A stretch of DNA of 64,000 nucleotides from positions 1-64,000 of the forward strand of contig JAHDOI010000050.1 in assembly GCA_018434945.1 (NCBI GenBank), in the 5' to 3' direction. This document shows, in pieces, positions 1 to 64,000 of this stretch (position 1 is the stretch's first letter; every line of letters starts with the position of its first letter). The position numbers were made by a program, and so were the translations under genes. The DNA comes from Selenomonadales bacterium. Lineage in GTDB: Bacteria; Bacillota; Negativicutes; Sporomusales; UBA7701. The notes under the pieces were generated by a model. It worked only from the letters and a program-made list of their open reading frames with translations, was not told the origin of the DNA and did no database searches.

Positions 1-124
1 ACATGGTAGGACTCACCCTTTCATGTGTGTTGGTTTGTTTGGTCACTTACCGTATTACACATTGTTGGGGTAAAGTCCTATTTTCTTTTGCTTACCAACC
101 CAATATTTTTAAGGGTTTTTGGAA

Positions 125-997
125 CTACGCAAGATGCTTTTCTATAGGTAAAGTATTAACAATTTTATCTGCTAATTCTTCATCAGTCCAATGAATCCCC
201 AAATTATTGCGAACCTTAGGATCAAGTATTACATATTCGTAAAAGTAACCTAAAACTTCATGAGATACAGATTCAAAATTAAGGTTTAAACGGATGGCAT
301 CGTAAACGTTTTTTGCAATTTCAATTCTTTTATCTGAACTAAGACAACCTTTAAAATAGTGCGGGAATTGATTTTGGCATTTTTTTATCAGTTCTAAAAC
401 ATTTGATGATTTTTGTTCCCATAACTTATCTTCTATTACACATGCGGCTAATATATGTATGGCAACCTTTGTAATTTCATTAACTGACGCTTTTCCTAAC
501 CTGCTTTTCTCGCGGGTCAGTATATGTTCAAAAGTAGATGTCAAAAGTTCTTTTGTTGCATCAATTGCAAATAATAATACCGGCTGAAACTCTGTACTAT
601 TTTTCAGGGTGGATAATTCTTTCTTAGAGTAATTTAATCTATTTTCAGAAAAATAGTGTTCCAGAAGTGCGTATGACACTTTCTCGGAGGTTTCCTTCCT
701 CCCGTACTGAATTATCTCAACTTCATTTGATCCCAACAAAAATACTATGGGAGTAGCAAGCGATTTTGCCCTTTCCAAGACTTTTTCCCTATCTTCTATT
801 GCATAAAACGCAGAAATAAACGAAGTGGTCAAATCCTGGACTTTCTCATCAGCAAATACTACCAAGTCAACCGTAGACATGGTCTTATTAGCACTAGGAT
901 ATCTCAGATTTCTTTTCATATTATAAGATGTGAACCCGCATTTATATAATTGCTCTTCTAGCACGTCGAGTGAAGATTTTTCCAGGTACATATACAC
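125..997 (-). pseudogene. N-terminal fragment of an N-6 DNA methylase-like (type IIG-like) protein
   Basis: This is a 290-residue, AT-rich, Lys/Asn/Ile-rich product unlike its neighbours. Its last ~40 residues (YFYEYVILDPKVRNNLGIH then WTDEELADKIVNTLPIE) resemble the segment that precedes the SAM-binding motif I of large Eco57I/type IIG-like methylases (LGIHYTP...). The reading frame then stops before any DPACGSG-type motif, and no continuation is visible in the remaining 124 bases in any minus-strand frame. I therefore read it as truncated. The start is GTG at 997, overlapping the TAG of the upstream HTH gene by one base, with a GGGGGTG ribosome site; ATG at 991 is an alternative. A stand-alone unknown protein is possible. 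Confidence 0.4.
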
Positions 998-1449
998 TAG
1001 TCACCCCCTTTTAAAGATTTCCTTCCGGGTTTCTTCTTCCCCTGGCGGTTAATATACTCATTATCAATTACTTCCTTGGGGTAAAAGTATCTTCCTCCTA
1101 ACTTATAACCCTCCCACTTAAATCTGTTTCTGGACAACGTACTGCGGTCAATACCAAGCATATCGCAAACCTGCACAGGTGTGTAATCAGAAATTACATC
1201 AATTGCATTTTCACTTTGCATTTCCTCAAGTAAATCTTCTAATGCCTTTTGGATTGCCCTATATTGAATTGCTGCATTCGCGTCCTTTTTATCTAGGGCA
1301 TGCAAAATCTTGCTTTGGTAACTATTTATCTTTGTTCGTATTTTTTTTAGCATATTGCTCTCCGATATTATCTTCTTAATTACTATTATTACTACACGCA
1401 ATGCAAAAACACCTGCAAATAATGCAAACATCACTAAAAATTGTTGCAT
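997..1449 (-). CDS. Membrane-anchored helix-turn-helix protein of unknown role
   Basis: This 150-residue product has an N-terminal hydrophobic stretch (MQQFLVMFALFAGVFAL, then VVIIVI) followed by a Lys-rich helical region. Its C-terminal ~60 residues look like a short DNA-binding domain (TPVQVCDMLGIDRSTLSRNR, then a KLGGRYFYPKEVID wing as in excisionase/MerR-like HTHs). The frame stays open upstream into ssrA, but that part cannot be coding. ATG 1449 keeps the membrane segment. ATG 1353 has a better ribosome site (GGAGAG, four bases away) and would give a soluble 118-residue HTH protein. It overlaps the next gene by one base, so the two are probably co-transcribed. Low GC suggests horizontal origin. 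Confidence 0.5.
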   Translation of the reverse strand: MQQFLVMFALFAGVFALRVVIIVIKKIISESNMLKKIRTKINSYQSKILHALDKKDANAAIQYRAIQKALEDLLEEMQSENAIDVISDYTPVQVCDMLGIDRSTLSRNRFKWEGYKLGGRYFYPKEVIDNEYINRQGKKKPGRKSLKGGD

Positions 1450-1500
1450 TGATAACAAAGACGAACTATTGACTTTAAGGAAGAAATCCTCCAGACAAAA

Positions 1501-1543
1501 TTTTAACCATAAGCTTGCCGTTACGGCAAACTTATGGTTAAAA
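1501..1543 (-). terminator. Long near-perfect hairpin, 3' of ssrA
   Basis: Two 21-base arms (1501-1521 and 1523-1543) are complementary with a single mismatch around a one-base centre. It lies 35 bases past the tmRNA 3' end and is followed on the minus strand by AAAATTTTGTC, so it may terminate ssrA. Its symmetry and its position at the edge of the AT-rich segment also fit a recombination or regulatory palindrome. Confidence 0.55.
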
Positions 1544-1577
1544 TCACATCCCTGGCGGGAAATTTTCCGGATTTGGA

Positions 1578-1925
1578 TGGTGGAGGCGAGGGGAGTCGAA
1601 CCCCTGTCCAAAGGCATCGCTGCACAGGCTTCTCCGAGCGCAGTCTATGGTTTAGCTTTCGCCCCGTCGCCGCCCACAGACAGGCTTCTTCGGCGCTATC
1701 TCGATAAAGATTCCCAGTCGGCCCTCCGAGAATTGGGCTTCAGGTATCCCGTTAAGTGACGCCCTATCCTAGGCCACGGGACGAGCGTAGGTAGGACGTT
1801 AGCATTAAGCTGCTAAAGCGTATTCTTCGTTGGCAGTTAACTTTGACCCACCGTCTTGACGGGCAGATGGAACCCCGGCTCGCTACCTGTACCACAACTA
1901 CCCCTGTCGAAACCAGTACGCCCCC
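1578..1925 (-). ncRNA. ssrA: tmRNA (ssrA)
   Basis: This transfer-messenger RNA rescues stalled ribosomes together with SmpB. Reading the minus strand, the 5' end is GGGGGCGTACTGG at 1925 and is followed by the typical TTCGACAGGGG. The resume frame in the middle reads GCC AAC GAA GAA TAC GCT TTA GCA GCT TAA, a tag of ANEEYALAA. The 3' end has the T-arm GGTTCGA, the acceptor stem and an encoded CCA ending at 1578. The one-piece form, 348 nt, is of usual length. smpB lies about 1 kb upstream in the same orientation. Confidence 0.96.
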
Positions 1926-1983
1926 GTAAAATTACCGGGCGCTCGCTGTGGCGCCAGCCAACGGAATATTCGCTTCGATAATC

Positions 1984-2013
1984 ATTATATCATAAAAACC
2001 GCTGTCCGTCCAA
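1984..2013 (-). promoter_or_regulatory. Probable ssrA promoter
   Basis: On the minus strand TTGGAC (2008-2013) and TATAAT (1984-1989) are separated by 18 bases, about 60 bases before the mature tmRNA 5' end. This leaves a short 5' leader for RNase P processing. Confidence 0.6.
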
Positions 2014-2081
2014 TCGTCCCCGCGCGACACGGGCCACCCTGCCGCATACCCTGCGCCGGCCGCGAAACAGGCCTTATCGCT

Positions 2082-2684
2082 TCACCGGCCTCTTGCCGCC
2101 TTGGCGGCATCATCTTTCCTCATCGGGTCATTATCCAGGACCGACAGATCGATATGACAATACCCGTGCGGATTCTTCGCCAAATACATCTGATGGTCCT
2201 CCTCCGCCGGATAATAATTGCTCAGCGGCAACACCTCGGTAACGATCGGCGCCCGGTACTTCGCCTGCTCCTCGGCTACCCTCGCGGCGATCGCCTCCCT
2301 GTCCGCAGCATCGCGGTAATAAATGCCGGTGCGGTACTGGCTCCCCCGGTCGTTGCCCTGCCTGTTCAGACTCGTAGGATCGATCACCTTGAAAAAATAC
2401 GTCAAAAGCGTCCCCAGCCCGATGCGTCGCGGATCGTACCGCACATACACCGTCTCGGCGTGGCCCGTACCCTCGTAACACACCTGCCGATAAGTGGGAT
2501 TCGCCGTCTTCCCGTTGGCATAGCCCACATTGGTGTACACCACCCCCTCCAGCGCGGCCAGATAAGCCTCCAGCCCCCAGAAACAGCCCCCCGCCAGCCA
2601 TATCTCGCGCAGATTATTATCGGCGGGCGGCTCCGCCCGTCTCGCCGTCGTCGGGTTAATGGCATCCGCTGCGTTCTCGCTCAT
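2082..2684 (-). CDS. msrA: Peptide-methionine (S)-S-oxide reductase MsrA
   Basis: MsrA reduces methionine-S-sulfoxide in free or protein form using thioredoxin. The catalytic motif GGCFWG is at residues ~32-37, followed by YANGKTANPTY, GTGHAETVYVRYDP, the DPTSLNRQGNDRGSQYRTG substrate region and a C-terminal YCHIDLSV typical of the family. At 200 aa it is a stand-alone MsrA without a fused MsrB. A ~25-residue N-terminal extension precedes the domain. The start is ATG 2684, with AGGAGCC just upstream. It sits between smpB and ssrA, an unusual insertion in that cluster, and is probably an oxidative stress repair gene in an anaerobe. Confidence 0.95.
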   Translation of the reverse strand: MSENAADAINPTTARRAEPPADNNLREIWLAGGCFWGLEAYLAALEGVVYTNVGYANGKTANPTYRQVCYEGTGHAETVYVRYDPRRIGLGTLLTYFFKVIDPTSLNRQGNDRGSQYRTGIYYRDAADREAIAARVAEEQAKYRAPIVTEVLPLSNYYPAEEDHQMYLAKNPHGYCHIDLSVLDNDPMRKDDAAKAARGR

Positions 2685-2865
2685 AACAGGCTCCTTTCCG
2701 CGTGCCGCTCAAGCGGCCCCCCTCAGGCAACGCTAACTGCCGTCGGCAATAGTGTGAAAAACTGTTCCTTATTATATTCACCCTTACCCCCTGTCGTGCC
2801 TCCTGTCCAAAAAGGCTTTCCCCGCGCCCGCCCCTCGCCGCGGCGTCGCCGGGAAAACACCCCGC

Positions 2866-2889
2866 AAAAAAGCCGGCCAGCAGGCCGGC
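2866..2889 (-). terminator. Rho-independent terminator of smpB
   Basis: On the minus strand the hairpin GCCGGCCTG / CTGGCCGGC is followed by TTTTTT, about 20 bases past the smpB stop. It separates smpB from msrA. Confidence 0.85.
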
Positions 2890-2906
2890 ATGACAAACTC
2901 TCCATA

Positions 2907-3368
2907 CTACTTCTGACGCTCGCGGAACTCTCTATCCATGTCCCGCTTCGCGTCCCGTTCGGCGATATCCTGGCGCTTGTCGTACGTATGCTTGCCGGTC
3001 GCCAGCCCCAGCTCCAGCTTCGCCTTGCCGCGGGTGAAATAAAGCTTCAGCGGCACAAGCGTAAACCCCTTCTCCTTCGTCTTGCCGATTAGCTTGTTTA
3101 TCTCCACGCGGTGCATCAAAAGCTTGCGCGTCCTCAACGGCTCATGGTTGAAGCGGTTGCCCTGGTCGTACGGGCTGATATGCATATTGTGCAGCATCAG
3201 CTCGCCGTTATCCACCCTGGCATAGCTGTCCTTCAGATTCGCCCGGCCGGCCCTCAGGGACTTCACCTCCGTCCCCGTCAGCACCAATCCGGCCTCGTAC
3301 GTCTCGTGGATATGATAATCGTGCCGCGCCTTGCGGTTCTCCGACACTATCTTGATGCCCTCGGCCAC
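2907..3368 (-). CDS. smpB: SsrA-binding protein SmpB
   Basis: SmpB binds tmRNA and the stalled ribosome to start trans-translation. The 153-residue length is standard. Visible family blocks are [74 protein letters not shown] and [20 protein letters not shown], with the basic C-terminal tail ([13 protein letters not shown]) that enters the decoding centre. The start is GTG at 3368, preceded by a weak GGTGAGCAGC site. It lies upstream of ssrA in the same orientation, and its own terminator follows. Confidence 0.96.
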
Positions 3369-3438
3369 CGCTGCTCACCCCGCTTTCCCGTGCACGATAT
3401 ATTATAGCAAGTCGGCGCCGCAAACACAACCGGCTGCA

Positions 3439-3470
3439 CAAAACAAGCAGCCCGGGGCTCAGCCCCGGGC
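3439..3470 (-). terminator. Terminator after the DUF1540 gene
   Basis: The perfect hairpin GCCCGGGGCT / AGCCCCGGGC (3450-3470) starts a few bases past the stop at 3477. On the minus strand it is followed by TGCTTGTTTT. Confidence 0.8.
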
Positions 3471-3476
3471 CACCCT

Positions 3477-3638
3477 CTAACCCTTATTCTCCGCCTTGAA
3501 CGTGTGGCAGTTCGTCTCCGCCGTATACCCCGCGGTATAACCGCCGCCGTCCACGTTCACCTCGATCGCGTCCGCCGTGCACTTGCGGTCGTCCCAAAAC
3601 TTGCAGTTCCTCACCGTACAAAAAACATCCCGCGCCAT
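3477..3638 (-). CDS. Small Cys-rich DUF1540-type protein
   Basis: This is a 53-residue protein: MARDVFCTVRNCKFWDD, then RKCTADAIEVNVDGGGY, ending TNCHTFKAENKG. The four cysteines (C7, C12, C20, C44) and the pattern C-x-V-x-N-C-x-W then C-x-A-x-x-I-x-V match the DUF1540 domain common in spore-forming Firmicutes, whose role is unknown; metal binding is plausible from the Cys spacing. The start is ATG 3638 with a strong AGGAGGTGAGGGC site. It is monocistronic with its own terminator and divergent from the 50-residue gene at 3745. Confidence 0.8.
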   Translation of the reverse strand: MARDVFCTVRNCKFWDDRKCTADAIEVNVDGGGYTAGYTAETNCHTFKAENKG

Positions 3639-3744
3639 GCCCTCACCTCCTGCCAACTATTATGCTCCCCCGCCGCCCCGCTATACGCCCGCCCTGCTAA
3701 AACACGCGCCCGCTGCGCACACTAACCGCGAGGTGAAAAAACAC

Positions 3745-3897
3745 ATGGCCGACGACAAGCAACCCTGCGCCCATCCCCGCATGTGCCCTGAACAGGACGA
3801 CTTCGCCACCCGCATCAAAACCCAGAAAATCGCCCTCGAGCCGCCCCCTCCCGCCGACCTCCTCCCCCGCCGCGACGAACGGAAAAACCGCCGCTGA
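3745..3897 (+). CDS. Hypothetical 50-aa protein
   Basis: This small plus-strand gene starts at ATG 3745 with GAGGTG nine bases upstream. The product (MADDKQPCAHPRMCPEQDDF...) has two cysteines in a C-x5-C arrangement near the N terminus, a Pro-rich middle and a very basic end (RRDERKNRR). I recognise no family. Its coding end runs into the bidirectional terminator at 3883-3916. The ribosome site and shared terminator support expression, but no homologue comparison is possible here. Confidence 0.5.
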   Translation: MADDKQPCAHPRMCPEQDDFATRIKTQKIALEPPPPADLLPRRDERKNRR

Positions 3898-3916
3898 CTA
3901 ACCAGCGGCGGTTTTT
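3883..3916. terminator. Bidirectional terminator
   Basis: A-tract, hairpin AACCGCCGCT / AGCGGCGGTT and T-tract work in both directions. It ends the 50-residue plus gene, overlapping its last codons, and the LarA-like minus gene. Confidence 0.85.
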
Positions 3917-3930
3917 CACAACCCGCGTAC

Positions 3931-5199
3931 TTATAAAAGATTGCCGTTGGCGTCGAAGGGCAGCCCGTAAGGCTCGCCCGCCGCTTCCATATACCTGTTC
4001 GCGGCCACCTCGCCCAGCAGGTTCGCCGACACCTCGATCTCGTCCAGCGCCACCGTATTCTTTATCCGCACCAGGCGCACCGCCGCCTTGTCGGCGATAT
4101 TGCACGTCTTGACCGCCGCCTGGATCGCCTGCCGGTCGTTTTTCAGCACCATCGGGATCTTCACGCTCGCCGGCGCCGTCGTCGTCAGCGAATTCGGGTA
4201 AGTATTCTCGAAATCCAGCTTGTCGAATACCCGCCTCGTCGTATAATCGGCCAGCCCCAGCCCGTTGGCGTTCCCTTTCGTGCGCGTCGTCAGATCCAGC
4301 ACCGCCACCCGCGAAATGCGCGGTCCGCCGCTGATGTTCGGCGTATGGTAGCGCCCCACCACATTGGTATCGAACCCCGTGCCGCTGATATCCTTGCCGA
4401 TCTCATCGATCACCAGCACATCCAGGCTGTCGAAATACAGGCGGGGGCACAGCCGCCACGCCTCCTTGAGGAGCGCCGGCTCCCCGGCCATAATCTCGCT
4501 TCCGGCCAGCACCGCCAGGCTGCTCGTCTCGTGGTAAGCATTCTCGACGATCGCCACCCCGGCGATGATATTGGCCTTCGCCAGCGTCACCGCCGCCATC
4601 GCCCGGATATTCTCCGCCATCATCCCCGCGCCCAGATTGTGGCACACATCCGCGCCCTTCTGCTTGCCCAGCCCGATCACGATCATCTTCGCCAGGCCGC
4701 TCTCGTACGGGCCGCGGAACGACACATGGGGCTTGATGCGGTTAACGACGATTATCCCGTCCGCCTCATAGGCGCAGCGGTCGAGATACACCGGGCTGCC
4801 GGACGCCGTGCGCCCCACCTCCGCCGTCTCCATCGTCGCCCTGATCGGCGCCCCCACCGTCTCCTCGGTTATGCCCATCCCGGCCAGCATATTCCGCTGC
4901 CCCTCAGCCGTCGCGCCGCCGTGGCTGCCCATCGCCGGCACCAGGAACGGTTCGCCGCCGGCCTCCCTGACGGCCTTCACCAGCACCCGCAGCATCGCGG
5001 GCAGGGCCGTTATCCCCCGGCTGCCGGCGGTGATGGCGATCTGCTGACCGCGCTTCACCCCCGCCAGCGTTCCCTTATCTCTCAGTTGGGCCGCCAGCTC
5101 GGCCACAGGGTCTTCAAGCCGCGGCCGCTCAAACGTCTGCCTTACCCGCGCCACGCGCGGTATCGCTACACCGTCCAGCAGCCTGTCTATCGCACTCAT
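3931..5199 (-). CDS. LarA-family (lactate racemase-like) nickel-pincer protein
   Basis: This is a 422-residue member of the LarA/DUF2088 family, whose founding member racemizes lactate using a nickel pincer nucleotide covalently held by a lysine. Motifs that fit are GSRGITALP, VPAMGSHGGAT (His), VNRIKPHVSF (His), ESGLAKM (position of the pincer-bound Lys) and KGADVCHNLG (His). The substrate is unlikely to be lactate by default, because many LarA homologues act on other 2-hydroxyacids. ATG 5199 is chosen because GGGGGAGGA lies eight bases upstream. The DUF362 gene ends 23 bases before it, so the two are one unit. No larB, larC or larE pincer-synthesis genes are in the window. Confidence 0.82.
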   Translation of the reverse strand: MSAIDRLLDGVAIPRVARVRQTFERPRLEDPVAELAAQLRDKGTLAGVKRGQQIAITAGSRGITALPAMLRVLVKAVREAGGEPFLVPAMGSHGGATAEGQRNMLAGMGITEETVGAPIRATMETAEVGRTASGSPVYLDRCAYEADGIIVVNRIKPHVSFRGPYESGLAKMIVIGLGKQKGADVCHNLGAGMMAENIRAMAAVTLAKANIIAGVAIVENAYHETSSLAVLAGSEIMAGEPALLKEAWRLCPRLYFDSLDVLVIDEIGKDISGTGFDTNVVGRYHTPNISGGPRISRVAVLDLTTRTKGNANGLGLADYTTRRVFDKLDFENTYPNSLTTTAPASVKIPMVLKNDRQAIQAAVKTCNIADKAAVRLVRIKNTVALDEIEVSANLLGEVAANRYMEAAGEPYGLPFDANGNLL

Positions 5200-5222
5200 C
5201 ACGATTCCTCCCCCGGCAAAGC

Positions 5223-6170
5223 TCACGCCTTGCGCACCGGCATCTTATCTAAATCCATGCTGCCCACGCCCAGCTCCGCCGCGATGCGGATATACTCCAC
5301 ATCGCCCGGCTTCAGCCCGAACAGCTTCGCCCCGTAGGCGTCCACCGCCACCGGGTCGGTTCCGAACACCAGTTGGTTATATTCGCGGATCGGTCCCGGG
5401 CCCATCGGCCCGTTGTCCGTTATGCCGCGCAGCGCGTCCAGGATGGTCAGGTGGGGCCTCTTGAACGCCGCCGTCTCCGCGATGCAGCGCTGCAGGTCGG
5501 TGCGGTGAAAATAGCCGCGGTCCCACACCAGCCCCATCAGATTCTTCATCCCCAGCGTCAGCGTCGTGCCGTTGTGATGCTTCAGGATCGGCATATTGAT
5601 GAAAACGTCGGCCTCCAGCACATCCTTGCTGTACTCGGCCGCCGCCAGCACCCTGCCGCCCATCTGCACCGGCTTGAAATACTTATCGCGGCCGCCGTTG
5701 AGCGTGTATATCTGGCCGCCCGCCGCCGCCACAGCCGTCTTCATCCCCGTTTTCTCCAGACAGATAACCGGATTCGTGAACGGGTAATCGATGACCTTCA
5801 CCGTCTTGGCCCCGGCGGCCAGGCAAGTGCGCACCAGCGCCCCCACCAGCGTGATATTGGTCGTGGCCGCTTCCTCCGGCGTCCGCGGCACGCTGAAATT
5901 CGGCTTCAGCACCACCGTCGCCCCCGGCTTCACCAACGCCCCGATGCCGCCAAGGGCCGCCAGGCCCCGCGCCAGCATCTCCGCCGGGTCAGCGCCCTCG
6001 GACACCACCAGCCCGCCGCCGGGCGGCGGCGCGGCCGCAGCCTCCCGTCCCGCACCCACGTCGGCCCGGGGCGGAGTCGACGGCTTGGCCGGCGCCGGCG
6101 CGCAGCCGGGCAGCAGCGCCGCCCCCAGCCCGGCCAGAGCGGCCATCCTCAGGAAATCCCTGCGATCCAT
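5223..6170 (-). CDS. Exported DUF362 domain protein (Tat/lipoprotein signal)
   Basis: This 315-residue protein begins MDRRDFLRMAALAGLGAALL, a twin-arginine signal, followed by a lipobox-like LLPGC and a Pro/Ala-rich linker (~25-50). The rest is a DUF362 domain: VVLKPNFSVPRTPEEAATTN, VIDYPF, FINMPILKHHNGTTLTLGMK, KNLMGLVWDRGYFH, TILDALRGITDNGP and FGTDPVAVDAYGAKLFG. DUF362 proteins are poorly characterised; some carry Fe-S clusters, but none is visible here. It is co-transcribed with the LarA-like gene, which suggests a shared substrate or cofactor role (inference). Confidence 0.8.
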   Translation of the reverse strand: MDRRDFLRMAALAGLGAALLPGCAPAPAKPSTPPRADVGAGREAAAAPPPGGGLVVSEGADPAEMLARGLAALGGIGALVKPGATVVLKPNFSVPRTPEEAATTNITLVGALVRTCLAAGAKTVKVIDYPFTNPVICLEKTGMKTAVAAAGGQIYTLNGGRDKYFKPVQMGGRVLAAAEYSKDVLEADVFINMPILKHHNGTTLTLGMKNLMGLVWDRGYFHRTDLQRCIAETAAFKRPHLTILDALRGITDNGPMGPGPIREYNQLVFGTDPVAVDAYGAKLFGLKPGDVEYIRIAAELGVGSMDLDKMPVRKA

Positions 6171-6228
6171 CCTCTTCTCTCCCTGTCGGTTTCTATCTTA
6201 TTTCCGGGAAATAACGCCTACCCTTCCA

Positions 6229-6310
6229 CATGTCAGGGCAAAAGCCAGAGTATATGTCAGAGTTTATGTCAGAGTTTTGCCAGATTTTGTCCGTCTTTTG
6301 CCAGAGCTCC
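6229..6310. repeat. Short degenerate tandem repeats spanning the rnr stop
   Basis: TATGTCAGAGTT occurs twice back to back (6253-6277), with related GTCAGGGC, GCCAGAG and TTGCCAGA units on both sides. The array covers the last codons of rnr (encoding SGKRRTKSGKTLT) and ~35 bases beyond its stop. Confidence 0.6.
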
Positions 6311-8645
6311 GCGGCCGCTTGCGCTTCGTACCCGGCGGCTGCTTCTTCGCCGCCTCGCCCGCGGGTTTCCCGCCTCCGGCCGCGGCCTGTGCAGGCTTCT
6401 TGCCGTCCCCCTTGGCCGTGCGGCCCTGGCCGCCGCTCCTGACCTGCTTGCCCTTATCGCCGGTGCCCGGCTTGCGGCCCTGGCCGCCGCCCTTGCCCCT
6501 GCGGCCCTTCGGCCCGCGCTCCGCGGCGTCGCCGGCCAGCACAAAATCGATCGTCCGTTCCGCCGGGTTGACCTTCACCAGCGTCACCTTCGCCGCGTCG
6601 CCCAGGCGGTACACCTTGCCGGTCCGCTGGCCGATAAGCGAATAGCGCTCCTCGTCGTAGCGGTAATAATCGTCATCCATGCTCGACACGTGGACGAGCC
6701 CCTCGATGCCGTTCTCCAGCTCGACGAACAGGCCGAATGCCGTCACGCCGCTGATCGCCCCGGCGAACTCGTCGCCGATGAACTGGGCCATATACTCGAC
6801 CTTCTTGAGGTCGACCGTCTCCCGTTCCGCCTCCGCCGCCGCCCGTTCGCGCTGCGACGAGTGGAGGGATATCTCCGGCAGGATGGCGGCCAGTTTCTGG
6901 CGGCGTTTGGCGGAGATATCGCCAGACCTAAAAGTCTCGCGCAGGATGCGGTGGACGATGAGGTCGGGATAGCGCCGGATAGGCGAAGTGAAATGGGTAT
7001 AATACGTGGCCGCCAAGCCGAAATGGCCGAGGTTCTCCGCCTCGTAGCGTGCCTGCTTCAGCGACCTGAGCATCACCGTGCTTATCAGCCGCTCCTCCGG
7101 CCGGCCGGCCACCCGGCCCAGCACCTTCTGCAGCGCCTTGGGACGGATGTCGTCCGGCTTGGAAAGCGCCTGCCCGAAATTATGGAGCAGGTTGTTGAGC
7201 TTGGTCATCTTCTCCGGGTCGGGTTCCTCGTGGACGCGGAAAACGAACGGCACACCCAGCTTGTCCATATGCTCGGCCACCGTCTCGTTGGCCGCCAGCA
7301 TGAACTCCTCGACGATCGACTCCGCGATGCTGCGCACCCGCTTCTCCACCGCCACCGGCCGCCCCTGCCCGTCCAGCTTGACCTTGAGCTCGGGGAAATC
7401 GAAATCGATGGCGCCGCGGTTCAGCCGCCGCTGGCGGAGGATATGACACAGGCGCTCCATCTCGGCCAGCTGGCCGAGGAGCGGCCGGTACTGCTCCTTC
7501 AGCTCCGCGTCATCCTCGGCGAGGATGCGGCGAACAATATTATAGGAAAGCCGGGTGTGGACGCGGATGACGCTCGGGAAAAGCTCGTAGTTCACCACCC
7601 GCCCGCGCGGGTCGATCTCCATATGCGCCGACATCGCCAGCCGGTCGACGCCGGCGTTCAAAGAGCAGATGCCGTTCGAGAGGCGATGGGGCAGCATCGG
7701 CAACACGCGGTCGACAAGGTAAACACTTGTCCCGCGCTCCCGGGCCTCGTCGTCGAGCGGGCTGTTCTCTTTCACATAATGGCTGACATCGGCGATATGA
7801 ACGCCGAGCAGATAATGGCCGTTTTGACGCCGTTCCACATACACGGCGTCGTCGAGATCCTTGGCGTCCTCGGAATCGATGGTCACCACCGGCAGCTCGC
7901 GCAGATCGCGGCGCCCCTTCGTTTCCCCCTCACCCACCGTCTCGCGGCAGCGGGCGGCGGCGGCCTCCACCTCGGGAGGGAACGCGGTCGACAGGTTATG
8001 GTTCCTGATAATGGCGAGGATCTCGATGCCCGGGTCGCCCTTGCGGCCCAGCACCTCCGTCACCCGGCCCTCGGCGCTCCGTTTTCCCTCCGGCCAGCGG
8101 GTGATCTCCACCACCACCTTCGCGCCGTTCTCCGCCTCGCCCCACTCGCCCTGCGGCACGAAAACATCCTGGCGGAGACGGGCATCGTCCGGCGTCACGA
8201 ACGCATAATGGCGGCTGGCCTCAAAAGTGCCGACGATTTTGGTGTTGGCCCTTTTGACCACCCGGATTATCTCCCCCTCGCGGGCCTTGCCGCCCGGCCG
8301 CTGGCCGTGCACCCTGGCGACCACCCGGTCGCGGTTCAGCGCGCCGCCCATCGCATCGGGGGGAATATACACATCAGCCTCGTCGGGATTATCGGGGATG
8401 ACGAAGCCAAAGCCCTTTTCGCTGGCCGACAGCACCCCCACCACCAGGTTCATGCGCTCGGGCACGCCGAACTTGCCGAATCTGGTCTTGATAACCTCGG
8501 CGTCCTCTTCCAGCCGCGCCAGCAGCGGCCAAAAATCGGCCAACTCCTGCGCCTTCAGCCCGAGCCCGGCGGCCAGGTCGTCAGGCGCCAGCGGCTTGTA
8601 TGCCTCCTCGCGCATAAAGGCGAGGATTCTATCCCGGAGAATCAT
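6264..8645 (-). CDS. rnr: Ribonuclease R
   Basis: RNase R is a 3'-5' hydrolytic exoribonuclease that degrades structured RNA and non-stop mRNAs with tmRNA. The 793 residues show an N-terminal winged-helix region (~1-70), cold-shock OB folds (GFGFVIPDN, YAFVTPDDARLRQDVFVP), the RNB catalytic core (VTIDSEDAKDLDDAVYVE with the metal-binding Asp cluster; HYTHFTSPIRRYPDLIVHR) and an S1 domain (GAISGVTAFGLFVELENGIE). The last ~85 residues are a Gly/Lys/Arg-rich tail, longer than usual and probably RNA-binding. The start is ATG 8645 with GAGGAAG upstream. The thioesterase gene ends five bases before, so the genes are co-transcribed. Confidence 0.96.
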   Translation of the reverse strand: MILRDRILAFMREEAYKPLAPDDLAAGLGLKAQELADFWPLLARLEEDAEVIKTRFGKFGVPERMNLVVGVLSASEKGFGFVIPDNPDEADVYIPPDAMGGALNRDRVVARVHGQRPGGKAREGEIIRVVKRANTKIVGTFEASRHYAFVTPDDARLRQDVFVPQGEWGEAENGAKVVVEITRWPEGKRSAEGRVTEVLGRKGDPGIEILAIIRNHNLSTAFPPEVEAAAARCRETVGEGETKGRRDLRELPVVTIDSEDAKDLDDAVYVERRQNGHYLLGVHIADVSHYVKENSPLDDEARERGTSVYLVDRVLPMLPHRLSNGICSLNAGVDRLAMSAHMEIDPRGRVVNYELFPSVIRVHTRLSYNIVRRILAEDDAELKEQYRPLLGQLAEMERLCHILRQRRLNRGAIDFDFPELKVKLDGQGRPVAVEKRVRSIAESIVEEFMLAANETVAEHMDKLGVPFVFRVHEEPDPEKMTKLNNLLHNFGQALSKPDDIRPKALQKVLGRVAGRPEERLISTVMLRSLKQARYEAENLGHFGLAATYYTHFTSPIRRYPDLIVHRILRETFRSGDISAKRRQKLAAILPEISLHSSQRERAAAEAERETVDLKKVEYMAQFIGDEFAGAISGVTAFGLFVELENGIEGLVHVSSMDDDYYRYDEERYSLIGQRTGKVYRLGDAAKVTLVKVNPAERTIDFVLAGDAAERGPKGRRGKGGGQGRKPGTGDKGKQVRSGGQGRTAKGDGKKPAQAAAGGGKPAGEAAKKQPPGTKRKRPRSSGKRRTKSGKTLT

Positions 8646-8649
8646 CGTT

Positions 8650-9045
8650 TCACTTCCTCATAACCATCACCGTCGCTTTGCCCTCGGCGGTGACGGTGCC
8701 GTCAGCCAGCGCTACCGTGCCGGCTGTTTCGTATATCCTGCCCCGCTTGCTCACGATCCATCCGGTCACGGTCAGCTCCTTGCCCACCGGGGTCGGCTGG
8801 CGGTATCTTATCTCCAGGCGGGCGGTCACGGTATTCTCGCCCTTGGCGTACGGATAGCGGGCCATGATCTCGTCCAGCAGCGTGCTCACGATGCCGCCGT
8901 GGACGATGCCGTCGTAGCCCTGGTGCTCAGGGCCGGCGGTGAAGCGGGCCACGTACTTGTCCCCCTCCTCGCTGAAATTCAGCTTCAGGCCGATGGGGTT
9001 GTCCGGCCCGCAGGCGAAACACCAGGTGTTGCGTTCTTCTCCCAT
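8650..9045 (-). CDS. PaaI-type hotdog-fold thioesterase
   Basis: At 131 residues this is the typical length for a single hotdog domain. NTWCFACGPDNPIGLKLNF at the start and QGYDGIVHGGIVSTLLDEIM with HGG in the middle match the PaaI/acyl-CoA thioesterase family; CFACG-NPIGL is a hallmark of the subfamily often next to rnr or est. It probably hydrolyses an acyl-CoA, substrate unknown. The start is ATG 9045 with GGGAGATAAGCTA. It sits between est and rnr in one transcription unit. Confidence 0.85.
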   Translation of the reverse strand: MGEERNTWCFACGPDNPIGLKLNFSEEGDKYVARFTAGPEHQGYDGIVHGGIVSTLLDEIMARYPYAKGENTVTARLEIRYRQPTPVGKELTVTGWIVSKRGRIYETAGTVALADGTVTAEGKATVMVMRK

Positions 9046-9059
9046 TAGCTTATCTCCCT

Positions 9060-9797
9060 TCAGTCGTCGGTCGGTATTGCCGTCAAAAAACTGTCGATAT
9101 AGCGGAAAAGCCGCTCGTGCTCCACATCGATGGTCGCCACGTGTCCCGACCGCTCCAGCCAGCTTATCTTCTTGTCCCGGCTGCCGAGGCGGCTGTGGAT
9201 GTGCAGGGCGCTCTCCGGCCGCACCGTCCGGTCGTGGCGCGACTGGACGAGGAAAGCCGGGCGGGTGACGAGCGGCAGCAGTCTGTCCACATGCTTAACG
9301 AGTTCCAACAGGCTGACCACGCAGACCAGCGGCATATAATCGTAGGAAACGTTGTAGCGCTCGTTGACCGTCAACCGCCGCTTCTCCTGGCGCTGGAAAT
9401 TGCGGAACAGGCGGAAGAACGGCAGCAGCGGCAGGCGCTTGTCGAGCAGATATATCGGCGCGTTGATAGCGACGACCCTTTCCACCGGGTGCTCGGCCGC
9501 CAGCTTGAGGGCCAGCAGCCCGCCCATCGACAGGCCGACGACCGCCACCTCCCGGCACATGCCCCGCAGCAGGTGGTAGCCGTCCTCCACATCGCCGTAC
9601 CAATGCGGCCACCTGGTGCCAGCCATCTCGGCCGGGCTGCTGCCGTGCCCCGCCAGGCGCGGCCCCAGGACGGTGTATCCCCTGCCGTGCAGATGCTCGC
9701 CCAAAAGGCGCATCTCGGCCGGTGCGCCGGTGAAGCCGTGGATAAGCAGCACGCCTCGGTCGCCCCCCGGCAGGAGGAACGGCTCGGCCCCGCGCAT
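9060..9797 (-). CDS. est: Carboxylesterase (alpha/beta hydrolase, Est30-like)
   Basis: This 245-residue alpha/beta hydrolase matches the length of Bacillus/Geobacillus carboxylesterases encoded between secG and rnr. Motifs: LLIHGFTGAPAEMR (oxyanion loop), VAVVGLSMGGLLAL (nucleophile Ser in G-L-S-M-G), the SRHDRTVRPESA region (acidic residue) and LERSGHVATIDVEHERLF (catalytic His). The upstream open frame is excluded because a TATAAT at 9838-9843 lies inside it. ATG 9797 follows GGTGG by five bases and gives the family-like start MRGAEPFLLPGGDRGVLLIH; ATG 9821 is possible. Confidence 0.88.
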   Translation of the reverse strand: MRGAEPFLLPGGDRGVLLIHGFTGAPAEMRLLGEHLHGRGYTVLGPRLAGHGSSPAEMAGTRWPHWYGDVEDGYHLLRGMCREVAVVGLSMGGLLALKLAAEHPVERVVAINAPIYLLDKRLPLLPFFRLFRNFQRQEKRRLTVNERYNVSYDYMPLVCVVSLLELVKHVDRLLPLVTRPAFLVQSRHDRTVRPESALHIHSRLGSRDKKISWLERSGHVATIDVEHERLFRYIDSFLTAIPTDD

Positions 9798-9837
9798 GAT
9801 CGCCACCAGGCATCCCTCCATTTCCTTGGTACCATAC

Positions 9838-9867
9838 ATTATACCATTTTCAGGCACGGCCAGGCAA
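9838..9867 (-). promoter_or_regulatory. Probable promoter of the est-thioesterase-rnr unit
   Basis: TTGCCT (9862-9867) and TATAAT (9838-9843) on the minus strand are separated by 18 bases, about 40 bases before the chosen est start. Confidence 0.5.
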
Positions 9868-9926
9868 AGCGGGGCGATTCGGCCGCTATTTCTGGGTAAA
9901 TATGGCTGCCACAGCCCCGCGCGGGT

Positions 9927-9932
9927 TATAAT
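9927..9932 (+). promoter_or_regulatory. -10 box for the VOC gene
   Basis: TATAAT sits 26 bases before the VOC start on the plus strand. No good -35 is seen at the right distance. Confidence 0.4.
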
Positions 9933-9958
9933 AAACTCAGTAAGCATACAGGAGCGTG

Positions 9959-10339
9959 ATGAATATGGCTGACAAAGTCAACCCGGTGATCTGGTTCGAA
10001 ATTCCCGTGACCGATATGGCGCGCGGCCAAGCCTTCTACGAAGCGGTCTTCGGCTTCAGGCTCGAAATCGTCGACTCCGGGGAGCGGCAGATGGCCATGT
10101 TCCCGATGGAGATGAACGCCATCGGCGCAGGCGGCGCGCTCGTAAAGGGCAAGGAGAACGTGCCGTCCCACACCGGCACAATCATCTACTTCGCCGTCCC
10201 CGACATCACCGCCACCCTCGCCAAAGTCGCCGCCCACAACGGCAAAACGCTCGTCCCCAAAACGGATATCGGGCAATACGGCTTCTTCGGCCTCTTCGAA
10301 GACAGCGAAGGCAACTGCATCGGCCTCCACTCGATGTAG
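9959..10339 (+). CDS. VOC (glyoxalase/bleomycin-resistance fold) family protein
   Basis: This is a 126-residue vicinal-oxygen-chelate protein: NPVIWFEIPVTDMARGQAFY, then VFGFRLEIVD at the N terminus and a second beta-alpha-beta module (TIIYFAVPDITATLAKVAAHNG, GQYGFFGLFEDSEGNCIGLH) ending with the conserved E-GN-IGLH. Metal ligands of glyoxalase I are not all evident, so the reaction is unknown. Start ATG 9959 has AGGAG four bases upstream; ATG 9965 is the alternative. It is a monocistronic gene facing the hppA terminator. Confidence 0.85.
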   Translation: MNMADKVNPVIWFEIPVTDMARGQAFYEAVFGFRLEIVDSGERQMAMFPMEMNAIGAGGALVKGKENVPSHTGTIIYFAVPDITATLAKVAAHNGKTLVPKTDIGQYGFFGLFEDSEGNCIGLHSM

Positions 10340-10349
10340 CTAGAACAAA

Positions 10350-10380
10350 AAAGACACCGGCTTTCAAAGCCGGTGTCTTT
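10350..10380. terminator. Bidirectional terminator between VOC gene and hppA
   Basis: The perfect 15-bp stem AAAGACACCGGCTTT / AAGCCGGTGTCTTT is flanked by an A-tract and serves the converging VOC and hppA genes. Confidence 0.85.
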
Positions 10381-10388
10381 CGTCGTTT

Positions 10389-12440
10389 CTAGAAGAACAA
10401 TAATGGTGCGATTATCAGCGATATCGTCCCCGCCACCTTGATGAGCGGATTCATCGCCGGGCCGGAGGTGTCCTTGAACGGGTCGCCGACCGTGTCGCCG
10501 ATGACGGCCGCGGCGTGGGCCGGGGTGCCCTTGCCGCCGTGCTGGCCGGCTTCGATGAATTTCTTGGCGTTGTCCCAGGCGCCGCCCGCGTTGGACATGA
10601 AGATGGCGAGCAGCACGCCGGCGGCGGTGACACCGGCCAGGAACCCGGCGAGCGCCTTGGCGCCCATGAGGAAGCCGACGATCAGCGGCGCCCCCACGGC
10701 GAACACGCCGGGGAGGAGCATCTCCCGGATGGCGGCCTTGGTGCTGATATCGACGCAGCGGGCGTAATCCGGCCGGCCGGTGCCTTCCATGATGCCGGGG
10801 ATTTCGCGGAACTGGCGGCGGACCTCGCCGATCATCTCGAACGCGGCCTTGCCGACCGCCTCCATGGTGAAGGCGCATACCAGGAACGGCAGGGCGGCGC
10901 CGAGGAAGATGCCGATGATGACACCCGGCTCGGTGAGGTTGACGACCAGGTGGCCGTCCTGCAGCAGACCGCCGAGTTTCGGGTTCTTGGCCACCTCTTC
11001 GCCGAAGGCGGTGAACAGGGCCAGCGCGGTCAGGGCCGCCGAGCCGATGGCGAAGCCCTTGGCTATGGCGGCGGTCGTGTTGCCGACCGCGTCGAGCTTG
11101 TCGGTCGTTTTGCGGATCTCCTTGGGCAGCTCGGCCATCTCGGCGATGCCGCCGGCGTTATCGGCGACCGGACCGAACGAGTCGACCGCCACCACCATGC
11201 CGGCGGTGCACAGCATGCCCATGGCCGCCATCGCGATGCCGTAGATGCCAGCGTACGTGTAGGCGACATAGGTGGCGACCGCGAACACGATCATCGGCAG
11301 CGCGGTGCTCTTGAGGCCGGTGGCCACGCCGGAGATGATGTTGGTGGCCGCGCCGGTCCGCGAGGAATCGGCGATGTCGCGGGTCGGGAAGTGGGCGTGG
11401 GAAGTGTAGTACTCGGTTATCAGGCCGACGAGGACATTGACGGCCAGGCCGGCGACGATGGCGATGAAGATGCCGAGGCCCTTTTCGGCGCCGAAGGTGT
11501 TGATGGCCAGGAAGTAGCAGATGACGGCGGTGAGGATGTTGGTGCCCCACAGGCCGCGGTTGAGAGCCGCCTGCGGGTTGCCGTTCTCGCCGGTGCGCAC
11601 CAGGAATGTGCTGGCGATGGCGGCGGCGATGCCGGCCGCGCCCACGAGCAGCGGGAAAAGCACGCCGTTGACCCCGAACAGGGTGTTGCCGATCAGCATG
11701 GCGGCGATGGCGGTGGCGCCGTAAGACTCGAACAGGTCGGCGCCCATGCCGGCGGTGTCGCCGACGTTGTCGCCGACATTGTCGGCGATCACGGCCGGGT
11801 TGCGGGGGTCGTCCTCGGGGATGCCGGCCTCCACCTTGCCGACGAGGTCGGCGCCGACATCGGCGGCCTTGGTGAAGATGCCGCCGCCGATGCGGGCGAA
11901 GAACGCTATGGCGCTGGCGCCGAAAGCGAAGCTGTTGATGACGACGGGGTCGCGGAAAACGACATAGAGCAGCGAAACGCCGAGCAGGCCGAGGCCGGCC
12001 ACCGCCATCCCCATGACCGCTCCGGCCCTAAACGACACGCTCAGCGCCTTGTTCAGGCTGTGGCGGGCCGCTTCGGTGGTGCGGGCGTTGGATTTGGTCG
12101 TCGACGTCATGCCTACATAGCCGGCGATCGCCGAGCATACCGCCCCGACGAGAAAGGATACTGCCAGTTGATAACTGCCGAAGTAGTAAAGAATGACAAA
12201 TACGATTGCGGTGAACGGCACAAGGGTGCGGTACTGGCGGTTGAGAAACGCCATGGCCCCTTCGAATATGGCCTGGGAGATATCCTGCATCTTTTGGGTG
12301 CCGGGGCTCTCTCTCAGCACGCTGACCATCAGATAGGCAGCGAACAGCAGAGCGACAAGACCGGCGATTGGTGCGATAAACAGCAGTTCCAGAAAAAGGC
12401 CCCCTTCCAAAAATTTATCAATATTGATAGCACTAATCAT
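10389..12440 (-). CDS. hppA: Membrane-bound proton/sodium-pumping pyrophosphatase (first copy)
   Basis: HppA couples pyrophosphate hydrolysis to ion pumping. The sequence has ~16 membrane helices and the catalytic motifs [40 protein letters not shown] and [11 protein letters not shown], plus a C-terminal [34 protein letters not shown] has Ala at both positions that are Lys/Thr in K+-independent enzymes, so it belongs to the K+-dependent branch. ADLFESY carries the Glu placement shared with Na+-pumping members, leaving the pumped ion open. ATG 12440 gives 683 aa but has no ribosome site; GGAAGGGGG inside the frame points to CTG 12392, which would begin at the usual N terminus ([10 protein letters not shown]). 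Divergent from lysR. Confidence 0.93.
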
Positions 12441-12516
12441 ACAGGAAGGATTGATAAGATACAACGTATAAATTACAATTGAAATGATAAGAAAAATCTT
12501 ATAAGCAGGTGATGGC
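12441..12516. promoter_or_regulatory. AT-rich divergent promoter region (hppA / lysR)
   Basis: Seventy-six AT-rich bases separate the two divergent starts. Repeated CTTATAAG/CTTATCA-type half sites (CTTATAAG near 12500, GATAAG near 12451 and 12487) are what a LysR-type regulator could bind. No clear -35/-10 pair can be singled out. Confidence 0.4.
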
Positions 12517-13419
12517 ATGACCTTTCAGCAGCTGCAGACCTTCTGCCTGGTGGTGGAACAGAAATCGTTCGTGCGGGCCGCCGAATGCCTATATATGGCC
12601 CAGTCGTCGGTCAGCCAGCAGATCGCCGCGCTGGAGCGCCACTTCGGGGTGGCGTTGTTCACCAGGGTCGGCAAGCGCTGCAACGTGACCCCCGAGGGCC
12701 GGGTGCTCTATAAAACCGCCAAAGAGGTAATCGACACCCTCGGCTCGCTCCCCGCCAGGATCAAGGAGGTCAACAGCCTCGGCAAAGGGCGGCTGAGGCT
12801 CGGCGCCTCGTCGACGGTCAGCACCTATCTGCTCCCCTCCCTCCTGCGCCGTTATAAGGACCGCTACCCCCACATCGAGCTGTCGGTCAAGACCGACTAC
12901 GGCTATAAGATAATCGACGCCGTGCGCTCCGACGATATCGACCTGGGACTCGTCGGCCACAACCTCAACTGGCTGGCCGACCCCGCCCTCAAGTCCCGTC
13001 CGGTGTCCCGCGACCACCTCTCGCTCATCGTCTGGCCGGGCCACGAATGGTGCGGCCGCAGCCTCGTCGAGCCGCGGGAGCTTACGCGCGGCCACGTCTT
13101 CATCCACAGCCGCCCGGATTCGGGCATGCGGTCGGTTGTCGACAAATTCATCCACCAGGAAAACCTCGTTTTCGAAACAGTCATCGAGATGGCCAACCAC
13201 GAGTCAATCAAGCTGGCGGTCGAGGAAAGAATCGGCATCTCGCTGATCAGCTCGGTCGCCATCAGCCACGAGCTGGCCACCGGACGCCTGGCGGAAGTGC
13301 CGCTGAACCGGCTGAACACCATCGACAGGCGCTTCCTGCTCATCTCGCGGGCCGGCCAGGAATACAACGCCGCGGAAAAGGCGTTCGTCGACCTGCTGGA
13401 AAGCGACGACGGCCGGTAA
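12517..13419 (+). CDS. LysR-family transcriptional regulator
   Basis: This 300-residue regulator has an N-terminal winged HTH ([40 protein letters not shown], then [14 protein letters not shown]) and a LysR substrate domain from ~90 ([45 protein letters not shown]). The effector is unknown. Divergent placement from hppA suggests it controls hppA and itself, as is usual for LysR proteins. The start is ATG 12517 after GCAGGTGATGGC. The downstream terminator is shared with the symporter gene. Confidence 0.93.
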
Positions 13420-13461
13420 AAGAAACCTGCCGCCGGCATTGTGCCGGCGGCAGGTTTCTTT
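13418..13461. terminator. Bidirectional terminator (lysR / AGCS symporter)
   Basis: The 20-bp perfect stem AAAGAAACCTGCCGCCGGCA pairs with its complement around TTG, with A/T tracts at both ends. Confidence 0.88.
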
Positions 13462-13472
13462 CACGGATATTA

Positions 13473-14858
13473 TCAGCCCTTGCCCTTCGCCTTGTCGCCC
13501 GGGGCGGCGGCGAAGTCGGCCGGCTCGTGGTCGAGATTGCCGTTCCAGAGGTATTCGCGGGTCTCGGACACAAGCACGCCGCTCAGGAGCAGCAGGGAAA
13601 CAAGGTTGGGGATGGCCATCAAGCCATTGGCGGCGTCGGCGAAATTCCACACCGCCGGCAGGCTGGCGATCGAACCCAGGAACACCGCCACGACCCACAG
13701 GTAGCGGTACGGCTTGATCACCCCTTTGCCGAACAGGTACTCGGCCGCCTTCTCGCCGTAGTACGACCAGCCGAGGATGGTGGAGAACACGAAAGTCAGC
13801 AGGCCGATCGCCAGCACGAACGGGCCGACGACGGGGATGGTGGCGAAAGCGCTCTTGGTCAGCGCGGCGCCCTTGAGACCCTGCTGCCAGACGCCGGTGT
13901 TGACCAGCACCAGGCCGGTCATGGCGCACACCACCACCGTGTCCCAGAATGTGCCGGTGCTGGAGACGAGCGCCTGCCGGACGGGATTCTTCGTCTGCGC
14001 GGCCGCGGCCACGATCGGCGCGCTGCCGAGGCCGGACTCGTTCGAGAACAGGCCGCGGGCGATACCGAAGCGCATCGCTTCCTTCATGCCCGCCCCGAGG
14101 AAGCCGCCCACCGCAGCCTGGCCGCTGAAGGCGCTGCTGACGATAAGCGAAATGCTGTCGAGGATTGTGGAGAAGCCGGACAGCAGGATGATTACACAGC
14201 CGGCGACATAGAAGATGGCCATGAAGGGCACAAACGCCTCGCACACGCGGGCGATCGACTTGATGCCGCCGAGGATGACCATGGCGGTCAGGACGGTCAT
14301 GACGATCCCGGACACATACGGCGAAACGTTATAGGTTTCCTTGAGCATCGAGGCGATCGAGTTGGCCTGCACGGTGTTGCCGATGCCGAAGGCGGCGATC
14401 GCCGTCAGGGCCGCGAACACGACGGCCAGCCACTTCATATTGAGGCCGCGCTCGAGAACGTACATCGGCCCGCCGGCCATCTGGCCGTCCTCGGTCTGAA
14501 CCCGGTACTTGACCGACAGCAGCGCTTCCGCATATTTGGTGGCGATACCGAACACGCCGGTCAGCCACATCCAGAGCACCGCCCCCGGGCCGCCAGCCGC
14601 CACCGCGGTGGCCACGCCGACGATGTTGCCTGTGCCGATCGTCGCGGCCAGCGCCGTCGTCAGGGCGCCGAACTGGCTGACATCCCCCCGCCCTTCGGTG
14701 GAGCGGGTCAACGAAAGCTTGATCGCTTTGCCGAGATAGCGCTGGATGAAGCCAAGTCTAAAAGTCAAATACAAGTGCGTTCCGAACAGCAGGATTATCA
14801 GTGGCAACCCCCAGACGAAGTCGGCCATATCGGCGATAAACTCCTCGATACCTTGCAC
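13473..14858 (-). CDS. Sodium:alanine/glycine symporter (AGCS family)
   Basis: This is a 461-residue membrane protein with ~11 helices. Family signatures include SLTRSTEGRGDVSQFGALTT, ALAATIGTGNIVGVATAVAA, GGPGAVLWMWLTGVFGIATK, YAEALLSVKYRVQ and ARGLFSNESGLGSAPIVAAA. It imports alanine or glycine with Na+; the exact substrate cannot be told. The start is GTG 14858 with GGGG eight bases upstream. The ~180-base stretch before it (14859-15038) holds no gene. It has some inverted repeats (GGTGG...CCACC) but no riboswitch I can defend. Confidence 0.93.
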   Translation of the reverse strand: MQGIEEFIADMADFVWGLPLIILLFGTHLYLTFRLGFIQRYLGKAIKLSLTRSTEGRGDVSQFGALTTALAATIGTGNIVGVATAVAAGGPGAVLWMWLTGVFGIATKYAEALLSVKYRVQTEDGQMAGGPMYVLERGLNMKWLAVVFAALTAIAAFGIGNTVQANSIASMLKETYNVSPYVSGIVMTVLTAMVILGGIKSIARVCEAFVPFMAIFYVAGCVIILLSGFSTILDSISLIVSSAFSGQAAVGGFLGAGMKEAMRFGIARGLFSNESGLGSAPIVAAAAQTKNPVRQALVSSTGTFWDTVVVCAMTGLVLVNTGVWQQGLKGAALTKSAFATIPVVGPFVLAIGLLTFVFSTILGWSYYGEKAAEYLFGKGVIKPYRYLWVVAVFLGSIASLPAVWNFADAANGLMAIPNLVSLLLLSGVLVSETREYLWNGNLDHEPADFAAAPGDKAKGKG

Positions 14859-15038
14859 TGGAATACCCCTTTCTCGTTAAAACGTTCCAATCTCGGTGGC
14901 ACCTATTGTCTCCTTCCGCGAACCACCTTCTTCACTTATAATCCCGGAAAAATTATTCCGCTTCTCTAATTCGTCGCCCAATAACCAATTCCTTCCGTTT
15001 ATGTAATATTTATGATGTATGTCAGGCGCAAAAAACAA

Positions 15039-15071
15039 GGGCCGCAGCCGGGTATCCCGTTGCTGCGGCCC
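15039..15071 (-). terminator. Terminator of the second hppA
   Basis: The stem GGGCCGCAGC / GCTGCGGCCC is followed on the minus strand by CTTGTTTTTTGC, starting 18 bases past the stop. Confidence 0.88.
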
Positions 15072-15088
15072 ACATCGTCGTGGAGTCG

Positions 15089-17101
<2,013 letters not shown>

Positions 17102-17132
17102 ACTACCACTCCTCCTTATGGGCAATAAATTA

Positions 17133-17155
17133 CGGGAAATGGGTTACATTTCCCG
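17133..17155 (-). terminator. Probable terminator of secG
   Basis: CGGGAAAT / ATTTCCCG hairpin, followed on the minus strand by TAATTTATT. It lies between secG and the second hppA. Confidence 0.6.
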
Positions 17156-17205
17156 GAATCTCCGCGGAACAATTCTTCCCCCGGGACAGTTGCCCCGGCA
17201 AGCGA

Positions 17206-17436
17206 CTACATCGACATCTTGGCCAGGGCCAGGGTAACGACGCCAAACAGGACACCGAGAACCATGGTGGCCTTGGAGAGGATTTCGTCCAGCCCTTTCC
17301 GCTTGCCGCCGAAAATCGTCTCGGCCCCGCCGGCGATCGCCCCGGACATGCCGGCGCTTTTGCTGGACTGCATCACGACGACGGCGATAATCGCGATGGA
17401 CAGTATGCCGTCGAGAATCATAAGCGCGTTATACAC
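17206..17436 (-). CDS. secG: Preprotein translocase subunit SecG
   Basis: This 76-residue protein has two membrane helices (ILDGILSIAIIAVVVMQ and ATMVLGVLFGVVTLALAK). The conserved loop SSKSAGMSGAIAGGAETIFG, then KRKGLDEILSK, is diagnostic of SecG, the accessory subunit of SecYEG. The start is GTG 17436, because GGGGGTG lies seven bases upstream; the frame extends ten more codons upstream without a ribosome site. In related genomes secG heads the secG-est-rnr-smpB-ssrA order; here ~7.4 kb separates it from est. Confidence 0.93.
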   Translation of the reverse strand: MYNALMILDGILSIAIIAVVVMQSSKSAGMSGAIAGGAETIFGGKRKGLDEILSKATMVLGVLFGVVTLALAKMSM

Positions 17437-17587
17437 TACTTTACACCCCCTACCCTTTTGTACCACTTTATTTTACCAAATAGCAAATAGCTTGACAATC
17501 GCCTTTTACGATATATTTTCGCTGTTATACACAAATAATATACACCGTTTGGCAGAATGTGTTGTATTATTTGCCAAAAATAACAAG

Positions 17588-17608
17588 AAGAGGGCCATCG
17601 GCCCTCTT
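17588..17608 (-). terminator. Terminator of cysK
   Basis: Hairpin AAGAGGGCC / GGCCCTCTT, followed on the minus strand by CTTGTTATTTTT, 20 bases past the cysK stop. Confidence 0.85.
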
Positions 17609-17627
17609 TCCAGGTTGGCGATAACAA

Positions 17628-18557
17628 TCAAAATAGGCAGGTGCTCAAATACCGCTCTCCCGTATCCGGCAGCACCGTCACCACGCTCTTGCCGGGGCCG
17701 AGCTGACGGGCGATCTTGATCGCCGCGCAGGCGTTCGTGCCGCTGGAGACGCCGCAGAGGATGCCTTCCTCGCGGGCGAGGCGGCGGGCGGCCTCGCAGG
17801 CATCGTCGTCACTGACCAGCACGAGGTCGTCGATGATGTCGCGGTTCAATATGGGCGGAATGACACCGTCGCCGATGCCCTGCTGGATATGATGGCCGAT
17901 CGGCTTGCCGGCCAGGATGGCGGCGTTGTCCGGCTCGGCGGCGAAGATCCTGACGTTCGGGTTGGCCTGTTTGAGGACCTCGCCGATGCCGGTGATGGTG
18001 CCGCCGGTGCCGAAGCCGGCCACGAACGCGTCCACAGGACCCGCCATCTGGGCGAGGATCTCCTGGCCGGTTGTGCGGCGGTGGATATCGGGGTTGTTGA
18101 CATTTTCGAACTGGCGGGGCAGAAAAACGCAGCTGTCCTTGGCGGCCATCTCGTCGGCGACGGCCAGCGCGCTTTCGATCGCCTCGGTGATGCTCGCCCC
18201 CGCCGGAGTCAGGATTATCTCAGCTCCGTAGGCCTTGATGAGCTTCTGCCGTTCCACGCTCATGTTCTCGGGCATGACGATGCGGACCTTGTAGCCCTTG
18301 ACGGCGCCGATCATCGCCATGGCGATCCCCTGGTTGCCGCTCGTCACCTCGACGATGACCGAGTCGGGCTTTAGCTGGCCGGCCCTTTCGGCCGCCTCGA
18401 TCATGCCGAGGGCGGTACGGGTCTTGATGCTGCCGCCGGGGTTGACGCATTCCACCTTGGCGTAAATCTTCGCCCCTCCGGCCGGCGAGATGCGCCGGAG
18501 GAATACGAGTGGTGTTCTCCCCACCGCATCGAGAATGGTTTCGCAACATTTCTGCAT
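17628..18557 (-). CDS. cysK: Cysteine synthase A (O-acetylserine sulfhydrylase)
   Basis: CysK makes cysteine from O-acetylserine and sulfide with PLP. The 309 residues include the N-terminal IGRTPLV-like DAVGRTPLVFL, the PLP region NPGGSIKTRTALGMIEAAER, in which the lysine follows Ser-Ile as in S-x-K, TSGNQGIAMAMIGAVKGYK (substrate loop TSGN), GTGGTITGIGEVLKQ (phosphate-binding loop) and GVSSGTNACAA. The usual SVKDR is SIKTR here, a variation. The start is ATG 18557 with GGAGGGGAAATACA. It is monocistronic between two terminators, with a TATGATAT -10-like box upstream. Confidence 0.92.
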   Translation of the reverse strand: MQKCCETILDAVGRTPLVFLRRISPAGGAKIYAKVECVNPGGSIKTRTALGMIEAAERAGQLKPDSVIVEVTSGNQGIAMAMIGAVKGYKVRIVMPENMSVERQKLIKAYGAEIILTPAGASITEAIESALAVADEMAAKDSCVFLPRQFENVNNPDIHRRTTGQEILAQMAGPVDAFVAGFGTGGTITGIGEVLKQANPNVRIFAAEPDNAAILAGKPIGHHIQQGIGDGVIPPILNRDIIDDLVLVSDDDACEAARRLAREEGILCGVSSGTNACAAIKIARQLGPGKSVVTVLPDTGERYLSTCLF

Positions 18558-18683
18558 TGTATTTCCCCTCCACCGTATATCCGAAAAATATCATATATTA
18601 TTCCCGCTTTGGACATTTTTTCCCTTCCAGCCCGGAACAAATACCCAGAAAGACTTGGTTATGGGGCTATGCGCGCGACAAAA

Positions 18684-18704
18684 AGCCCCGGCATCGCCGG
18701 GGCT
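18684..18704 (-). terminator. Terminator of the glycolytic operon (after eno)
   Basis: Stem AGCCCCGGC / GCCGGGGCT, followed on the minus strand by TTTTTGTCG, 14 bases past the eno stop. Confidence 0.88.
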
Positions 18705-18717
18705 CTTCCATTGTCCC

Positions 18718-21548
<2,831 letters not shown>

Positions 21549-21562
21549 AATATCAACTCGTT

Positions 21563-22309
21563 TCAATAATTAACGATTTTGGCGAATGTTGCCGCGTCCA
21601 GGCTGGCGCCGCCCACCAGGGCGCCGTCGATTTCGGTCTTGCCCATCAGCTCGGCGATATTCTCGGCCTTGACGCTGCCGCCGTACTGGATGCGCACCGC
21701 GTCGGCCGCCGCCTGGCCGAACAGCCCGGCCGTCAGGCGGCGGATGAAAGCGCACACCGCATTGGCGTCCTCGGCGGAGGCGGTGCGGCCCGTACCGATG
21801 GCCCACACCGGCTCATAGGCGATCACAATCGCGGCCGCCTGCCCGGCGGTCAGCCCGGCCAGGCCCTGGCGGACCTGGCGCTCCACCACCCGCTCGGTGG
21901 CGCCCGCTTCCCGTTCGGCCAGCGTCTCGCCGACGCACACAATCGGGACGAGGCCGCCCGCGATGGCGGCGTGAAGCTTCTTATTCACCGTCTCATCAGT
22001 CTCGGCGAAGTACTGGCGCCGCTCGGAGTGGCCGATTATCACGTAGCCGCAGCCGGCGTCCGTTAGCATCGCGGCCGAAACCTCGCCGGTGTAGGCCCCC
22101 TGTTTCTCCCAGTGCATATCCTGGGCGCCGAGCCCGATCGCCGTGCCGGCTAGCGCCGTCTTAGCCGCCGCCAGCGCCGTGAAGGGCGGGCAGACGACCA
22201 CCTCGGCCGCCGCGCCGCCCACCAGGGGCGCAAGGTCTTTTATCAAGCCGGTAGTTTCTGCGATCGTTTTGTGCATTTTCCAGTTGCCGGCGATAATCGG
22301 TTTTCTCAT
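21563..22309 (-). CDS. tpiA: Triosephosphate isomerase
   Basis: This 248-residue TIM barrel begins MRKPIIAGNWKMHKTIAETT, with the catalytic Lys in NWKMHK. The electrophilic His is in VIIGHSERRQYFAETDE, the catalytic Glu in AYEPVWAIGTGRTASAEDAN, and the phosphate site in IQYGGSVKAENIAELM and DGALVGGASLDA. The start is ATG 22309 with GAGGAGGTCCAATT; the open frame upstream runs through the structured repeat and is not coding. Confidence 0.97.
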   Translation of the reverse strand: MRKPIIAGNWKMHKTIAETTGLIKDLAPLVGGAAAEVVVCPPFTALAAAKTALAGTAIGLGAQDMHWEKQGAYTGEVSAAMLTDAGCGYVIIGHSERRQYFAETDETVNKKLHAAIAGGLVPIVCVGETLAEREAGATERVVERQVRQGLAGLTAGQAAAIVIAYEPVWAIGTGRTASAEDANAVCAFIRRLTAGLFGQAAADAVRIQYGGSVKAENIAELMGKTEIDGALVGGASLDAATFAKIVNY

Positions 22310-22324
22310 AATTGGACCTCCTCG

Positions 22325-22445
22325 CGGCCGTTCAGAAGTCCCCAGATGCAAGGCGCACCGGAAGAGCGAGCCGCGCCGCGTACACGTAGTACGCAAGCAA
22401 TCGCTCTGAGGAGCAACGCTGCAGATGGGGGCTTATCAACGGACG
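22325..22445. repeat. Dispersed structured repeat, copy A (pgk-tpiA gap)
   Basis: Full copy. The core runs CCCCAGATGC (22340-22349) to GCAGATGGGG (22421-22430). These arms pair through a tandem G-A/A-G mismatch. Inside are AGAGCGA / TCGCTCT and the terminal hairpin GCGTAC / GTACGC. Outer arms CGGCCGTT...AAGTCCCCA and TGGGGGCTT...AACGGACG pair with few mismatches. It fills the whole space between pgk and tpiA, and tpiA's ribosome site follows directly. Confidence 0.85.
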
Positions 22446-22453
22446 CCCCCTTA

Positions 22454-23635
22454 TTACTTATCGCTGAGTGCCGCCACGCCTGGCAGCACTTTGCCTTCCA
22501 AAAACTCCAGCGACGCGCCGCCACCGGTCGAGATGTGGCTGATCTTATCCTGCAGGCCGGCCTTCTCGATCGCCGCCACCGAGTCGCCGCCGCCGACGAC
22601 GCTCACCGCGCCGGACGACGCCACCGCCGCCGCCACGGCGACCGTGCCCCTGGCGAAGGCGTCCATCTCGAACACGCCCATCGGGCCGTTCCAGACGATC
22701 AGCCTGGCGCCGGCGAGCGCGGCCGCGAAGGCCGCCGCCGAGGCCGGGCCGATATCGAGGGCCATCCAGCCGGCGGGGATGGCGTCGACGCCCACCGTCT
22801 TGGCGGCCGCGTCGGCGGCGAAGCGGTCGGCCACGATCACGTCGCCCGGCAGCAGCAGCTTGACGCCCCGCCCGGCCGCTTCCTTGATGAGCGAGCCGGC
22901 CAGCTCGATCTTGTCTTCCTCCACCAGCGACTTGCCGGTGGCGAACCCCTGGGCGGCGAGGAAGGTGTTGGCCATGCCGCCGCCGATGATGAGCGTGTCG
23001 ACCTTGGTCAGCAGGTTGGCGATCACGCCGATCTTATCCGACACCTTGGCGCCGCCGATGATGGCGACATACGGATGGGGAGGACTCCCCACCGCCCGGC
23101 TGAGGAAGTCGATCTCCTTCTCCAGCAGGAAGCCGGCCGCCGCCGGCAGATACTTTGTGATGCCCTCCACCGAGGCATGGGCCCGGTGGGAGACGCCGAA
23201 CGCGTCGTTGACGTATGTATCGGCCAGAGCCGCAAGCTGGCGGGCGAATTCGGGGTCGTTCTTCTCCTCTTCCTTGTGGAACCGGAGGTTCTCCAGCATC
23301 AGCACCTGGCCGGGCTTCAGCGCCTTGGCCGGGCCCTCGGCCGCCGCGCCGACGCAGTCGGCCGCGAACAGCACCTCTTTGCCGAGCAAGTCGGACAGCC
23401 GCTTGGCCACCGGCGCGAGCGAAAACTCGGCCGCCGGCCCGCCCTTCGGCCGGCCGAGGTGGCTGGCGAGGATAACCGCCGCCCCCTGCTCGAGCAGATA
23501 GCGCAAGGTGGGCAGCGTGGCCCGGATGCGGGTGTCGTCGGTGATGTTGCCGCCGTCCATCGGGACGTTGTAGTCCACCCTCACCAGCACCTTCTTGCCG
23601 GCGAGGTCGACATCGCGGATGGTTTTCTTGTTCAT
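22454..23635 (-). CDS. pgk: Phosphoglycerate kinase
   Basis: Pgk makes ATP from 1,3-bisphosphoglycerate. The 393 residues have the N-domain substrate site [20 protein letters not shown], then [13 protein letters not shown] and VYNDAFG-like [20 protein letters not shown], the hinge [20 protein letters not shown], and C-domain nucleotide motifs [30 protein letters not shown] and [19 protein letters not shown]. The start is ATG 23635 with GGAGGTGTGTGA. A long hairpin separates it from gap. Confidence 0.97.
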
Positions 23636-23688
23636 TCACACACCTCCACTGAACCCTTAAGGTCTGATGACGCAAACGCGCCGAAAAG

Positions 23689-23737
23689 AAAACTCGGCTT
23701 GCGCCGAGCCTCCAGGCGCAGGCGTAAGCCTAGTTTT
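23689..23737 (-). terminator. Attenuator-like hairpin between gap and pgk
   Basis: Arms 23689-23705 and 23721-23737 pair over 17 bases with two mismatches. On the minus strand the stem is followed by CTTTTC. Inside the operon this would allow more gap than pgk transcript, or mark an mRNA processing or stability boundary. Confidence 0.65.
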
Positions 23738-23783
23738 ACCATTATCCTACCACAAAAACGCCCTTCCTGACAGGAAATAATCC

Positions 23784-24812
<1,029 letters not shown>

Positions 24813-25838
24813 TCAGCTCTTTATAATCTCCCTGATAGCGCGGGCCGCCCCCTCGTCGGTGACGAGGACGTCGCGGCTGCCGGCGGCGGTCACCGCCACG
24901 ATGGCGGCCGCCTTCCTGCGGCCGCCGGCCACGGCTATCACCCGTCCCACGCCGCCGAGATCATCGAGGCGCAACCCGATGCTATCGGTTGTATAAACTA
25001 TTTCGCCGCCGATGGTTGTGTACTGGCCGAGCGCTTCGCCCGCCGCCCCCCGAGCCTTCAGCTCGTTGATCAGCGCCGGCGCGATCACCCTTCTCGCCGC
25101 CATCACCTCGGCCAGCCCGATGCCGTGGAGGACGACGTCCGCCTTGCGGATAAGCTCGTCGACGTCCCTGAGGTTGGCATCGTGGGCCAGCAGCACATCG
25201 AGGGCCTCGCCGCCCACGCCGTCAGGCAGGTGCAGCATCCGGTAGCGGCCGCCCAGCTTGCCGGCCATGACGGCGGCGATCGTGTTGGCCTGGTACTCCA
25301 CCTTTTCGCCCAGGCCGCCGCGGGCCGGCACGATCGTCACGTCCCGCGCGGCGGCGGACGCCGCTTCGGCCACCCAGGCCATCGTCGACCCGCCGCTCAC
25401 CGCGACGGTCATATTATCTCCCAGATACCCGCCCAGTACTCCGGCGGCGGCCCGCCCCAGCTCGCGGAGCGAGGCCGGGTCGGCGTCCGCGTCGCCGCGG
25501 GTGACCACCACCCGCCGCACCCCCAGGCGCTCCGCCAGTTCCTCCTCCAGGGCGGAAAACCCGTGGAGGACCCGCACATATCCGGCCAACTCTTCGAGCA
25601 CGCCCTGCCCCTCTTCGGTGACCGACATCCCCAGGGGCGTGAAGTCGATCAGGCCGGCGGCCTTGAGAAAATCGACCTGGGCCCGCACCACCCGTTCGCC
25701 CATGTCCAGGGCCACGGCGAGCGCCCGCCGCCCGACCGGCTGGGCGAACTGGATCTGGCGGAGAATATTGAATCTGTCTTCGATCACGCCGACCAGCTCG
25801 GGAGCGATCCTGCGGTGCAAGGCGACGGCTTTCTCCAT
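24813..25838 (-). CDS. cggR: Central glycolytic genes regulator CggR (SorC/DeoR family)
   Basis: CggR represses the gap operon and is released by fructose-1,6-bisphosphate. The 341 residues have an N-terminal DNA-binding region (LVGVIEDRFNILRQIQF, VGRRALAVALDMGERVVRAQ, VDFLKAAGLIDFTPLGMSVT) and a SorC-type sugar-phosphate domain (DNMTVAVSGGSTMAWVAEAA, VPARGGLGEKVEYQANTIAA, DVVLHGIGLA, ARGAAGEALGQYTTIGGE). The position ahead of gap and the operator upstream make the assignment firm. The start is ATG 25838 with CGGAGGAGAACACA. Confidence 0.94.
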   Translation of the reverse strand: MEKAVALHRRIAPELVGVIEDRFNILRQIQFAQPVGRRALAVALDMGERVVRAQVDFLKAAGLIDFTPLGMSVTEEGQGVLEELAGYVRVLHGFSALEEELAERLGVRRVVVTRGDADADPASLRELGRAAAGVLGGYLGDNMTVAVSGGSTMAWVAEAASAAARDVTIVPARGGLGEKVEYQANTIAAVMAGKLGGRYRMLHLPDGVGGEALDVLLAHDANLRDVDELIRKADVVLHGIGLAEVMAARRVIAPALINELKARGAAGEALGQYTTIGGEIVYTTDSIGLRLDDLGGVGRVIAVAGGRRKAAAIVAVTAAGSRDVLVTDEGAARAIREIIKS

Positions 25839-25854
25839 TGTGTTCTCCTCCGGG

Positions 25855-25890
25855 ATTATATTTGTCCCACTGGTACATTATATGTCCCGG
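25855..25890 (-). promoter_or_regulatory. CggR-type operator and promoter of the glycolytic operon
   Basis: On the minus strand CGGGACATATAATGTACC is followed by AGTGGGACAAATATAAT. Two GGGACA-type half sites (25884-25889 and 25864-25869) lie 20 bp apart, two helical turns, as in the Bacillus CggR operator. TATAAT inside the first half is the likely -10, so binding would block RNA polymerase. Confidence 0.75.
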
Positions 25891-25989
25891 CATGCAAATA
25901 ATTATACTACTATTTGATTAATATTCGCGATTATCCCTTTTATTCCTGCCGGCAAAAGGGTATTTTATCCAAAAAAACAGGAAAAAATT

Positions 25990-26015
25990 GCCCCCGGCGT
26001 TAACCCGCCGGGGGC
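25990..26015 (-). terminator. Terminator of the chemoreceptor gene
   Basis: Stem GCCCCCGGCG / CGCCGGGGGC, followed on the minus strand by AATTTTTTCC. Confidence 0.85.
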
Positions 26016-26041
26016 TGTGTTTTTGGCGTCCGTTCCCGCTC

Positions 26042-27817
26042 TTACACCCGGAACCTGTTCACCGTGACATGCAGGTCCTCGGCCAGCTTCGCCAGCGCCT
26101 GGCTCGAGGAAGCGATCTCCTCCATCGACGCCAGCTGCTCCTCGGCCGCCGCCGACACGCTCTCGGCTTCGGCCGCCGACGACTTGCTCAGCATATCGAT
26201 CTTGCGCACCGAGCCCACGATCTGCTGGCTGCCGCCCGCCATCTGCTGCACCGCCGCCGAGATCTCCTTCACCTGGCCGGAAACCTCCGACACCAGCGCG
26301 ACGATCTCCCGGAAGGCCACCCCGGCGGCGTTGACCACCTCGGCGCCGGTCTTCACTTCCCGCGTCCCGTCGTTCATCGCCACGACAGCCTTATCGGTGT
26401 CGCCCCTGATCTCGCCGATAAGGTCGGCGATCTTCTTCGCCGCCTCCTGCGACTGCTCGGCCAGTTTCCTGACCTCCTCGGCCACCACCGCGAAGCCTCG
26501 GCCCTGTTCGCCGGCGCGGGCGGCCTCTATCGCCGCGTTCAGCGCCAGCAGGTTGGTCTGCCCGGCGATGCCGGCGATGGTATCGACGATCTGGCCGATC
26601 TCCTTCGAGCGTTCGCCCAGCTTGGCCACGACCGCGGCCGACGTGTTCACCGTATTCTCTATCTGGCCCATCTGGCTGACCGCCTTGTCCACCGACTGCC
26701 CGCCGGTTTTAGCCTTGTCCGCCGCCTGTGCCGACTGCGCGGCCACCTGGTTGGCGTTCGCCGCCACCTGCTGGAGGCCGGCCGACATCTGCTCGACCAC
26801 CGACGCCGACTCGTTGGCCGCCGCCACCTGCTCGGTCGCCGCGCCGGCCACGCTCGTGATCGACGCCGCGATCTGGTTGGCCGCCTGAGCCGACTGATCG
26901 GCGCTCGCCGTCAGCTCCTCCGACGAAGCGGAAACCTGCTCGGTCGCCTGCATGATATTGCGGATGACGTGACGCATATTATTGTTCAGAGTATCGAACG
27001 CCTTGGCCATCTCGCCGAATTCGTCGCTGCGGCGCATGAATGCCGGATCGATGTCACGCGAGTAGTCGCCGTCGGCCATGGTTTTGATCCTGTTCGTCAT
27101 CGCCAGGAACGGCTTGGCCAGGCTGCTGCCGAGATAAAACGCCAGCAGCCCCGACAACACCAGCGCGAGCAACAAGAACATGATCCCGACCATGATCTTG
27201 CTTCTCAGCTGCGCGGCCTGCTCCTGGGCCTTCTTATTCACGAAGGCGTCGATATCGTCAGTCCAGTTGCCGGTGCCGATAATCCAGTTATACGGCTTGA
27301 ACAGCAGCGTATAGGCCCGCTTCGGCAATTCCTGGGTCTGGTTTGGCTTCGCGAACCAGTAATCGGTATACCCGCCTTCCGGTTTAGCGCTGTTGGCTAT
27401 GAATTCTCTGATGAACGCTGTCCCTTTCGCGTCTTTGGCGCCGATACGGCTTTTGCCCTCCTGGTCGCGGCCGAGGAGGACGACGTTGACGCCCTCGGTG
27501 GTGTCGATCCAGAAGTAGTTGCCGTTGTCAAACCTCAGCTCGCGGACGATGTCGGCGGCCCGCTTCCTGGCCTCCGCTTCGGTGAGCAGGCCCTTCCGCT
27601 GCTGCTCGTAAACGGCCTGCACCAGGCTGACGGCCGTTTCCACCTGCAGCTTGACATTGCGGTCGAACTGCTCGTAGAGAATGGCGCGGTACTGTTTGAC
27701 CGTCTCTTCATTAGTCCTGACAGAGTCGTAAATGTTGTAGATCCCGACGACCAGCGCCCCGATAAGACCGGTGAATATCATCGCAATGATGATTTTGTGT
27801 TTGATCGAACGCACCAT
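26042..27817 (-). CDS. Methyl-accepting chemotaxis protein with periplasmic Cache domain
   Basis: This 591-residue chemoreceptor has an N-terminal membrane helix (IIIAMIFTGLIGALVVGIYN) and an extracytoplasmic single-Cache-like domain (~35-195, with RFDNGNYFWIDTTEGVNVVL and FKPYNWIIGTGNWTDDID). A second helix (IMVGIMFLLLALVLSGLLAF), a HAMP (LAKPFLAMTNRIKTMADGDY) and a long signalling hairpin follow, with the tip IAGIAGQTNLLALNAAIEAA then RAGEQGRGFAVVAEEVRKLA. The ligand is unknown; Cache domains of this type often bind small organic acids. Start ATG 27817 is favoured by GGAGGTTTATCAC. The 27818-28041 gap holds only its upstream region; I see no other gene there. Confidence 0.93.
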   Translation of the reverse strand: MVRSIKHKIIIAMIFTGLIGALVVGIYNIYDSVRTNEETVKQYRAILYEQFDRNVKLQVETAVSLVQAVYEQQRKGLLTEAEARKRAADIVRELRFDNGNYFWIDTTEGVNVVLLGRDQEGKSRIGAKDAKGTAFIREFIANSAKPEGGYTDYWFAKPNQTQELPKRAYTLLFKPYNWIIGTGNWTDDIDAFVNKKAQEQAAQLRSKIMVGIMFLLLALVLSGLLAFYLGSSLAKPFLAMTNRIKTMADGDYSRDIDPAFMRRSDEFGEMAKAFDTLNNNMRHVIRNIMQATEQVSASSEELTASADQSAQAANQIAASITSVAGAATEQVAAANESASVVEQMSAGLQQVAANANQVAAQSAQAADKAKTGGQSVDKAVSQMGQIENTVNTSAAVVAKLGERSKEIGQIVDTIAGIAGQTNLLALNAAIEAARAGEQGRGFAVVAEEVRKLAEQSQEAAKKIADLIGEIRGDTDKAVVAMNDGTREVKTGAEVVNAAGVAFREIVALVSEVSGQVKEISAAVQQMAGGSQQIVGSVRKIDMLSKSSAAEAESVSAAAEEQLASMEEIASSSQALAKLAEDLHVTVNRFRV

Positions 27818-28041
27818 GTGATAAACCTCCATCTTTTAATAACGCATCGGCGCCGCCGGCTGTACCGGCCAGCCCCGTTCAAAAAAGCGACAAAATCATG
27901 TTCGGCGGCCGCACAACGGTCGTTCCCAAGCATAACTCGTCGCCATATAATCATATCAGCCGCCGCTCGTCAGCCGCTTCGCAAAAAAGACATAGAACGG
28001 GAATATTTTTCGTCACCTTTACGATAAAGCAACGGCGAAAA

Positions 28042-28073
28042 AGCCGCCCTTCGCTTTTACGCCAAGGGCGGCT
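28042..28073 (-). terminator. Terminator of the SIMPL gene
   Basis: Stem AGCCGCCCTT / AAGGGCGGCT, followed on the minus strand by TTTTTCGCC. Confidence 0.8.
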
Positions 28074-28119
28074 CCATCGGTTAAACCCCGGTGCGGTGCT
28101 TTGGGAAAACTCCCGATCC

Positions 28120-28824
28120 TTACAGCCCGAAGACGAGATTCACGTCCACGCTCACCGTCAACGTTCCCGCCTCGATCGGCGCTCCTGCCGCCTTAAAAGA
28201 CCGCATGGCGTCGGCCTGCATCGGCACGAAGCGGCCGGATTCCGACACCGACAGCGGCTGGCCGAGGGCGACGCCGAGGGCGTCGGCCATCACCGACGCT
28301 TTGTGGCGCCCGTCCTGCACCGCTTTGCGCAACAGCTCGTCGTACAGCCGGCCGTCGTCCTTCACGGCGAAACGCAGGCCATGGAACTGATTGGCGCCGG
28401 CCGCGAAGGCCGCGTCGATCACTGGGCCGATCTTGCCGAGGTCCTCCACCTTCACGGTTACGCTGTTCTGCAGGCGATAGCCGGCGATCGCCCCGGGCGA
28501 GCCGTCCTTGGCGTCGTTTTTATAGATAGGTTGCAGGGAAAACTGGGATGTGGCGATATTGGCCTTGGCGATGCCCTGGGCGGCGAGGGCGTCGATTATC
28601 CGCCGCATCGTCCGGTCGTTGTCCTCGCGGGCCGTCGCGGCATCCGCGCCGGTGGTGATGATGCCGGCGGTCACGAATGCGACATCGGGCGCCACCGCCG
28701 CTTCGGCGTGGCCGGTGACGGTGACGGTGCGGGTCCCCTCGGCGGGGGCGGCGAAAGCCGCGCCGGCCAGGCATGCGGCCAGCAGGGACAGTACGGTAAA
28801 GCTAACCAGGCTGCGTTTAAACAT
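28120..28824 (-). CDS. SIMPL domain (DUF541) exported protein
   Basis: This 234-residue protein has a signal peptide (MFKRSLVSFTVLSLLAACLA ending AFAAPAEG) and one SIMPL domain: RTVTVTGHAEAAVAPDVAFV, FSLQPIYKNDAKDG, GYRLQNSVTVKVEDLGKIG, ALRKAVQD-like LLRKAVQDGRHKASVMADAL and TLTVSVDVNLVFGL at the end. SIMPL proteins (e.g. YggE) are envelope proteins linked to oxidative stress; the molecular role is unclear. The start is ATG 28824 with GAGGAGGATTCCG; the open frame upstream has no ribosome site. Confidence 0.88.
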   Translation of the reverse strand: MFKRSLVSFTVLSLLAACLAGAAFAAPAEGTRTVTVTGHAEAAVAPDVAFVTAGIITTGADAATAREDNDRTMRRIIDALAAQGIAKANIATSQFSLQPIYKNDAKDGSPGAIAGYRLQNSVTVKVEDLGKIGPVIDAAFAAGANQFHGLRFAVKDDGRLYDELLRKAVQDGRHKASVMADALGVALGQPLSVSESGRFVPMQADAMRSFKAAGAPIEAGTLTVSVDVNLVFGL

Positions 28825-28900
28825 CGGAATCCTCCTCGAATATGTATTGAATATCCATTCACCCGTATAAACGCGGGCCGGGGGAAAAAGTAACGCCCTG

Positions 28901-29305
28901 TCAGAGAAAAAAATGGATAACAGCAAAAGCTACAATGATAGGCATGCCGAGCCGGTGGGCGCGGCGCACCCGCCCGGCCTGCGGCCGGAATTTGAGCAGC
29001 CAGCCCGAATTGGCCATATAAACCACCGTCGCCGACACCAGCAGCCCGGAGCCGGCCTTGAGGCCGAGCGGACCGGCCAGCAGCATGGCGATAACGTGGT
29101 ACGCGGCGGCGAGGGAGATAAGCGAAGCCAGATAGGGGTGGGTGGCGCTGGCTGCGGCGTCGGCCGCCCGCAGCCAGCCGGCGGCCGCCGGCGAGTCCCG
29201 GCGCGCCAGGTGCTCGCGCAGCCGGTGAAGGGGATAATAGCCCGCCGCCGCCGTCAGCAAGCCCAGAGCCGAATACCCGGCCCACAGAGCCAGCTCGTGA
29301 TCCAT
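28901..29305 (-). CDS. Small four-helix membrane protein, unknown
   Basis: This 134-residue protein has about four membrane segments (LALWAGYSALGLLTAAAGYY, HPYLASLISLAAAYHVIAML, SGLLVSATVVYMANSGWLL, LGMPIIVAFAVIHFFL). Histidines lie at the edges of helices 2 and 4 (HPYL, AAYH, RAHRLG, IHFF), a layout reminiscent of b-type cytochromes or ferric-reductase-like proteins, but I cannot name a family. ATG 29305 is chosen with GGTTGGGATGCC before it; an in-frame start 14 codons upstream exists. It lies 76 bases before the SIMPL gene in the same direction. Confidence 0.6.
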   Translation of the reverse strand: MDHELALWAGYSALGLLTAAAGYYPLHRLREHLARRDSPAAAGWLRAADAAASATHPYLASLISLAAAYHVIAMLLAGPLGLKAGSGLLVSATVVYMANSGWLLKFRPQAGRVRRAHRLGMPIIVAFAVIHFFL

Positions 29306-29400
29306 GGCATCCCAACCTTTTTTGCCCTTTCCGGCAAAATTCCCCACCGGCCGCGCAAATACCTCCTGAAAGAATTAGTGCGGCTTATCGACGGCCGACT

Positions 29401-30396
29401 CTATACAAACAGCGACTGACTAGCGAACAGCGCCGGCCACCCGCCGGTATGAATGAACAGCACTTTACTGCCCGCCGGGAACACGCCCTTGCGGGCCAGG
29501 TCGATGAGTCCGGCCATCGCCTTGCCGGTGTAAGACGGGTCGAGGAGGATGCCCTCCGTCGCTGCGAGCAGCTTGACCGCCTCCACCATCGCTGCGGTCG
29601 GCAGCGTGTACCCCGGCCCGAGGTACTCGTCGCGCACCGCGATCTCGCTTCGTTCCACCGGTACGGCGATGCCGAGATAGTCGGCCGTTTTCCCCACCAT
29701 CTCCCATACCAGTTTCTCCTGAGCCTCCCGCGGGTTGAGGACACTGATGCCCGTCACCGGGACGCGGCAGCCCTCGCTCCTCAGGCCGAGCAGCAGCCTC
29801 CCCTGGGTGCCGGCGCTGCCGCCCGCCACCACGATATTGTCGAAGGCCGTCCCGGTCTCCGCCATCTGGGCGGCGAGCTCCTGCCCACAGGCGACATAGC
29901 CGAGCGCGCCGATGGGATTCGAGCCGCCCAGCGGGATTATATAGGGCCGTCGCCCCTCGGCCGCGGCTTCGGCGGCGGCGGCGGCCAGCGCGGCGGGCAG
30001 ATCGGTCCCCCACGGCACGACCGTTATCCGCTCCACGCCGAGCAGGTGATAAAGAAAAACGTTGCCGCCGGCATCCGGGCGGTATGCCCCCGGGGTCGAC
30101 TCCGCCAGAATCAGCCGGCATTTCAGGCCCTCCTTGACCGCCGCCGCCAGTGTCAGCCGGCAATGGTTCGACTGGACCGCCCCGCAGGTGATGAGCGTAT
30201 CCGCGCCCCCGGCCAGCGCGTCGCCGACGAGAAACTCCAGCTTGCGCGTCTTGTTGCCGCCGCCCGTCAGCCCCAGCAGGTCGTCGCGTTTGACGTACAC
30301 CTCCGGACCGCCCACCGCCCGCGAAAAGTTGGCCAGGTACTCGACCGGCGTCCGTCCCTCGGTGTAGCGCCGGCGGGGAAACCGCTCCAGGTTCAT
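29401..30396 (-). CDS. dcyD: D-cysteine desulfhydrase (ACC deaminase family)
   Basis: This 331-residue fold-type II PLP enzyme begins MNLERFPRRRYTEGRTPVEY. The PLP lysine lies in VKRDDLLGLTGGGNKTRKLE, followed by CGAVQSNHCRLTLAAA; IIPLGGSNPIGALGYV and VVAGGSAGTQGRLLLGL form the phosphate-binding and substrate regions, and LDPSYTGKAMAGLI the C-terminal motif. It would convert D-cysteine to pyruvate, sulfide and ammonia; related enzymes act on 1-aminocyclopropane carboxylate or L-cysteate, so the substrate is probable, not proven. ATG 30396 is set by GGAGGAGG six bases upstream. A strong palindrome precedes it. Confidence 0.85.
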   Translation of the reverse strand: MNLERFPRRRYTEGRTPVEYLANFSRAVGGPEVYVKRDDLLGLTGGGNKTRKLEFLVGDALAGGADTLITCGAVQSNHCRLTLAAAVKEGLKCRLILAESTPGAYRPDAGGNVFLYHLLGVERITVVPWGTDLPAALAAAAAEAAAEGRRPYIIPLGGSNPIGALGYVACGQELAAQMAETGTAFDNIVVAGGSAGTQGRLLLGLRSEGCRVPVTGISVLNPREAQEKLVWEMVGKTADYLGIAVPVERSEIAVRDEYLGPGYTLPTAAMVEAVKLLAATEGILLDPSYTGKAMAGLIDLARKGVFPAGSKVLFIHTGGWPALFASQSLFV

Positions 30397-30411
30397 CGCC
30401 ATCCTCCTCCG

Positions 30412-30434
30412 TTATTATGTACTATACATAATAA
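30412..30434. promoter_or_regulatory. Palindromic operator upstream of dcyD
   Basis: TTATTATGTA and TACATAATAA form a perfect 10-bp inverted repeat around CTA, directly before the dcyD ribosome site. It is AT-rich in a GC-rich context. The neighbouring FCD-domain regulator is the obvious candidate ligand. Confidence 0.7.
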
Positions 30435-30446
30435 TGCCCCAAAAAA

Positions 30447-30477
30447 GACGGAGCGCACGGTCAACCGCACGCTCGTC
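30447..30477 (-). terminator. Terminator of the FCD regulator gene
   Basis: Interrupted stem GACGGAGCG / CGCTCGTC with an inner CGGT / ACCG, followed on the minus strand by TTTTTTGGGG. It separates the regulator from dcyD. Confidence 0.75.
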
Positions 30478-30488
30478 CAATCGATTCA

Positions 30489-31232
30489 TTATCCGGATTC
30501 CTTATCGTGGACGCCGGCCATTTTCCAGTACTTCTCGACGTCCTTCATCAGATTGTTGATATGCTCGACCATGATCTCGCGGGCGCTGTCGGCGCGGCCG
30601 TCGGCGATCGCCTCGGCGAGCCGTTTGTGGTCGATGTAGACAGGGCTCTTGACCCGGCGGCGGATGTACTCGAGCACGGGCGAAAGCTGGGTATCCTGGC
30701 GGATGAGGGCGATGGCCGCTCCCAGGACGCGGTTGCCGGCCATGCGGGCGATCAGGGCGTGGAAATCGACATCCTCCTGGGCCGCGCCGCCGCCGGCGTC
30801 GAGTGCCCGCCGCTGCCGTTCCAGGATTTCGCGGAGCTGGGCGGCCTCGGCCTCGCTGCGGTTGGCGGCCGCCAGGTATGCCAGCTCGCTTTCGATGGCC
30901 CGCCTGGCCACAAGCACCTCCAGCAGCTGGCCCTTGGTATGGCTGCGCAGCGAACTGGCGAACTCGATCCCCCATTCGAAACTCTTCTGTCTGTTCAGCA
31001 GCTCGTCCAGCCGCGCCGTTCCCTGCGCCGACAGCGAACGGCCCTGGAAGCCTGCTTTGTCGGTGAAGCCCTGGTTGTCCAGGTCGCGCAGCAGCCGGCC
31101 GACGGTCGCCTCGCTGATGCTGTGTCCCATATTCTGCAGAACCTGGCTGATATGGCCGCAGCCAACCGGCTGGGTGCTGTCGCGGATGATCGTCAGCAGG
31201 TCGCGTTCCAGCTTATCCCGTTTACTTAGCAT
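30489..31232 (-). CDS. Transcriptional regulator: NrpR/RNase R-type winged helix fused to FCD domain
   Basis: In this 247-residue protein the first ~75 residues (LLTIIRDSTQPVGCGHISQV, LQNMGHSISEATVGRLLRDL, DNQGFTDKAGFQGRSLSAQG) look like the winged helix found in NrpR and at the start of RNase R, not the usual GntR domain. Residues ~95-235 are an FCD ligand-binding domain (EVLVARRAIESELAYLAAAN, EDVDFHALIARMAGNRVL, and YIDHKRLAEAI with EIMVEHINNL, supplying the metal-binding Asp/His set). It is the gene downstream of the flavoprotein, so it probably responds to a carboxylate metabolite of that pathway. The start is ATG 31232 with GGTGGGCAGATTGG. Confidence 0.82.
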   Translation of the reverse strand: MLSKRDKLERDLLTIIRDSTQPVGCGHISQVLQNMGHSISEATVGRLLRDLDNQGFTDKAGFQGRSLSAQGTARLDELLNRQKSFEWGIEFASSLRSHTKGQLLEVLVARRAIESELAYLAAANRSEAEAAQLREILERQRRALDAGGGAAQEDVDFHALIARMAGNRVLGAAIALIRQDTQLSPVLEYIRRRVKSPVYIDHKRLAEAIADGRADSAREIMVEHINNLMKDVEKYWKMAGVHDKESG

Positions 31233-31307
31233 CCAATCTGCCCACCTCTCGCACTGCTTGGGGCCATATGCCTTATTCGTCGCCGGAACGCCTTTTCCTG
31301 CTGCCTG

Positions 31308-32606
31308 TCAGCACACCGGCCGGGCAAAAACGCCTGTCATGCCGGCCTTCTCCACCCTCGCCCTGATGGCGGCGATATCGGTGGTGTAAAGCTGCTGTTG
31401 CTGCATATGCTCGAAATAGACCGAACCGGAGAATGTATACTTCTTGGTCAATCCGGCTTTGGTCTGCATCTGGCTGCGGACGAAGGCGATGGCATCGCCG
31501 CAGGCCAGGCTGGCGGGGATCTCGATCGGCGCCAGGCCGCAGGCCGCGCGGGCGGCGTTATGGCCGGCCAGCGTGCCGGTGATGATCGCCTCGGTGTGGC
31601 CGACGAGCAGGCCGGCTTTCTCGCCGCCGCAGAAAACGTTCTTCAACCCCTCGACCTTGAGGGCATTGTCGCGCGGCAGCATCCCCAGATAGCGCATCGA
31701 ATTGCCGATGCCGCCGGCGTAGGGGTCCTCGAAGCGGGCGTTCTCGAAGCCGGGCACCTGGCGGAGGATATCGAGGGGGTAGTAAGAGGTCATCAGTTTG
31801 GCGTGGCCGGTGTCGAGAAGGATGATATTTTCGGCGAACTCCTTGAGCGCGTATTGCTGGCAGGCCTTCTTGGCCAGCGAGCCGATGTCCTTCTGGAGGC
31901 TGGCGGGCACGGGGATGACGGCCACGCCGGTCGCGTTGAGCTTGTCCTGGATCTCCTTCGACAGCGAATCCTTATGGAGCTTGCACGAGCCGCTCATCGC
32001 CCCGAGGGTGCCGTCCGCCTTCTCGCCGAGGATTTCTTTCACCCCGGCCTTGGCGGCGATCGAGAACCGCGGCCCGAATGTCGGGCAGCGGTAGATGCAC
32101 ATCGCGCAGCCGTTGCCGTACTTCATACAGTTGCCCTGCGGACCGGCGGTGCCGGCCACGTCGATGAAGGCATCGCCGCTCGCCTCGATGGGCTCGCCGT
32201 GGAACACGTCGGCGAAAACCTTGGTGATAGCTCCGTCCTTGGCTTCGATGTCGCGCACCCTCGCCTGGAGATGCACGGTCACGCCGGCGGCGAGCAGCGC
32301 TTTGCGGACGGCCGGCTCGATGGTGGAAACGTCATAGAGGCTGGCGTGCTTGTGGCCGGGGAACTCGATGTTCTTGTGGCGCGCGTTGGCGTCGGCGATC
32401 GCGAACAGGTCCCCGCCGCCCATGGCGACAGCCTCCTCTGTGGCGGTGAAGCGGCCGTTGTTGCGCATGATGCCGCCCACGAGGCCGGTGCCAAGCAGCA
32501 TATCGGCGCGTTCGAACAGCTCGACCGCGCAGCCTGCCTTGCGGGCCGCCAGGGCAGCCGCGCAGCCCGCCCAGCCGCCGCCGACGATGACGACTTTTTT
32601 AGCCAT
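31308..32606 (-). CDS. FAD-dependent oxidoreductase with Cys cluster
   Basis: This 432-residue flavoprotein has the N-terminal dinucleotide motif KKVVIVGGGWAGCAAALAAR and an acidic strand end (VELFERADM). Around residues 171-188, GNCMKYGNGCAMCIYRCPTF contains four cysteines (C-x7-C-x2-C-x3-C) that could hold an Fe-S cluster or zinc. A second FAD contact is LKNVFCGGEKAGLLVGHTEA. General architecture resembles FAD-dependent dehydrogenases of the GidA/HI0933 group; the substrate is unknown. The start is ATG 32606 with GGAGGAACTATAATT. It follows the PLP gene across repeat copy D and probably acts in the same pathway. Confidence 0.8.
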   Translation of the reverse strand: MAKKVVIVGGGWAGCAAALAARKAGCAVELFERADMLLGTGLVGGIMRNNGRFTATEEAVAMGGGDLFAIADANARHKNIEFPGHKHASLYDVSTIEPAVRKALLAAGVTVHLQARVRDIEAKDGAITKVFADVFHGEPIEASGDAFIDVAGTAGPQGNCMKYGNGCAMCIYRCPTFGPRFSIAAKAGVKEILGEKADGTLGAMSGSCKLHKDSLSKEIQDKLNATGVAVIPVPASLQKDIGSLAKKACQQYALKEFAENIILLDTGHAKLMTSYYPLDILRQVPGFENARFEDPYAGGIGNSMRYLGMLPRDNALKVEGLKNVFCGGEKAGLLVGHTEAIITGTLAGHNAARAACGLAPIEIPASLACGDAIAFVRSQMQTKAGLTKKYTFSGSVYFEHMQQQQLYTTDIAAIRARVEKAGMTGVFARPVC

Positions 32607-32628
32607 AATTATAGTTCCTCCTTAGCTT

Positions 32629-32703
32629 CGGTCGCCGATAAGGCCCCATCTGCGGCGCACGCCGCCGAGGAGCAACGCCGCCGATGGACTTTTTAGGCAA
32701 CCG
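32629..32703. repeat. Dispersed structured repeat, mini copy D
   Basis: Short version. CCCCATCTGCGGCG and CGCCGCCGATGG pair around a GAGGAGCAA segment, which is also conserved in the full copies. Outer arms CGGTCGCC and GGCAACCG (ending at 32703, next to the PLP-gene stop) pair too. It lacks the two inner helices of the full copies. Confidence 0.7.
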
Positions 32704-34167
32704 CTAAATGATGCCCGCGAATTTGGCGACGATCTCGATCAGCTTCACCTGCGCCTGGACGCCGTAGCGCATCACGTCCTTCAGCAGGTTGCCCTTGCTG
32801 TCGGTCGTGCCGAGATCGGGGGAGATGTAGATATTGCCGTCATAGGCCACCGTCGGGATGACGCCCATCTGCGCCATGCCGCTCTGGAAGATGTTCGTGC
32901 CCGAATACATGTCCTCGATCGAGAAGATCGGCAGGCCGAGCTCGCCGTCCTTCCACGTGCCCTCGTAGTTCACTTCGACGGCGCGGGAGTTGTAGGATTT
33001 GTTGATTATGATCCCCGCTTTCAGTTTCGGGTGGATCTTGGCAAATTCCTCCTTGACGACGTCAAAGAGATCGTCGACCGCCCTGGTGTAAACCTCGGGG
33101 TTGTCGCGCAGCACCTTGAGGACCTGGATCTGGGTGGCCAGAGCTTCCTTGCCGGGATCGAACGTCACATAAGCCGCCTTGCCGTAGGAAGCGCCGGTGC
33201 CCCAGCGGTCGCCGTGCATGCCCATCGCCCGGCGGATGGGCACCATGATGTCTTCCTTGCCGATGATCAGGCCGCTGGTGGCCGCGCCGCTAGCCTTATC
33301 CATGCTGTAGACGATGGCGTCGGCGCCCGATTTGCGGATATCGTGGCCGATGCCCGGCACGCCCCAGGCGTTGTCGATAACGTAGGGGACGTTATATTCC
33401 TTGCACAGCTTGGCATACAGCTTCTGGAGGACCGGCGTGCCGTCCTTGTCCTTGGCGCCGTAGCCGTAGCCGGGGGTCTCGTAGCCCAGCGACGTCATGC
33501 CGGTGAACATGGCGGCGTGCCGCTCGGCGATTTTCTTCATCTCGACATAGGTCGCCTCGGGGTCGACCTTGGTCAGGAGCGGGACGGGATGGTGCTTGAT
33601 GCCGTGCACCGGATACTCGGCGCCGGCCACCGGCACGACGAGGGTATCGAGGTTGTTCTGGCGCTTGCCGTAGAAGCCGAGTTCGCCGGGAGTGGTGCCG
33701 CGGTCGGCGATGAGGTCCTTGTATTTGCCGGGGAAGGGGCGCCCGTAGCCGCCCTGGTGGTGGAAGTGCTTCTCGTAGGGGGCAATGTAGCGGGCGCGGT
33801 AGTTATCGCCCCGCCCCATGGCCGGCGGCGTGAACAGGGAGTCGAACGCCACCCACAGGCCGGCTTCGCAGGTGCAGGTCGGCGCGGCGTCGTACTCGTC
33901 GCCGTAAATATCCTTGACAAGCTCGCGGATCTGGTCGACCATGACCGCCAGCGGCGTCACCGTCTTGGCGGCTTCCTCGCTGGCGTGCATGATGTCTTCG
34001 CGCAGCGGCGCCGGGCAGCCGGAGATGCCGCCGGTCATGCCGAACTTGCCGCGGATTTCCTGCGGGATGCCGAGCTCGTCGGCCGCCTTCTTGGCCTCGG
34101 CGTAGATGGCAGGTATGTTGGCCTGCAGGCTCTTGTACATCTGGAATTTGTACTTGAATTTGCTCAT
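32704..34167 (-). CDS. PLP-dependent enzyme (fold type I), specificity unknown
   Basis: This 487-residue protein has features of fold-type I PLP enzymes: NVPYVIDNAWGVPGIGHDIR (Asp that would contact the pyridine N) and ADAIVYSMDKASGAATSGLI (likely PLP Lys in SMDK). An unusual PTCTCEAGLW lies in the N-terminal third, where aromatic stacking residues normally sit. It could be an aminotransferase, a lyase or a decarboxylase; I do not recognise the subfamily. The start is ATG 34167 with AGGAGGAGAAAGAC. It is flanked by repeat copies B and D and lies in line with RidA, the B12 protein and the flavoprotein. Confidence 0.75.
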   Translation of the reverse strand: MSKFKYKFQMYKSLQANIPAIYAEAKKAADELGIPQEIRGKFGMTGGISGCPAPLREDIMHASEEAAKTVTPLAVMVDQIRELVKDIYGDEYDAAPTCTCEAGLWVAFDSLFTPPAMGRGDNYRARYIAPYEKHFHHQGGYGRPFPGKYKDLIADRGTTPGELGFYGKRQNNLDTLVVPVAGAEYPVHGIKHHPVPLLTKVDPEATYVEMKKIAERHAAMFTGMTSLGYETPGYGYGAKDKDGTPVLQKLYAKLCKEYNVPYVIDNAWGVPGIGHDIRKSGADAIVYSMDKASGAATSGLIIGKEDIMVPIRRAMGMHGDRWGTGASYGKAAYVTFDPGKEALATQIQVLKVLRDNPEVYTRAVDDLFDVVKEEFAKIHPKLKAGIIINKSYNSRAVEVNYEGTWKDGELGLPIFSIEDMYSGTNIFQSGMAQMGVIPTVAYDGNIYISPDLGTTDSKGNLLKDVMRYGVQAQVKLIEIVAKFAGII

Positions 34168-34224
34168 GTCTTTCTCCTCCTAATAATTATGATTTAATTA
34201 TATGAACTTAAAGCTTCCTAACCT

Positions 34225-34346
34225 AAGATTGCGTAAAAAGCTCCAGATGCAAGGCGCACCGGAAGATCGCGCCGCGACGCGTACTCGTCGTACGCTAGCA
34301 AGCGATCTGAGGAGCAACGCCGCAGATGGACTTTTTACACAATCTT
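34225..34346. repeat. Dispersed structured repeat, copy B (ridA-PLP gap)
   Basis: Full copy. AGATCGC / GCGATCT replaces AGAGCGA / TCGCTCT of copy A (compensatory changes); GCGTAC / GTACGC is kept. The outer arms AAGATTGCGTAAAAAG and CTTTTTACACAATCTT pair; the right arm is formed by the last codons and stop of ridA. Confidence 0.85.
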
Positions 34347-34796
34347 TACAATCATTTCCACTTCGCAGGCGGCATCCAGCGGCAGCTCACCGACGCCCAC
34401 CGCCGACCTGGCATGCTCCCCGGCGGCGCCGAACAGCTTGCCCAAAAGCTCGGACGCGCCGTTGACCACTTTGGGCTGGGCGTTGAAACCGGGCGCGCTG
34501 GCCACGAAGCCCGTCACCTTCACCACCCGCTCGATGCGGTCCAGGCTGCCGACCGCCGCCTTAATGACACTGAGGCAGTTGAGGGCGCAGATCTGCGCCG
34601 CCGCGTAGCCCTGGGCCTCGTCCAGTTCGCGGCCGACCTTGCCCTTGAAAACAAGCTCGCCGTCCACGAACGGGATCTGCCCGGAGGTATACACATAGCC
34701 GTCGCCGGTCGCTACCGCCGGCACATAAGCCGCCACCGGCTTGGGCGCCGCCGGCAGGCTCAGCCCCATCTCCCTGATTTTTTCTTCCACATTCAT
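34335..34796 (-). CDS. RidA family protein (enamine/imine deaminase or related)
   Basis: This 153-residue RidA/YjgF-like protein has AVATGDGYVYTSGQIPFVDG, CALNCLSVIKAAVGSLDRIE, VVKVTGFVASAPGFNAQPKV and GEHARSAVGVGELPLDAACE, then VEMIVKI. The key Arg of true RidA is present in HARSAVGV. It is of the longer YjgH/RutC-like type. RidA proteins hydrolyse reactive imines released by PLP enzymes, which fits the neighbouring PLP gene. ATG 34796 is set by GGAGGTGACCAAA. Its 3' end is part of repeat copy B. Confidence 0.88.
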   Translation of the reverse strand: MNVEEKIREMGLSLPAAPKPVAAYVPAVATGDGYVYTSGQIPFVDGELVFKGKVGRELDEAQGYAAAQICALNCLSVIKAAVGSLDRIERVVKVTGFVASAPGFNAQPKVVNGASELLGKLFGAAGEHARSAVGVGELPLDAACEVEMIVKIV

Positions 34797-34826
34797 TTTG
34801 GTCACCTCCCCGGCGTGAGCCGGATT

Positions 34827-35276
34827 CTATTTCTCATCCCTGCTGGCGACGGTAAACCGTACCGGCATCCCCAGCCCGGCCCCCTGCTCCACCCCGTCGG
34901 CCAGCGCCTCCGTCCGGATGACGATGTTCAGGTGGTTGGGCATGTGGGTCTCGTCGAAGCCGGCCAGCGTGCCGACCAGGCGCCCGGCGAGGTAAACCCC
35001 GTCGCCGGCGACGATCACGCCGCCGTCCTCGATGGCGGCGAAGCCGAGGTATGCTATGCGGTCCACACGGCTGCCGGGCTTGGCGTCCGGCTCGTCGGTG
35101 AGGATAAGTTCGTGGATGTCGTACTTCCTGATGCAGCGGGATATCGGCTTGATAAGCTCCAGGCCGCGGTCTTCCATCTTCCCGCTCAGCACGACCGTCA
35201 GCGCGCCGGCGACATCGGTCTTGGCGGCGTAAGGGTTGGAAGAAAACTTGCCGGCTGCGTAGGGATCGTTTTTCAT
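34827..35276 (-). CDS. Unknown 149-aa protein of the cobalamin/PLP operon
   Basis: I do not recognise this family with certainty. The product begins MKNDPYAAGKFSSNPYAAKT and has a compact alternating beta pattern: ALTVVLSGKMEDRGLELIKP, ISRCIRKYDIHELILTDEPD, VDRIAYLGFAAIEDGGVIVA and DGVYLAGRLVGTLAGFDETH, then MPNHLNIVIRT. No membrane segment or Cys cluster is present. The beta-rich character and AGFDETHMPNHLN motif suggest a small ligand-binding or accessory protein. It starts at ATG 35276 with GGAGGTTTCGCCC, 12 bases after the mutase-like gene, so it is translationally linked to it. Confidence 0.75.
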   Translation of the reverse strand: MKNDPYAAGKFSSNPYAAKTDVAGALTVVLSGKMEDRGLELIKPISRCIRKYDIHELILTDEPDAKPGSRVDRIAYLGFAAIEDGGVIVAGDGVYLAGRLVGTLAGFDETHMPNHLNIVIRTEALADGVEQGAGLGMPVRFTVASRDEK

Positions 35277-35288
35277 GGGCGAAACCTC

Positions 35289-37109
35289 CTATCTTTTCAC
35301 CGTGGTCACGGTGTCTTTGCCCGTGCGCCCCGGGTATGCGCCCTCCGCCCGGCTGCCGAGGACGCCCTTGTGGATGGCGGCCACGAAGTCGCCGCTTGCC
35401 GCCACCTCGTCCAGCACGCTCTCGATGCCGGCCGCCAGCTCGTCGGCGTAACGGTCGGCCTGGGGGGTGGGGGCGATGCCGGCCTGGCCGAAGAAGCGGA
35501 ACCCTTCCTGGACGGCCCTGAGCGTATCGATTCGCGAGGGGGCGGAGATCGGCCCGCCCGAATAGGCCTCGTCGGTGGAGGCGATCGAAATTGCGTCCAC
35601 CGCCAGCGAACCTGCCAGGCAGGCGTGGAGGGCGGTAGCCATCGCCGACTGCACCCGGTCCTCGGTGTGGGTGAGGAAACCGATCGGCGCGCCCGGCCAC
35701 AGCGGGGCGTCGATTATGCCCCTGAGGGCCTTTATCTTCGCGACATTGAAGTCGATATAGTTATCCGTCATCAGGCCGCCGACCATCACCTCGGGCGAAT
35801 AGGCGAACAGCGGCTGGAGGATGGGGCGGCCGCCGAGCCGCACCGCCAGGTCGGCGACGATCAGCATGCCGGCGAAAGCCTTGTGGGCCGGCACGCCGCA
35901 CAGCTCCTCATTTGTCACGATGTCGAACGGCAGATTGTACTTCTTGGCGCAGAGGATGGTGTGGTAGCCATCCACCACCATGCGCTCCGGGTCGGTTCCC
36001 GCCCCCAGGGCGCCGTAGCAGAAATTTATCTTCGTCAGGTCGGCGCCCATCTTGCCCGCCAGCACCGCCGTCTCCGGGGTGTTAAGGCCGCGGTGGGCCC
36101 TCACCTGCCACAGCGTCGAATCCTCAAGGGCGCCCTTGATGCGGTTCAAGTTGGCGGGCGTTATCACCGTGCCGTCCTCCTGGTGGGTGAGGAAGCCGTC
36201 GAGGAAGCCCTCGGTGCGCGCCCCCCACGAAGGGTCGAAGTGCACGACGCCGTCGGCGCCCCACGCCTCGCTGGCGAGGATGTGGCCGATATCCATGAAG
36301 GGGCAGCCGGTGCCGTACTGGACGAACACGAGCGGCTTTTTGCGGGTGTGCTGGAGCTTGCGGACCGACATGCGGGCCTTGGTGTCGGCCAGATACTTCT
36401 CCAGGCCCTCCACCTCGCTCTTGGTGAAGCGGCGCGTCTTCGGGTGAAGCTCGCCGCCGGCGTAATATTTTTTCGGGACATCGCCGCACAGGGCGGAATA
36501 ATGCCGGTACAGGTCGCCGTCGCCCTTGCGGGCCCGCCACCTTTGGACGTCCCACAGCTCGTCGCGCAGCCGGGCGCGCTCCACGCCGGGCGACGTCTTA
36601 TCTTTGACCCAATCCAGGATCATCGCGCTGATGCGTTCGAGCTTGGCGGCGATGCCGGCGTGGCGGTAGCCGTAACCGTAGCCGGCCGTCATGTCGGGCT
36701 TGACCTTGGCGAACCGCGTCGGGTCGGGCTTATATTCCCGCCCCTCGATGAAACACACGACCTCCTCCACCGTCGTCCCCGGCCCGAAGCCGGCGTCGAA
36801 ACCCAGCTCGGCGGCCAGTTCCTGCCTGATCGCCATGCCGCCGATGCCCAGTCTGACCTTGGAACGGATGCCGGCGGCATCGGCGAGATCGACGAAGCGG
36901 GCGAGAATCTCGGCCACGCCGTAACCCAGCGTGCGGCTGAGGAGCAGCGTCCCCGTACCTTCGCGCAGAGCGTTGTCGATGATCTCCTCCTCCGTCAGGT
37001 CGGGCGGCAGGAGGATGATCTCGTAGCCGGCCTCCTCGAGGCCGCGGGCGATGATCTTCAGGCCGATGTCATGCACCGGATCGAGCGGTGCGAGCAGCAC
37101 TCTTTTCAT
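35289..37109 (-). CDS. Cobalamin-binding, TIM-barrel mutase-like protein
   Basis: In this 606-residue protein, residues 1-125 look like a B12-binding Rossmann domain: MKRVLLAPLDPVHDIGLKII, GTGTLLLSRTLGYG, VRLGIGGMAIRQEL and DAGFGPGTTVEEVVCFI. They match D-x-H-x-x-G/SxL/GG, except that the Asp is three rather than two residues before the His. Residues ~230-560 look like a glutamate-mutase-type barrel (WQVRAHRGLNTPETAVLAGK, INFCYGALGAGTDPERMVVD, FDIVTNEELCGVPAHKAFAG, AISIASTDEAYSGGPISAPS). The domain order (B12 first) differs from D-lysine and D-ornithine aminomutases. An adenosylcobalamin carbon-skeleton or amino shift is likely; the substrate is unknown. Start ATG 37109. Confidence 0.78.
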   Translation of the reverse strand: MKRVLLAPLDPVHDIGLKIIARGLEEAGYEIILLPPDLTEEEIIDNALREGTGTLLLSRTLGYGVAEILARFVDLADAAGIRSKVRLGIGGMAIRQELAAELGFDAGFGPGTTVEEVVCFIEGREYKPDPTRFAKVKPDMTAGYGYGYRHAGIAAKLERISAMILDWVKDKTSPGVERARLRDELWDVQRWRARKGDGDLYRHYSALCGDVPKKYYAGGELHPKTRRFTKSEVEGLEKYLADTKARMSVRKLQHTRKKPLVFVQYGTGCPFMDIGHILASEAWGADGVVHFDPSWGARTEGFLDGFLTHQEDGTVITPANLNRIKGALEDSTLWQVRAHRGLNTPETAVLAGKMGADLTKINFCYGALGAGTDPERMVVDGYHTILCAKKYNLPFDIVTNEELCGVPAHKAFAGMLIVADLAVRLGGRPILQPLFAYSPEVMVGGLMTDNYIDFNVAKIKALRGIIDAPLWPGAPIGFLTHTEDRVQSAMATALHACLAGSLAVDAISIASTDEAYSGGPISAPSRIDTLRAVQEGFRFFGQAGIAPTPQADRYADELAAGIESVLDEVAASGDFVAAIHKGVLGSRAEGAYPGRTGKDTVTTVKR

Positions 37110-37111
37110 CC

Positions 37112-37357
37112 TCAGCCCTCCTGCGTCGCCGCTTCGCGGAGCAGCCAGCGGTATTTGTCGGCCGGCCGGTACACATACGCCCGGCCCCTGACCCGGACCC
37201 CGGGTCCCTCGTATTGGGCGAACACCACGTCCGCGTCGGAGAACCCCCACGACTTGAGCAGGTTGAGCATCAGATTTCGCCCCTCCTCCTCGGTGGCGCA
37301 GACGAAGAAAGTCTCCACATCCAAAGCGTCCATTATCTGTTCGGTGATATTGGGCAT
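37112..37357 (-). CDS. 81-aa protein, possible small partner of the mutase-like protein
   Basis: This is the first gene of the operon. MPNITEQIMDALDVETFFVC starts the product; EEEGRNLMLNLLKSWGFSD and ARVYVYRP-like GRAYVYRPADKYRWLLREAA follow. It shows a mixed alpha/beta pattern with no known domain that I can see. The start is ATG 37357 because GGAGGTG lies seven bases upstream; an apparent earlier start (GTG) is inside that ribosome site. It ends two bases before the mutase-like gene, so the two are tightly coupled; a small subunit role is inference. Confidence 0.65.
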   Translation of the reverse strand: MPNITEQIMDALDVETFFVCATEEEGRNLMLNLLKSWGFSDADVVFAQYEGPGVRVRGRAYVYRPADKYRWLLREAATQEG

Positions 37358-37389
37358 ACTGTCCACCTCCGCAGTGCCGGCGGTTGCTA

Positions 37390-37404
37390 CTCATCATTGA
37401 TGAG
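37390..37404. promoter_or_regulatory. Palindromic operator, site 1 (mutase operon)
   Basis: CTCATCATTGATGAG is a perfect 7-bp inverted repeat around one base, 33 bases upstream of the 81-aa gene. The following CT and a TCGCCATT 13 bases further are shared with site 2 at 50021. The 37405-37573 remainder is AT-rich divergent promoter space toward the LytS gene. Confidence 0.75.
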
Positions 37405-37573
37405 CTATATATTCACTCTTCGCCATTGTTTGCCAATCTCCTTCAACCTTTGGAAAAAAGAATAAATTTTTCCACGAGGCCGTTGATAAAAGGTCCGTAC
37501 GTTCCCGCGTGAAGGGATTGGCGGAAAAACGGAGAAATCAATCGGCAGAGAATTCGTTTTGCCGAGGTGGCCC

Positions 37574-39253
37574 ATGGACACCGCCATGCTTCTCGACCTG
37601 CTGTGCGACGGGGCGCTGATCGCCATCGTCGCCTACCTCATAGGGCGCAACAAATTCATCAGCGACTGCGTCCACACCCCCACGCGGGGCCGGTGCTTCG
37701 TCACCCTTGTCGCCATATTCGCTCCGCTGTCGATCATGGGGACGTACAGCGGCATCCCCGTCGAGGGGGCGCTGGCCAACACCCGGCTCGTAGGGGCGCT
37801 GATGGGCGGCATCATGGGCGGCCCGTGGGTCGGCCTCACCGTCGGCGCGATCAGCGGCCTGCACCGTTATTCGCTCGGCGGCTTCACCGCCGAGGCCTGC
37901 GGCCTCTCGGCCGTCATCGGCGGCCTGCTCGCCGGCCTCGTCCGCCAGCGGCTCGGCATCCACCGGCTCAACTGGAAAGTCGGCGCGGCCGTCGCCCTGG
38001 CGGGGGAAATCGTCCAGAAGGGACTGGTGTTCGCCTTCGCGCCCTTCGAAGCCGCCTGGGCCCTCGAACGGGTCATCGCCGTCCCCACCACCCTTGTCAG
38101 CATCCTCGGCACCGTCATCTTCATAATCATCATCGAAGACATCCAGAAAACGCGCGAAACCCACAGCGCCCAGGCCGCCGAGATATCGCTCGAAATCGCC
38201 AGCCGCACCCTCCCCTTTCTTAGGCAGGGCCTTACCCCGTCCTCGGCGCAGAAAACGGCCGAAATCATCTACGAGCTGACCAAGATGGACGCCGTGTCCA
38301 TCTGCGACCGCGAAAAAGTGCTGGCCTTCATCGGCGTCGGCGACGACCACCACGCCGCCGGCCAGCCGATCAGCACCGCCTCGACCCGCAGAGTCTTCGA
38401 AGAACAGCGGCTGATCGTCATCGACACCCCCGAAGACCGCGGCTGCTCGGTGCCAGGCTGCCCGCTCCGCTCCGGCGTCGCCGCCCCCCTCTTCTCGCAC
38501 GGCGAAATCGTCGGCACCATAAAACTGTCGCACGCGGTCGCGGGCACCGTCACCGCCATGGACATCCGCCTCGTCGACGGCATCGCCAACCTGCTGTCCG
38601 TCCAGATCCAGCTCGCCGAAGTCGACAACCAGAAAAAACTGCGCGAAAAGGCCGAGCTCAAAGCCCTCCAGGCGCAGATAAACCCGCACTTCCTCTTCAA
38701 CACCATCAGCGCCATCATGTCCTTCTGCCGCACAAAGCCCGAGACCGCCCGCACCCTCCTCGCCCATCTGGCGACCATCATGCAGCGCAGCCTCACCGTC
38801 CGCGACGACTTCGTACCCCTCGGCGACGAGATCGACGGCATCTTCGCCTACCTGGAGATCGCCAAAACGCGCTTCGGCTCGAGGCTCACCGTCGACATCG
38901 ATGTCGCCGGTGCCGTCCGCCCGGTGCCCGTCCCCGTACTCTCCCTCCAGCCGCTGGTGGAAAACGCCCTCGAACACGGCCTGTTCCCCAAGCTCAGCCA
39001 CTGCCGGCTGACCGTCCGGGCCGGGATAGAAGGCGAAGACTTGCTGATAACGATAACCGACAACGGCGTAGGCATCCCCTCCGCCAGACTCGCCACCCTG
39101 CTCACGAGCGAGGAAGGCATCGGCGTCAAAAACGTCCACAAGCGCCTGGCCAGTATCTACGGCAGCGGCTACGGCCTCACCATCGACAGCACCCCCGGCG
39201 AAGGTACCCGGGCCGCTATCCGCATCCCCCTCGAAAGGAGGAATACGGCGTGA
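37574..39253 (+). CDS. LytS-type sensor histidine kinase (5TM-GAF-HisKA/HATPase)
   Basis: In this 559-residue kinase, residues ~1-190 are the 5TMR-LYT membrane sensor (GRNKFISDCVHTPTRGRCF, GTYSGIPVEGALANTRLVGA, MGGIMGGPWVGLTVGAISGL, HRYSLGGFTAEACGLSAVIG). A GAF-like domain (~205-345, RGCSVPGCPLRSGVAAPLF), the His box ALQAQINPHFLFNTISAIMS and the ATPase N/G boxes (LSLQPLVENALEHGLFPKL, ITDNGVGIP, GIGVKNVHKRLASIYG) follow. This class senses extracellular small metabolites such as pyruvate; the ligand here is unknown. The start is ATG 37574 with GAGGTGGCCC. It overlaps the regulator gene by four bases and is divergent from the mutase operon. Confidence 0.94.
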   Translation: MDTAMLLDLLCDGALIAIVAYLIGRNKFISDCVHTPTRGRCFVTLVAIFAPLSIMGTYSGIPVEGALANTRLVGALMGGIMGGPWVGLTVGAISGLHRYSLGGFTAEACGLSAVIGGLLAGLVRQRLGIHRLNWKVGAAVALAGEIVQKGLVFAFAPFEAAWALERVIAVPTTLVSILGTVIFIIIIEDIQKTRETHSAQAAEISLEIASRTLPFLRQGLTPSSAQKTAEIIYELTKMDAVSICDREKVLAFIGVGDDHHAAGQPISTASTRRVFEEQRLIVIDTPEDRGCSVPGCPLRSGVAAPLFSHGEIVGTIKLSHAVAGTVTAMDIRLVDGIANLLSVQIQLAEVDNQKKLREKAELKALQAQINPHFLFNTISAIMSFCRTKPETARTLLAHLATIMQRSLTVRDDFVPLGDEIDGIFAYLEIAKTRFGSRLTVDIDVAGAVRPVPVPVLSLQPLVENALEHGLFPKLSHCRLTVRAGIEGEDLLITITDNGVGIPSARLATLLTSEEGIGVKNVHKRLASIYGSGYGLTIDSTPGEGTRAAIRIPLERRNTA

Positions 39254-39993
39254 TCCTCACAACCGTGATCGTCGACGACGAACCGCCCATCTGCGAGGAA
39301 ATCGAGTACCTGCTCGGCAGCCACCCCGACGTCAAGGTCGTCGCCAGCTTCGGACAACCGCCGGCCGCCCTCGACTACATCGCCGCCAACAGCCCCCGCC
39401 TGGTCTTCCTCGACATCAGCCTCCCCGGCATGTCCGGCCTCGAGATGGCCGCCCGCCTCAGCGTCCTGCGCTATCCGCCCCTCATCGTCTTCATCACCGC
39501 CCACCCCGAATACGCCCTCGCCGCCTTCGAAACCCCGGCCATCGGCTACCTCACCAAGCCGGTCACCGAAACAAAAATCGCCGCCGTCCTCGGCAAAGTG
39601 CGCGGCCTGGCAGCGCGTCCGGCCGCCGCGCCCCAAGAGCCGTCCGGCAAAATATGCGTGCTGTCGGGGGGCCGGATCGTCCCCCTGAGCAAAGAAGACA
39701 TCGCCCTCGTCCAGGTGCGCGAAAAAGCCGTCTTCGTCCTCACCAAACAGGGCGAATACGCCGCATCCCTCACCATGCAGGAAATCGAAAACCTGCTGAC
39801 CGCCGGCCGCGCCGACGGGGCCGCCTTCGTGCGCGTCCACCGCCAGTACATCGTCAACCTCGATAAAGTCGTCGAGGTCATCCCCTGGTTCAAAGGCACA
39901 TACTTCCTGCGGACGGACGACTGCAAAGGCCAGCAGATCCCGGTGAGCCGCCACAAGATCGGCCGCGTCAAAGCCGCCCTCGGGCTGAAATAA
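39250..39993 (+). CDS. LytTR-family response regulator
   Basis: This 247-residue response regulator has an N-terminal receiver with acidic pocket (VIVDDEPPICEEIEYLLGS), phospho-Asp in RLVFLDISLPGMSGLEMAA, Thr in FITAHPEYALAAFE and Lys in YLTKPVTE. A C-terminal LytTR DNA-binding domain (~140-247) carries FVRVHRQYIVNLDKVVEVIP and QQIPVSRHKIGRVKAAL. LytTR proteins bind short direct repeats, so the nearby palindrome need not be its site. The start is GTG 39250 with AAAGGAGGAATACGGC. The probable target is the divergent operon or a transporter (inference). Confidence 0.94.
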   Translation: MILTTVIVDDEPPICEEIEYLLGSHPDVKVVASFGQPPAALDYIAANSPRLVFLDISLPGMSGLEMAARLSVLRYPPLIVFITAHPEYALAAFETPAIGYLTKPVTETKIAAVLGKVRGLAARPAAAPQEPSGKICVLSGGRIVPLSKEDIALVQVREKAVFVLTKQGEYAASLTMQEIENLLTAGRADGAAFVRVHRQYIVNLDKVVEVIPWFKGTYFLRTDDCKGQQIPVSRHKIGRVKAALGLK

Positions 39994-40025
39994 TATTAAC
40001 CGCATCCTTCGCCCACCCAAGAGAA

Positions 40026-40083
40026 AAACGGCACTCCAAAAAAATCGGCATGCCCGTAAGCATGCCGCGAAGGAGTGCCGTTT
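40026..40083. terminator. Nested double-hairpin terminator (LytTR gene / uxaA)
   Basis: Outer stem AAACGGCACTCC / GGAGTGCCGTTT (40026-40037, 40072-40083) encloses the hairpin CGGCATGC / GCATGCCG (40046-40067). A/T runs on both outer sides make it usable by both converging genes. Confidence 0.75.
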
Positions 40084-40136
40084 ATATGTTTTTGGCTCAA
40101 GCCGTCCAGAAGCGCCCAGCTGCCGGACGGCCGTAG

Positions 40137-41624
40137 CTATACCGTAACCCCGTTCTTGAATATCGTCAGATCGCGGAACCCCAGCTTCTCCGCCTTTGTC
40201 TCCTGCCCGGACGCCACGTTGAGCACGAAAGCGAAGAATTCGCCGGCCAGTTCCTCCCGGGCGACGCCTTCCAGCAGGCGCCCGGCGTCGAAATCCATCC
40301 AGTTCTTCTTGCGGCGGAAAAGGTCGCTATTTGTGGCGATCTTCACCGTCGGCACGACGGTGCCGAGCGGCGTGCCGCGGCCGGTCGTGAACAGGATCAG
40401 CTGGCAGCCGGCGGCCGCGAGCACCGTCGACGCCACCAGATCGTTGCCGGGCCCGTTCAGCAGGTTGAGGCCCTGGGTCTTCGCCGCCTCGCCATACTGC
40501 AGCACATCCACCACCGGGGCGGCGTAGCCGCCCTTCTGCGTGCAGCCGAGCGACTTATCCTCCAGCGTGGTGATGCCGCCGTCCTTGTTGCCGGGGGAAG
40601 GGTTCTCGTACACCGGCTGGTTGTGGGCGGTGAAATATGTCTTGAAATCGTTTATCAGCGCGACGATCTTCGCGAACGTCGCCCTGTCCTTGGCCCTGTT
40701 CATGAGAATGGTCTCGGCGCCGAACATCTCCGGCACCTCGGTGAGCACCGTCGTGCCGCCGCTCGCCACCAGGCGGTCGGAAAACAGCCCTACGAGCGGG
40801 TTGGCGGTGATGCCGGAGAACCCGTCCGAGCCGCCGCACTTGAGACCGACCACCAGGTCGGACAGCGGGCAGGGGGTCCGCCTGAAGCCGCCGGCATATG
40901 CCGCCAGCTCCGACACCAGCCGCACCCCGGCCTCGATCTCGTCGTCGACCCCCTGGGTCTCGAGGAATTTAACCCGCTGGGGGTCCACCGGCCCGAGGAT
41001 CTCCTTGAACGCCCGGATATGGTTATTCTCGCACCCCAGGCCGAGGACGAGAACGCCGCCGGCGTTGGGATGGCGCACGAGGTTGGCCAGTATCTTCTGG
41101 GTATTGGCGATATCCTCGCCCAGCTGCGAACAGCCGTAGGGATGGGTGAAGGCATGGACGCCGTCGATATTCTCCTGGCAGAGCAGCTTCCCGGCCACCT
41201 CGGCGATCACGCGGGCGTTCTGGTTGACGCAGCCCACCGTGGGGATGATCCAGATCTCGTTGCGTGTACCCACCTTGCCGTCCGGCCGCCGGAAGCCCAT
41301 GAAGGACTCGCCCCGGCCGGCGCTCTCCAGCGTTATCTCCTCCGGTTCGTACGTATACTCCAGCAGTTCGCCGAGATTTGTTTTGCAATTATGGGTATGG
41401 ACCCATTCGCCGGCGGCGATGTCCGTCTGGGCCGTGCCGATCGGAAAGCCGTACTTCACGACCTTCTCCCCGGCGGCTATGGGAGCGATGGCAATCTTGT
41501 GGCCGGCGGGGATGGGCTGGCGGGTAACCACGGCCGCCAGGCCGGCGGCCAGAGCCTGTCCCGGGGCCAGCGGCTTAACCGCCACCGCGACATTGTCTTT
41601 GGGGTGGATTTTCATCAGATCCAT
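40137..41624 (-). CDS. uxaA: Altronate dehydratase
   Basis: UxaA dehydrates D-altronate to 2-keto-3-deoxygluconate in galacturonate breakdown. The 495 residues combine an N-terminal SAF domain (~1-100; GHKIAIAPIAAGEKVVKYGF and EWVHTHNCKTNLGE) with the large dehydratase domain (FMGFRRPDGKVGTRNEIWII, VHAFTHPYGCSQLGED, VLGLGCENNHI, VVGLKCGGSDGFSGITANPL, SLGCTQKGGY, LFTTGRGTPLGTVVPTVKIA). The start is ATG 41624 with AAAGGAGATATGGC. It follows uxaB by 13 bases and is the last gene of the operon. Galactarate dehydratase is related, but the linked uxaB favours altronate. Confidence 0.9.
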   Translation of the reverse strand: MDLMKIHPKDNVAVAVKPLAPGQALAAGLAAVVTRQPIPAGHKIAIAPIAAGEKVVKYGFPIGTAQTDIAAGEWVHTHNCKTNLGELLEYTYEPEEITLESAGRGESFMGFRRPDGKVGTRNEIWIIPTVGCVNQNARVIAEVAGKLLCQENIDGVHAFTHPYGCSQLGEDIANTQKILANLVRHPNAGGVLVLGLGCENNHIRAFKEILGPVDPQRVKFLETQGVDDEIEAGVRLVSELAAYAGGFRRTPCPLSDLVVGLKCGGSDGFSGITANPLVGLFSDRLVASGGTTVLTEVPEMFGAETILMNRAKDRATFAKIVALINDFKTYFTAHNQPVYENPSPGNKDGGITTLEDKSLGCTQKGGYAAPVVDVLQYGEAAKTQGLNLLNGPGNDLVASTVLAAAGCQLILFTTGRGTPLGTVVPTVKIATNSDLFRRKKNWMDFDAGRLLEGVAREELAGEFFAFVLNVASGQETKAEKLGFRDLTIFKNGVTV

Positions 41625-41637
41625 GCCATATCTCCTT

Positions 41638-43176
41638 TCATCGATGACGCTGGCCGTGCGACACGGCCGCAAGCGCGGCCGCCATGCCGTCCCGGCAGAT
41701 GATGCGCAGATAACCGGCGGCAGCCTCGGTCATGCCGGCCACCTCGGTAAGATCCCGGCCCCACAGGGCCTCGTCGGCCAGCACCGCGGCCGCCACGGCG
41801 CGGGCGCCGGCATCGGTGCCGTCATACAGCCGCCACGCGGCCGCCATCGCTTCGAGCACGAACAAATCGTCGCGCATCTCGAACGGACCTTTCGCCCGGC
41901 TGGCTTCCATCATCGCGCCGTTGATCCTGCCGTCCCTGTAGACGGCCATCAGCGCCGCCAGGCTGAACACCAGGCGCCGCGGCAGAATGCCGAAACGCTG
42001 CTGATGGTCGAGGATGGAAGGCAGCACGCGGTTCTTGAACTTCGAAACCGAATTGAGCATGATGCTGAGGAGGTAATGCCTGATAAAAGGGTTGCGGAAC
42101 CGTTCGACGACCGCGTCCGCGAACGACTTGAGCATATCCTTGTCAAGCCCGCAGGCGGGGATGATCTCCTCATAAATCGCCTCGCGCACGAACCGTCCCG
42201 TCACCTCGTCGTCCATCATCTCGCCGACGGTATCCAGCCCGTAGAGGAACGCGGCCGGCACCGAGGCGGTATGCGCGCCGTTCAGCACGCGGACCTTGCG
42301 GGTGCGGTACGGCGTCATGTCGTCCGTCCAGATCACATTGAGGCCGATGCGGGTGAAAGGCAGCTTCTCCGCCAAACGGGCCGGGCCCTCGATGACCCAC
42401 AGATGGAAGCGCTCGCCCGTATCCAGCAGGCCGTCCTCGTAGCCGAGGCGCCTGGCGAACGCCGCGGCCTCGTCGCGGGGATAACCGGTTACCACCCGGT
42501 CGACGAGGGTGTTGAGGAACAGATTGCTCTTCTCCACCCAGGCGGCAAATTCGGCCGGCAGCTTCCATTCCTCGGCGCAGCGCAGCACCACCTGCTTCAG
42601 GACATCGCCGTTGCGGTCGATGAGCTCGCAGGGGATGATCGTCATCCCCTTGCCGGCGTCGCCGCCGAAATGGCAGAACCGGCGGTAAAGGTACGCCGTC
42701 ACCTTGCCGGGAAACGACACCGGCGGCGCGAGTCCGGGTCCGTCCTCGGGATCGTGGCTGATGCCGGCCTCGGTTGTGTTGGAGATCAGGTACTCGATAG
42801 TAGGATTCTCCGCGCATTTGAGCACTTCCTCCCACTGTCCGTAAGCATTCAAAGCACGGCTGATCACGCCGATCAGCGACAAATCCTCGGTAGGCTGGCC
42901 GTCCTGCAGGCCGCGCAGCGCCAGCGTATACAGGCCGTCCTGCTCGTTCAGGCGGGCGGCCAGCCCGTCGGCGATCGGCTGGACGACGACCACCCGTCCG
43001 CCCCACTGGCCGCTGTTGTTGAGGCGGTGGAACATCCAGTCCACGAAGGCGCGCAGGAAATTGCCCTCGCCGAACTGGATCACCCGCTCGGGCAGATTAT
43101 CGGGATATGCCGGCAGATCCATCTCCGGCGGAAACCGGAAACTCCCGTCCAGCAGTTTTTTTGTCAATTTAGGCAT
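41638..43176 (-). CDS. uxaB: Tagaturonate reductase (altronate oxidoreductase)
   Basis: This is a 512-residue member of the long-chain mannitol dehydrogenase family. RVIQFGEGNFLRAFVDWMFH starts the NAD domain, IEYLISNTTEAGISHDPED and MTIIPCELIDRNGDVLKQVV follow, and the C-terminal domain has the catalytic Lys region TRKVRVLNGAHTASVPAAFL. The gene pairing with uxaA and an absence of uxuA-type genes argue for tagaturonate rather than fructuronate reduction. The start is ATG 43176 with AGGGAGGTACTATCC. uxaC, kdgK and kdgA are not in the window. Confidence 0.88.
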   Translation of the reverse strand: MPKLTKKLLDGSFRFPPEMDLPAYPDNLPERVIQFGEGNFLRAFVDWMFHRLNNSGQWGGRVVVVQPIADGLAARLNEQDGLYTLALRGLQDGQPTEDLSLIGVISRALNAYGQWEEVLKCAENPTIEYLISNTTEAGISHDPEDGPGLAPPVSFPGKVTAYLYRRFCHFGGDAGKGMTIIPCELIDRNGDVLKQVVLRCAEEWKLPAEFAAWVEKSNLFLNTLVDRVVTGYPRDEAAAFARRLGYEDGLLDTGERFHLWVIEGPARLAEKLPFTRIGLNVIWTDDMTPYRTRKVRVLNGAHTASVPAAFLYGLDTVGEMMDDEVTGRFVREAIYEEIIPACGLDKDMLKSFADAVVERFRNPFIRHYLLSIMLNSVSKFKNRVLPSILDHQQRFGILPRRLVFSLAALMAVYRDGRINGAMMEASRAKGPFEMRDDLFVLEAMAAAWRLYDGTDAGARAVAAAVLADEALWGRDLTEVAGMTEAAAGYLRIICRDGMAAALAAVSHGQRHR

Positions 43177-43212
43177 GGATAGTACCTCCCTTAGCCCACG
43201 AAGGGCTGGCGA

Positions 43213-43336
43213 GCAAGCCATTCAGAGCCCCCAGATGCAAGGCGGCTCCAAGGGCGCGCCGCGCCGCGTACTCGGAACGTACGCAAGCAAGCACCCGCAG
43301 GACCAACGACGCAGATGGGGGCTATCAATGGCTTGC
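43213..43336. repeat. Dispersed structured repeat, copy C (dctM-uxaB gap)
   Basis: Full copy. GCGTAC / GTACGC is retained and the second helix is GGGCGC with GCACCC (one mismatch), different from copies A and B. The outer arms GCAAGCCATT...AGCCCCCA and TGGGGGCT...AATGGCTTGC form a ~21-bp stem with three consecutive mismatches at the position where copy A also has them. Confidence 0.85.
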
Positions 43337-43347
43337 CAAAAGTATCG

Positions 43348-44643
43348 TCACTTAAACATATTAGGCAGCCACATCGACAGCGCCGGTATATACGTCAACA
43401 ACAGCAGCACCACGAGCATGGCCAGGAAGAACGGCATCATCGCCCGCGTGCCGGCCTCCACCGACACCTTGCCGATGGCGCAGCCCACGAACAGCACCGT
43501 GCCGACCGGCGGGGTCAGCAGGCCCATGCCGGCGTTGAAGATCAGGATGATGCCGAAGTGGATGGGGTCCATGCCGATCGCCTTGCACACCGGCAGCAGG
43601 ACGGGGGTGAGAATAAGGATCATCGGCGCCATATCCATCGGCGCGCCGAGGATGAGGAGCAGGATGTTGATCATCATCAGGATTACCCACGGGCTGTCCG
43701 ACACCGACAGGAACCACTGGGTGATGAGGTCGGGCAGGTGCAGGTAAGCCATGACCCAGCCGAACGCCTGCGAGGCGGCGATCAGGAAGAACACCATCAG
43801 CACGGTGCGGAAGGTGCGGACGAGCACCGGCCACATCTGCTTCAGGGATGCCTCGCGGTAAACGAAGAAGGCCAGCAGGAACGAATAAACCGCGGCCAGC
43901 GCGCCCGACTCGGTCGCCGTCGCCCAGCCGGTGATGATGCCGCCGAGGATGATGACAGCAGGCGTGAACGACAGCAGGCCGTGGAAAAGGATGCTGGGGA
44001 TCTGGCCCTTTTCGATCGGGTCGCCCTTGGGATAGCCCTTTTTCACCGCGATTATATAACTTGTCAGCATGAGAGACGACAGCAGGATGACGCCGGGAAC
44101 GATGCCGGCGAGAAAAAGGCCGCTGATCGACACCCCGCCGGCGGCGATGGCGTACAGCACCAGGTTGTGGCTGGGCGGCACGACGACGCCCTGAATGGCG
44201 GAGGCGATGGTCACGCCGACCGAATAATCGGCCGCGTAGCCCTTCTTTTTCATGAGAGGTATCATAACCGAGCCGATGGCCGACGCGTCGGCCACCGCCG
44301 ACCCGGACAGATTGCCGAAAAACATGCAGGCCACACTGTTTACCAGGGCGAGGCCGCCGCGGATGCGGCCCACGAACAGGTTGGCCAGATTGACGATGCG
44401 GTTTGCCAGCCCGCCCTCGCCGAGGATCTGGCCGGTGAGGATAAAGAAGGGGATGGCGAGCAGCGAATAAATGGTTATCCCCTGGATCATCTGCTGGCCG
44501 ACGACCACCAGCGGGATTTCGAGATACCAGAGCGTGAGGACGGACGAAATCACCAGGGTAAGGGCTACCGGGAAACGCAGGACAAGGAGGATGGCGAAGC
44601 TGAGCGCCAGGATCCAGATTGCGGTCGTCTGATCAGGCATCAT
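43348..44643 (-). CDS. dctM: TRAP transporter large permease subunit DctM
   Basis: This 431-residue membrane protein has ~12 helices. Typical DctM signatures: RFPVALTLVISSVLTLWYLE, MIQGITIYSLLAIPFFILTG, GEGGLANRIVNLANLFVGRI, RGGLALVNSVACMFFGNLSG, SAVADASAIGSVMIPLMKKK, SVGVTIASAIQGVVVPPSHN and NAGMGLLTPPVGTVLFVGCA. It forms the Na+-driven permease with DctQ. The start is ATG 44643, overlapping dctQ by 11 bases, with GGAGGAAATAAAGCACA. The substrate is probably a hexuronate, given uxaB-uxaA downstream. Confidence 0.94.
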   Translation of the reverse strand: MMPDQTTAIWILALSFAILLVLRFPVALTLVISSVLTLWYLEIPLVVVGQQMIQGITIYSLLAIPFFILTGQILGEGGLANRIVNLANLFVGRIRGGLALVNSVACMFFGNLSGSAVADASAIGSVMIPLMKKKGYAADYSVGVTIASAIQGVVVPPSHNLVLYAIAAGGVSISGLFLAGIVPGVILLSSLMLTSYIIAVKKGYPKGDPIEKGQIPSILFHGLLSFTPAVIILGGIITGWATATESGALAAVYSFLLAFFVYREASLKQMWPVLVRTFRTVLMVFFLIAASQAFGWVMAYLHLPDLITQWFLSVSDSPWVILMMINILLLILGAPMDMAPMILILTPVLLPVCKAIGMDPIHFGIILIFNAGMGLLTPPVGTVLFVGCAIGKVSVEAGTRAMMPFFLAMLVVLLLLTYIPALSMWLPNMFK

Positions 44644-45145
44644 TGTGCTTTATTTCCTCCTCCACTTCGGTATAACGGCGCGTATCCTTGCCGAAGAACT
44701 GCAGGGCGGAATAAGCGCAGGTCATGACGCCCGTCACGGGCATGACCACGTACAGCAGGCTGTTGGGCAGCTTTGTGGCCGGCAGCGTCGATTCGTGCAT
44801 GAGAACGGTGAAGTCCCAGCCGGCGATAATCAGATAAAGGCCAAAAACGAAGGTCGCGACATCGATGACCCTGTCCATGAAATAAATAGTCCGTTTCGAG
44901 ACGAAATTCTCGATCATATCCATATTCATATGCAGCTTCTCGCGAAAACCGATGGCGATACCCATGTAGGAAAACCAGGCCAACAGGAGCAGGGTGATTT
45001 CCTCCGACCAGAAAAAAACGAAGTTGAACAGTTTTCGGGTAAACACCTGCATAGTTACGATGAGAATCATCGCCAGCAGGCAGATGACGGCGAAGCCTTC
45101 CAGCGTCCGGTCCGCCGCGGTAAGTAGCCGCTTGATCGTTTGCAC
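44633..45145 (-). CDS. dctQ: TRAP transporter small permease subunit DctQ
   Basis: This 170-residue protein has four membrane helices (GFAVICLLAMILIVTMQVFT, EEITLLLLAWFSYMGIAIGF, FMDRVIDVATFVFGLYLIIA, VVMPVTGVMTCAYSALQFF). The RKLFNFVFFWSEEITLLLLA and GFREKLHMNMDM blocks are typical DctQ features. GTG 45145 is chosen because GGGGGTG lies seven bases upstream; eleven further codons upstream are open but lack a site. It pairs with DctM. Confidence 0.9.
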   Translation of the reverse strand: MQTIKRLLTAADRTLEGFAVICLLAMILIVTMQVFTRKLFNFVFFWSEEITLLLLAWFSYMGIAIGFREKLHMNMDMIENFVSKRTIYFMDRVIDVATFVFGLYLIIAGWDFTVLMHESTLPATKLPNSLLYVVMPVTGVMTCAYSALQFFGKDTRRYTEVEEEIKHNDA

Positions 45146-45178
45146 GCGTCGGTCACCCCCAATACTTAGCACCGGCAA

Positions 45179-45211
45179 GACTGGCGGCCCTCCGTGGGAG
45201 CGCCGCCAGTC
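45179..45211 (-). terminator. Intra-operon hairpin between dctP and dctQ
   Basis: GACTGGCGG / CCGCCAGTC stem with a 15-base loop, without a U-tract. It is likely an RNA stabiliser or partial terminator that keeps the binding protein in excess over the permease. Confidence 0.6.
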
Positions 45212-45237
45212 GGCCGGTTCACCTTATAAGCAATTAA

Positions 45238-46248
45238 TTACTTGGCAGCTTTGGCGATCGCGTCAAGCACTTCGCCGTACTCGGCGCGGTACTTCTGGAT
45301 CATCGGTTTCACGGCTTCCTGCCAGGGCTTGAGGTCCTTGACCTCGGTGACGGTGCAGCCGGCGGCTTTCACCTTTGCTTCGGCTTCCTTCTCGAACTTG
45401 TTCCACAGATCGCGCTGCGTGGCTACAGAATCGACGGCCGCCTGCTTGATGAGCTTGCGGTCATCTTCGGAGAGTTTATCCCAGACGACCTTGCTCATCA
45501 CAAGCACTTCCGGCACCCGCTGATGGGTGTCGACAAGGTAGTACTTGGCCACCTGGTAGTGGTTGGCGGTCAGGTAGCTGGGGAAGTTGTTCTCGGCGCC
45601 GTCGATGACGCCGGTCTGCAGCGAGCTGAACACCTGGCCGTACGGCATCGGGGTGGCGCTGGCGCCCAGGGCCTGCATGAGGTCCATATTGATCTTGTTC
45701 TGGATAACGCGGATCTTGAGGCCCTTCATGTCCTCGAGGGATTTGATCGGCTTGGTGGAGTAGAAGCTGCGGGCACCCGGATCGAAGTAGCACAGGCCGA
45801 TGAACTTGGAGGATGCCAGGCCGTCGAGCATCTTCTGGCCGTCCGGACCGTTGAGGAACTTCCACATATGGTCGCCGCTGTTGAAGATGTACGGCAGGGA
45901 GAATACGCCCATCGGCTTGTAGAACTCGGCCATCGGCCCGGTGCTCACGCGGGTGAAGGCGATGGCGCCGAGCTGAACCTGCTCGATGACGGCCTTTTCC
46001 TCACCGAGCTGGGAAGAGGGATAAACCTCGACCTTGATGCGGCCCTTGGAGCGCTCGGTCACGAGTTCGGCGAACTTCTTGTCGCCGAGGGTGGTGGGGT
46101 AGTCGGGGGGATGGGTTTCGCCCAGCTTCAGCACGATTTGCTGCTGGGCCGGCTGAGCCGGTTTCTTGTCGCCGCCGCCGCAGCCGGCGAAAATGCCGGT
46201 GAGGACGAACAGCACGGCTACCAGGATCGCGATGGTTCTCTTGTTCAT
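45238..46248 (-). CDS. dctP: TRAP transporter solute-binding protein DctP
   Basis: This 336-residue lipoprotein has a signal MNKRTIAILVAVLFVLTGIF ending in AGCGGG (lipobox). The mature part is a DctP-type binding protein: VLKLGETHPPDYPTTLGDKK, ITFERSKGRIKVEVYP-like ERSKGRIKVEVYPSSQLGEE, the Arg site LKIRVIQNKINMDLMQALGA, and SATPMPYGQVFSSLQTGVID with GAENNFPSY. The Arg in LKIRV contacts substrate carboxylates in this family. Closest in type to sugar-acid TRAP binders; uronate uptake is inferred from the operon. The start is ATG 46248 with GGGAGGGTCAAC. Confidence 0.94.
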   Translation of the reverse strand: MNKRTIAILVAVLFVLTGIFAGCGGGDKKPAQPAQQQIVLKLGETHPPDYPTTLGDKKFAELVTERSKGRIKVEVYPSSQLGEEKAVIEQVQLGAIAFTRVSTGPMAEFYKPMGVFSLPYIFNSGDHMWKFLNGPDGQKMLDGLASSKFIGLCYFDPGARSFYSTKPIKSLEDMKGLKIRVIQNKINMDLMQALGASATPMPYGQVFSSLQTGVIDGAENNFPSYLTANHYQVAKYYLVDTHQRVPEVLVMSKVVWDKLSEDDRKLIKQAAVDSVATQRDLWNKFEKEAEAKVKAAGCTVTEVKDLKPWQEAVKPMIQKYRAEYGEVLDAIAKAAK

Positions 46249-46275
46249 GTTGACCCTCCCTAGATATATATTTAT

Positions 46276-47571
46276 TTAAACGGAGAAGCCTCCGCGGCTT
46301 CCGCCCTGTGGCGGAGCACCTATTCGCGGCGAATGACGGTCGTCGCTTCCTTTAAGCAGATCCGACTCCGAGGACTCCATCGTCTCCCTGAGCGCCAACG
46401 CGCAGGCGCCGGCGAAGCCGGCCCGTCCGTCGAGCGACGAAATCCTCAGCTCGGTGGCCGCCGCCACCTCGGGAAAAGCGTGGGAGCGCACCGTCTCCTC
46501 GATCACATCCAGTCTCAGAGCGGCCGCGCGGGCCATCCGTCCGCCGAGGAAGACCACCTGGGGATTGAGAATATTGACGACATCGGCCACCGCGTAGCCC
46601 ACATATCTCGCCACCTGGCGCATCAGCTCGGCGCAGTACGAGCCTTCGAACGACGCGCAGTCGATGAAATCCTCGATCGAAACCCTGCCGGCGGCGGCCC
46701 GCTCGCGCACCGGATCGTCGGCGGGGATGAACGGCAGCTCGCTCGCCACCTTGCGCTCCAGCGCGGGGATGCCGCAGATCGTCTCCAGGCAGCCGCGGTT
46801 GCCGCAGTTGCACAGCGCGCCGCCTTCCTGGATGACGATATGGCCGATCTCGCCGGCGAAACCCCGGTGACCCTGGAGGATGCGCTCGTCGGAAAGGACG
46901 CCGGCGCTGATGCCCTCCCCCCAGTTGACGTACACCAGATCGCGGCATTCGGCGCAGTCGCCGAACCACCTTTCCGCCAGCGCCGCCGCGTTGGAATTGT
47001 TCTCGACGAAAACCTTGACACCCAGCCGCTCTTCCAGCGCTGCCCGGATGGGATAGCCGTTCCATTCGGGGCCGAGATTGACCGAGCGCTTGACCGTACC
47101 GTCGGCAGCGTCGAGCAGGCCGGGGAAAGCCACCCCGAGCGCCAGCAGCTGCCCCTTCCGCTCCACCATGCGGGCTGCTGAAGTGATCATCTTGATGAAA
47201 TTATCTATCCCCGGCCGGGGCGCCGACATATCGACGGCCCGCCGCTGCAGCAGCACTGGATCGTCCGTGAGGTTGGCCATGCCCATCGAAACCTCATGGC
47301 GGGTAACCTCCACCCCGAAAACATAGCCGGCCTCAGGATTGATCTCCAGCTGCATGGGCTTACGCCCTCCCTGGGAACGGCCGAGACCGGTCTCCTTGAC
47401 AAAGCCCATCCGCAGGAGCTCCTTGACGATCCCGGTGATCGCCGGGCCCGTAAGGCCGGTGATAGCGGCCAGCTCCTGGCGCGACACCGAGCCCTGGCGC
47501 TTGAGGATGTTAAGGACATTCATCCTGTTAAGTTTCTTAACCCACTTACTGTTAACAGCAATATTAGCCAA
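46276..47571 (-). CDS. ROK-family transcriptional regulator of the hexuronate operon
   Basis: This 431-residue regulator has an N-terminal MarR-like winged helix (LNRMNVLNILKRQGSVSRQE, LAAITGLTGPAITGIVKELL, QGGRKPMQLEINPEAGYVFG). A ROK sugar-kinase-like domain follows, with VNLGPEWNGYPIRAALEERL, KVFVENNSNAAALAERWFGD, the GFAGEIGHIVIQ motif and the zinc site CNCGNRGCLETICG. The start is TTG 47571 with GGAGGGG ~8 bases upstream. It is the first gene of the dctPQM-uxaBA unit (27 bases before dctP), so the operon is probably autoregulated with a sugar acid as inducer. Confidence 0.92.
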   Translation of the reverse strand: MANIAVNSKWVKKLNRMNVLNILKRQGSVSRQELAAITGLTGPAITGIVKELLRMGFVKETGLGRSQGGRKPMQLEINPEAGYVFGVEVTRHEVSMGMANLTDDPVLLQRRAVDMSAPRPGIDNFIKMITSAARMVERKGQLLALGVAFPGLLDAADGTVKRSVNLGPEWNGYPIRAALEERLGVKVFVENNSNAAALAERWFGDCAECRDLVYVNWGEGISAGVLSDERILQGHRGFAGEIGHIVIQEGGALCNCGNRGCLETICGIPALERKVASELPFIPADDPVRERAAAGRVSIEDFIDCASFEGSYCAELMRQVARYVGYAVADVVNILNPQVVFLGGRMARAAALRLDVIEETVRSHAFPEVAAATELRISSLDGRAGFAGACALALRETMESSESDLLKGSDDRHSPRIGAPPQGGSRGGFSV

Positions 47572-47852
47572 AGAAGCGCCCCTCCGTTCATTTGCGGACA
47601 GGGAAATACCGCGAAAACGCCGATACTTTATTAACTCAGTTATTTATCTGTTAATTGCAAATTCTGTATCAGGGAAGATATTACTGCCGCCCTCCGTTTC
47701 AAATGGTGAACTATCATCCCACCATGCAGCACTTCTTGTCCGACATTTTTTTCCGTGACCAGGCGGAGATGAAACTCACCGGCCGGCAGCACCCCGCATA
47801 TCATGGATAGCCGACAACCATCGGCGCACGAAGATATCGCGAGGTGATAAAC
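47572..47852. promoter_or_regulatory. Divergent intergenic region, ROK operon / Cys-rich gene
   Basis: This stretch of 281 bases has no gene. An AT-rich patch at ~47628-47670 contains TTAAC / GTTAA half sites around 14 bases, a candidate ROK operator, and TTGCAA as a possible -35. The plus-strand gene is preceded by GCGAGGTG. I see nothing else definable. Confidence 0.4.
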
Positions 47853-48542
47853 GTGGAATGCGAAGAACTCGCCGCGGAACGCTGCCCGTGCATCCTTGCG
47901 GAAACGGCGGAATGCACCTACTGCACGCTGCTCAGGGGCGAGGCGGTGTGCGGCTGCGACTGGCAGGGCAGGTGCGCCCTCGAACGCTGGCAGTGGCGCG
48001 ACGAATGCGACGCCGGAAGCCGGGCGGCCGGGACGGTCGTAGCGGTGCGCCCCCTGGCGGGCGCCACCAGTCTGGTTATCAGGGGCGACGACGAACTTGC
48101 GTCAGCGCCCGCCGGCACAACGGTGAAATTCCGCCTCCCGTTTCCCGGCAGCCGGGAAATAGGCGCGGTGCTTCTCAGAAGCTACCCCTCCGGACTCGTT
48201 TACCTTCTTTCCTTCGACCCCTGCCCCGCCGACCCGCTTCTTGGCCTGACGGTCAAAACGGCGTGCGCCGGCAACGCCTTCGCCGGCCACGAAACCCTGG
48301 CGGCGGCAGCGGACCGGCAGATCGTCATCCTCGCCGCCGCGCCGCTCGCCGACCTGCTCGCGCCGCTGGCCGCCGGGCTCCGTTCCCGCGGCAGCCGCGT
48401 GACATTCGCTTCTGCCGTCGGCCGGCCGGCCGACGACGCCATCCTCTTCGCCGTCGGCCGGGAAAATGAAATAAAGAGGATGGCAACAGCGTTGCCACCC
48501 TCTTTCCGGGGTAAAATCGTAACCTGGGTTACAGGAGGATGA
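47853..48542 (+). CDS. Cys-rich protein, possible flavin/Fe-S electron-transfer subunit
   Basis: In this 229-residue protein the first ~45 residues carry eight cysteines (MECEELAAERCPCILAETAE, CTYCTLLRGEAVCGCDWQGR, CALERWQWRDEC), suggesting one or two metal clusters. The remainder resembles a small ferredoxin-reductase/PyrK-like fold: GTVVAVRPLAGATSLVIRGD, FRLPFPGSREIGAVLLRSYP, then a Rossmann-like RQIVILAAAPLADLLAPLAA. I cannot assign a family. GTG 47853 follows GAGGTG by six bases. Its 3' end overlaps the converging permease gene by 14 bases and contains that gene's terminator. Confidence 0.65.
   Translation: MECEELAAERCPCILAETAECTYCTLLRGEAVCGCDWQGRCALERWQWRDECDAGSRAAGTVVAVRPLAGATSLVIRGDDELASAPAGTTVKFRLPFPGSREIGAVLLRSYPSGLVYLLSFDPCPADPLLGLTVKTACAGNAFAGHETLAAAADRQIVILAAAPLADLLAPLAAGLRSRGSRVTFASAVGRPADDAILFAVGRENEIKRMATALPPSFRGKIVTWVTGG
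48473..48505 (-). terminator. Permease terminator embedded in the opposing coding sequence
   Basis: AAAGAGGATGGCAAC / GTTGCCACCCTCTTT is a 15-bp stem with one mismatch and a 3-base loop. On the minus strand it is followed by ATTTCATTTTCC, 24 bases past the permease stop. It lies wholly inside the Cys-rich gene on the plus strand. Confidence 0.75.
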
Positions 48543-49914
48543 TGGCCACAATCGTCGTGGCGATGAAGCCCAGCACCACCGGCACGAAATTGCGGCGGGC
48601 CAGTTCGATCGGGTTGACGCCGGTGATGGCGGCCACCGGGATGAGTCCCCAGGGGATGATGGTGCCGCCGCCCGTCCACACGCCGGCGATCTGGCCGAGG
48701 GCGGCCAGCGTCGCCTTGTCGAGGGCGATGGCCTTGTCGAAGGTCGCGGCCACGCTGCCGACGAGCGGCAGGGGCGAGAAGCCCGAGCCGTCGAGGCCGA
48801 CGACGATGCCAGTGAACAGCGTCACGATGGCGACGAAAGGCTTGTTGAGCGGCACCGTCTGAGAGAGGGCCACACCGAAGTCCTCCAGGAAGCCGGTGGC
48901 CGTCTTCAGCTCGAAGATCGCCTTGGCGAGATCGCCCTTGCCCATGAAGAAGAAGCCGCCGATAACGATGACGGGGGCGAAGATCTTGATGCCGAACATG
49001 AACCCTTCACGCAGGTAATCGGTTATCTTCTCCAGCCCCTCCATGCCGAACTTCAGCAGGCAGCCGACCGCCAGGATGACGAGGGCGGTGGCGCCGAGAA
49101 GGGCGGTCGCGTCGCCGCCGCGCAGGTTGAGGGTCAGCATCGCGACGACGTCGAGGGCGAACGCCAGCGGCGTCACGATCGCCAGGAACCACGACACCCA
49201 ATTGAGGTCGCGCTTGGTCTCGGTCGCGGTCGTCAGCGCTTCGCGCTCCAGCTTGTGGGCGGCGCCGTTGGCTTTCATATCGCGCTTTATCAGGAAATAC
49301 GCCGTGATGGTCGTCACCAGGCCCATGGTGAGAATAAGCGGCACGCTGGCGGCGATAACCGGACCGGGGTTGGCGAAGCCGGCCGCCTTGGCGGTGATCG
49401 TCGGCGCCCCCTGGATGACGAAGTCGGTCGAGAGCGCGATGCCGTGGCCGAAAAGGTTCATCGCCATCGCCACACCGATCGCCGGCAGGCCGGCCCTGAC
49501 CGCCACCGGGAACAGGATGGCGCCTACGAGCGCGGTCGCCGGCGAGGGCCAGAAGAACCAGGACGCGAACATCATCGCGAAGCCGACCACCCAGAAGGCG
49601 ACATCGGCGTTGACCATCAGCCTCGCGGCCGGGCTCATCACCAGATAGTCGGCTCCTGTCTCGCCGAGCAGCTTGGATAAGGAAACGATCAACGATATAA
49701 CGACAATAATTCCCCAAAACTCGTTGCCGGCCACGATCAGTGAGTTGAAAACCGTCGTGAAGGCTCCCACGACGCCGCCCTTCACCAGCCAGCCGACGGA
49801 AAGCAGCCCCAGGATGCAGGGAATCAACGGGTCCTTGCGCAAGCCCATGACGACGATGACGACCATTACCCAGAACAGAAACAGCCAATGAGCCGCGGTC
49901 AGCGCTACCGTCAT
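48529..49914 (-). CDS. Multi-pass ion-transporter-like permease, copy 1
   Basis: This 461-residue protein has ~12 hydrophobic segments. Notable conserved parts are MGLRKDPLIPCILGLLSVGW, LLGETGADYLVMSPAARLMV, NLFGHGIALSTDFVIQGAPT, FTGIVVGLDGSGFSPLPLVG and AGVWTGGGTIIPWGLIPVAA. The inverted topology and paired GDGSG/GGGT-like hairpins recall the ion-transporter (IT) superfamily of organic-anion carriers, but the substrate is unknown. The start is ATG 49914 with GGAGGAGTATAGTAT. It is transcribed separately from copy 2 (terminator at 50112) from a region holding the palindrome at 50021. Confidence 0.8.
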   Translation of the reverse strand: MTVALTAAHWLFLFWVMVVIVVMGLRKDPLIPCILGLLSVGWLVKGGVVGAFTTVFNSLIVAGNEFWGIIVVISLIVSLSKLLGETGADYLVMSPAARLMVNADVAFWVVGFAMMFASWFFWPSPATALVGAILFPVAVRAGLPAIGVAMAMNLFGHGIALSTDFVIQGAPTITAKAAGFANPGPVIAASVPLILTMGLVTTITAYFLIKRDMKANGAAHKLEREALTTATETKRDLNWVSWFLAIVTPLAFALDVVAMLTLNLRGGDATALLGATALVILAVGCLLKFGMEGLEKITDYLREGFMFGIKIFAPVIVIGGFFFMGKGDLAKAIFELKTATGFLEDFGVALSQTVPLNKPFVAIVTLFTGIVVGLDGSGFSPLPLVGSVAATFDKAIALDKATLAALGQIAGVWTGGGTIIPWGLIPVAAITGVNPIELARRNFVPVVLGFIATTIVAIILL

Positions 49915-50020
49915 ATACTATACTCCTCCTCAAAATAGGTCCGGCTTCGGGTATCCTTATGCATTTGCCGCTTTTTACCGGCGGCCCCACCTCCCCGGCT
50001 TTCATTTCACCACAATGTCA

Positions 50021-50035
50021 CTCATCATTGATGAG
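50021..50035. promoter_or_regulatory. Palindromic operator, site 2 (permease copy 1)
   Basis: Identical CTCATCATTGATGAG with the following CT, then TCGCCATT 11 bases on, as at 37390. It is ~107 bases upstream of permease copy 1. Confidence 0.75.
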
Positions 50036-50111
50036 CTGTTTAGAAAATTCGCCATTTTCTTGCCGTTTCCTGCCGTTAACCCCGGCGGGGCAATGTATTT
50101 TTTTACATACA

Positions 50112-50137
50112 AAAGGGGCGGCCGCTGCCGCCCCTTT
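50112..50137 (-). terminator. Terminator of permease copy 2
   Basis: Stem AAGGGGCGGC / GCCGCCCCTT, followed on the minus strand by TTTGTATG. Confidence 0.85.
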
Positions 50138-50166
50138 ACCCGATACTTGGTTGATTAAAACGCGTT

Positions 50167-51549
50167 CTACATCAGAATTATCGCCACGATCGTCGTCGCG
50201 ATGAACCCCAGCACCACCGGCACGAAATTGCGGCGGGCCAGCTCGATCGGGTTGACGCCGGTGATGGCGGCCACCGGGATGAGACCCCAGGGGATGATGG
50301 TGCCGCCGCCTGTCCACACACCGCCGATCTGGCCGAGAGCGGCCAGCGTCGCCTTGTCGACGGTGATAGCCTTTTCGAAAGTCGCGGCCACGGCGCCGAC
50401 CAGCGGCAGCGGCGAGAAGCCCGAGCCGTCGAGGCCGACGATGATGCCTGTCCCCAGGCTGACGATGGCTACGAAAACCTTGTTGAGCGGCACGGTCTGC
50501 GACAGATAAACGCCGAAATCCTCCAGGAAGCCGGTGGCCGTTTTCAGCTCGAAGATCGACTTGGCGAGATCGCCCTTGCCCATGAAGAAGAAGCCGCCGA
50601 TGATGACGACCGGGGCGAAGATCTTGATGCCGAACATGAAACCGTCGCGGATGTAATCGGTGATCTTCTCCAGTCCCTCTAAGCCGAACTGCAGCAGACA
50701 GCCGACCGCCAGGATGACGAGGGCGGTGGCCCCCAGCAGGGCGGTCGCGTCGCCGCCGCGCAGATCGAGGGTCAGCATCGCGACCACATCGAGGGCGAAA
50801 GCCGCCGGAGTGCCGACCGCCAGGAACCACGACACCCAGTTGAGCTGTCTCTGGGACGGCGCCGCCGCCGCCATCTTCTCGCGCTCCAGCTTGTGGGCGG
50901 CGGCGTTGGTCCGCATATCCTTCTTGACTACAAGGTAAGCGGCAATCGTCGTCACCAGGCCCATCGTCAGGGCGAGCGGGATGCTGGCCGAAATGACCGG
51001 GCTGGCGTCGGCGAAACCGGCCGCCTTGGCGGTGATCGTCGGCGCCCCCTGGATGACATAGTCGGTAGAAAGACCGATGCCGTGGCCGAAAAGGTTCATC
51101 GCCATCGCGACGCCGATCGCCGGCAGGCCGGCCCTGACCGCCACCGGGAACAGGATGGCGCCCACAAGGGCGGTGGCCGGCGAAGGCCAGAAGAACCACG
51201 AGGCGATCAACATCGCGAAGCCGACCACCCAGAAGGCGACATCCGCGTTGACCATCAGCCTGGCCGCCGGGCTCATCACCAGATAATCGGCCCCCGTCTC
51301 GCCGAGCAGCTTCGACAGGGAAACGATCAGCGAGATGATGACGATGATGCCCCAAAACTCGTTGCCGGCCACGATCAGGGAGTTGAAAACCGTCGTGAAA
51401 GCGCCCACGACGGTGCCCTTCACCAGCCAGCCGACGGATAGCAGCCCGAGAATACAGGGGATAAGCGGGTCTTTCCTCAGACCCATGACGACGATGACGA
51501 CCGCCACCCAGAACAGGAACACCCAATGGGCTGTTGTCAGAGTTACCAT
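50167..51549 (-). CDS. Multi-pass ion-transporter-like permease, copy 2
   Basis: This 460-residue protein is close to copy 1 along its whole length (same MGLRKDPLIPCILGLLSVGW, LVMSPAARLMVNADVAFWVV, GVWTGGGTIIPWGLIPVAAI). Differences are concentrated in the cytoplasmic loop around residues 205-230 (VVKKDMRTNAAAHKLEREKM here) and in DASPVI versus NPGPVI. The start is ATG 51549 with GAGGAGGATTCTGCCAT; sixteen open upstream codons are excluded. It is a tandem duplication with separate promoters. It lacks the palindrome found before copy 1, so the two may serve the same substrate under different control. Confidence 0.8.
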   Translation of the reverse strand: MVTLTTAHWVFLFWVAVVIVVMGLRKDPLIPCILGLLSVGWLVKGTVVGAFTTVFNSLIVAGNEFWGIIVIISLIVSLSKLLGETGADYLVMSPAARLMVNADVAFWVVGFAMLIASWFFWPSPATALVGAILFPVAVRAGLPAIGVAMAMNLFGHGIGLSTDYVIQGAPTITAKAAGFADASPVISASIPLALTMGLVTTIAAYLVVKKDMRTNAAAHKLEREKMAAAAPSQRQLNWVSWFLAVGTPAAFALDVVAMLTLDLRGGDATALLGATALVILAVGCLLQFGLEGLEKITDYIRDGFMFGIKIFAPVVIIGGFFFMGKGDLAKSIFELKTATGFLEDFGVYLSQTVPLNKVFVAIVSLGTGIIVGLDGSGFSPLPLVGAVAATFEKAITVDKATLAALGQIGGVWTGGGTIIPWGLIPVAAITGVNPIELARRNFVPVVLGFIATTIVAIILM

Positions 51550-51680
51550 ATGGCAGAATCCTCCTCGAAAAAGGTTTCGGCGCTCCGTCGCCGCCATCCC
51601 CCGGCCTGATGCCGCGGGGCGCTATATCGCGCCACAATAGGTAATTTTCCCACCAGTTGGTTTTATATACACAAACGGAA

Positions 51681-51706
51681 CAAGGCCCGCCTGACGGCGG
51701 GCCTTG
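51681..51706 (-). terminator. Terminator of the psr operon
   Basis: Perfect stem CAAGGCCCGCC / GGCGGGCCTTG, followed on the minus strand by TTCCGTTTGTG, 12 bases past the rhodanese stop. Confidence 0.8.
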
Positions 51707-51718
51707 CAAACATCGGGC

Positions 51719-52669
51719 CTATTTCTTTTCGATTGCGAACCCGCCGGCCTGGACCTGCGGGAAACCGGTGCTGATCGAGATGAGCTTGAGGCCCTCGGCC
51801 TTCAGGGGCGCGGTGGCCATGGCGGCAGTCTGGCCGCTGTAGCAGTACAGCACGACGGTCTTATCCTTGGGGAAAGTCTTGGCCTTGTCCTGGAGCGCGG
51901 CCAGCGGTGCGCTGATCGCGCCCTTCACGTGGCCTTTGTCGAAATCCTCGGCGGAGCGCAGGTCGACGAACACATACTTGTCGGCCGCGCTGTCAACCAG
52001 CTTCTTGACATCGGCGCCGCCGATGACGAGCGTCTTGGCGGCCATCTGTTTGGCAATCGCCATATAGTTGTCCTTGATGCCGGCCAACGCGGCCGCTTCC
52101 TTGGGATCGGCGGCCTTCTTGGCGGCGGCGGGGGTGAAGGCGGTCGCGGCGGTATCGATCGCGAAGCCGGCCTTCTGCACCATCGGGAAGCCCTTGGAAA
52201 TCGAGAGAGCCTTGTAGCCGTATGCCTTCAGGGGCACCATGGCCGTGCCGGTGTTCTGGCCGGAGTAGCAGTACAGCAGCAGCGTCTTGTCGGTCGGCAG
52301 CTTGTCGAGATTCTCGGCCAGCTGGACGATGGTCAGGTTGACGGCGCCCTTGATGTGGCCCTTGGCGTAGTCTTCGGGGGCGCGCATGTCGATGACCAGA
52401 TACTTGCTCTCGTTGCCGGTCAGCAGCTCCTTGGCCTTGGCGGCGTCGACCGGGAATGTTTTGCCCTGGACGTCGGCGACGACCTTCTTGTAGGCGTCCC
52501 ACGTGGCGTCCTTGGTCACCTGGACGGCGTCGAACGACGCCGGCGCCGAAGCGGGTTTTTCCGGGGCCTTGGCTTGCTGGCCGCCGCAGCCGGCTGCGAC
52601 GAATGCGACCAGGACGAGCAGGGTGACGACAGTCAGGAAACGGTTGGTCAGGAAACGATTGTTGAACAC
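51719..52669 (-). CDS. Double-rhodanese lipoprotein with catalytic cysteines
   Basis: This 316-residue lipoprotein (signal LTVVTLLVLVAFVAAGCGGQ) has two rhodanese domains. Domain 1: YLVIDMRAPEDYAKGHIKGA and TLLLYCYSGQNTGTAMVPLK. Domain 2: YVFVDLRSAEDFDKGHVKGA and TVVLYCYSGQTAAMATAPLK. Both have the active Cys in YCYSGQ and would carry persulfide. The start is GTG 52669 after GGGGATTAACAC. It is the last gene of the polysulfide/thiosulfate reductase unit and acts outside the membrane, probably delivering sulfane sulfur to, or taking it from, the reductase. Confidence 0.9.
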   Translation of the reverse strand: MFNNRFLTNRFLTVVTLLVLVAFVAAGCGGQQAKAPEKPASAPASFDAVQVTKDATWDAYKKVVADVQGKTFPVDAAKAKELLTGNESKYLVIDMRAPEDYAKGHIKGAVNLTIVQLAENLDKLPTDKTLLLYCYSGQNTGTAMVPLKAYGYKALSISKGFPMVQKAGFAIDTAATAFTPAAAKKAADPKEAAALAGIKDNYMAIAKQMAAKTLVIGGADVKKLVDSAADKYVFVDLRSAEDFDKGHVKGAISAPLAALQDKAKTFPKDKTVVLYCYSGQTAAMATAPLKAEGLKLISISTGFPQVQAGGFAIEKK

Positions 52670-52739
52670 GTGTTAATCCCCTCTCCATAACATTATTTGA
52701 AAAAAGATTTATCCTCAAGCGGCCAGCCGCTCTGAGTCC

Positions 52740-53894
52740 CTAGACGCGGGCCGCGGCCGTCCCGCCCGCTTTGCCGCGGGCCGCCGTCGCGCCGGTGCCG
52801 AGGTCGAAACGCGTTTCGCTGAAAGCGAACAGCAGCGTTGCCGCCCCCACAGCCCCGCCGGTCAGCGCCCACTCCGTCCACGTCGGCGTATAGCCGTGCA
52901 TCAGGACGTGCTGGACGCCTTCCACAACCACCTGGGGCACCATTTGCCCCGCCATGACGAAATCGAGCCGCATGAAGAACACGCCGATCAGCACCATGAC
53001 CGCGGCCCGGAAGACGCGTTGCCCGCCCCCGGCTTTAGCCAGCAGCGCCAGCGGCACCAGCAGGCCGAGTCCGACCTCCAGCGCCCAGAAGCGCAGGGCC
53101 AGCGGGCCGCTCACCATAGCAGCCGTCGCTTCCCGCAGCGCCGGGTCGCCGCCCGTCAGCCCGAGGAACACCTTGCCGGCGTTCGCCAGCGCGGTCACGA
53201 CCAGCGCCGCCAGCATGATCCTGCCCAAAGCCGCCATCACCTCGCCGTCCGCCTCCCGTCCCTGGCGCCTGGCGCTCAGCCACATCGCCGCCGCCAGGGC
53301 GGCCGCGCCGGACAGGACCGCGGTCAGCAGGATATAGAGCGGGAAATAGAAGCCGTGCCAGAACGGCCGGGTGGCGATAAGGGCGAAGATCGCCCCGAGG
53401 TTGCAGACGGCGGCGATTTTGTTGACGACCGCCACCGCGGATACGAACTTCAGGTTCTTGTTGGCCGGGTCGACCTGGCTGAAATAGCACTCCACCATCA
53501 GCAGGCCCATGTAGATGCTGTACAGGAAACCCATCCACCAGATGCCGGACTGGAGGTTGGGCGAGAAAACGATATAGATCATATTCAGGGGATTACCCAG
53601 CTCGATGCCGATCAGGCCGAAACCGGCCAGCAGCATCGACAGGGCCAGGAACAGGCTGGGCTTCTCGATGGACGCCAGCGCCGGCCGGCCGCTGTAATGG
53701 GCGAACGCGCCGATCAGGCCGGCGCCGGTGGCGGCGGCGGCGAAGAACACGTAGCCGGCGATCAGGCTGCCCCAGGGCACGGCGGCCGTCGTCCCCAGCG
53801 CGTGCTCTCCGTAGATGAGCTTATTGACGGCGCCCGCCAGCCCGGCCAGCACCAGCACGCCGGGCAGCGCCATCCAGCGCTCGAATTTCGGCAT
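52740..53894 (-). CDS. psrC: NrfD/PsrC-type membrane subunit of the sulfur reductase
   Basis: This 384-residue protein has ~9-10 membrane helices (e.g. LPGVLVLAGLAGAVNKLIYG, WGSLIAGYVFFAAAATGAGL, LFLALSMLLAGFGLIGIELG, FYFPLYILLTAVLSGAAALA). It is of the NrfD/PsrC family, the quinol-oxidising anchor of Mo-bis-MGD sulfur-compound reductases. ATG 53894 is chosen (GGGGTTGACGTG before it), five bases after psrB. The gene name follows operon context; the same subunit type serves thiosulfate and tetrathionate reductases. Confidence 0.87.
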   Translation of the reverse strand: MPKFERWMALPGVLVLAGLAGAVNKLIYGEHALGTTAAVPWGSLIAGYVFFAAAATGAGLIGAFAHYSGRPALASIEKPSLFLALSMLLAGFGLIGIELGNPLNMIYIVFSPNLQSGIWWMGFLYSIYMGLLMVECYFSQVDPANKNLKFVSAVAVVNKIAAVCNLGAIFALIATRPFWHGFYFPLYILLTAVLSGAAALAAAMWLSARRQGREADGEVMAALGRIMLAALVVTALANAGKVFLGLTGGDPALREATAAMVSGPLALRFWALEVGLGLLVPLALLAKAGGGQRVFRAAVMVLIGVFFMRLDFVMAGQMVPQVVVEGVQHVLMHGYTPTWTEWALTGGAVGAATLLFAFSETRFDLGTGATAARGKAGGTAAARV

Positions 53895-53898
53895 CACG

Positions 53899-54444
53899 TC
53901 AACCACCCCTCTTAACGTAGAAAACGCGCGGCTTGGTGCCTTTTTCGGCCGCCAGCTGATAAACCGGCTTTTCCTTCATCTTCTTGCTGAGCTCGCTGTT
54001 CGGATCGTCGAGATCGCCGAACACCCGCACATTGTTCATGCACGTGCTCACACACGGCGGCTGTTCGCCCTTCTCGATGAACCCCGCGCAGAAGCGGCAC
54101 TTCTCCGGGATGCCGCGGTCGTTCATCTGCCGTACGTCGTACGGGCAGGCCACGACACAGTATTTGCAGCCGATGCACTTGTCATGGTCGATGAGGACAA
54201 GGCCGTCGGCGCGCTTATAAGTAGCCTTGGTCGGGCAGACGGTCGCGCAGGGCGGGTTATCGCAGTGCATGCACTGCACCGGCACGATCTCCTGTTTAAC
54301 GTCCGGGTACTTGCCCGCCTCGCGGAACTCCAGGCGGTTGAAAAACACATCCGGGGGCAGCTGCCACTGCATCTGGCAGGCCAGCCGGCAGGCGGCGCAG
54401 CCGGTGCAGCGCGCCGCATCGATCAGCATCGCGTAATGAGCCAC
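53899..54444 (-). CDS. psrB: Four-cluster ferredoxin subunit of the sulfur reductase
   Basis: This 181-residue protein has the Cys groups of four [4Fe-4S] clusters: CTGCAACRLACQ, CMHCDNPPCATVCPT, CIGCKYCVVACPYDVRQ and CRFCAGFIEKGEQPPCVSTC. It transfers electrons between the NrfD anchor and the Mo subunit. The start is GTG 54444, four bases before the psrA stop on the minus strand, with GGGGG nearby. It has no signal sequence; export by piggy-back with the Tat-dependent catalytic subunit is usual. Confidence 0.93.
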   Translation of the reverse strand: MAHYAMLIDAARCTGCAACRLACQMQWQLPPDVFFNRLEFREAGKYPDVKQEIVPVQCMHCDNPPCATVCPTKATYKRADGLVLIDHDKCIGCKYCVVACPYDVRQMNDRGIPEKCRFCAGFIEKGEQPPCVSTCMNNVRVFGDLDDPNSELSKKMKEKPVYQLAAEKGTKPRVFYVKRGG

Positions 54445-54448
54445 CGCG

Positions 54449-56665
54449 TCAGCCCCCCTTCCTCACCGTGACGATTACTTCCTGGACCATACAGCCGCCG
54501 GACAGCGGCTCCACCCTGGCGGGCGCGAAATCGTTGTAATTGACCCCCTGCTGGTAGCCCACCTTCTGGCGCGGCGAGAAATTGCCGTAGCCGGAAGGCA
54601 CCCACACGCACTCGGGGTGCAGCATCTCGGTCACCTTGACGGCCACCTTCTTGCTCACCGCCCGCGCCTCGCCCCGGTGCTCGATCTTCGCCTCGACCGT
54701 CACCGTATCGCCGTCGCGGATGCCGAGCTTGTCGGCCCGGCTGCGGTTCATCCACATCCGGCTGCCGTTGTAGCTCTTCGTCACCGCCATCAGATATGGG
54801 CTGTTGCTTGTCACCGAGTGCGAATGCCACGGCTGCTTGCCGTGGATGAGGCGGAATTCGCTCTCGCCCTTGGGGCTGACCAACGGCGGCGTCCACACCG
54901 GCACGCCCATCCGCCCGTGCAGCTTGAAGGCGCCGACCGTGAACTCCACCTTGCCGGTGGTCGTCGTCAGGGCCGGCCTGCCGTCCTTGACCGGGAACTC
55001 CGGCTTGACGGCCTCGGCCACCTCCAGGCAGCCGTTCTCCTTCATCGAATCCAGCGTCGCCCCCAGCGGCTTCAGCATCGCCGCCGCGTCCTCCTCGAGG
55101 GTGAACGGATAGAGGTCGTCGATCTTCATCGCCTGGGCGATGCCCTTGAGGATATCGAGCAGATGCTTGGTGTTATGCAGCGGCTTGAGGGCCGGGAAGC
55201 GCATCACCGCCTGCGGGTAATCGTAGGCGATATTGCCGCCCGTCGACTTGGGTGCGTCCATGCGCTCCAGGTAATAATGCTCAGGCAGAATATAATGGGC
55301 GGTATGCACCGACGTCTCGTTCCAGTCCACCGGGATGGACACCACCAGCTCGGCCGTGACGATCTTCTTCTGGTACTCGGGGTCGGGCGCCGTCCGCAGC
55401 GGGTTGAAATGGTAGATAAAAAGCGCCTTCACCTTGCCGGCGGCGATCATATCGGGCATATGCTGGGCGATGCCCCGGCTGGTCTCGACAGTCGGATACT
55501 CGTTATTCACCCCCGCGCCGTCGGCCCGCTCCCCCTTCTCCGGCTGGAGGCGCTTGGGCAGCGCCAGCTTGCCGAACCTGGGAGCCGCCGCCGGCATCAG
55601 GCCGCCGTGCTTGTAAAAGTTGCCCAGCAGGGCGTTGACGATCACGTTCGCCTGGGCGATCTGAGTACTCGACGCGTAGTGGTTATGGAGTCCGTGGTAG
55701 CCCGGATCCAGGAAAGCCGCCGGCGCGTTCTTCGCCAGCTCGCGGGCGATGCCGCGGATCCTGGCCGCCGGGATGTCGCAGATCTCGGCCGCCTTCTCGG
55801 CGGTGAAATGGCGGTTGGCGTTCCAGAACTCCTCGAACCCGAAGACATACTCCCTGACGAACTTCTCGTCGTACAGCTTCTCGCTGATCAGCGTATGGGC
55901 GATACCGAGGAAGAAGGCCAGGTCGGTGCCGGGCCGGATGGGCAGCCACTCGTCGGCCACCTTCGCCAGCTCGCACAGCCTGGGGTCGACGACGACGATC
56001 CTCGCTCCCCGGTCCTTGGCCCGCATTATCTTGCGCATCGCTCCCGGCATGATGCCGCCGGCGTAGTTGCGCCCCGCGAACAGCATGTACTTCGCCCGGT
56101 TCATGTCCGCCGTCAGCTGGTTGCCGACCATCTTGTCCCAGGCGTTCGTTTTGGAAGTGAAGCAGGTCGAATAATGGGTTATGTAGGTGGCCGCGCCAAT
56201 CTCGTCCAGCAGCATCTGGGCGTAAGTTTCCTTGCCGCCGTGGGCCATCCAGACGACGGTGCTGGCGGTGTCCTTGTCGATGATCTTCGTCAGCTTCCCG
56301 GCGATCTCCCGGAAAGCCTCCTCCCAGGAAATCGGCGAAAACTGGCCTTCGCCCGTCCGCTTCATCGGCTGGGTCACCCGGTCGGGGTTATAGACATCGG
56401 CGGCCACGCCGTACGCGCGGGCGCACAGCGTCCCCTCGTTCTTCATCGACTTGGGGTCGCCCTCCAGCTTCCACAGCCGGCCGTTCTTCACATACACCCA
56501 CAACGCGCAGTTCGTCGAACAGCCGTTGCAGGTAGAAGGTATCTTCGTCACCGGCTGCTCGGCCGCCCCGCGCACGAACGCGGGGAAATCGAAGGCCGCC
56601 GGCACGGCGCACGCCGCTCCGGCGAGAGCACCGGCCTTGAGAAAGGTTCGTCTGCTGATTAGCAT
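54449..56665 (-). CDS. psrA: Molybdopterin oxidoreductase, polysulfide/thiosulfate reductase catalytic subunit
   Basis: In this 738-residue protein the Tat signal is MLISRRTFLKAGALAGAACA. The [4Fe-4S] motif is CNGCSTNCALWVYVKNGRLW with the fourth Cys in EGTLCARAYG. The Mo-bis-MGD domains include the likely Cys ligand in THYSTCFTSKTNAWDK, FAGRNYAGGIMPGAMRKIMR, VVVDPRLCELAKVADEWLPI, RPGTDLAFFLGIAHTLI and a C-terminal dinucleotide domain (LIHGKQPWHSHSVTSNSPYL, ADKLGIRDGDTVTVEA). It is a PsrA/PhsA relative; polysulfide and thiosulfate cannot be told apart, but the flanking rhodaneses favour sulfane sulfur. The start is ATG 56665 with GGAAGGTGACACA. Confidence 0.9.
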   Translation of the reverse strand: MLISRRTFLKAGALAGAACAVPAAFDFPAFVRGAAEQPVTKIPSTCNGCSTNCALWVYVKNGRLWKLEGDPKSMKNEGTLCARAYGVAADVYNPDRVTQPMKRTGEGQFSPISWEEAFREIAGKLTKIIDKDTASTVVWMAHGGKETYAQMLLDEIGAATYITHYSTCFTSKTNAWDKMVGNQLTADMNRAKYMLFAGRNYAGGIMPGAMRKIMRAKDRGARIVVVDPRLCELAKVADEWLPIRPGTDLAFFLGIAHTLISEKLYDEKFVREYVFGFEEFWNANRHFTAEKAAEICDIPAARIRGIARELAKNAPAAFLDPGYHGLHNHYASSTQIAQANVIVNALLGNFYKHGGLMPAAAPRFGKLALPKRLQPEKGERADGAGVNNEYPTVETSRGIAQHMPDMIAAGKVKALFIYHFNPLRTAPDPEYQKKIVTAELVVSIPVDWNETSVHTAHYILPEHYYLERMDAPKSTGGNIAYDYPQAVMRFPALKPLHNTKHLLDILKGIAQAMKIDDLYPFTLEEDAAAMLKPLGATLDSMKENGCLEVAEAVKPEFPVKDGRPALTTTTGKVEFTVGAFKLHGRMGVPVWTPPLVSPKGESEFRLIHGKQPWHSHSVTSNSPYLMAVTKSYNGSRMWMNRSRADKLGIRDGDTVTVEAKIEHRGEARAVSKKVAVKVTEMLHPECVWVPSGYGNFSPRQKVGYQQGVNYNDFAPARVEPLSGGCMVQEVIVTVRKGG

Positions 56666-56735
56666 TGTGTCACCTTCCATGCGTTTGTCCAGTTTATTGT
56701 TTTATGCAGCCAAACTGGCCACGTATCCGCTACCC

Positions 56736-57764
56736 TCACGTGGCCGCCGCGGACGGGCCGGGCTTCAGGGGGGCGTTCAGTTTCGCTACCGGGTGCTCGC
56801 CGACATTGCAGGCGATGCTCCTGGCGCCGATCACTCTCTCGTCCGCCGTCCACACGCTCATGCCGTCCTTGAGGACAGTGGCGTGGTAGCCCAGCTGGTT
56901 CAAAAGCCGCGCCGCCTGGCTGGCCGCGTGGCCGTCGTAGTCCACCAGCACGATCGTCTTGTCGGCCGGCAGTTTGCGGAGATTCTCCGTCGCCGCCAGG
57001 CTGCGGAAGGGGATGTTGACCGCGCCCTCGATATGTCCGGCGGCATAGTGCTCGCCCTGGCGGATATCGGCTATGAAATAGTCGCCCCGCTTGGCGAGGA
57101 AATCCTTCGCCACGATGACCGGCGCCTGCTCGGTCGCCTCGCGGGACCGCGATACCAGCAGCTCGGCCAGCGACGCCGCCTTGCTGTCGAGTCTCGGCGG
57201 CTCGTGGTCGGCGGCCGCGGTCACCGCGGTCGTCACCGGGTAATTGAGTGCCTCGCACGCGAGCGGCGAACCGCCCACGATATCCTTATCCTTCGACCAG
57301 CCGGCCATGCCGTTCTTCATCGCCGTGGCGTCGAAGCCGAGCATGCTCCAGAAAGCGGCCACCTGGCTGGCGGTGTGGCCCGAATAGTCGACAACGACTA
57401 TCTTCCTGTCCCTGGGCAGATAAGCCGTCTTCTGCTCGCGCCAGACGTCCGCGTAAGCGATATGTATCGCGCCGGGGATATGGGCGGCGGCGTAATGCTC
57501 GTCACTCCTGATATCCACGAGATAATAGCTCTGATCGCCGGCCGTCACCGCCTTGGCCAGCACCTCCTGCGGCTCGATGTACAGCGCCCGGTTCTGTTTC
57601 AGGTACTTAGCCGTCTCCGCCTGCAGCGCGGCGAAAGGGTTGGCGACGGTGGCCGCGGCCTGCTTCACCGGTTCGGCCGCCTTGGGGGCGCTGCCGCACC
57701 CTGCTAACACTGCGGCGATGACGACGGCGACAAGCAGCGTCACTGCCGCTTTCAGCTGGTTCAT
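56736..57764 (-). CDS. Double-rhodanese-like lipoprotein lacking both catalytic cysteines
   Basis: This 342-residue lipoprotein (VAVVIAAVLAGCGSAPKAAE) has two rhodanese folds. Domain 1 has YLVDIRSDEHYAAAHIPGAI and VVVDYSGHTASQVAAFWSML; domain 2 has FIADIRQGEHYAAGHIEGAV and VLVDYDGHAASQAARLLNQL. The active Cys is Asp in both (DYSGH, DYDGH), so it cannot form a persulfide there and may bind, scaffold or sense sulfane sulfur. It is the first gene of the psr operon, 70 bases before psrA. The start is ATG 57764 with GAGGAGGCTCTAT. Confidence 0.88.
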   Translation of the reverse strand: MNQLKAAVTLLVAVVIAAVLAGCGSAPKAAEPVKQAAATVANPFAALQAETAKYLKQNRALYIEPQEVLAKAVTAGDQSYYLVDIRSDEHYAAAHIPGAIHIAYADVWREQKTAYLPRDRKIVVVDYSGHTASQVAAFWSMLGFDATAMKNGMAGWSKDKDIVGGSPLACEALNYPVTTAVTAAADHEPPRLDSKAASLAELLVSRSREATEQAPVIVAKDFLAKRGDYFIADIRQGEHYAAGHIEGAVNIPFRSLAATENLRKLPADKTIVLVDYDGHAASQAARLLNQLGYHATVLKDGMSVWTADERVIGARSIACNVGEHPVAKLNAPLKPGPSAAAT

Positions 57765-57822
57765 ATAGAGCCTCCTCTTCCTAACCTGTCAGCATCTGAT
57801 CCCATCGCCCCCGGTCGGGGGA

Positions 57823-57890
57823 CTCCCCCTAGGGGAGGGGTATTGTTAGTTAAATTATACACTAGCTGCGGATTTCCCGCTAGGGGTATT
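57823..57890. promoter_or_regulatory. psr operon promoter with GC-rich dyads
   Basis: TATAAT on the minus strand (57854-57859) has no good -35. CTCCCCCTAGGGGAG (57823-57837) is palindromic and lies downstream of the start of transcription. AGGGGTATT-like direct repeats occur at ~57836 and 57882, and an imperfect dyad CTAGC...GCTAG (57862-57883) covers the -35 area. TACCCC/GGGGTA elements resemble CsoR/CstR-family operators; no such regulator is in the window. Confidence 0.45.
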
Positions 57891-57914
57891 TTTTGTTCCC
57901 GCAAAAAAAACGGT

Positions 57915-57939
57915 AAAACCGGGCTGAATGCCCGGTTTT
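57915..57939 (-). terminator. Terminator of the hyp-rpoN unit
   Basis: Stem AAAACCGGGC / GCCCGGTTTT, followed on the minus strand by ACCGTTTTTTTT, ten bases past the rpoN stop. Confidence 0.88.
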
Positions 57940-57949
57940 TCTCTCATCG

Positions 57950-59320
57950 TCAGTATCTCTTCCGCTTGCTCGAACTGGGGATATTCAGCTCCTCGCGGTA
58001 CTTGGCGACCGTGCGGCGCGACACCGCCACGCCCCGGCCGATGAGTATCTCGGTGAGGGCCTGGTCGCTGAGCGGCTGGATGGGGTTCTCGGCGGCGACA
58101 AGCTCCTTGATCTGCCTTTTCACCGTCGCGGCCGACAGCGCCTCGCCGTCCGTTCCCTGCAGTCCGGCCGAGAAAAACGCCCTCAGACTGAACAGACCGT
58201 GGGGGGTGTCGGCGTACTTGTTGGCGATCGCCCGGCTGACGGTCGACTCGTGGATGCCCACCTTGTCGGCGACCCGCTTCATCGTCAGCGGCCGCAGGTG
58301 CCGGGGGCCGTGGTCGAAGAAATCGCGCTGCAGCTCGATGAGCGTCTCGACGACATTGTAGAGCGTGCGCCGGCGCTGCTCGATGCTCCTGATAAGCCAC
58401 ACCGCGGCGTTGATCCGCCCTTCCACGAACTTTCTGGCTTCGCTGTCGGCGTCGCGGACGACGCGGCGGTAGTAAGGGTTGATCGTCAGATGGGGGATGT
58501 TGTGATCGTTGATAATGATGACATAATTGCCCGCCACCCGCTCGATGGTGACGTCGGGGATAATGTAGCACGGCTGGTCGCCGGCGTCGAACGCCCGCCC
58601 CGGCTTGGGGTCGAGGGTGCGGATAAAGTCGACCGCCCGCTGCACGTCGTGGGGGGTGCAGCTCAGCTTGTCGGCGATATTCTTGAAGTGTCCGGCCGCC
58701 ACCTCGTCAAGGTACTTGTCGATGATCGTCAGCGCGAGCGGTTCGTCGACGCCCCGCTGCTCGGCCTGGATCAGCAGGCATTCCCGGAGGTCCCTGGCCC
58801 CCACCCCGGGCGGGTCGAATGTCTGGATGACCTTCAGGACGGTGGCCGCCGTTTCCTCGGCGACGCCCAGGTTCTTGGCCGCCTCCGCCACCGTGCCGCA
58901 CAGGTAGCCGTTCTCGTCGATACAGCCGATAAGGTACTGGCCCACGGCGCGGGCCTTCTCGTCCAACAGGGTAAGATGGAGCTGGAATTCCAGGTGCTCG
59001 TGCAACGTCGACGCCGCCGACACGAAGGTCGTGAACGACGGCTTTTCCTCGCCTGGCGGAGTATACCCGGTATCCGTGCCGTCGTCGAAATAATCGGCCC
59101 AGTCGAAATACTCGTTGATACGGTCGTTCGGCTCCTCCTCGATAGGTTCGGGCGGCGCCTTCTCCTCGGCTTCGAGGACGGGGTTCTCCAGCAGCTCCTG
59201 CTCGACCATCTCGGAGAGCTCCAGCGAGGAAAGCTGCAGGATGGCGATGGCTTGGCGCAATTGGGGCGTCATCACGAGTTTCTGGGTAAGTTCGAGTTTG
59301 AGGCTGTAATCCATGCGCAT
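57950..59320 (-). CDS. rpoN: RNA polymerase sigma-54 factor RpoN
   Basis: RpoN recognises -24/-12 promoters and needs an AAA+ activator. The 456 residues have the Gln/Leu-rich region I (LELTQKLVMTPQLRQAIAIL, QLSSLELSEMVEQELLENPV), an acidic linker, the core-binding region (TFDPPGVGARDLRECLLIQA), the HTH (LTMKRVADKVGIHESTVSRA) and the RpoN box region VSRRTVAKYREELNIPSSSK. The box reads SRRTVAKYR where ARRTVAKYR is usual. The start is ATG 59320 or the next ATG two codons on; AGGAGGAGAGCTGAAG precedes. It follows hypE by 52 bases in the same direction. Confidence 0.96.
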   Translation of the reverse strand: MRMDYSLKLELTQKLVMTPQLRQAIAILQLSSLELSEMVEQELLENPVLEAEEKAPPEPIEEEPNDRINEYFDWADYFDDGTDTGYTPPGEEKPSFTTFVSAASTLHEHLEFQLHLTLLDEKARAVGQYLIGCIDENGYLCGTVAEAAKNLGVAEETAATVLKVIQTFDPPGVGARDLRECLLIQAEQRGVDEPLALTIIDKYLDEVAAGHFKNIADKLSCTPHDVQRAVDFIRTLDPKPGRAFDAGDQPCYIIPDVTIERVAGNYVIIINDHNIPHLTINPYYRRVVRDADSEARKFVEGRINAAVWLIRSIEQRRRTLYNVVETLIELQRDFFDHGPRHLRPLTMKRVADKVGIHESTVSRAIANKYADTPHGLFSLRAFFSAGLQGTDGEALSAATVKRQIKELVAAENPIQPLSDQALTEILIGRGVAVSRRTVAKYREELNIPSSSKRKRY

Positions 59321-59372
59321 CTTCAGCTCTCCTCCTCTCGCTGAATATTATGACGGACGTGCTCTGGATATG

Positions 59373-60383
59373 TTAACAAATCCGCGGCAACTGGTCGCCG
59401 ACCAGCATATCGAGCAGGCGGACGCCGCCGATGCCGGTCCTGAGGCCGACCTGGCCCGCGGGAGCGGATGTCACCCGGCCGATGACGCGGGCCTCGCGGC
59501 CGTAAGGATGGTTGCGCATCACGGCAATAACCTTTTCACTATAAGCAGATTCGACAAAAATTATGACTTTCCCTTCATTGGCGAGGTACAAAGGATCGAA
59601 TCCCAGGATATCGCAGACCGCCTTCACCTCGGGGCGCACCGTTACCGCGTCCTCCTCGACCATTATCCCCACCTTCGCCTGGGCAGCGATCTCGTTGAGC
59701 GTCGTCGCCAGCCCGCCGCGGGTCGGATCGCGCAGCACCGCCACCTGGGGCACCGCGGCCAGCACCGCCCCTATCATCCCGGCCAGGGGCGCGCAGTCGC
59801 TCACCACCGCTGCCGGCAGTTTCAGGCCATGGCGGCCGGCCATAACGGCCACCGCGTGGTCGCCCACCGCGCCGTTCAGGATGATATCCTGCCCCGGCCG
59901 CGCGTTGAGGGGCGAAATATCGGTGCCGGCGATGACGGCGCCGATGCCGGCCGTATTTATATATATGCCGTCGACCGCCCCTTTCTCCACTACCTTCGTA
60001 TCGCCGGTGACGATCGAGACCCCGGCCTCGGCCGCCGCATCCCGCATCGAGGCCACGATCTTCCGCAGGTCGGCGACCGGGAAGCCCTCCTCGATGATGA
60101 ACCCGGCGCTGAGATAAAGCGGCGTCGCGCCGCTGACCGCCAGATCGTTGACCGTGCCGCACACCGCCAGCTTGCCGATATCGCCGCCGGCGAAAAACAG
60201 CGGTTTGACCACATAGGAATCGGTGGTGAAGGCCAGCCTGGCCCCCGCCGCCTCCACCCTGGCCCCGTCGTGCATCAGGTCGAGGGCCGGGTTGGCGAAC
60301 GCGGGCTGCATCACCCGCGCCACCAGGTCGTGGCTGAGCTTGCCGCCGCTGCCGTGGGCGAGGAGAATCACTTCGTCCTTCAT
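59373..60383 (-). CDS. hypE: Hydrogenase maturation protein HypE
   Basis: HypE dehydrates the carbamoyl group received from HypF into the cyanide ligand of the NiFe site. The 336 residues start MKDEVILLAHGSGGKLSHDL and include FTTDSYVVKPLFFAGGDIGK, LAVCGTVNDLAVSGATPLYL, SIVTGDTKVVEKG and RDPTRGGLATTLNEIAAQAK. The C-terminal PRIC carries the Cys that bears the thiocyanate. The start is ATG 60383, overlapping hypD's TGA (ATGA). Confidence 0.96.
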   Translation of the reverse strand: MKDEVILLAHGSGGKLSHDLVARVMQPAFANPALDLMHDGARVEAAGARLAFTTDSYVVKPLFFAGGDIGKLAVCGTVNDLAVSGATPLYLSAGFIIEEGFPVADLRKIVASMRDAAAEAGVSIVTGDTKVVEKGAVDGIYINTAGIGAVIAGTDISPLNARPGQDIILNGAVGDHAVAVMAGRHGLKLPAAVVSDCAPLAGMIGAVLAAVPQVAVLRDPTRGGLATTLNEIAAQAKVGIMVEEDAVTVRPEVKAVCDILGFDPLYLANEGKVIIFVESAYSEKVIAVMRNHPYGREARVIGRVTSAPAGQVGLRTGIGGVRLLDMLVGDQLPRIC

Positions 60384-61477
60384 ACCTGCCACCTTCCCGC
60401 CCCGTACTTGTACCAGGCCGCGCACGTGCCTTCCACCGACACCATGCACGACCCCACCGGCCTCTCCGGCGTGCAGGCCGCCCCGAACAGCGGGCAGTCG
60501 GCCGGCCGGGCCACGCCGCGCAGCACCTCGCCGCAGCGGCAGCCGGGATGGTCTTTCGTCTCCTCCACCGTAACCGGCAGGGCGGCGAGGGCGTCGAAGC
60601 GGCGGTAGGCGGCCTTCACCGCCAGGCCCGAGCCGGGGATGACGCCGATGCCCCGCCAGGCGGCGTCCGCTTCGCCGTAAACGCTGTCAAGCACGGCGCG
60701 GGCCGCGGGGTTGCCCTCCGGCGGCACCACGCGGCGGTACTCGTTGTCGAGCGCCGCCTCGCCGGCCGCGATCCTTTTGACCAGCAGATACACCGCGCCG
60801 AGGATGTCGAGCGGGTCGAAACCGGTGATGACCGCCGGCACGCCGTACTCGCGCGCCAAAAATCCGTACGGCTCCTCGCCGATGATCGCGCTCACGTGCC
60901 CCGGCAACAGCAGCCCGTCCACCTGGACCTCGCCGGCCGTCAGCAGGGCGCGCAGCGCAGGCGGCACGAGCTTGTGGGCCGAAAGCACGTAGAAATTATC
61001 CAGGCCGGCCTGCTCGGCGGCCAGCACCGTCGCGGCGGCCGTCGGGGCGGTCGTCTCGAAACCCACCGCCAGGAAAATCACCTTTTTCGCCGGGTCGGCG
61101 GCGGCGATCCCCAGGCTGTCGAGCGGCGAATAGACGATGCGGATATCGGCCCCCGCGGCCAGCTCGGCCGCCAGGCTCGACGAGGACCCCGGCACCCGCA
61201 GCATATCGCCGAATGTCGTGATGATGACATCCTTCTGGCGGCTGTAGGCCACCGCGGTATCGAGATATTCGTTGGGGGTGACGCACACCGGGCAGCCGGG
61301 TCCGCTGACAAGCTCCACCTCGGGCGGTAGCAGCTGGCGGATGCCGGCCTTGAAAATCGCCACCGTATGGGTGCCGCACACCTCCATCAGCCTCACCGGC
61401 CGGGTGGCCAGGCGGGCGATCTCGCCGCGGAAAAAATCCGCCAGGCGGCGCTCCTCTTCCCTGCTCCTACCCTTCAT
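60380..61477 (-). CDS. hypD: Hydrogenase maturation protein HypD
   Basis: HypD holds a [4Fe-4S] cluster and scaffolds the Fe(CN)2CO unit with HypC. The 365 residues include LMEVCGTHTVAIFKAGIRQL, ELVSGPGCPVCVTPNEYLD, TFGDMLRVPGSSSSLAAEL, FLAVGFETTAPTAAATVLAA, LLLPGHVSAIIGEEPYG and the Cys-rich end HPGCRCGEVLRGVARPADCP with FGAACTPERPVGSCMVSVEG. The start is ATG 61477, inside the end of hypC (11-base overlap). Confidence 0.96.
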   Translation of the reverse strand: MKGRSREEERRLADFFRGEIARLATRPVRLMEVCGTHTVAIFKAGIRQLLPPEVELVSGPGCPVCVTPNEYLDTAVAYSRQKDVIITTFGDMLRVPGSSSSLAAELAAGADIRIVYSPLDSLGIAAADPAKKVIFLAVGFETTAPTAAATVLAAEQAGLDNFYVLSAHKLVPPALRALLTAGEVQVDGLLLPGHVSAIIGEEPYGFLAREYGVPAVITGFDPLDILGAVYLLVKRIAAGEAALDNEYRRVVPPEGNPAARAVLDSVYGEADAAWRGIGVIPGSGLAVKAAYRRFDALAALPVTVEETKDHPGCRCGEVLRGVARPADCPLFGAACTPERPVGSCMVSVEGTCAAWYKYGAGRWQV

Positions 61478-61688
61478 AGCCTGCCATCTCCTCGAAAAGC
61501 TCCAGCGTCTTTCTCGCTTCCTCCTCATCCACCGTCTGGATGGCGAACCCGGCGTGGATAAGCACATATTCGCCCACCTTGGCCTCAGGCAGCAGCATCA
61601 GGCTCACCTGGCGGGTGACGCCGCTGACCTCCACGGTAGCCATCATATCGACCCTGTCGACAATTTTAGCAGGCACGGCAAGACACAT
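61467..61688 (-). CDS. hypC: Hydrogenase maturation chaperone HypC
   Basis: In this 73-residue protein the N-terminal MCLAVPAKIV with Cys2 is the iron-binding signature of HypC/HybG. VEVSGVTRQVSLMLLPEAKV, then GEYVLIHAGFAIQTVDEEEA, is the conserved OB-like core. The start is ATG 61688 with AAAGGAGTAGATGAT. It lies between hypF (stop at 61690) and hypD (overlap), so translation is coupled. It carries iron to HypD and the hydrogenase large subunit. Confidence 0.96.
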   Translation of the reverse strand: MCLAVPAKIVDRVDMMATVEVSGVTRQVSLMLLPEAKVGEYVLIHAGFAIQTVDEEEARKTLELFEEMAGYEG

Positions 61689-61689
61689 A

Positions 61690-63939
61690 TCATCTACTCC
61701 TTTCGATGGCCACCGCCGCCTGCCCCAGCGCCAGACCGCCATCGTTGGCGGGGACGCGGCGGTGGAGCAGCACGGTGAAATCGTTCTCCAGCAGGCCGGC
61801 GACCTGCCCGAGCAACGTGACATTCTGGAAGACGCCGCCGCTCAGGGCGACCTTGCGCACGCCGCAGGCGGCCGCCAGGCGGCGGACGACGGACGCCACG
61901 GCGTCGGCCAGCGTCGCGTGGAAATCGGCCGCGAGTCCGGCGGCCGGCGCCCCCCGGGCGAGAGCGTCCGCCATCGCGGCGAACGCCGGCCGGAAATCGA
62001 CCGCCGCCGGCTCGCCGGCGGTTATATCGTACGGCAGCACCCGGCCGCGCGTTCCGGCGGCGGCCAGTTCCAGCTCCACGGCCGCCTGGCCTTCGTAGTT
62101 AATCGTCCCGCGGATCCCCAGGAGAGCCGCCGCCGCGTCGAAAAGCCGTCCCGCCCCCGACGACAGCGGCGCGTTAAGGCCCTTGGCCGCCGCATCGAGC
62201 AGCAGCTCCCAGCCGGGCGGCAATTGACGGGTAAAAGGGATGTCCTTGGTGACGAAAGCGGCGCCGTACAGGTCGTAAAGCACCCAGGCCGCCAGCCGCC
62301 ACGGCTCGCGGATCGCCTTGGCGCCGCCCGGCAGGGGCAGGTAGGCCAGATGGGCCAGGCGGGTGTAATCCTTCAGGTCGGCCAGCAGGAACTCGCCGCC
62401 CCACAGGCGCCCGTCGGCGCCGTAGCCCGTGCCGTCGAAGGCGACGCCGATCACCGGCCCGCTCTCGCCGTGCTCGGCCAGCACCGCCGCGATATGGGCG
62501 TGGTGGTGCTGCACGCCCACGCGGGGCAGGCCGCAGTCCATCGCGTACTTCGTCGCCAGATACTCGGGGTGAAGGTCGTGGGCGACCGCCTCCGGCCGCA
62601 CATCGAACAGCCGCTCATAATGGGCGATGGCGTCCGTATAAGCGTTATAGGTCGCCATATTCTCAAGATCGCCCACATGGGCGCTCATGAAAGCCAGATC
62701 GCCGCGCGTCAGGCAGAAAGCGTTCTTCAGTTCGCCGCCGCACGCCAGCACCGGCGGCCCCGGGTTCTTAAGCCTGACGGGCGCGGGCGCGAACCCGCGG
62801 CTGCGACGGAGGATATACGGCCGGCCGGCGAACACGCGGGCCACCGAATCGTCGGCCCGGCAGAAGATCGGCCGGTTGTGGACGAGAAAGAAATCGGCGA
62901 TGCCGGCCAGCCTGGCGAGGGCGTCGTCATCCTCATAGGCGATCGGCTCGTCGCTGGCGTTGCCGCTCGTCATCACCCACACGTCGCCGGGCTCGAGCAG
63001 CAGCCATTGGACGGGGGCGTACGGCAGCATCATCCCCACATACGGGTTGCCGGGAGCCACCGCCGCCGCCAGATCGTAGCCCTCCCCCTTGGCGAGTAGC
63101 ACGATCGGCCTCGCCGCCCCGGAAAGCAGTTCCTCCTCGGCCGCGTCCACCAGGCAGCGGGCCCGGATGGCCGCCAGGCTGCCGGCCATAACGGCGAACG
63201 GCTTGTCCTCGCGGACCTTGCGGGCCCGGAGAGCGGCCACCGCCCCGGCGTTCAAAGCGTCACAGGCCAGATGGTAACCGCCGATGCCCTTGACGGCCGC
63301 CACCTTCCCGGCCGCCACCAGGCGGCGGGCCTCGGCGAGCGGGTCGCCCGGCAGCGGGCGTCCGTCCTTATCCAGCAGGCGGTACGCCGGCCCGCACACC
63401 GGACAGGCATTGGGCTGGGCGTGGAACCGCCGGTTCGCCGGGTCGCCGTACTCCGCCCGGCAGGCGGGGCACATCGCGAACGCCGCCATCGTCGTGCGCA
63501 CCCGGTCGTAGGGCACATCCTCGATTATCGTGTAGCGCGGCCCGCAGTTAGTGCAGTTTGTGAACGGGTAACGGTACCGGCGGTCGGCCGGATCGGCGAT
63601 CTCCGCCCGGCAGTCCGGACAGGTGGCCACATCGGGGGAAATCAGCGCATGCCGCGCCTCCGCCGGGCCGCTCGCCACGATGGCGAACTCCCTCGCACCC
63701 TCGGGCGGCCGCGCCTCGGCCGTGATCGCGTCGATGACGGCCAGCGGCGGCGCCTCGGCGCGGAGAGCGGCAAGGAACGCCGCGACGGCCGGCGGCTCGC
63801 CCTCGGCCTCGATCACCACCCCGCGGCCGTCGTTGGCCACCCAGCCGCCGAGGCGGAAACGGTGGGCGAGATTATGAACAAAGGGGCGGAAACCCACCCC
63901 TTGCACTATGCCCGTGATTGTAATCCGTAAACGGTCCAT
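61690..63939 (-). CDS. hypF: Carbamoyltransferase HypF
   Basis: HypF makes a carbamoyl group from carbamoyl phosphate and ATP and hands it to HypE. The 749 residues start with an acylphosphatase domain (ITGIVQGVGFRPFVHNLAHR). Two zinc fingers follow (CPDCRAEIAD...CTNCGPRYTI; CPACRAEYGD...CPVCGPAYRL), then a YrdC-like domain (AVKGIGGYHLACDALNAGAV) and a Kae1-like C-terminal domain (VQHHHAHIAAVLAEHGESGP, VIGVAFDGTGYGADGRLWGG, ALSGGVFQNVTLLGQVAGLL). The start is ATG 63939 with GGGAGAAGGCTTG; the preceding TTG is less likely. A NiFe hydrogenase is implied elsewhere in the genome. Confidence 0.96.
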   Translation of the reverse strand: MDRLRITITGIVQGVGFRPFVHNLAHRFRLGGWVANDGRGVVIEAEGEPPAVAAFLAALRAEAPPLAVIDAITAEARPPEGAREFAIVASGPAEARHALISPDVATCPDCRAEIADPADRRYRYPFTNCTNCGPRYTIIEDVPYDRVRTTMAAFAMCPACRAEYGDPANRRFHAQPNACPVCGPAYRLLDKDGRPLPGDPLAEARRLVAAGKVAAVKGIGGYHLACDALNAGAVAALRARKVREDKPFAVMAGSLAAIRARCLVDAAEEELLSGAARPIVLLAKGEGYDLAAAVAPGNPYVGMMLPYAPVQWLLLEPGDVWVMTSGNASDEPIAYEDDDALARLAGIADFFLVHNRPIFCRADDSVARVFAGRPYILRRSRGFAPAPVRLKNPGPPVLACGGELKNAFCLTRGDLAFMSAHVGDLENMATYNAYTDAIAHYERLFDVRPEAVAHDLHPEYLATKYAMDCGLPRVGVQHHHAHIAAVLAEHGESGPVIGVAFDGTGYGADGRLWGGEFLLADLKDYTRLAHLAYLPLPGGAKAIREPWRLAAWVLYDLYGAAFVTKDIPFTRQLPPGWELLLDAAAKGLNAPLSSGAGRLFDAAAALLGIRGTINYEGQAAVELELAAAGTRGRVLPYDITAGEPAAVDFRPAFAAMADALARGAPAAGLAADFHATLADAVASVVRRLAAACGVRKVALSGGVFQNVTLLGQVAGLLENDFTVLLHRRVPANDGGLALGQAAVAIERSR

Positions 63940-63965
63940 CAAGCCTTCTCCCTTATTCTAGGAAG

Positions 63966-64000
63966 CCGCTGATAAAGCCCCATCTGCGGCGTTGCTCCTC
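63966..64000. repeat. Dispersed structured repeat, partial copy E (cut by window end)
   Basis: GATAAAGCCCCATCTGCGGC and GTTGCTCCTC match the reverse complement of the right end of copies A and B (GAGGAGCAACGCCGCAGATG). It lies upstream of hypF in the opposite orientation to A-C; the rest lies outside the window. Confidence 0.7.

Follow-up and report, generated by a model that had tools for sequence, protein, structure and literature searches.

The locus at positions 30489-37357 raises the question of which pathway would combine a B12-binding mutase-like protein with a separate PLP enzyme, a DUF6917 protein and a regulator gene. All seven genes that the original prediction had placed in line here were found, and they run in one direction on the minus strand of the window, i.e. 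the whole 64-kb stretch of DNA that was analysed (Table 1). KamB partner, operator and window permeases were absent from that inventory. Taking these together, we consider it probable that the operon represents the core of an unassigned anaerobic catabolic pathway, which is built around an AdoCbl mutase, is fed by a permease and is controlled by an FCD-type regulator. Such a pathway very likely breaks down some organic acid or amino acid.

Table 1. Positions of the operon genes, operators and permease region in the window.
Feature	Position	Strand	Remarks
Terminator-like hairpin with T run	30451..30474	-	10-bp stem; operon end, after regulator gene
HTH_12 + FCD transcriptional regulator	30489..31232	-	Pfam FCD and HTH_12
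GidA/TrmFO-like FAD protein	31308..32606	-	GIDA family match, invariant Cys cluster
Fold-type-I PLP enzyme, unnamed family	32704..34167	-	Invariant Asp265, candidate PLP-Lys291
RidA-family (YjgF) imine/enamine deaminase	34335..34805	-	PF14588 match
DUF6917 protein, 149 aa	34827..35276	-	Pfam PF21891, E 1e-48
606-aa mutase, B12 domain and TIM barrel	35289..37109	-	Pfam B12-binding match and structure model
81-aa small protein	37112..37357	-	In relatives, almost always just upstream of the mutase gene
Perfect palindromic operator CTCATCATTGATGAG	37390..37404		32 bp upstream of the 81-aa gene
Cys-rich sulfide/dihydroorotate-dehydrogenase-like FAD/NAD-binding protein	47844..48542	+	Recurrent neighbour of loci; weaker association
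Permease, 461 aa, regulon member	48529..49914	-	~106 bp downstream of second operator
Second exact operator	50021..50035		Exact-site scan of own assembly
Tandem permease paralogue, 476 aa	50167..51597	-	Same family

In gene order from the 81-aa gene, the intergenic gaps measure 2, 12, 21, 167, 97 and 75 bp. Because a strong terminator-like hairpin (30474-30451) comes directly after the regulator gene, the interval 30489-37357 forms a natural unit. Upstream searches, both in the window and at 24 relative loci, found neither a riboswitch nor a T-box. A gene for a CuyA-like D-cysteate sulfo-lyase (29401-30402, minus strand; NF052482, 462.9 bits against a cut-off of 450) was rejected as a pathway member, since the terminator intervenes and its post-operon position is confined to same-genus loci (L069, L070). 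On the other side, the region 37538-41672 holds a LytS/LytTR-type two-component pair, divergent from the operon, with UxaA- and UxaB-like genes behind it; the genus conserves the divergent LytS gene.

Among 398 evenly sampled Bacillota genomes, the mutase is present in 39, the PLP enzyme in 41 and DUF6917 in 40. PLP enzyme and DUF6917 are both found in every mutase genome (39/39), mostly within 10 kb, with hypergeometric p values for co-occurrence with the mutase of ~5e-52 and ~2e-53, respectively, and of 3e-40 at genus level. The conserved linkage that the original prediction presupposed is thus clearly present. The relatives that were compared comprise whole genomes and 24 loci from named genome contigs, including Sporomusaceae, Pelosinus, Desulfosporosinus, Desulfovirgula, Desulfotomaculum copahuensis, Candidatus Formimonas warabiya, Lucifera butyrica and others. 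The gene set is syntenic across dozens of Bacillota loci and in most of the relatives collected, and is arranged either as a single block or as the sub-blocks DUF6917-(RidA)-PLP-FAD-permease and 81 aa-mutase-KamB. Since some loci lack the RidA or the flavoprotein gene, these two proteins are accessory, and the core consists of mutase, 81-aa protein, PLP enzyme and DUF6917 (plus KamB). For the same reason, the imine clean-up by RidA and the oxidation by the flavoprotein that were envisaged earlier do not belong to the core. Mutase and PLP enzyme are very strongly conserved, with a mean column identity of 77-81%. Between mutase, PLP enzyme and DUF6917, the distance matrices show correlations of r 0.64-0.77 (0 of 2000 permutations as high), a result that either co-evolution or a common species history could produce.

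The genome also harbours a second full operon (L056; G000:C60, 3928-10801) that is ~80% identical, possesses its own KamB gene and has a glutamate dehydrogenase gene nearby; a linked FCD regulator gene and an operator are absent from this copy. In another genome (L068 7563-9376; G024:C4) the mutase gene consists of two overlapping frames, reflecting a frameshift or a sequencing error.

The mutase itself is composed of two domains. Residues 1-125 constitute a B12-binding Rossmann domain with the motif DPVHDxG, which matches PF02310 (B12-binding) with 47.8 bits (cut-off 32.1) and has KamE/OraE as its closest match (E 8.5e-18). Hereby the His ligand and the GG of the B12 motif are retained (H13, G16, G90 and G91 are invariant). 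The DPVHDxG motif is likewise invariant, and because Pro11 stands for the Asp of DxHxxG, the lower-ligand chemistry may be unusual. Residues ~147-606 correspond to a KamD-like TIM barrel. The AlphaFold model of residues 147-606 (pLDDT 82) matches KamD (1xrs_A) with Z 30.5 over 381 residues at an rmsd of 3.1, above both GlmE (Z 25) and OraE (Z 24), so that the TIM barrel inferred earlier is supported by structure model and fold match. In a sequence alignment, mutase and KamD have the motifs VERAxLR, TG....D, GAD, GL..PE, YG and EA in common, and hhalign, taken by itself and with shallow profiles, gives a weak match for the barrel-KamD pair (probability 11%). The mutase showed no match to PF09043 (KamD/OraE), none to the GlmE family PF06368 in Pfam (hhalign probability 0.6%) and none to the CoA-mutase barrel family. 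Against the OraE family NF040743 it reaches 36.6 bits (cut-off 800), and this through the B12 domain only.

In most relatives the mutase gene is adjoined by a gene for a KamB-type reactivase. The KamB homologue of one relative scores 229 against NF052386, above the cut-off of 210, and the KamB-like protein of the genome studied here scores 206, slightly below it. As a search of this genome with PF09043 gave no KamD or OraE match, its KamB-like protein very likely serves the mutase. B12-domain match, KamD fold match, common motifs and KamB partner together place the mutase, as modelled, in the lysine 5,6-/ornithine 4,5-aminomutase lineage, with a domain order inverted relative to OraE. The 81-aa protein gave no usable match in Pfam and NCBIfam even at E 10. 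It probably serves the mutase as small subunit or partner, and its residues D10, D13, E15, T16, D41, D43, G51, G53, R55, R57, R59, Y61, R64, Y69 and W71 are invariant.

The residues that hold PLP in lysine 5,6-aminomutase are K144 beta, S238, Y263, N299, R184, R268 and S189 (PMC3958899), and the trigger Glu in OAM is E338 (PMC4413051). We compared these positions by low-identity sequence alignment with a shallow family profile rather than by coordinates; on this basis, the PLP-Lys segment is missing in all aligned mutases, exactly as in methylmalonyl-CoA mutase small subunits, and the K144 beta column is occupied by Leu24. KamD residues S238, R184, R268 and S189 correspond to R340, D292, A370 and A297, so that none of the 25 mutase sequences keeps an equivalent of S238 or of the phosphate ligands R184, R268 and S189. 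The equivalents of Tyr263 (Y365) and of the trigger Glu (E514; OAM Glu338) are kept, and that of N299 is ambiguous in the alignment. Given the deletion of the PLP-Lys segment and the exchange of most PLP contacts, we probably deal with a PLP-independent branch rather than with a PLP aminomutase. Amino-group chemistry most likely falls to the separate fold-I PLP enzyme, and the invariant mutase residues R298, R337, R340 and H339 would match a substrate with a carboxylate group. The amino-acid substrate and the sequence of steps put forward in the original prediction are possible rather than established; the barrel shares ancestry with lysine 5,6-aminomutase, whose PLP site it lacks.

The same residues bear on the alternative that the mutase is a true PLP- and AdoCbl-dependent aminomutase. 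It would then catalyse a 1,2-amino shift as third member of the lysine 5,6-/ornithine 4,5-class and hold PLP differently, for example with its pyridine nitrogen facing Arg340 and its internal aldimine formed by Lys18 or another lysine. KamD-like barrel, KamE-like B12 domain, KamB-type reactivase partner and the stacking Tyr (Y365) and trigger Glu (E514), both still present, are all consistent with this assignment. However, the segment bearing the internal-aldimine Lys (K144 beta / K629) is missing and the R184, R268, S189 and S238 equivalents, whose roles are described for the lysine enzyme (PMC3958899), are gone from every sequence, so that we regard an aminomutase as unlikely. A new AdoCbl rearrangement, to which we would give about an even chance, would involve a KamD-lineage mutase that has lost PLP and acts on a new substrate; with a fold-I PLP enzyme and DUF6917 it would make up a catabolic pathway that possesses its own regulator, operator and transporter family and occurs in ~1/10 of the sampled Bacillota genomes.

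Of the remaining operon proteins, DUF6917 carries an invariant GFD.TH.PNH.N motif and is predicted to form an all-beta barrel. Its model (pLDDT 91) has EF-Tu-like barrels as best PDB matches (Z 4.4), and a clear structural match was not found in the PDB. We rejected DUF6917 as a form of OrtA, as the family search showed no relation; the OrtA family PF22010 is absent from the genome. RidA scores 81.9 bits against PF14588 (YjgF; cut-off 35) and contains the RidA-type catalytic Arg in ARSAVGV. In the flavoprotein, Cys160, 167, 170, 174, 208, 249 and 326 are invariant. Near KamB, several loci (L078 15027-17268, L088 2092-4377, L132, L135 and L138) encode a paralogous FAD protein together with a PRK05802-type FAD/NAD-binding protein, probably an electron-transfer pair. 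For the PLP enzyme, in which D265 and K291 are invariant across the family, family searches returned sub-threshold Aminotran_5/SepSecS/DgaE signals only, around the PLP lysine. Its strongest, yet weak, structure-database sequence matches are Cys/Met-family enzymes and a DgaE-type ammonia lyase.

These weak matches are among the points in favour of a link to threonine or homoserine, in which the PLP enzyme would catalyse an elimination on a substrate of homoserine or threonine type, RidA would hydrolyse 2-aminocrotonate/2-aminoacrylate to the 2-oxo acid and the mutase would interconvert C4 skeletons. One Sporomusa-like lineage (L063, L064, L071) has hom-thrB adjoining the cluster, hom-thrC-thrB-lysC lies directly upstream in L076, thrC is found in L061 and L149, and lysC in L043 and L054. 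Most loci, however, have no thr neighbours, the thr genes lie outside the operator regulon, and the neighbour counts are post hoc and without matched background, which makes this reading still less likely than an aminomutase. Substrate clues also conflict among genomes: hom/thrB/thrC/lysC occur in several lineages, class-III aminotransferases in a few, and Por/AOR, DapA-like or NIF3 plus amidohydrolase genes in others. Thr-gene neighbours and class-III aminotransferases, as hints without matched background, are leads only.

Which genes belong to the pathway can further be read from its operator, the palindrome CTCATCANTGATGAG, to which the HTH_12/FCD regulator probably binds. In distant relatives the operator is retained upstream of DUF6917 or of the 81-aa gene. 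Across 82 core loci, some of them duplicated between sources, it occurs at ≤1 mismatch in 42/47 loci with a linked FCD gene versus 5/35 without (p 3e-12); 30 of the latter 35 stand at 3-4 mismatches, the same as shuffles. In whole genomes, an exact site is present in 35/49 mutase-positive versus 2/26 mutase-negative ones (p 9e-8), and the reversed control pattern yielded no exact sites in the whole-genome scan. The operator is found in only part of the mutase-positive genomes, and most order-level relatives have neither operator nor linked regulator gene. The assembly studied here (3.8 Mb) contains two exact sites, at 37390 and 50021, both in the window.

Operator genomes were picked for carrying the operon, and non-core sites stem from genome-wide scans; within this set, 50 of 58 distinct exact sites have the start of a listed regulon-family gene ≤700 bp downstream, nearly all ≤160 bp. 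Among the 58 sites, the gene behind the operator is DUF6917 in 25 cases, the permease in 9, the 81-aa gene in 7-8, a NIF3-like gene in 3, a DapA-like aldolase in 2, PorG in one and, in one more, a ferredoxin gene adjoining aldehyde:ferredoxin oxidoreductase. At L196, a further Por cluster (2-oxoacid:ferredoxin oxidoreductase) lies ~1 kb from the operator site. The genome studied here additionally holds a one-mismatch operator, CTCATCAACGATGAG, upstream of a NIF3-like gene (L153 1501-1515; G000:C37:41020), which is likely a true site; the NIF3-like family also stands behind exact operators in three other genomes (L194, L202, L204). Another near-operator of this genome (C74:16316) was discarded, as it lies inside a gene. 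At L202 (5317-8775) and L204, the operator is followed in line by genes for a NIF3-like protein, an amidohydrolase and a Gate-domain membrane protein, and at L206 (G019:C1:220000-230000) by genes for an FAD protein, a permease and an FCD regulator, in a genome without full-length mutase match.

The permease gave no usable match in Pfam and NCBIfam, even at E 10. Its relatives sit within the operon at other loci, and in same-genus genomes tandem permease copies flank the operator. Beside the permease pair, genes for a tandem-rhodanese protein, NrfD-like and Fe-S proteins and a molybdopterin oxidoreductase (51719-56680, minus strand) resemble a polysulfide/thiosulfate reductase set.

Links to metabolite damage are common for both RidA and NIF3-like proteins. 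This general link and the mean column identity of the enzymes given above are what a generic detoxification or cofactor-repair cassette, with a mutase acting on a damaged metabolite, has in its favour. Co-regulation with a permease and ferredoxin-linked oxidoreductases via an FCD-type (acid-sensing) regulator argues against such a cassette, and the two full loci within the genus point to a duplication that fits substrate use; we hold this explanation to be improbable. 

From the computed gene set, co-inheritance, fold, PLP-site loss and operator with its targets, we infer cofactor use, step order and catabolic direction of the pathway as follows. The substrate would be taken up via the permease pair (48529-51597). 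The putative AdoCbl radical mutase, consisting of the 606-aa protein and its 81-aa partner, would act without PLP on a charged substrate that bears a carboxylate, rearranging its carbon skeleton or a group next to it, and would probably be reactivated by the KamB-like P-loop protein from the second locus. Fold-I PLP enzyme and DUF6917, its obligate companion, would perform amino-group or C-C chemistry before or after the mutase step. Where present, RidA would hydrolyse a reactive enamine/imine to the 2-oxo acid, and the flavoprotein would contribute an oxidation or reduction. In some genomes, ferredoxin-linked oxidation of the resulting 2-oxo acid or aldehyde might follow. A flow toward pyruvate or another 2-oxo acid would fit, because the operator also controls Por, a DapA-like aldolase or a NIF3-like gene in some relatives. 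The HTH_12/FCD regulator would sense a pathway metabolite and act at CTCATCANTGATGAG.

A known lysine, ornithine or glutamate fermentation with diverged enzymes would account for the common superfamily and reactivase, but relatives encode KamD, OraE and GlmE separately and with high scores, the genome studied here has no PF09043, PF06368 or OrtA match and the operon partners differ, so that a disguised form of these pathways appears very improbable. The proposal of a conserved, probably catabolic operon around a B12 mutase and outside the known pathways is supported; none of KamDE, OraSE, GlmE and OrtA, all of which were tested, accounts for the set.

For none of barrel, PLP enzyme, DUF6917, 81-aa protein and permease was a function-bearing sequence family found in Pfam, NCBIfam or the PDB, and our search of open-access literature on DUF6917, RidA with B12 mutase and related terms yielded no description. 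AdoCbl mutases as a kind are already known; the branch, its partners, regulon and pathway appear to be undescribed. To our knowledge, fewer than a dozen substrates of B12 radical mutases are known. If the reading is correct, a mutase of aminomutase descent that lost PLP would offer a test of how radical enzymes change their chemistry. The strict module would link DUF6917 with an unnamed PLP family and with an unnamed permease family through one testable function, and the operator provides a direct handle which points to the regulator, predicts inducibility and lists more pathway genes per genome.

Among known systems, KamDE (PDB 1xrs, 8t0v, 9q1a) with KamB shares with the mutase the barrel fold, the B12 domain (GFDAGFGPGT motif), the KamB-type partner and the positions of stacking Tyr and trigger Glu. 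In contrast to KamDE, whose B12 domain is on a separate subunit, the mutase is a single chain with an N-terminal B12 domain and a separate 81-aa partner, its PLP-Lys segment is deleted, its PLP-phosphate ligands are lost, and its operon adds a separate fold-I PLP enzyme and DUF6917. OraSE (PDB 3kow, 3kp1) likewise combines a large barrel and B12 chain (fold Z 24) with a small partner protein, but the B12 domain is C-terminal in OraE, PLP is bound in the large chain and the partners are OrtA/OrtB. GlmES and 2-methyleneglutarate mutase resemble the mutase in AdoCbl, a TIM barrel without PLP and a non-PLP-type B12-domain spacing; GlmE nevertheless belongs to a different family, and the operon lacks methylaspartate pathway genes. 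Methylmalonyl-CoA and isobutyryl-CoA mutases, finally, have class-I AdoCbl chemistry and B12-domain spacing in common with the mutase, and fused IcmF also carries an N-terminal B12 domain, whereas they differ in their CoA-mutase barrel and in a MeaB-like partner in place of the KamB-like one found here.
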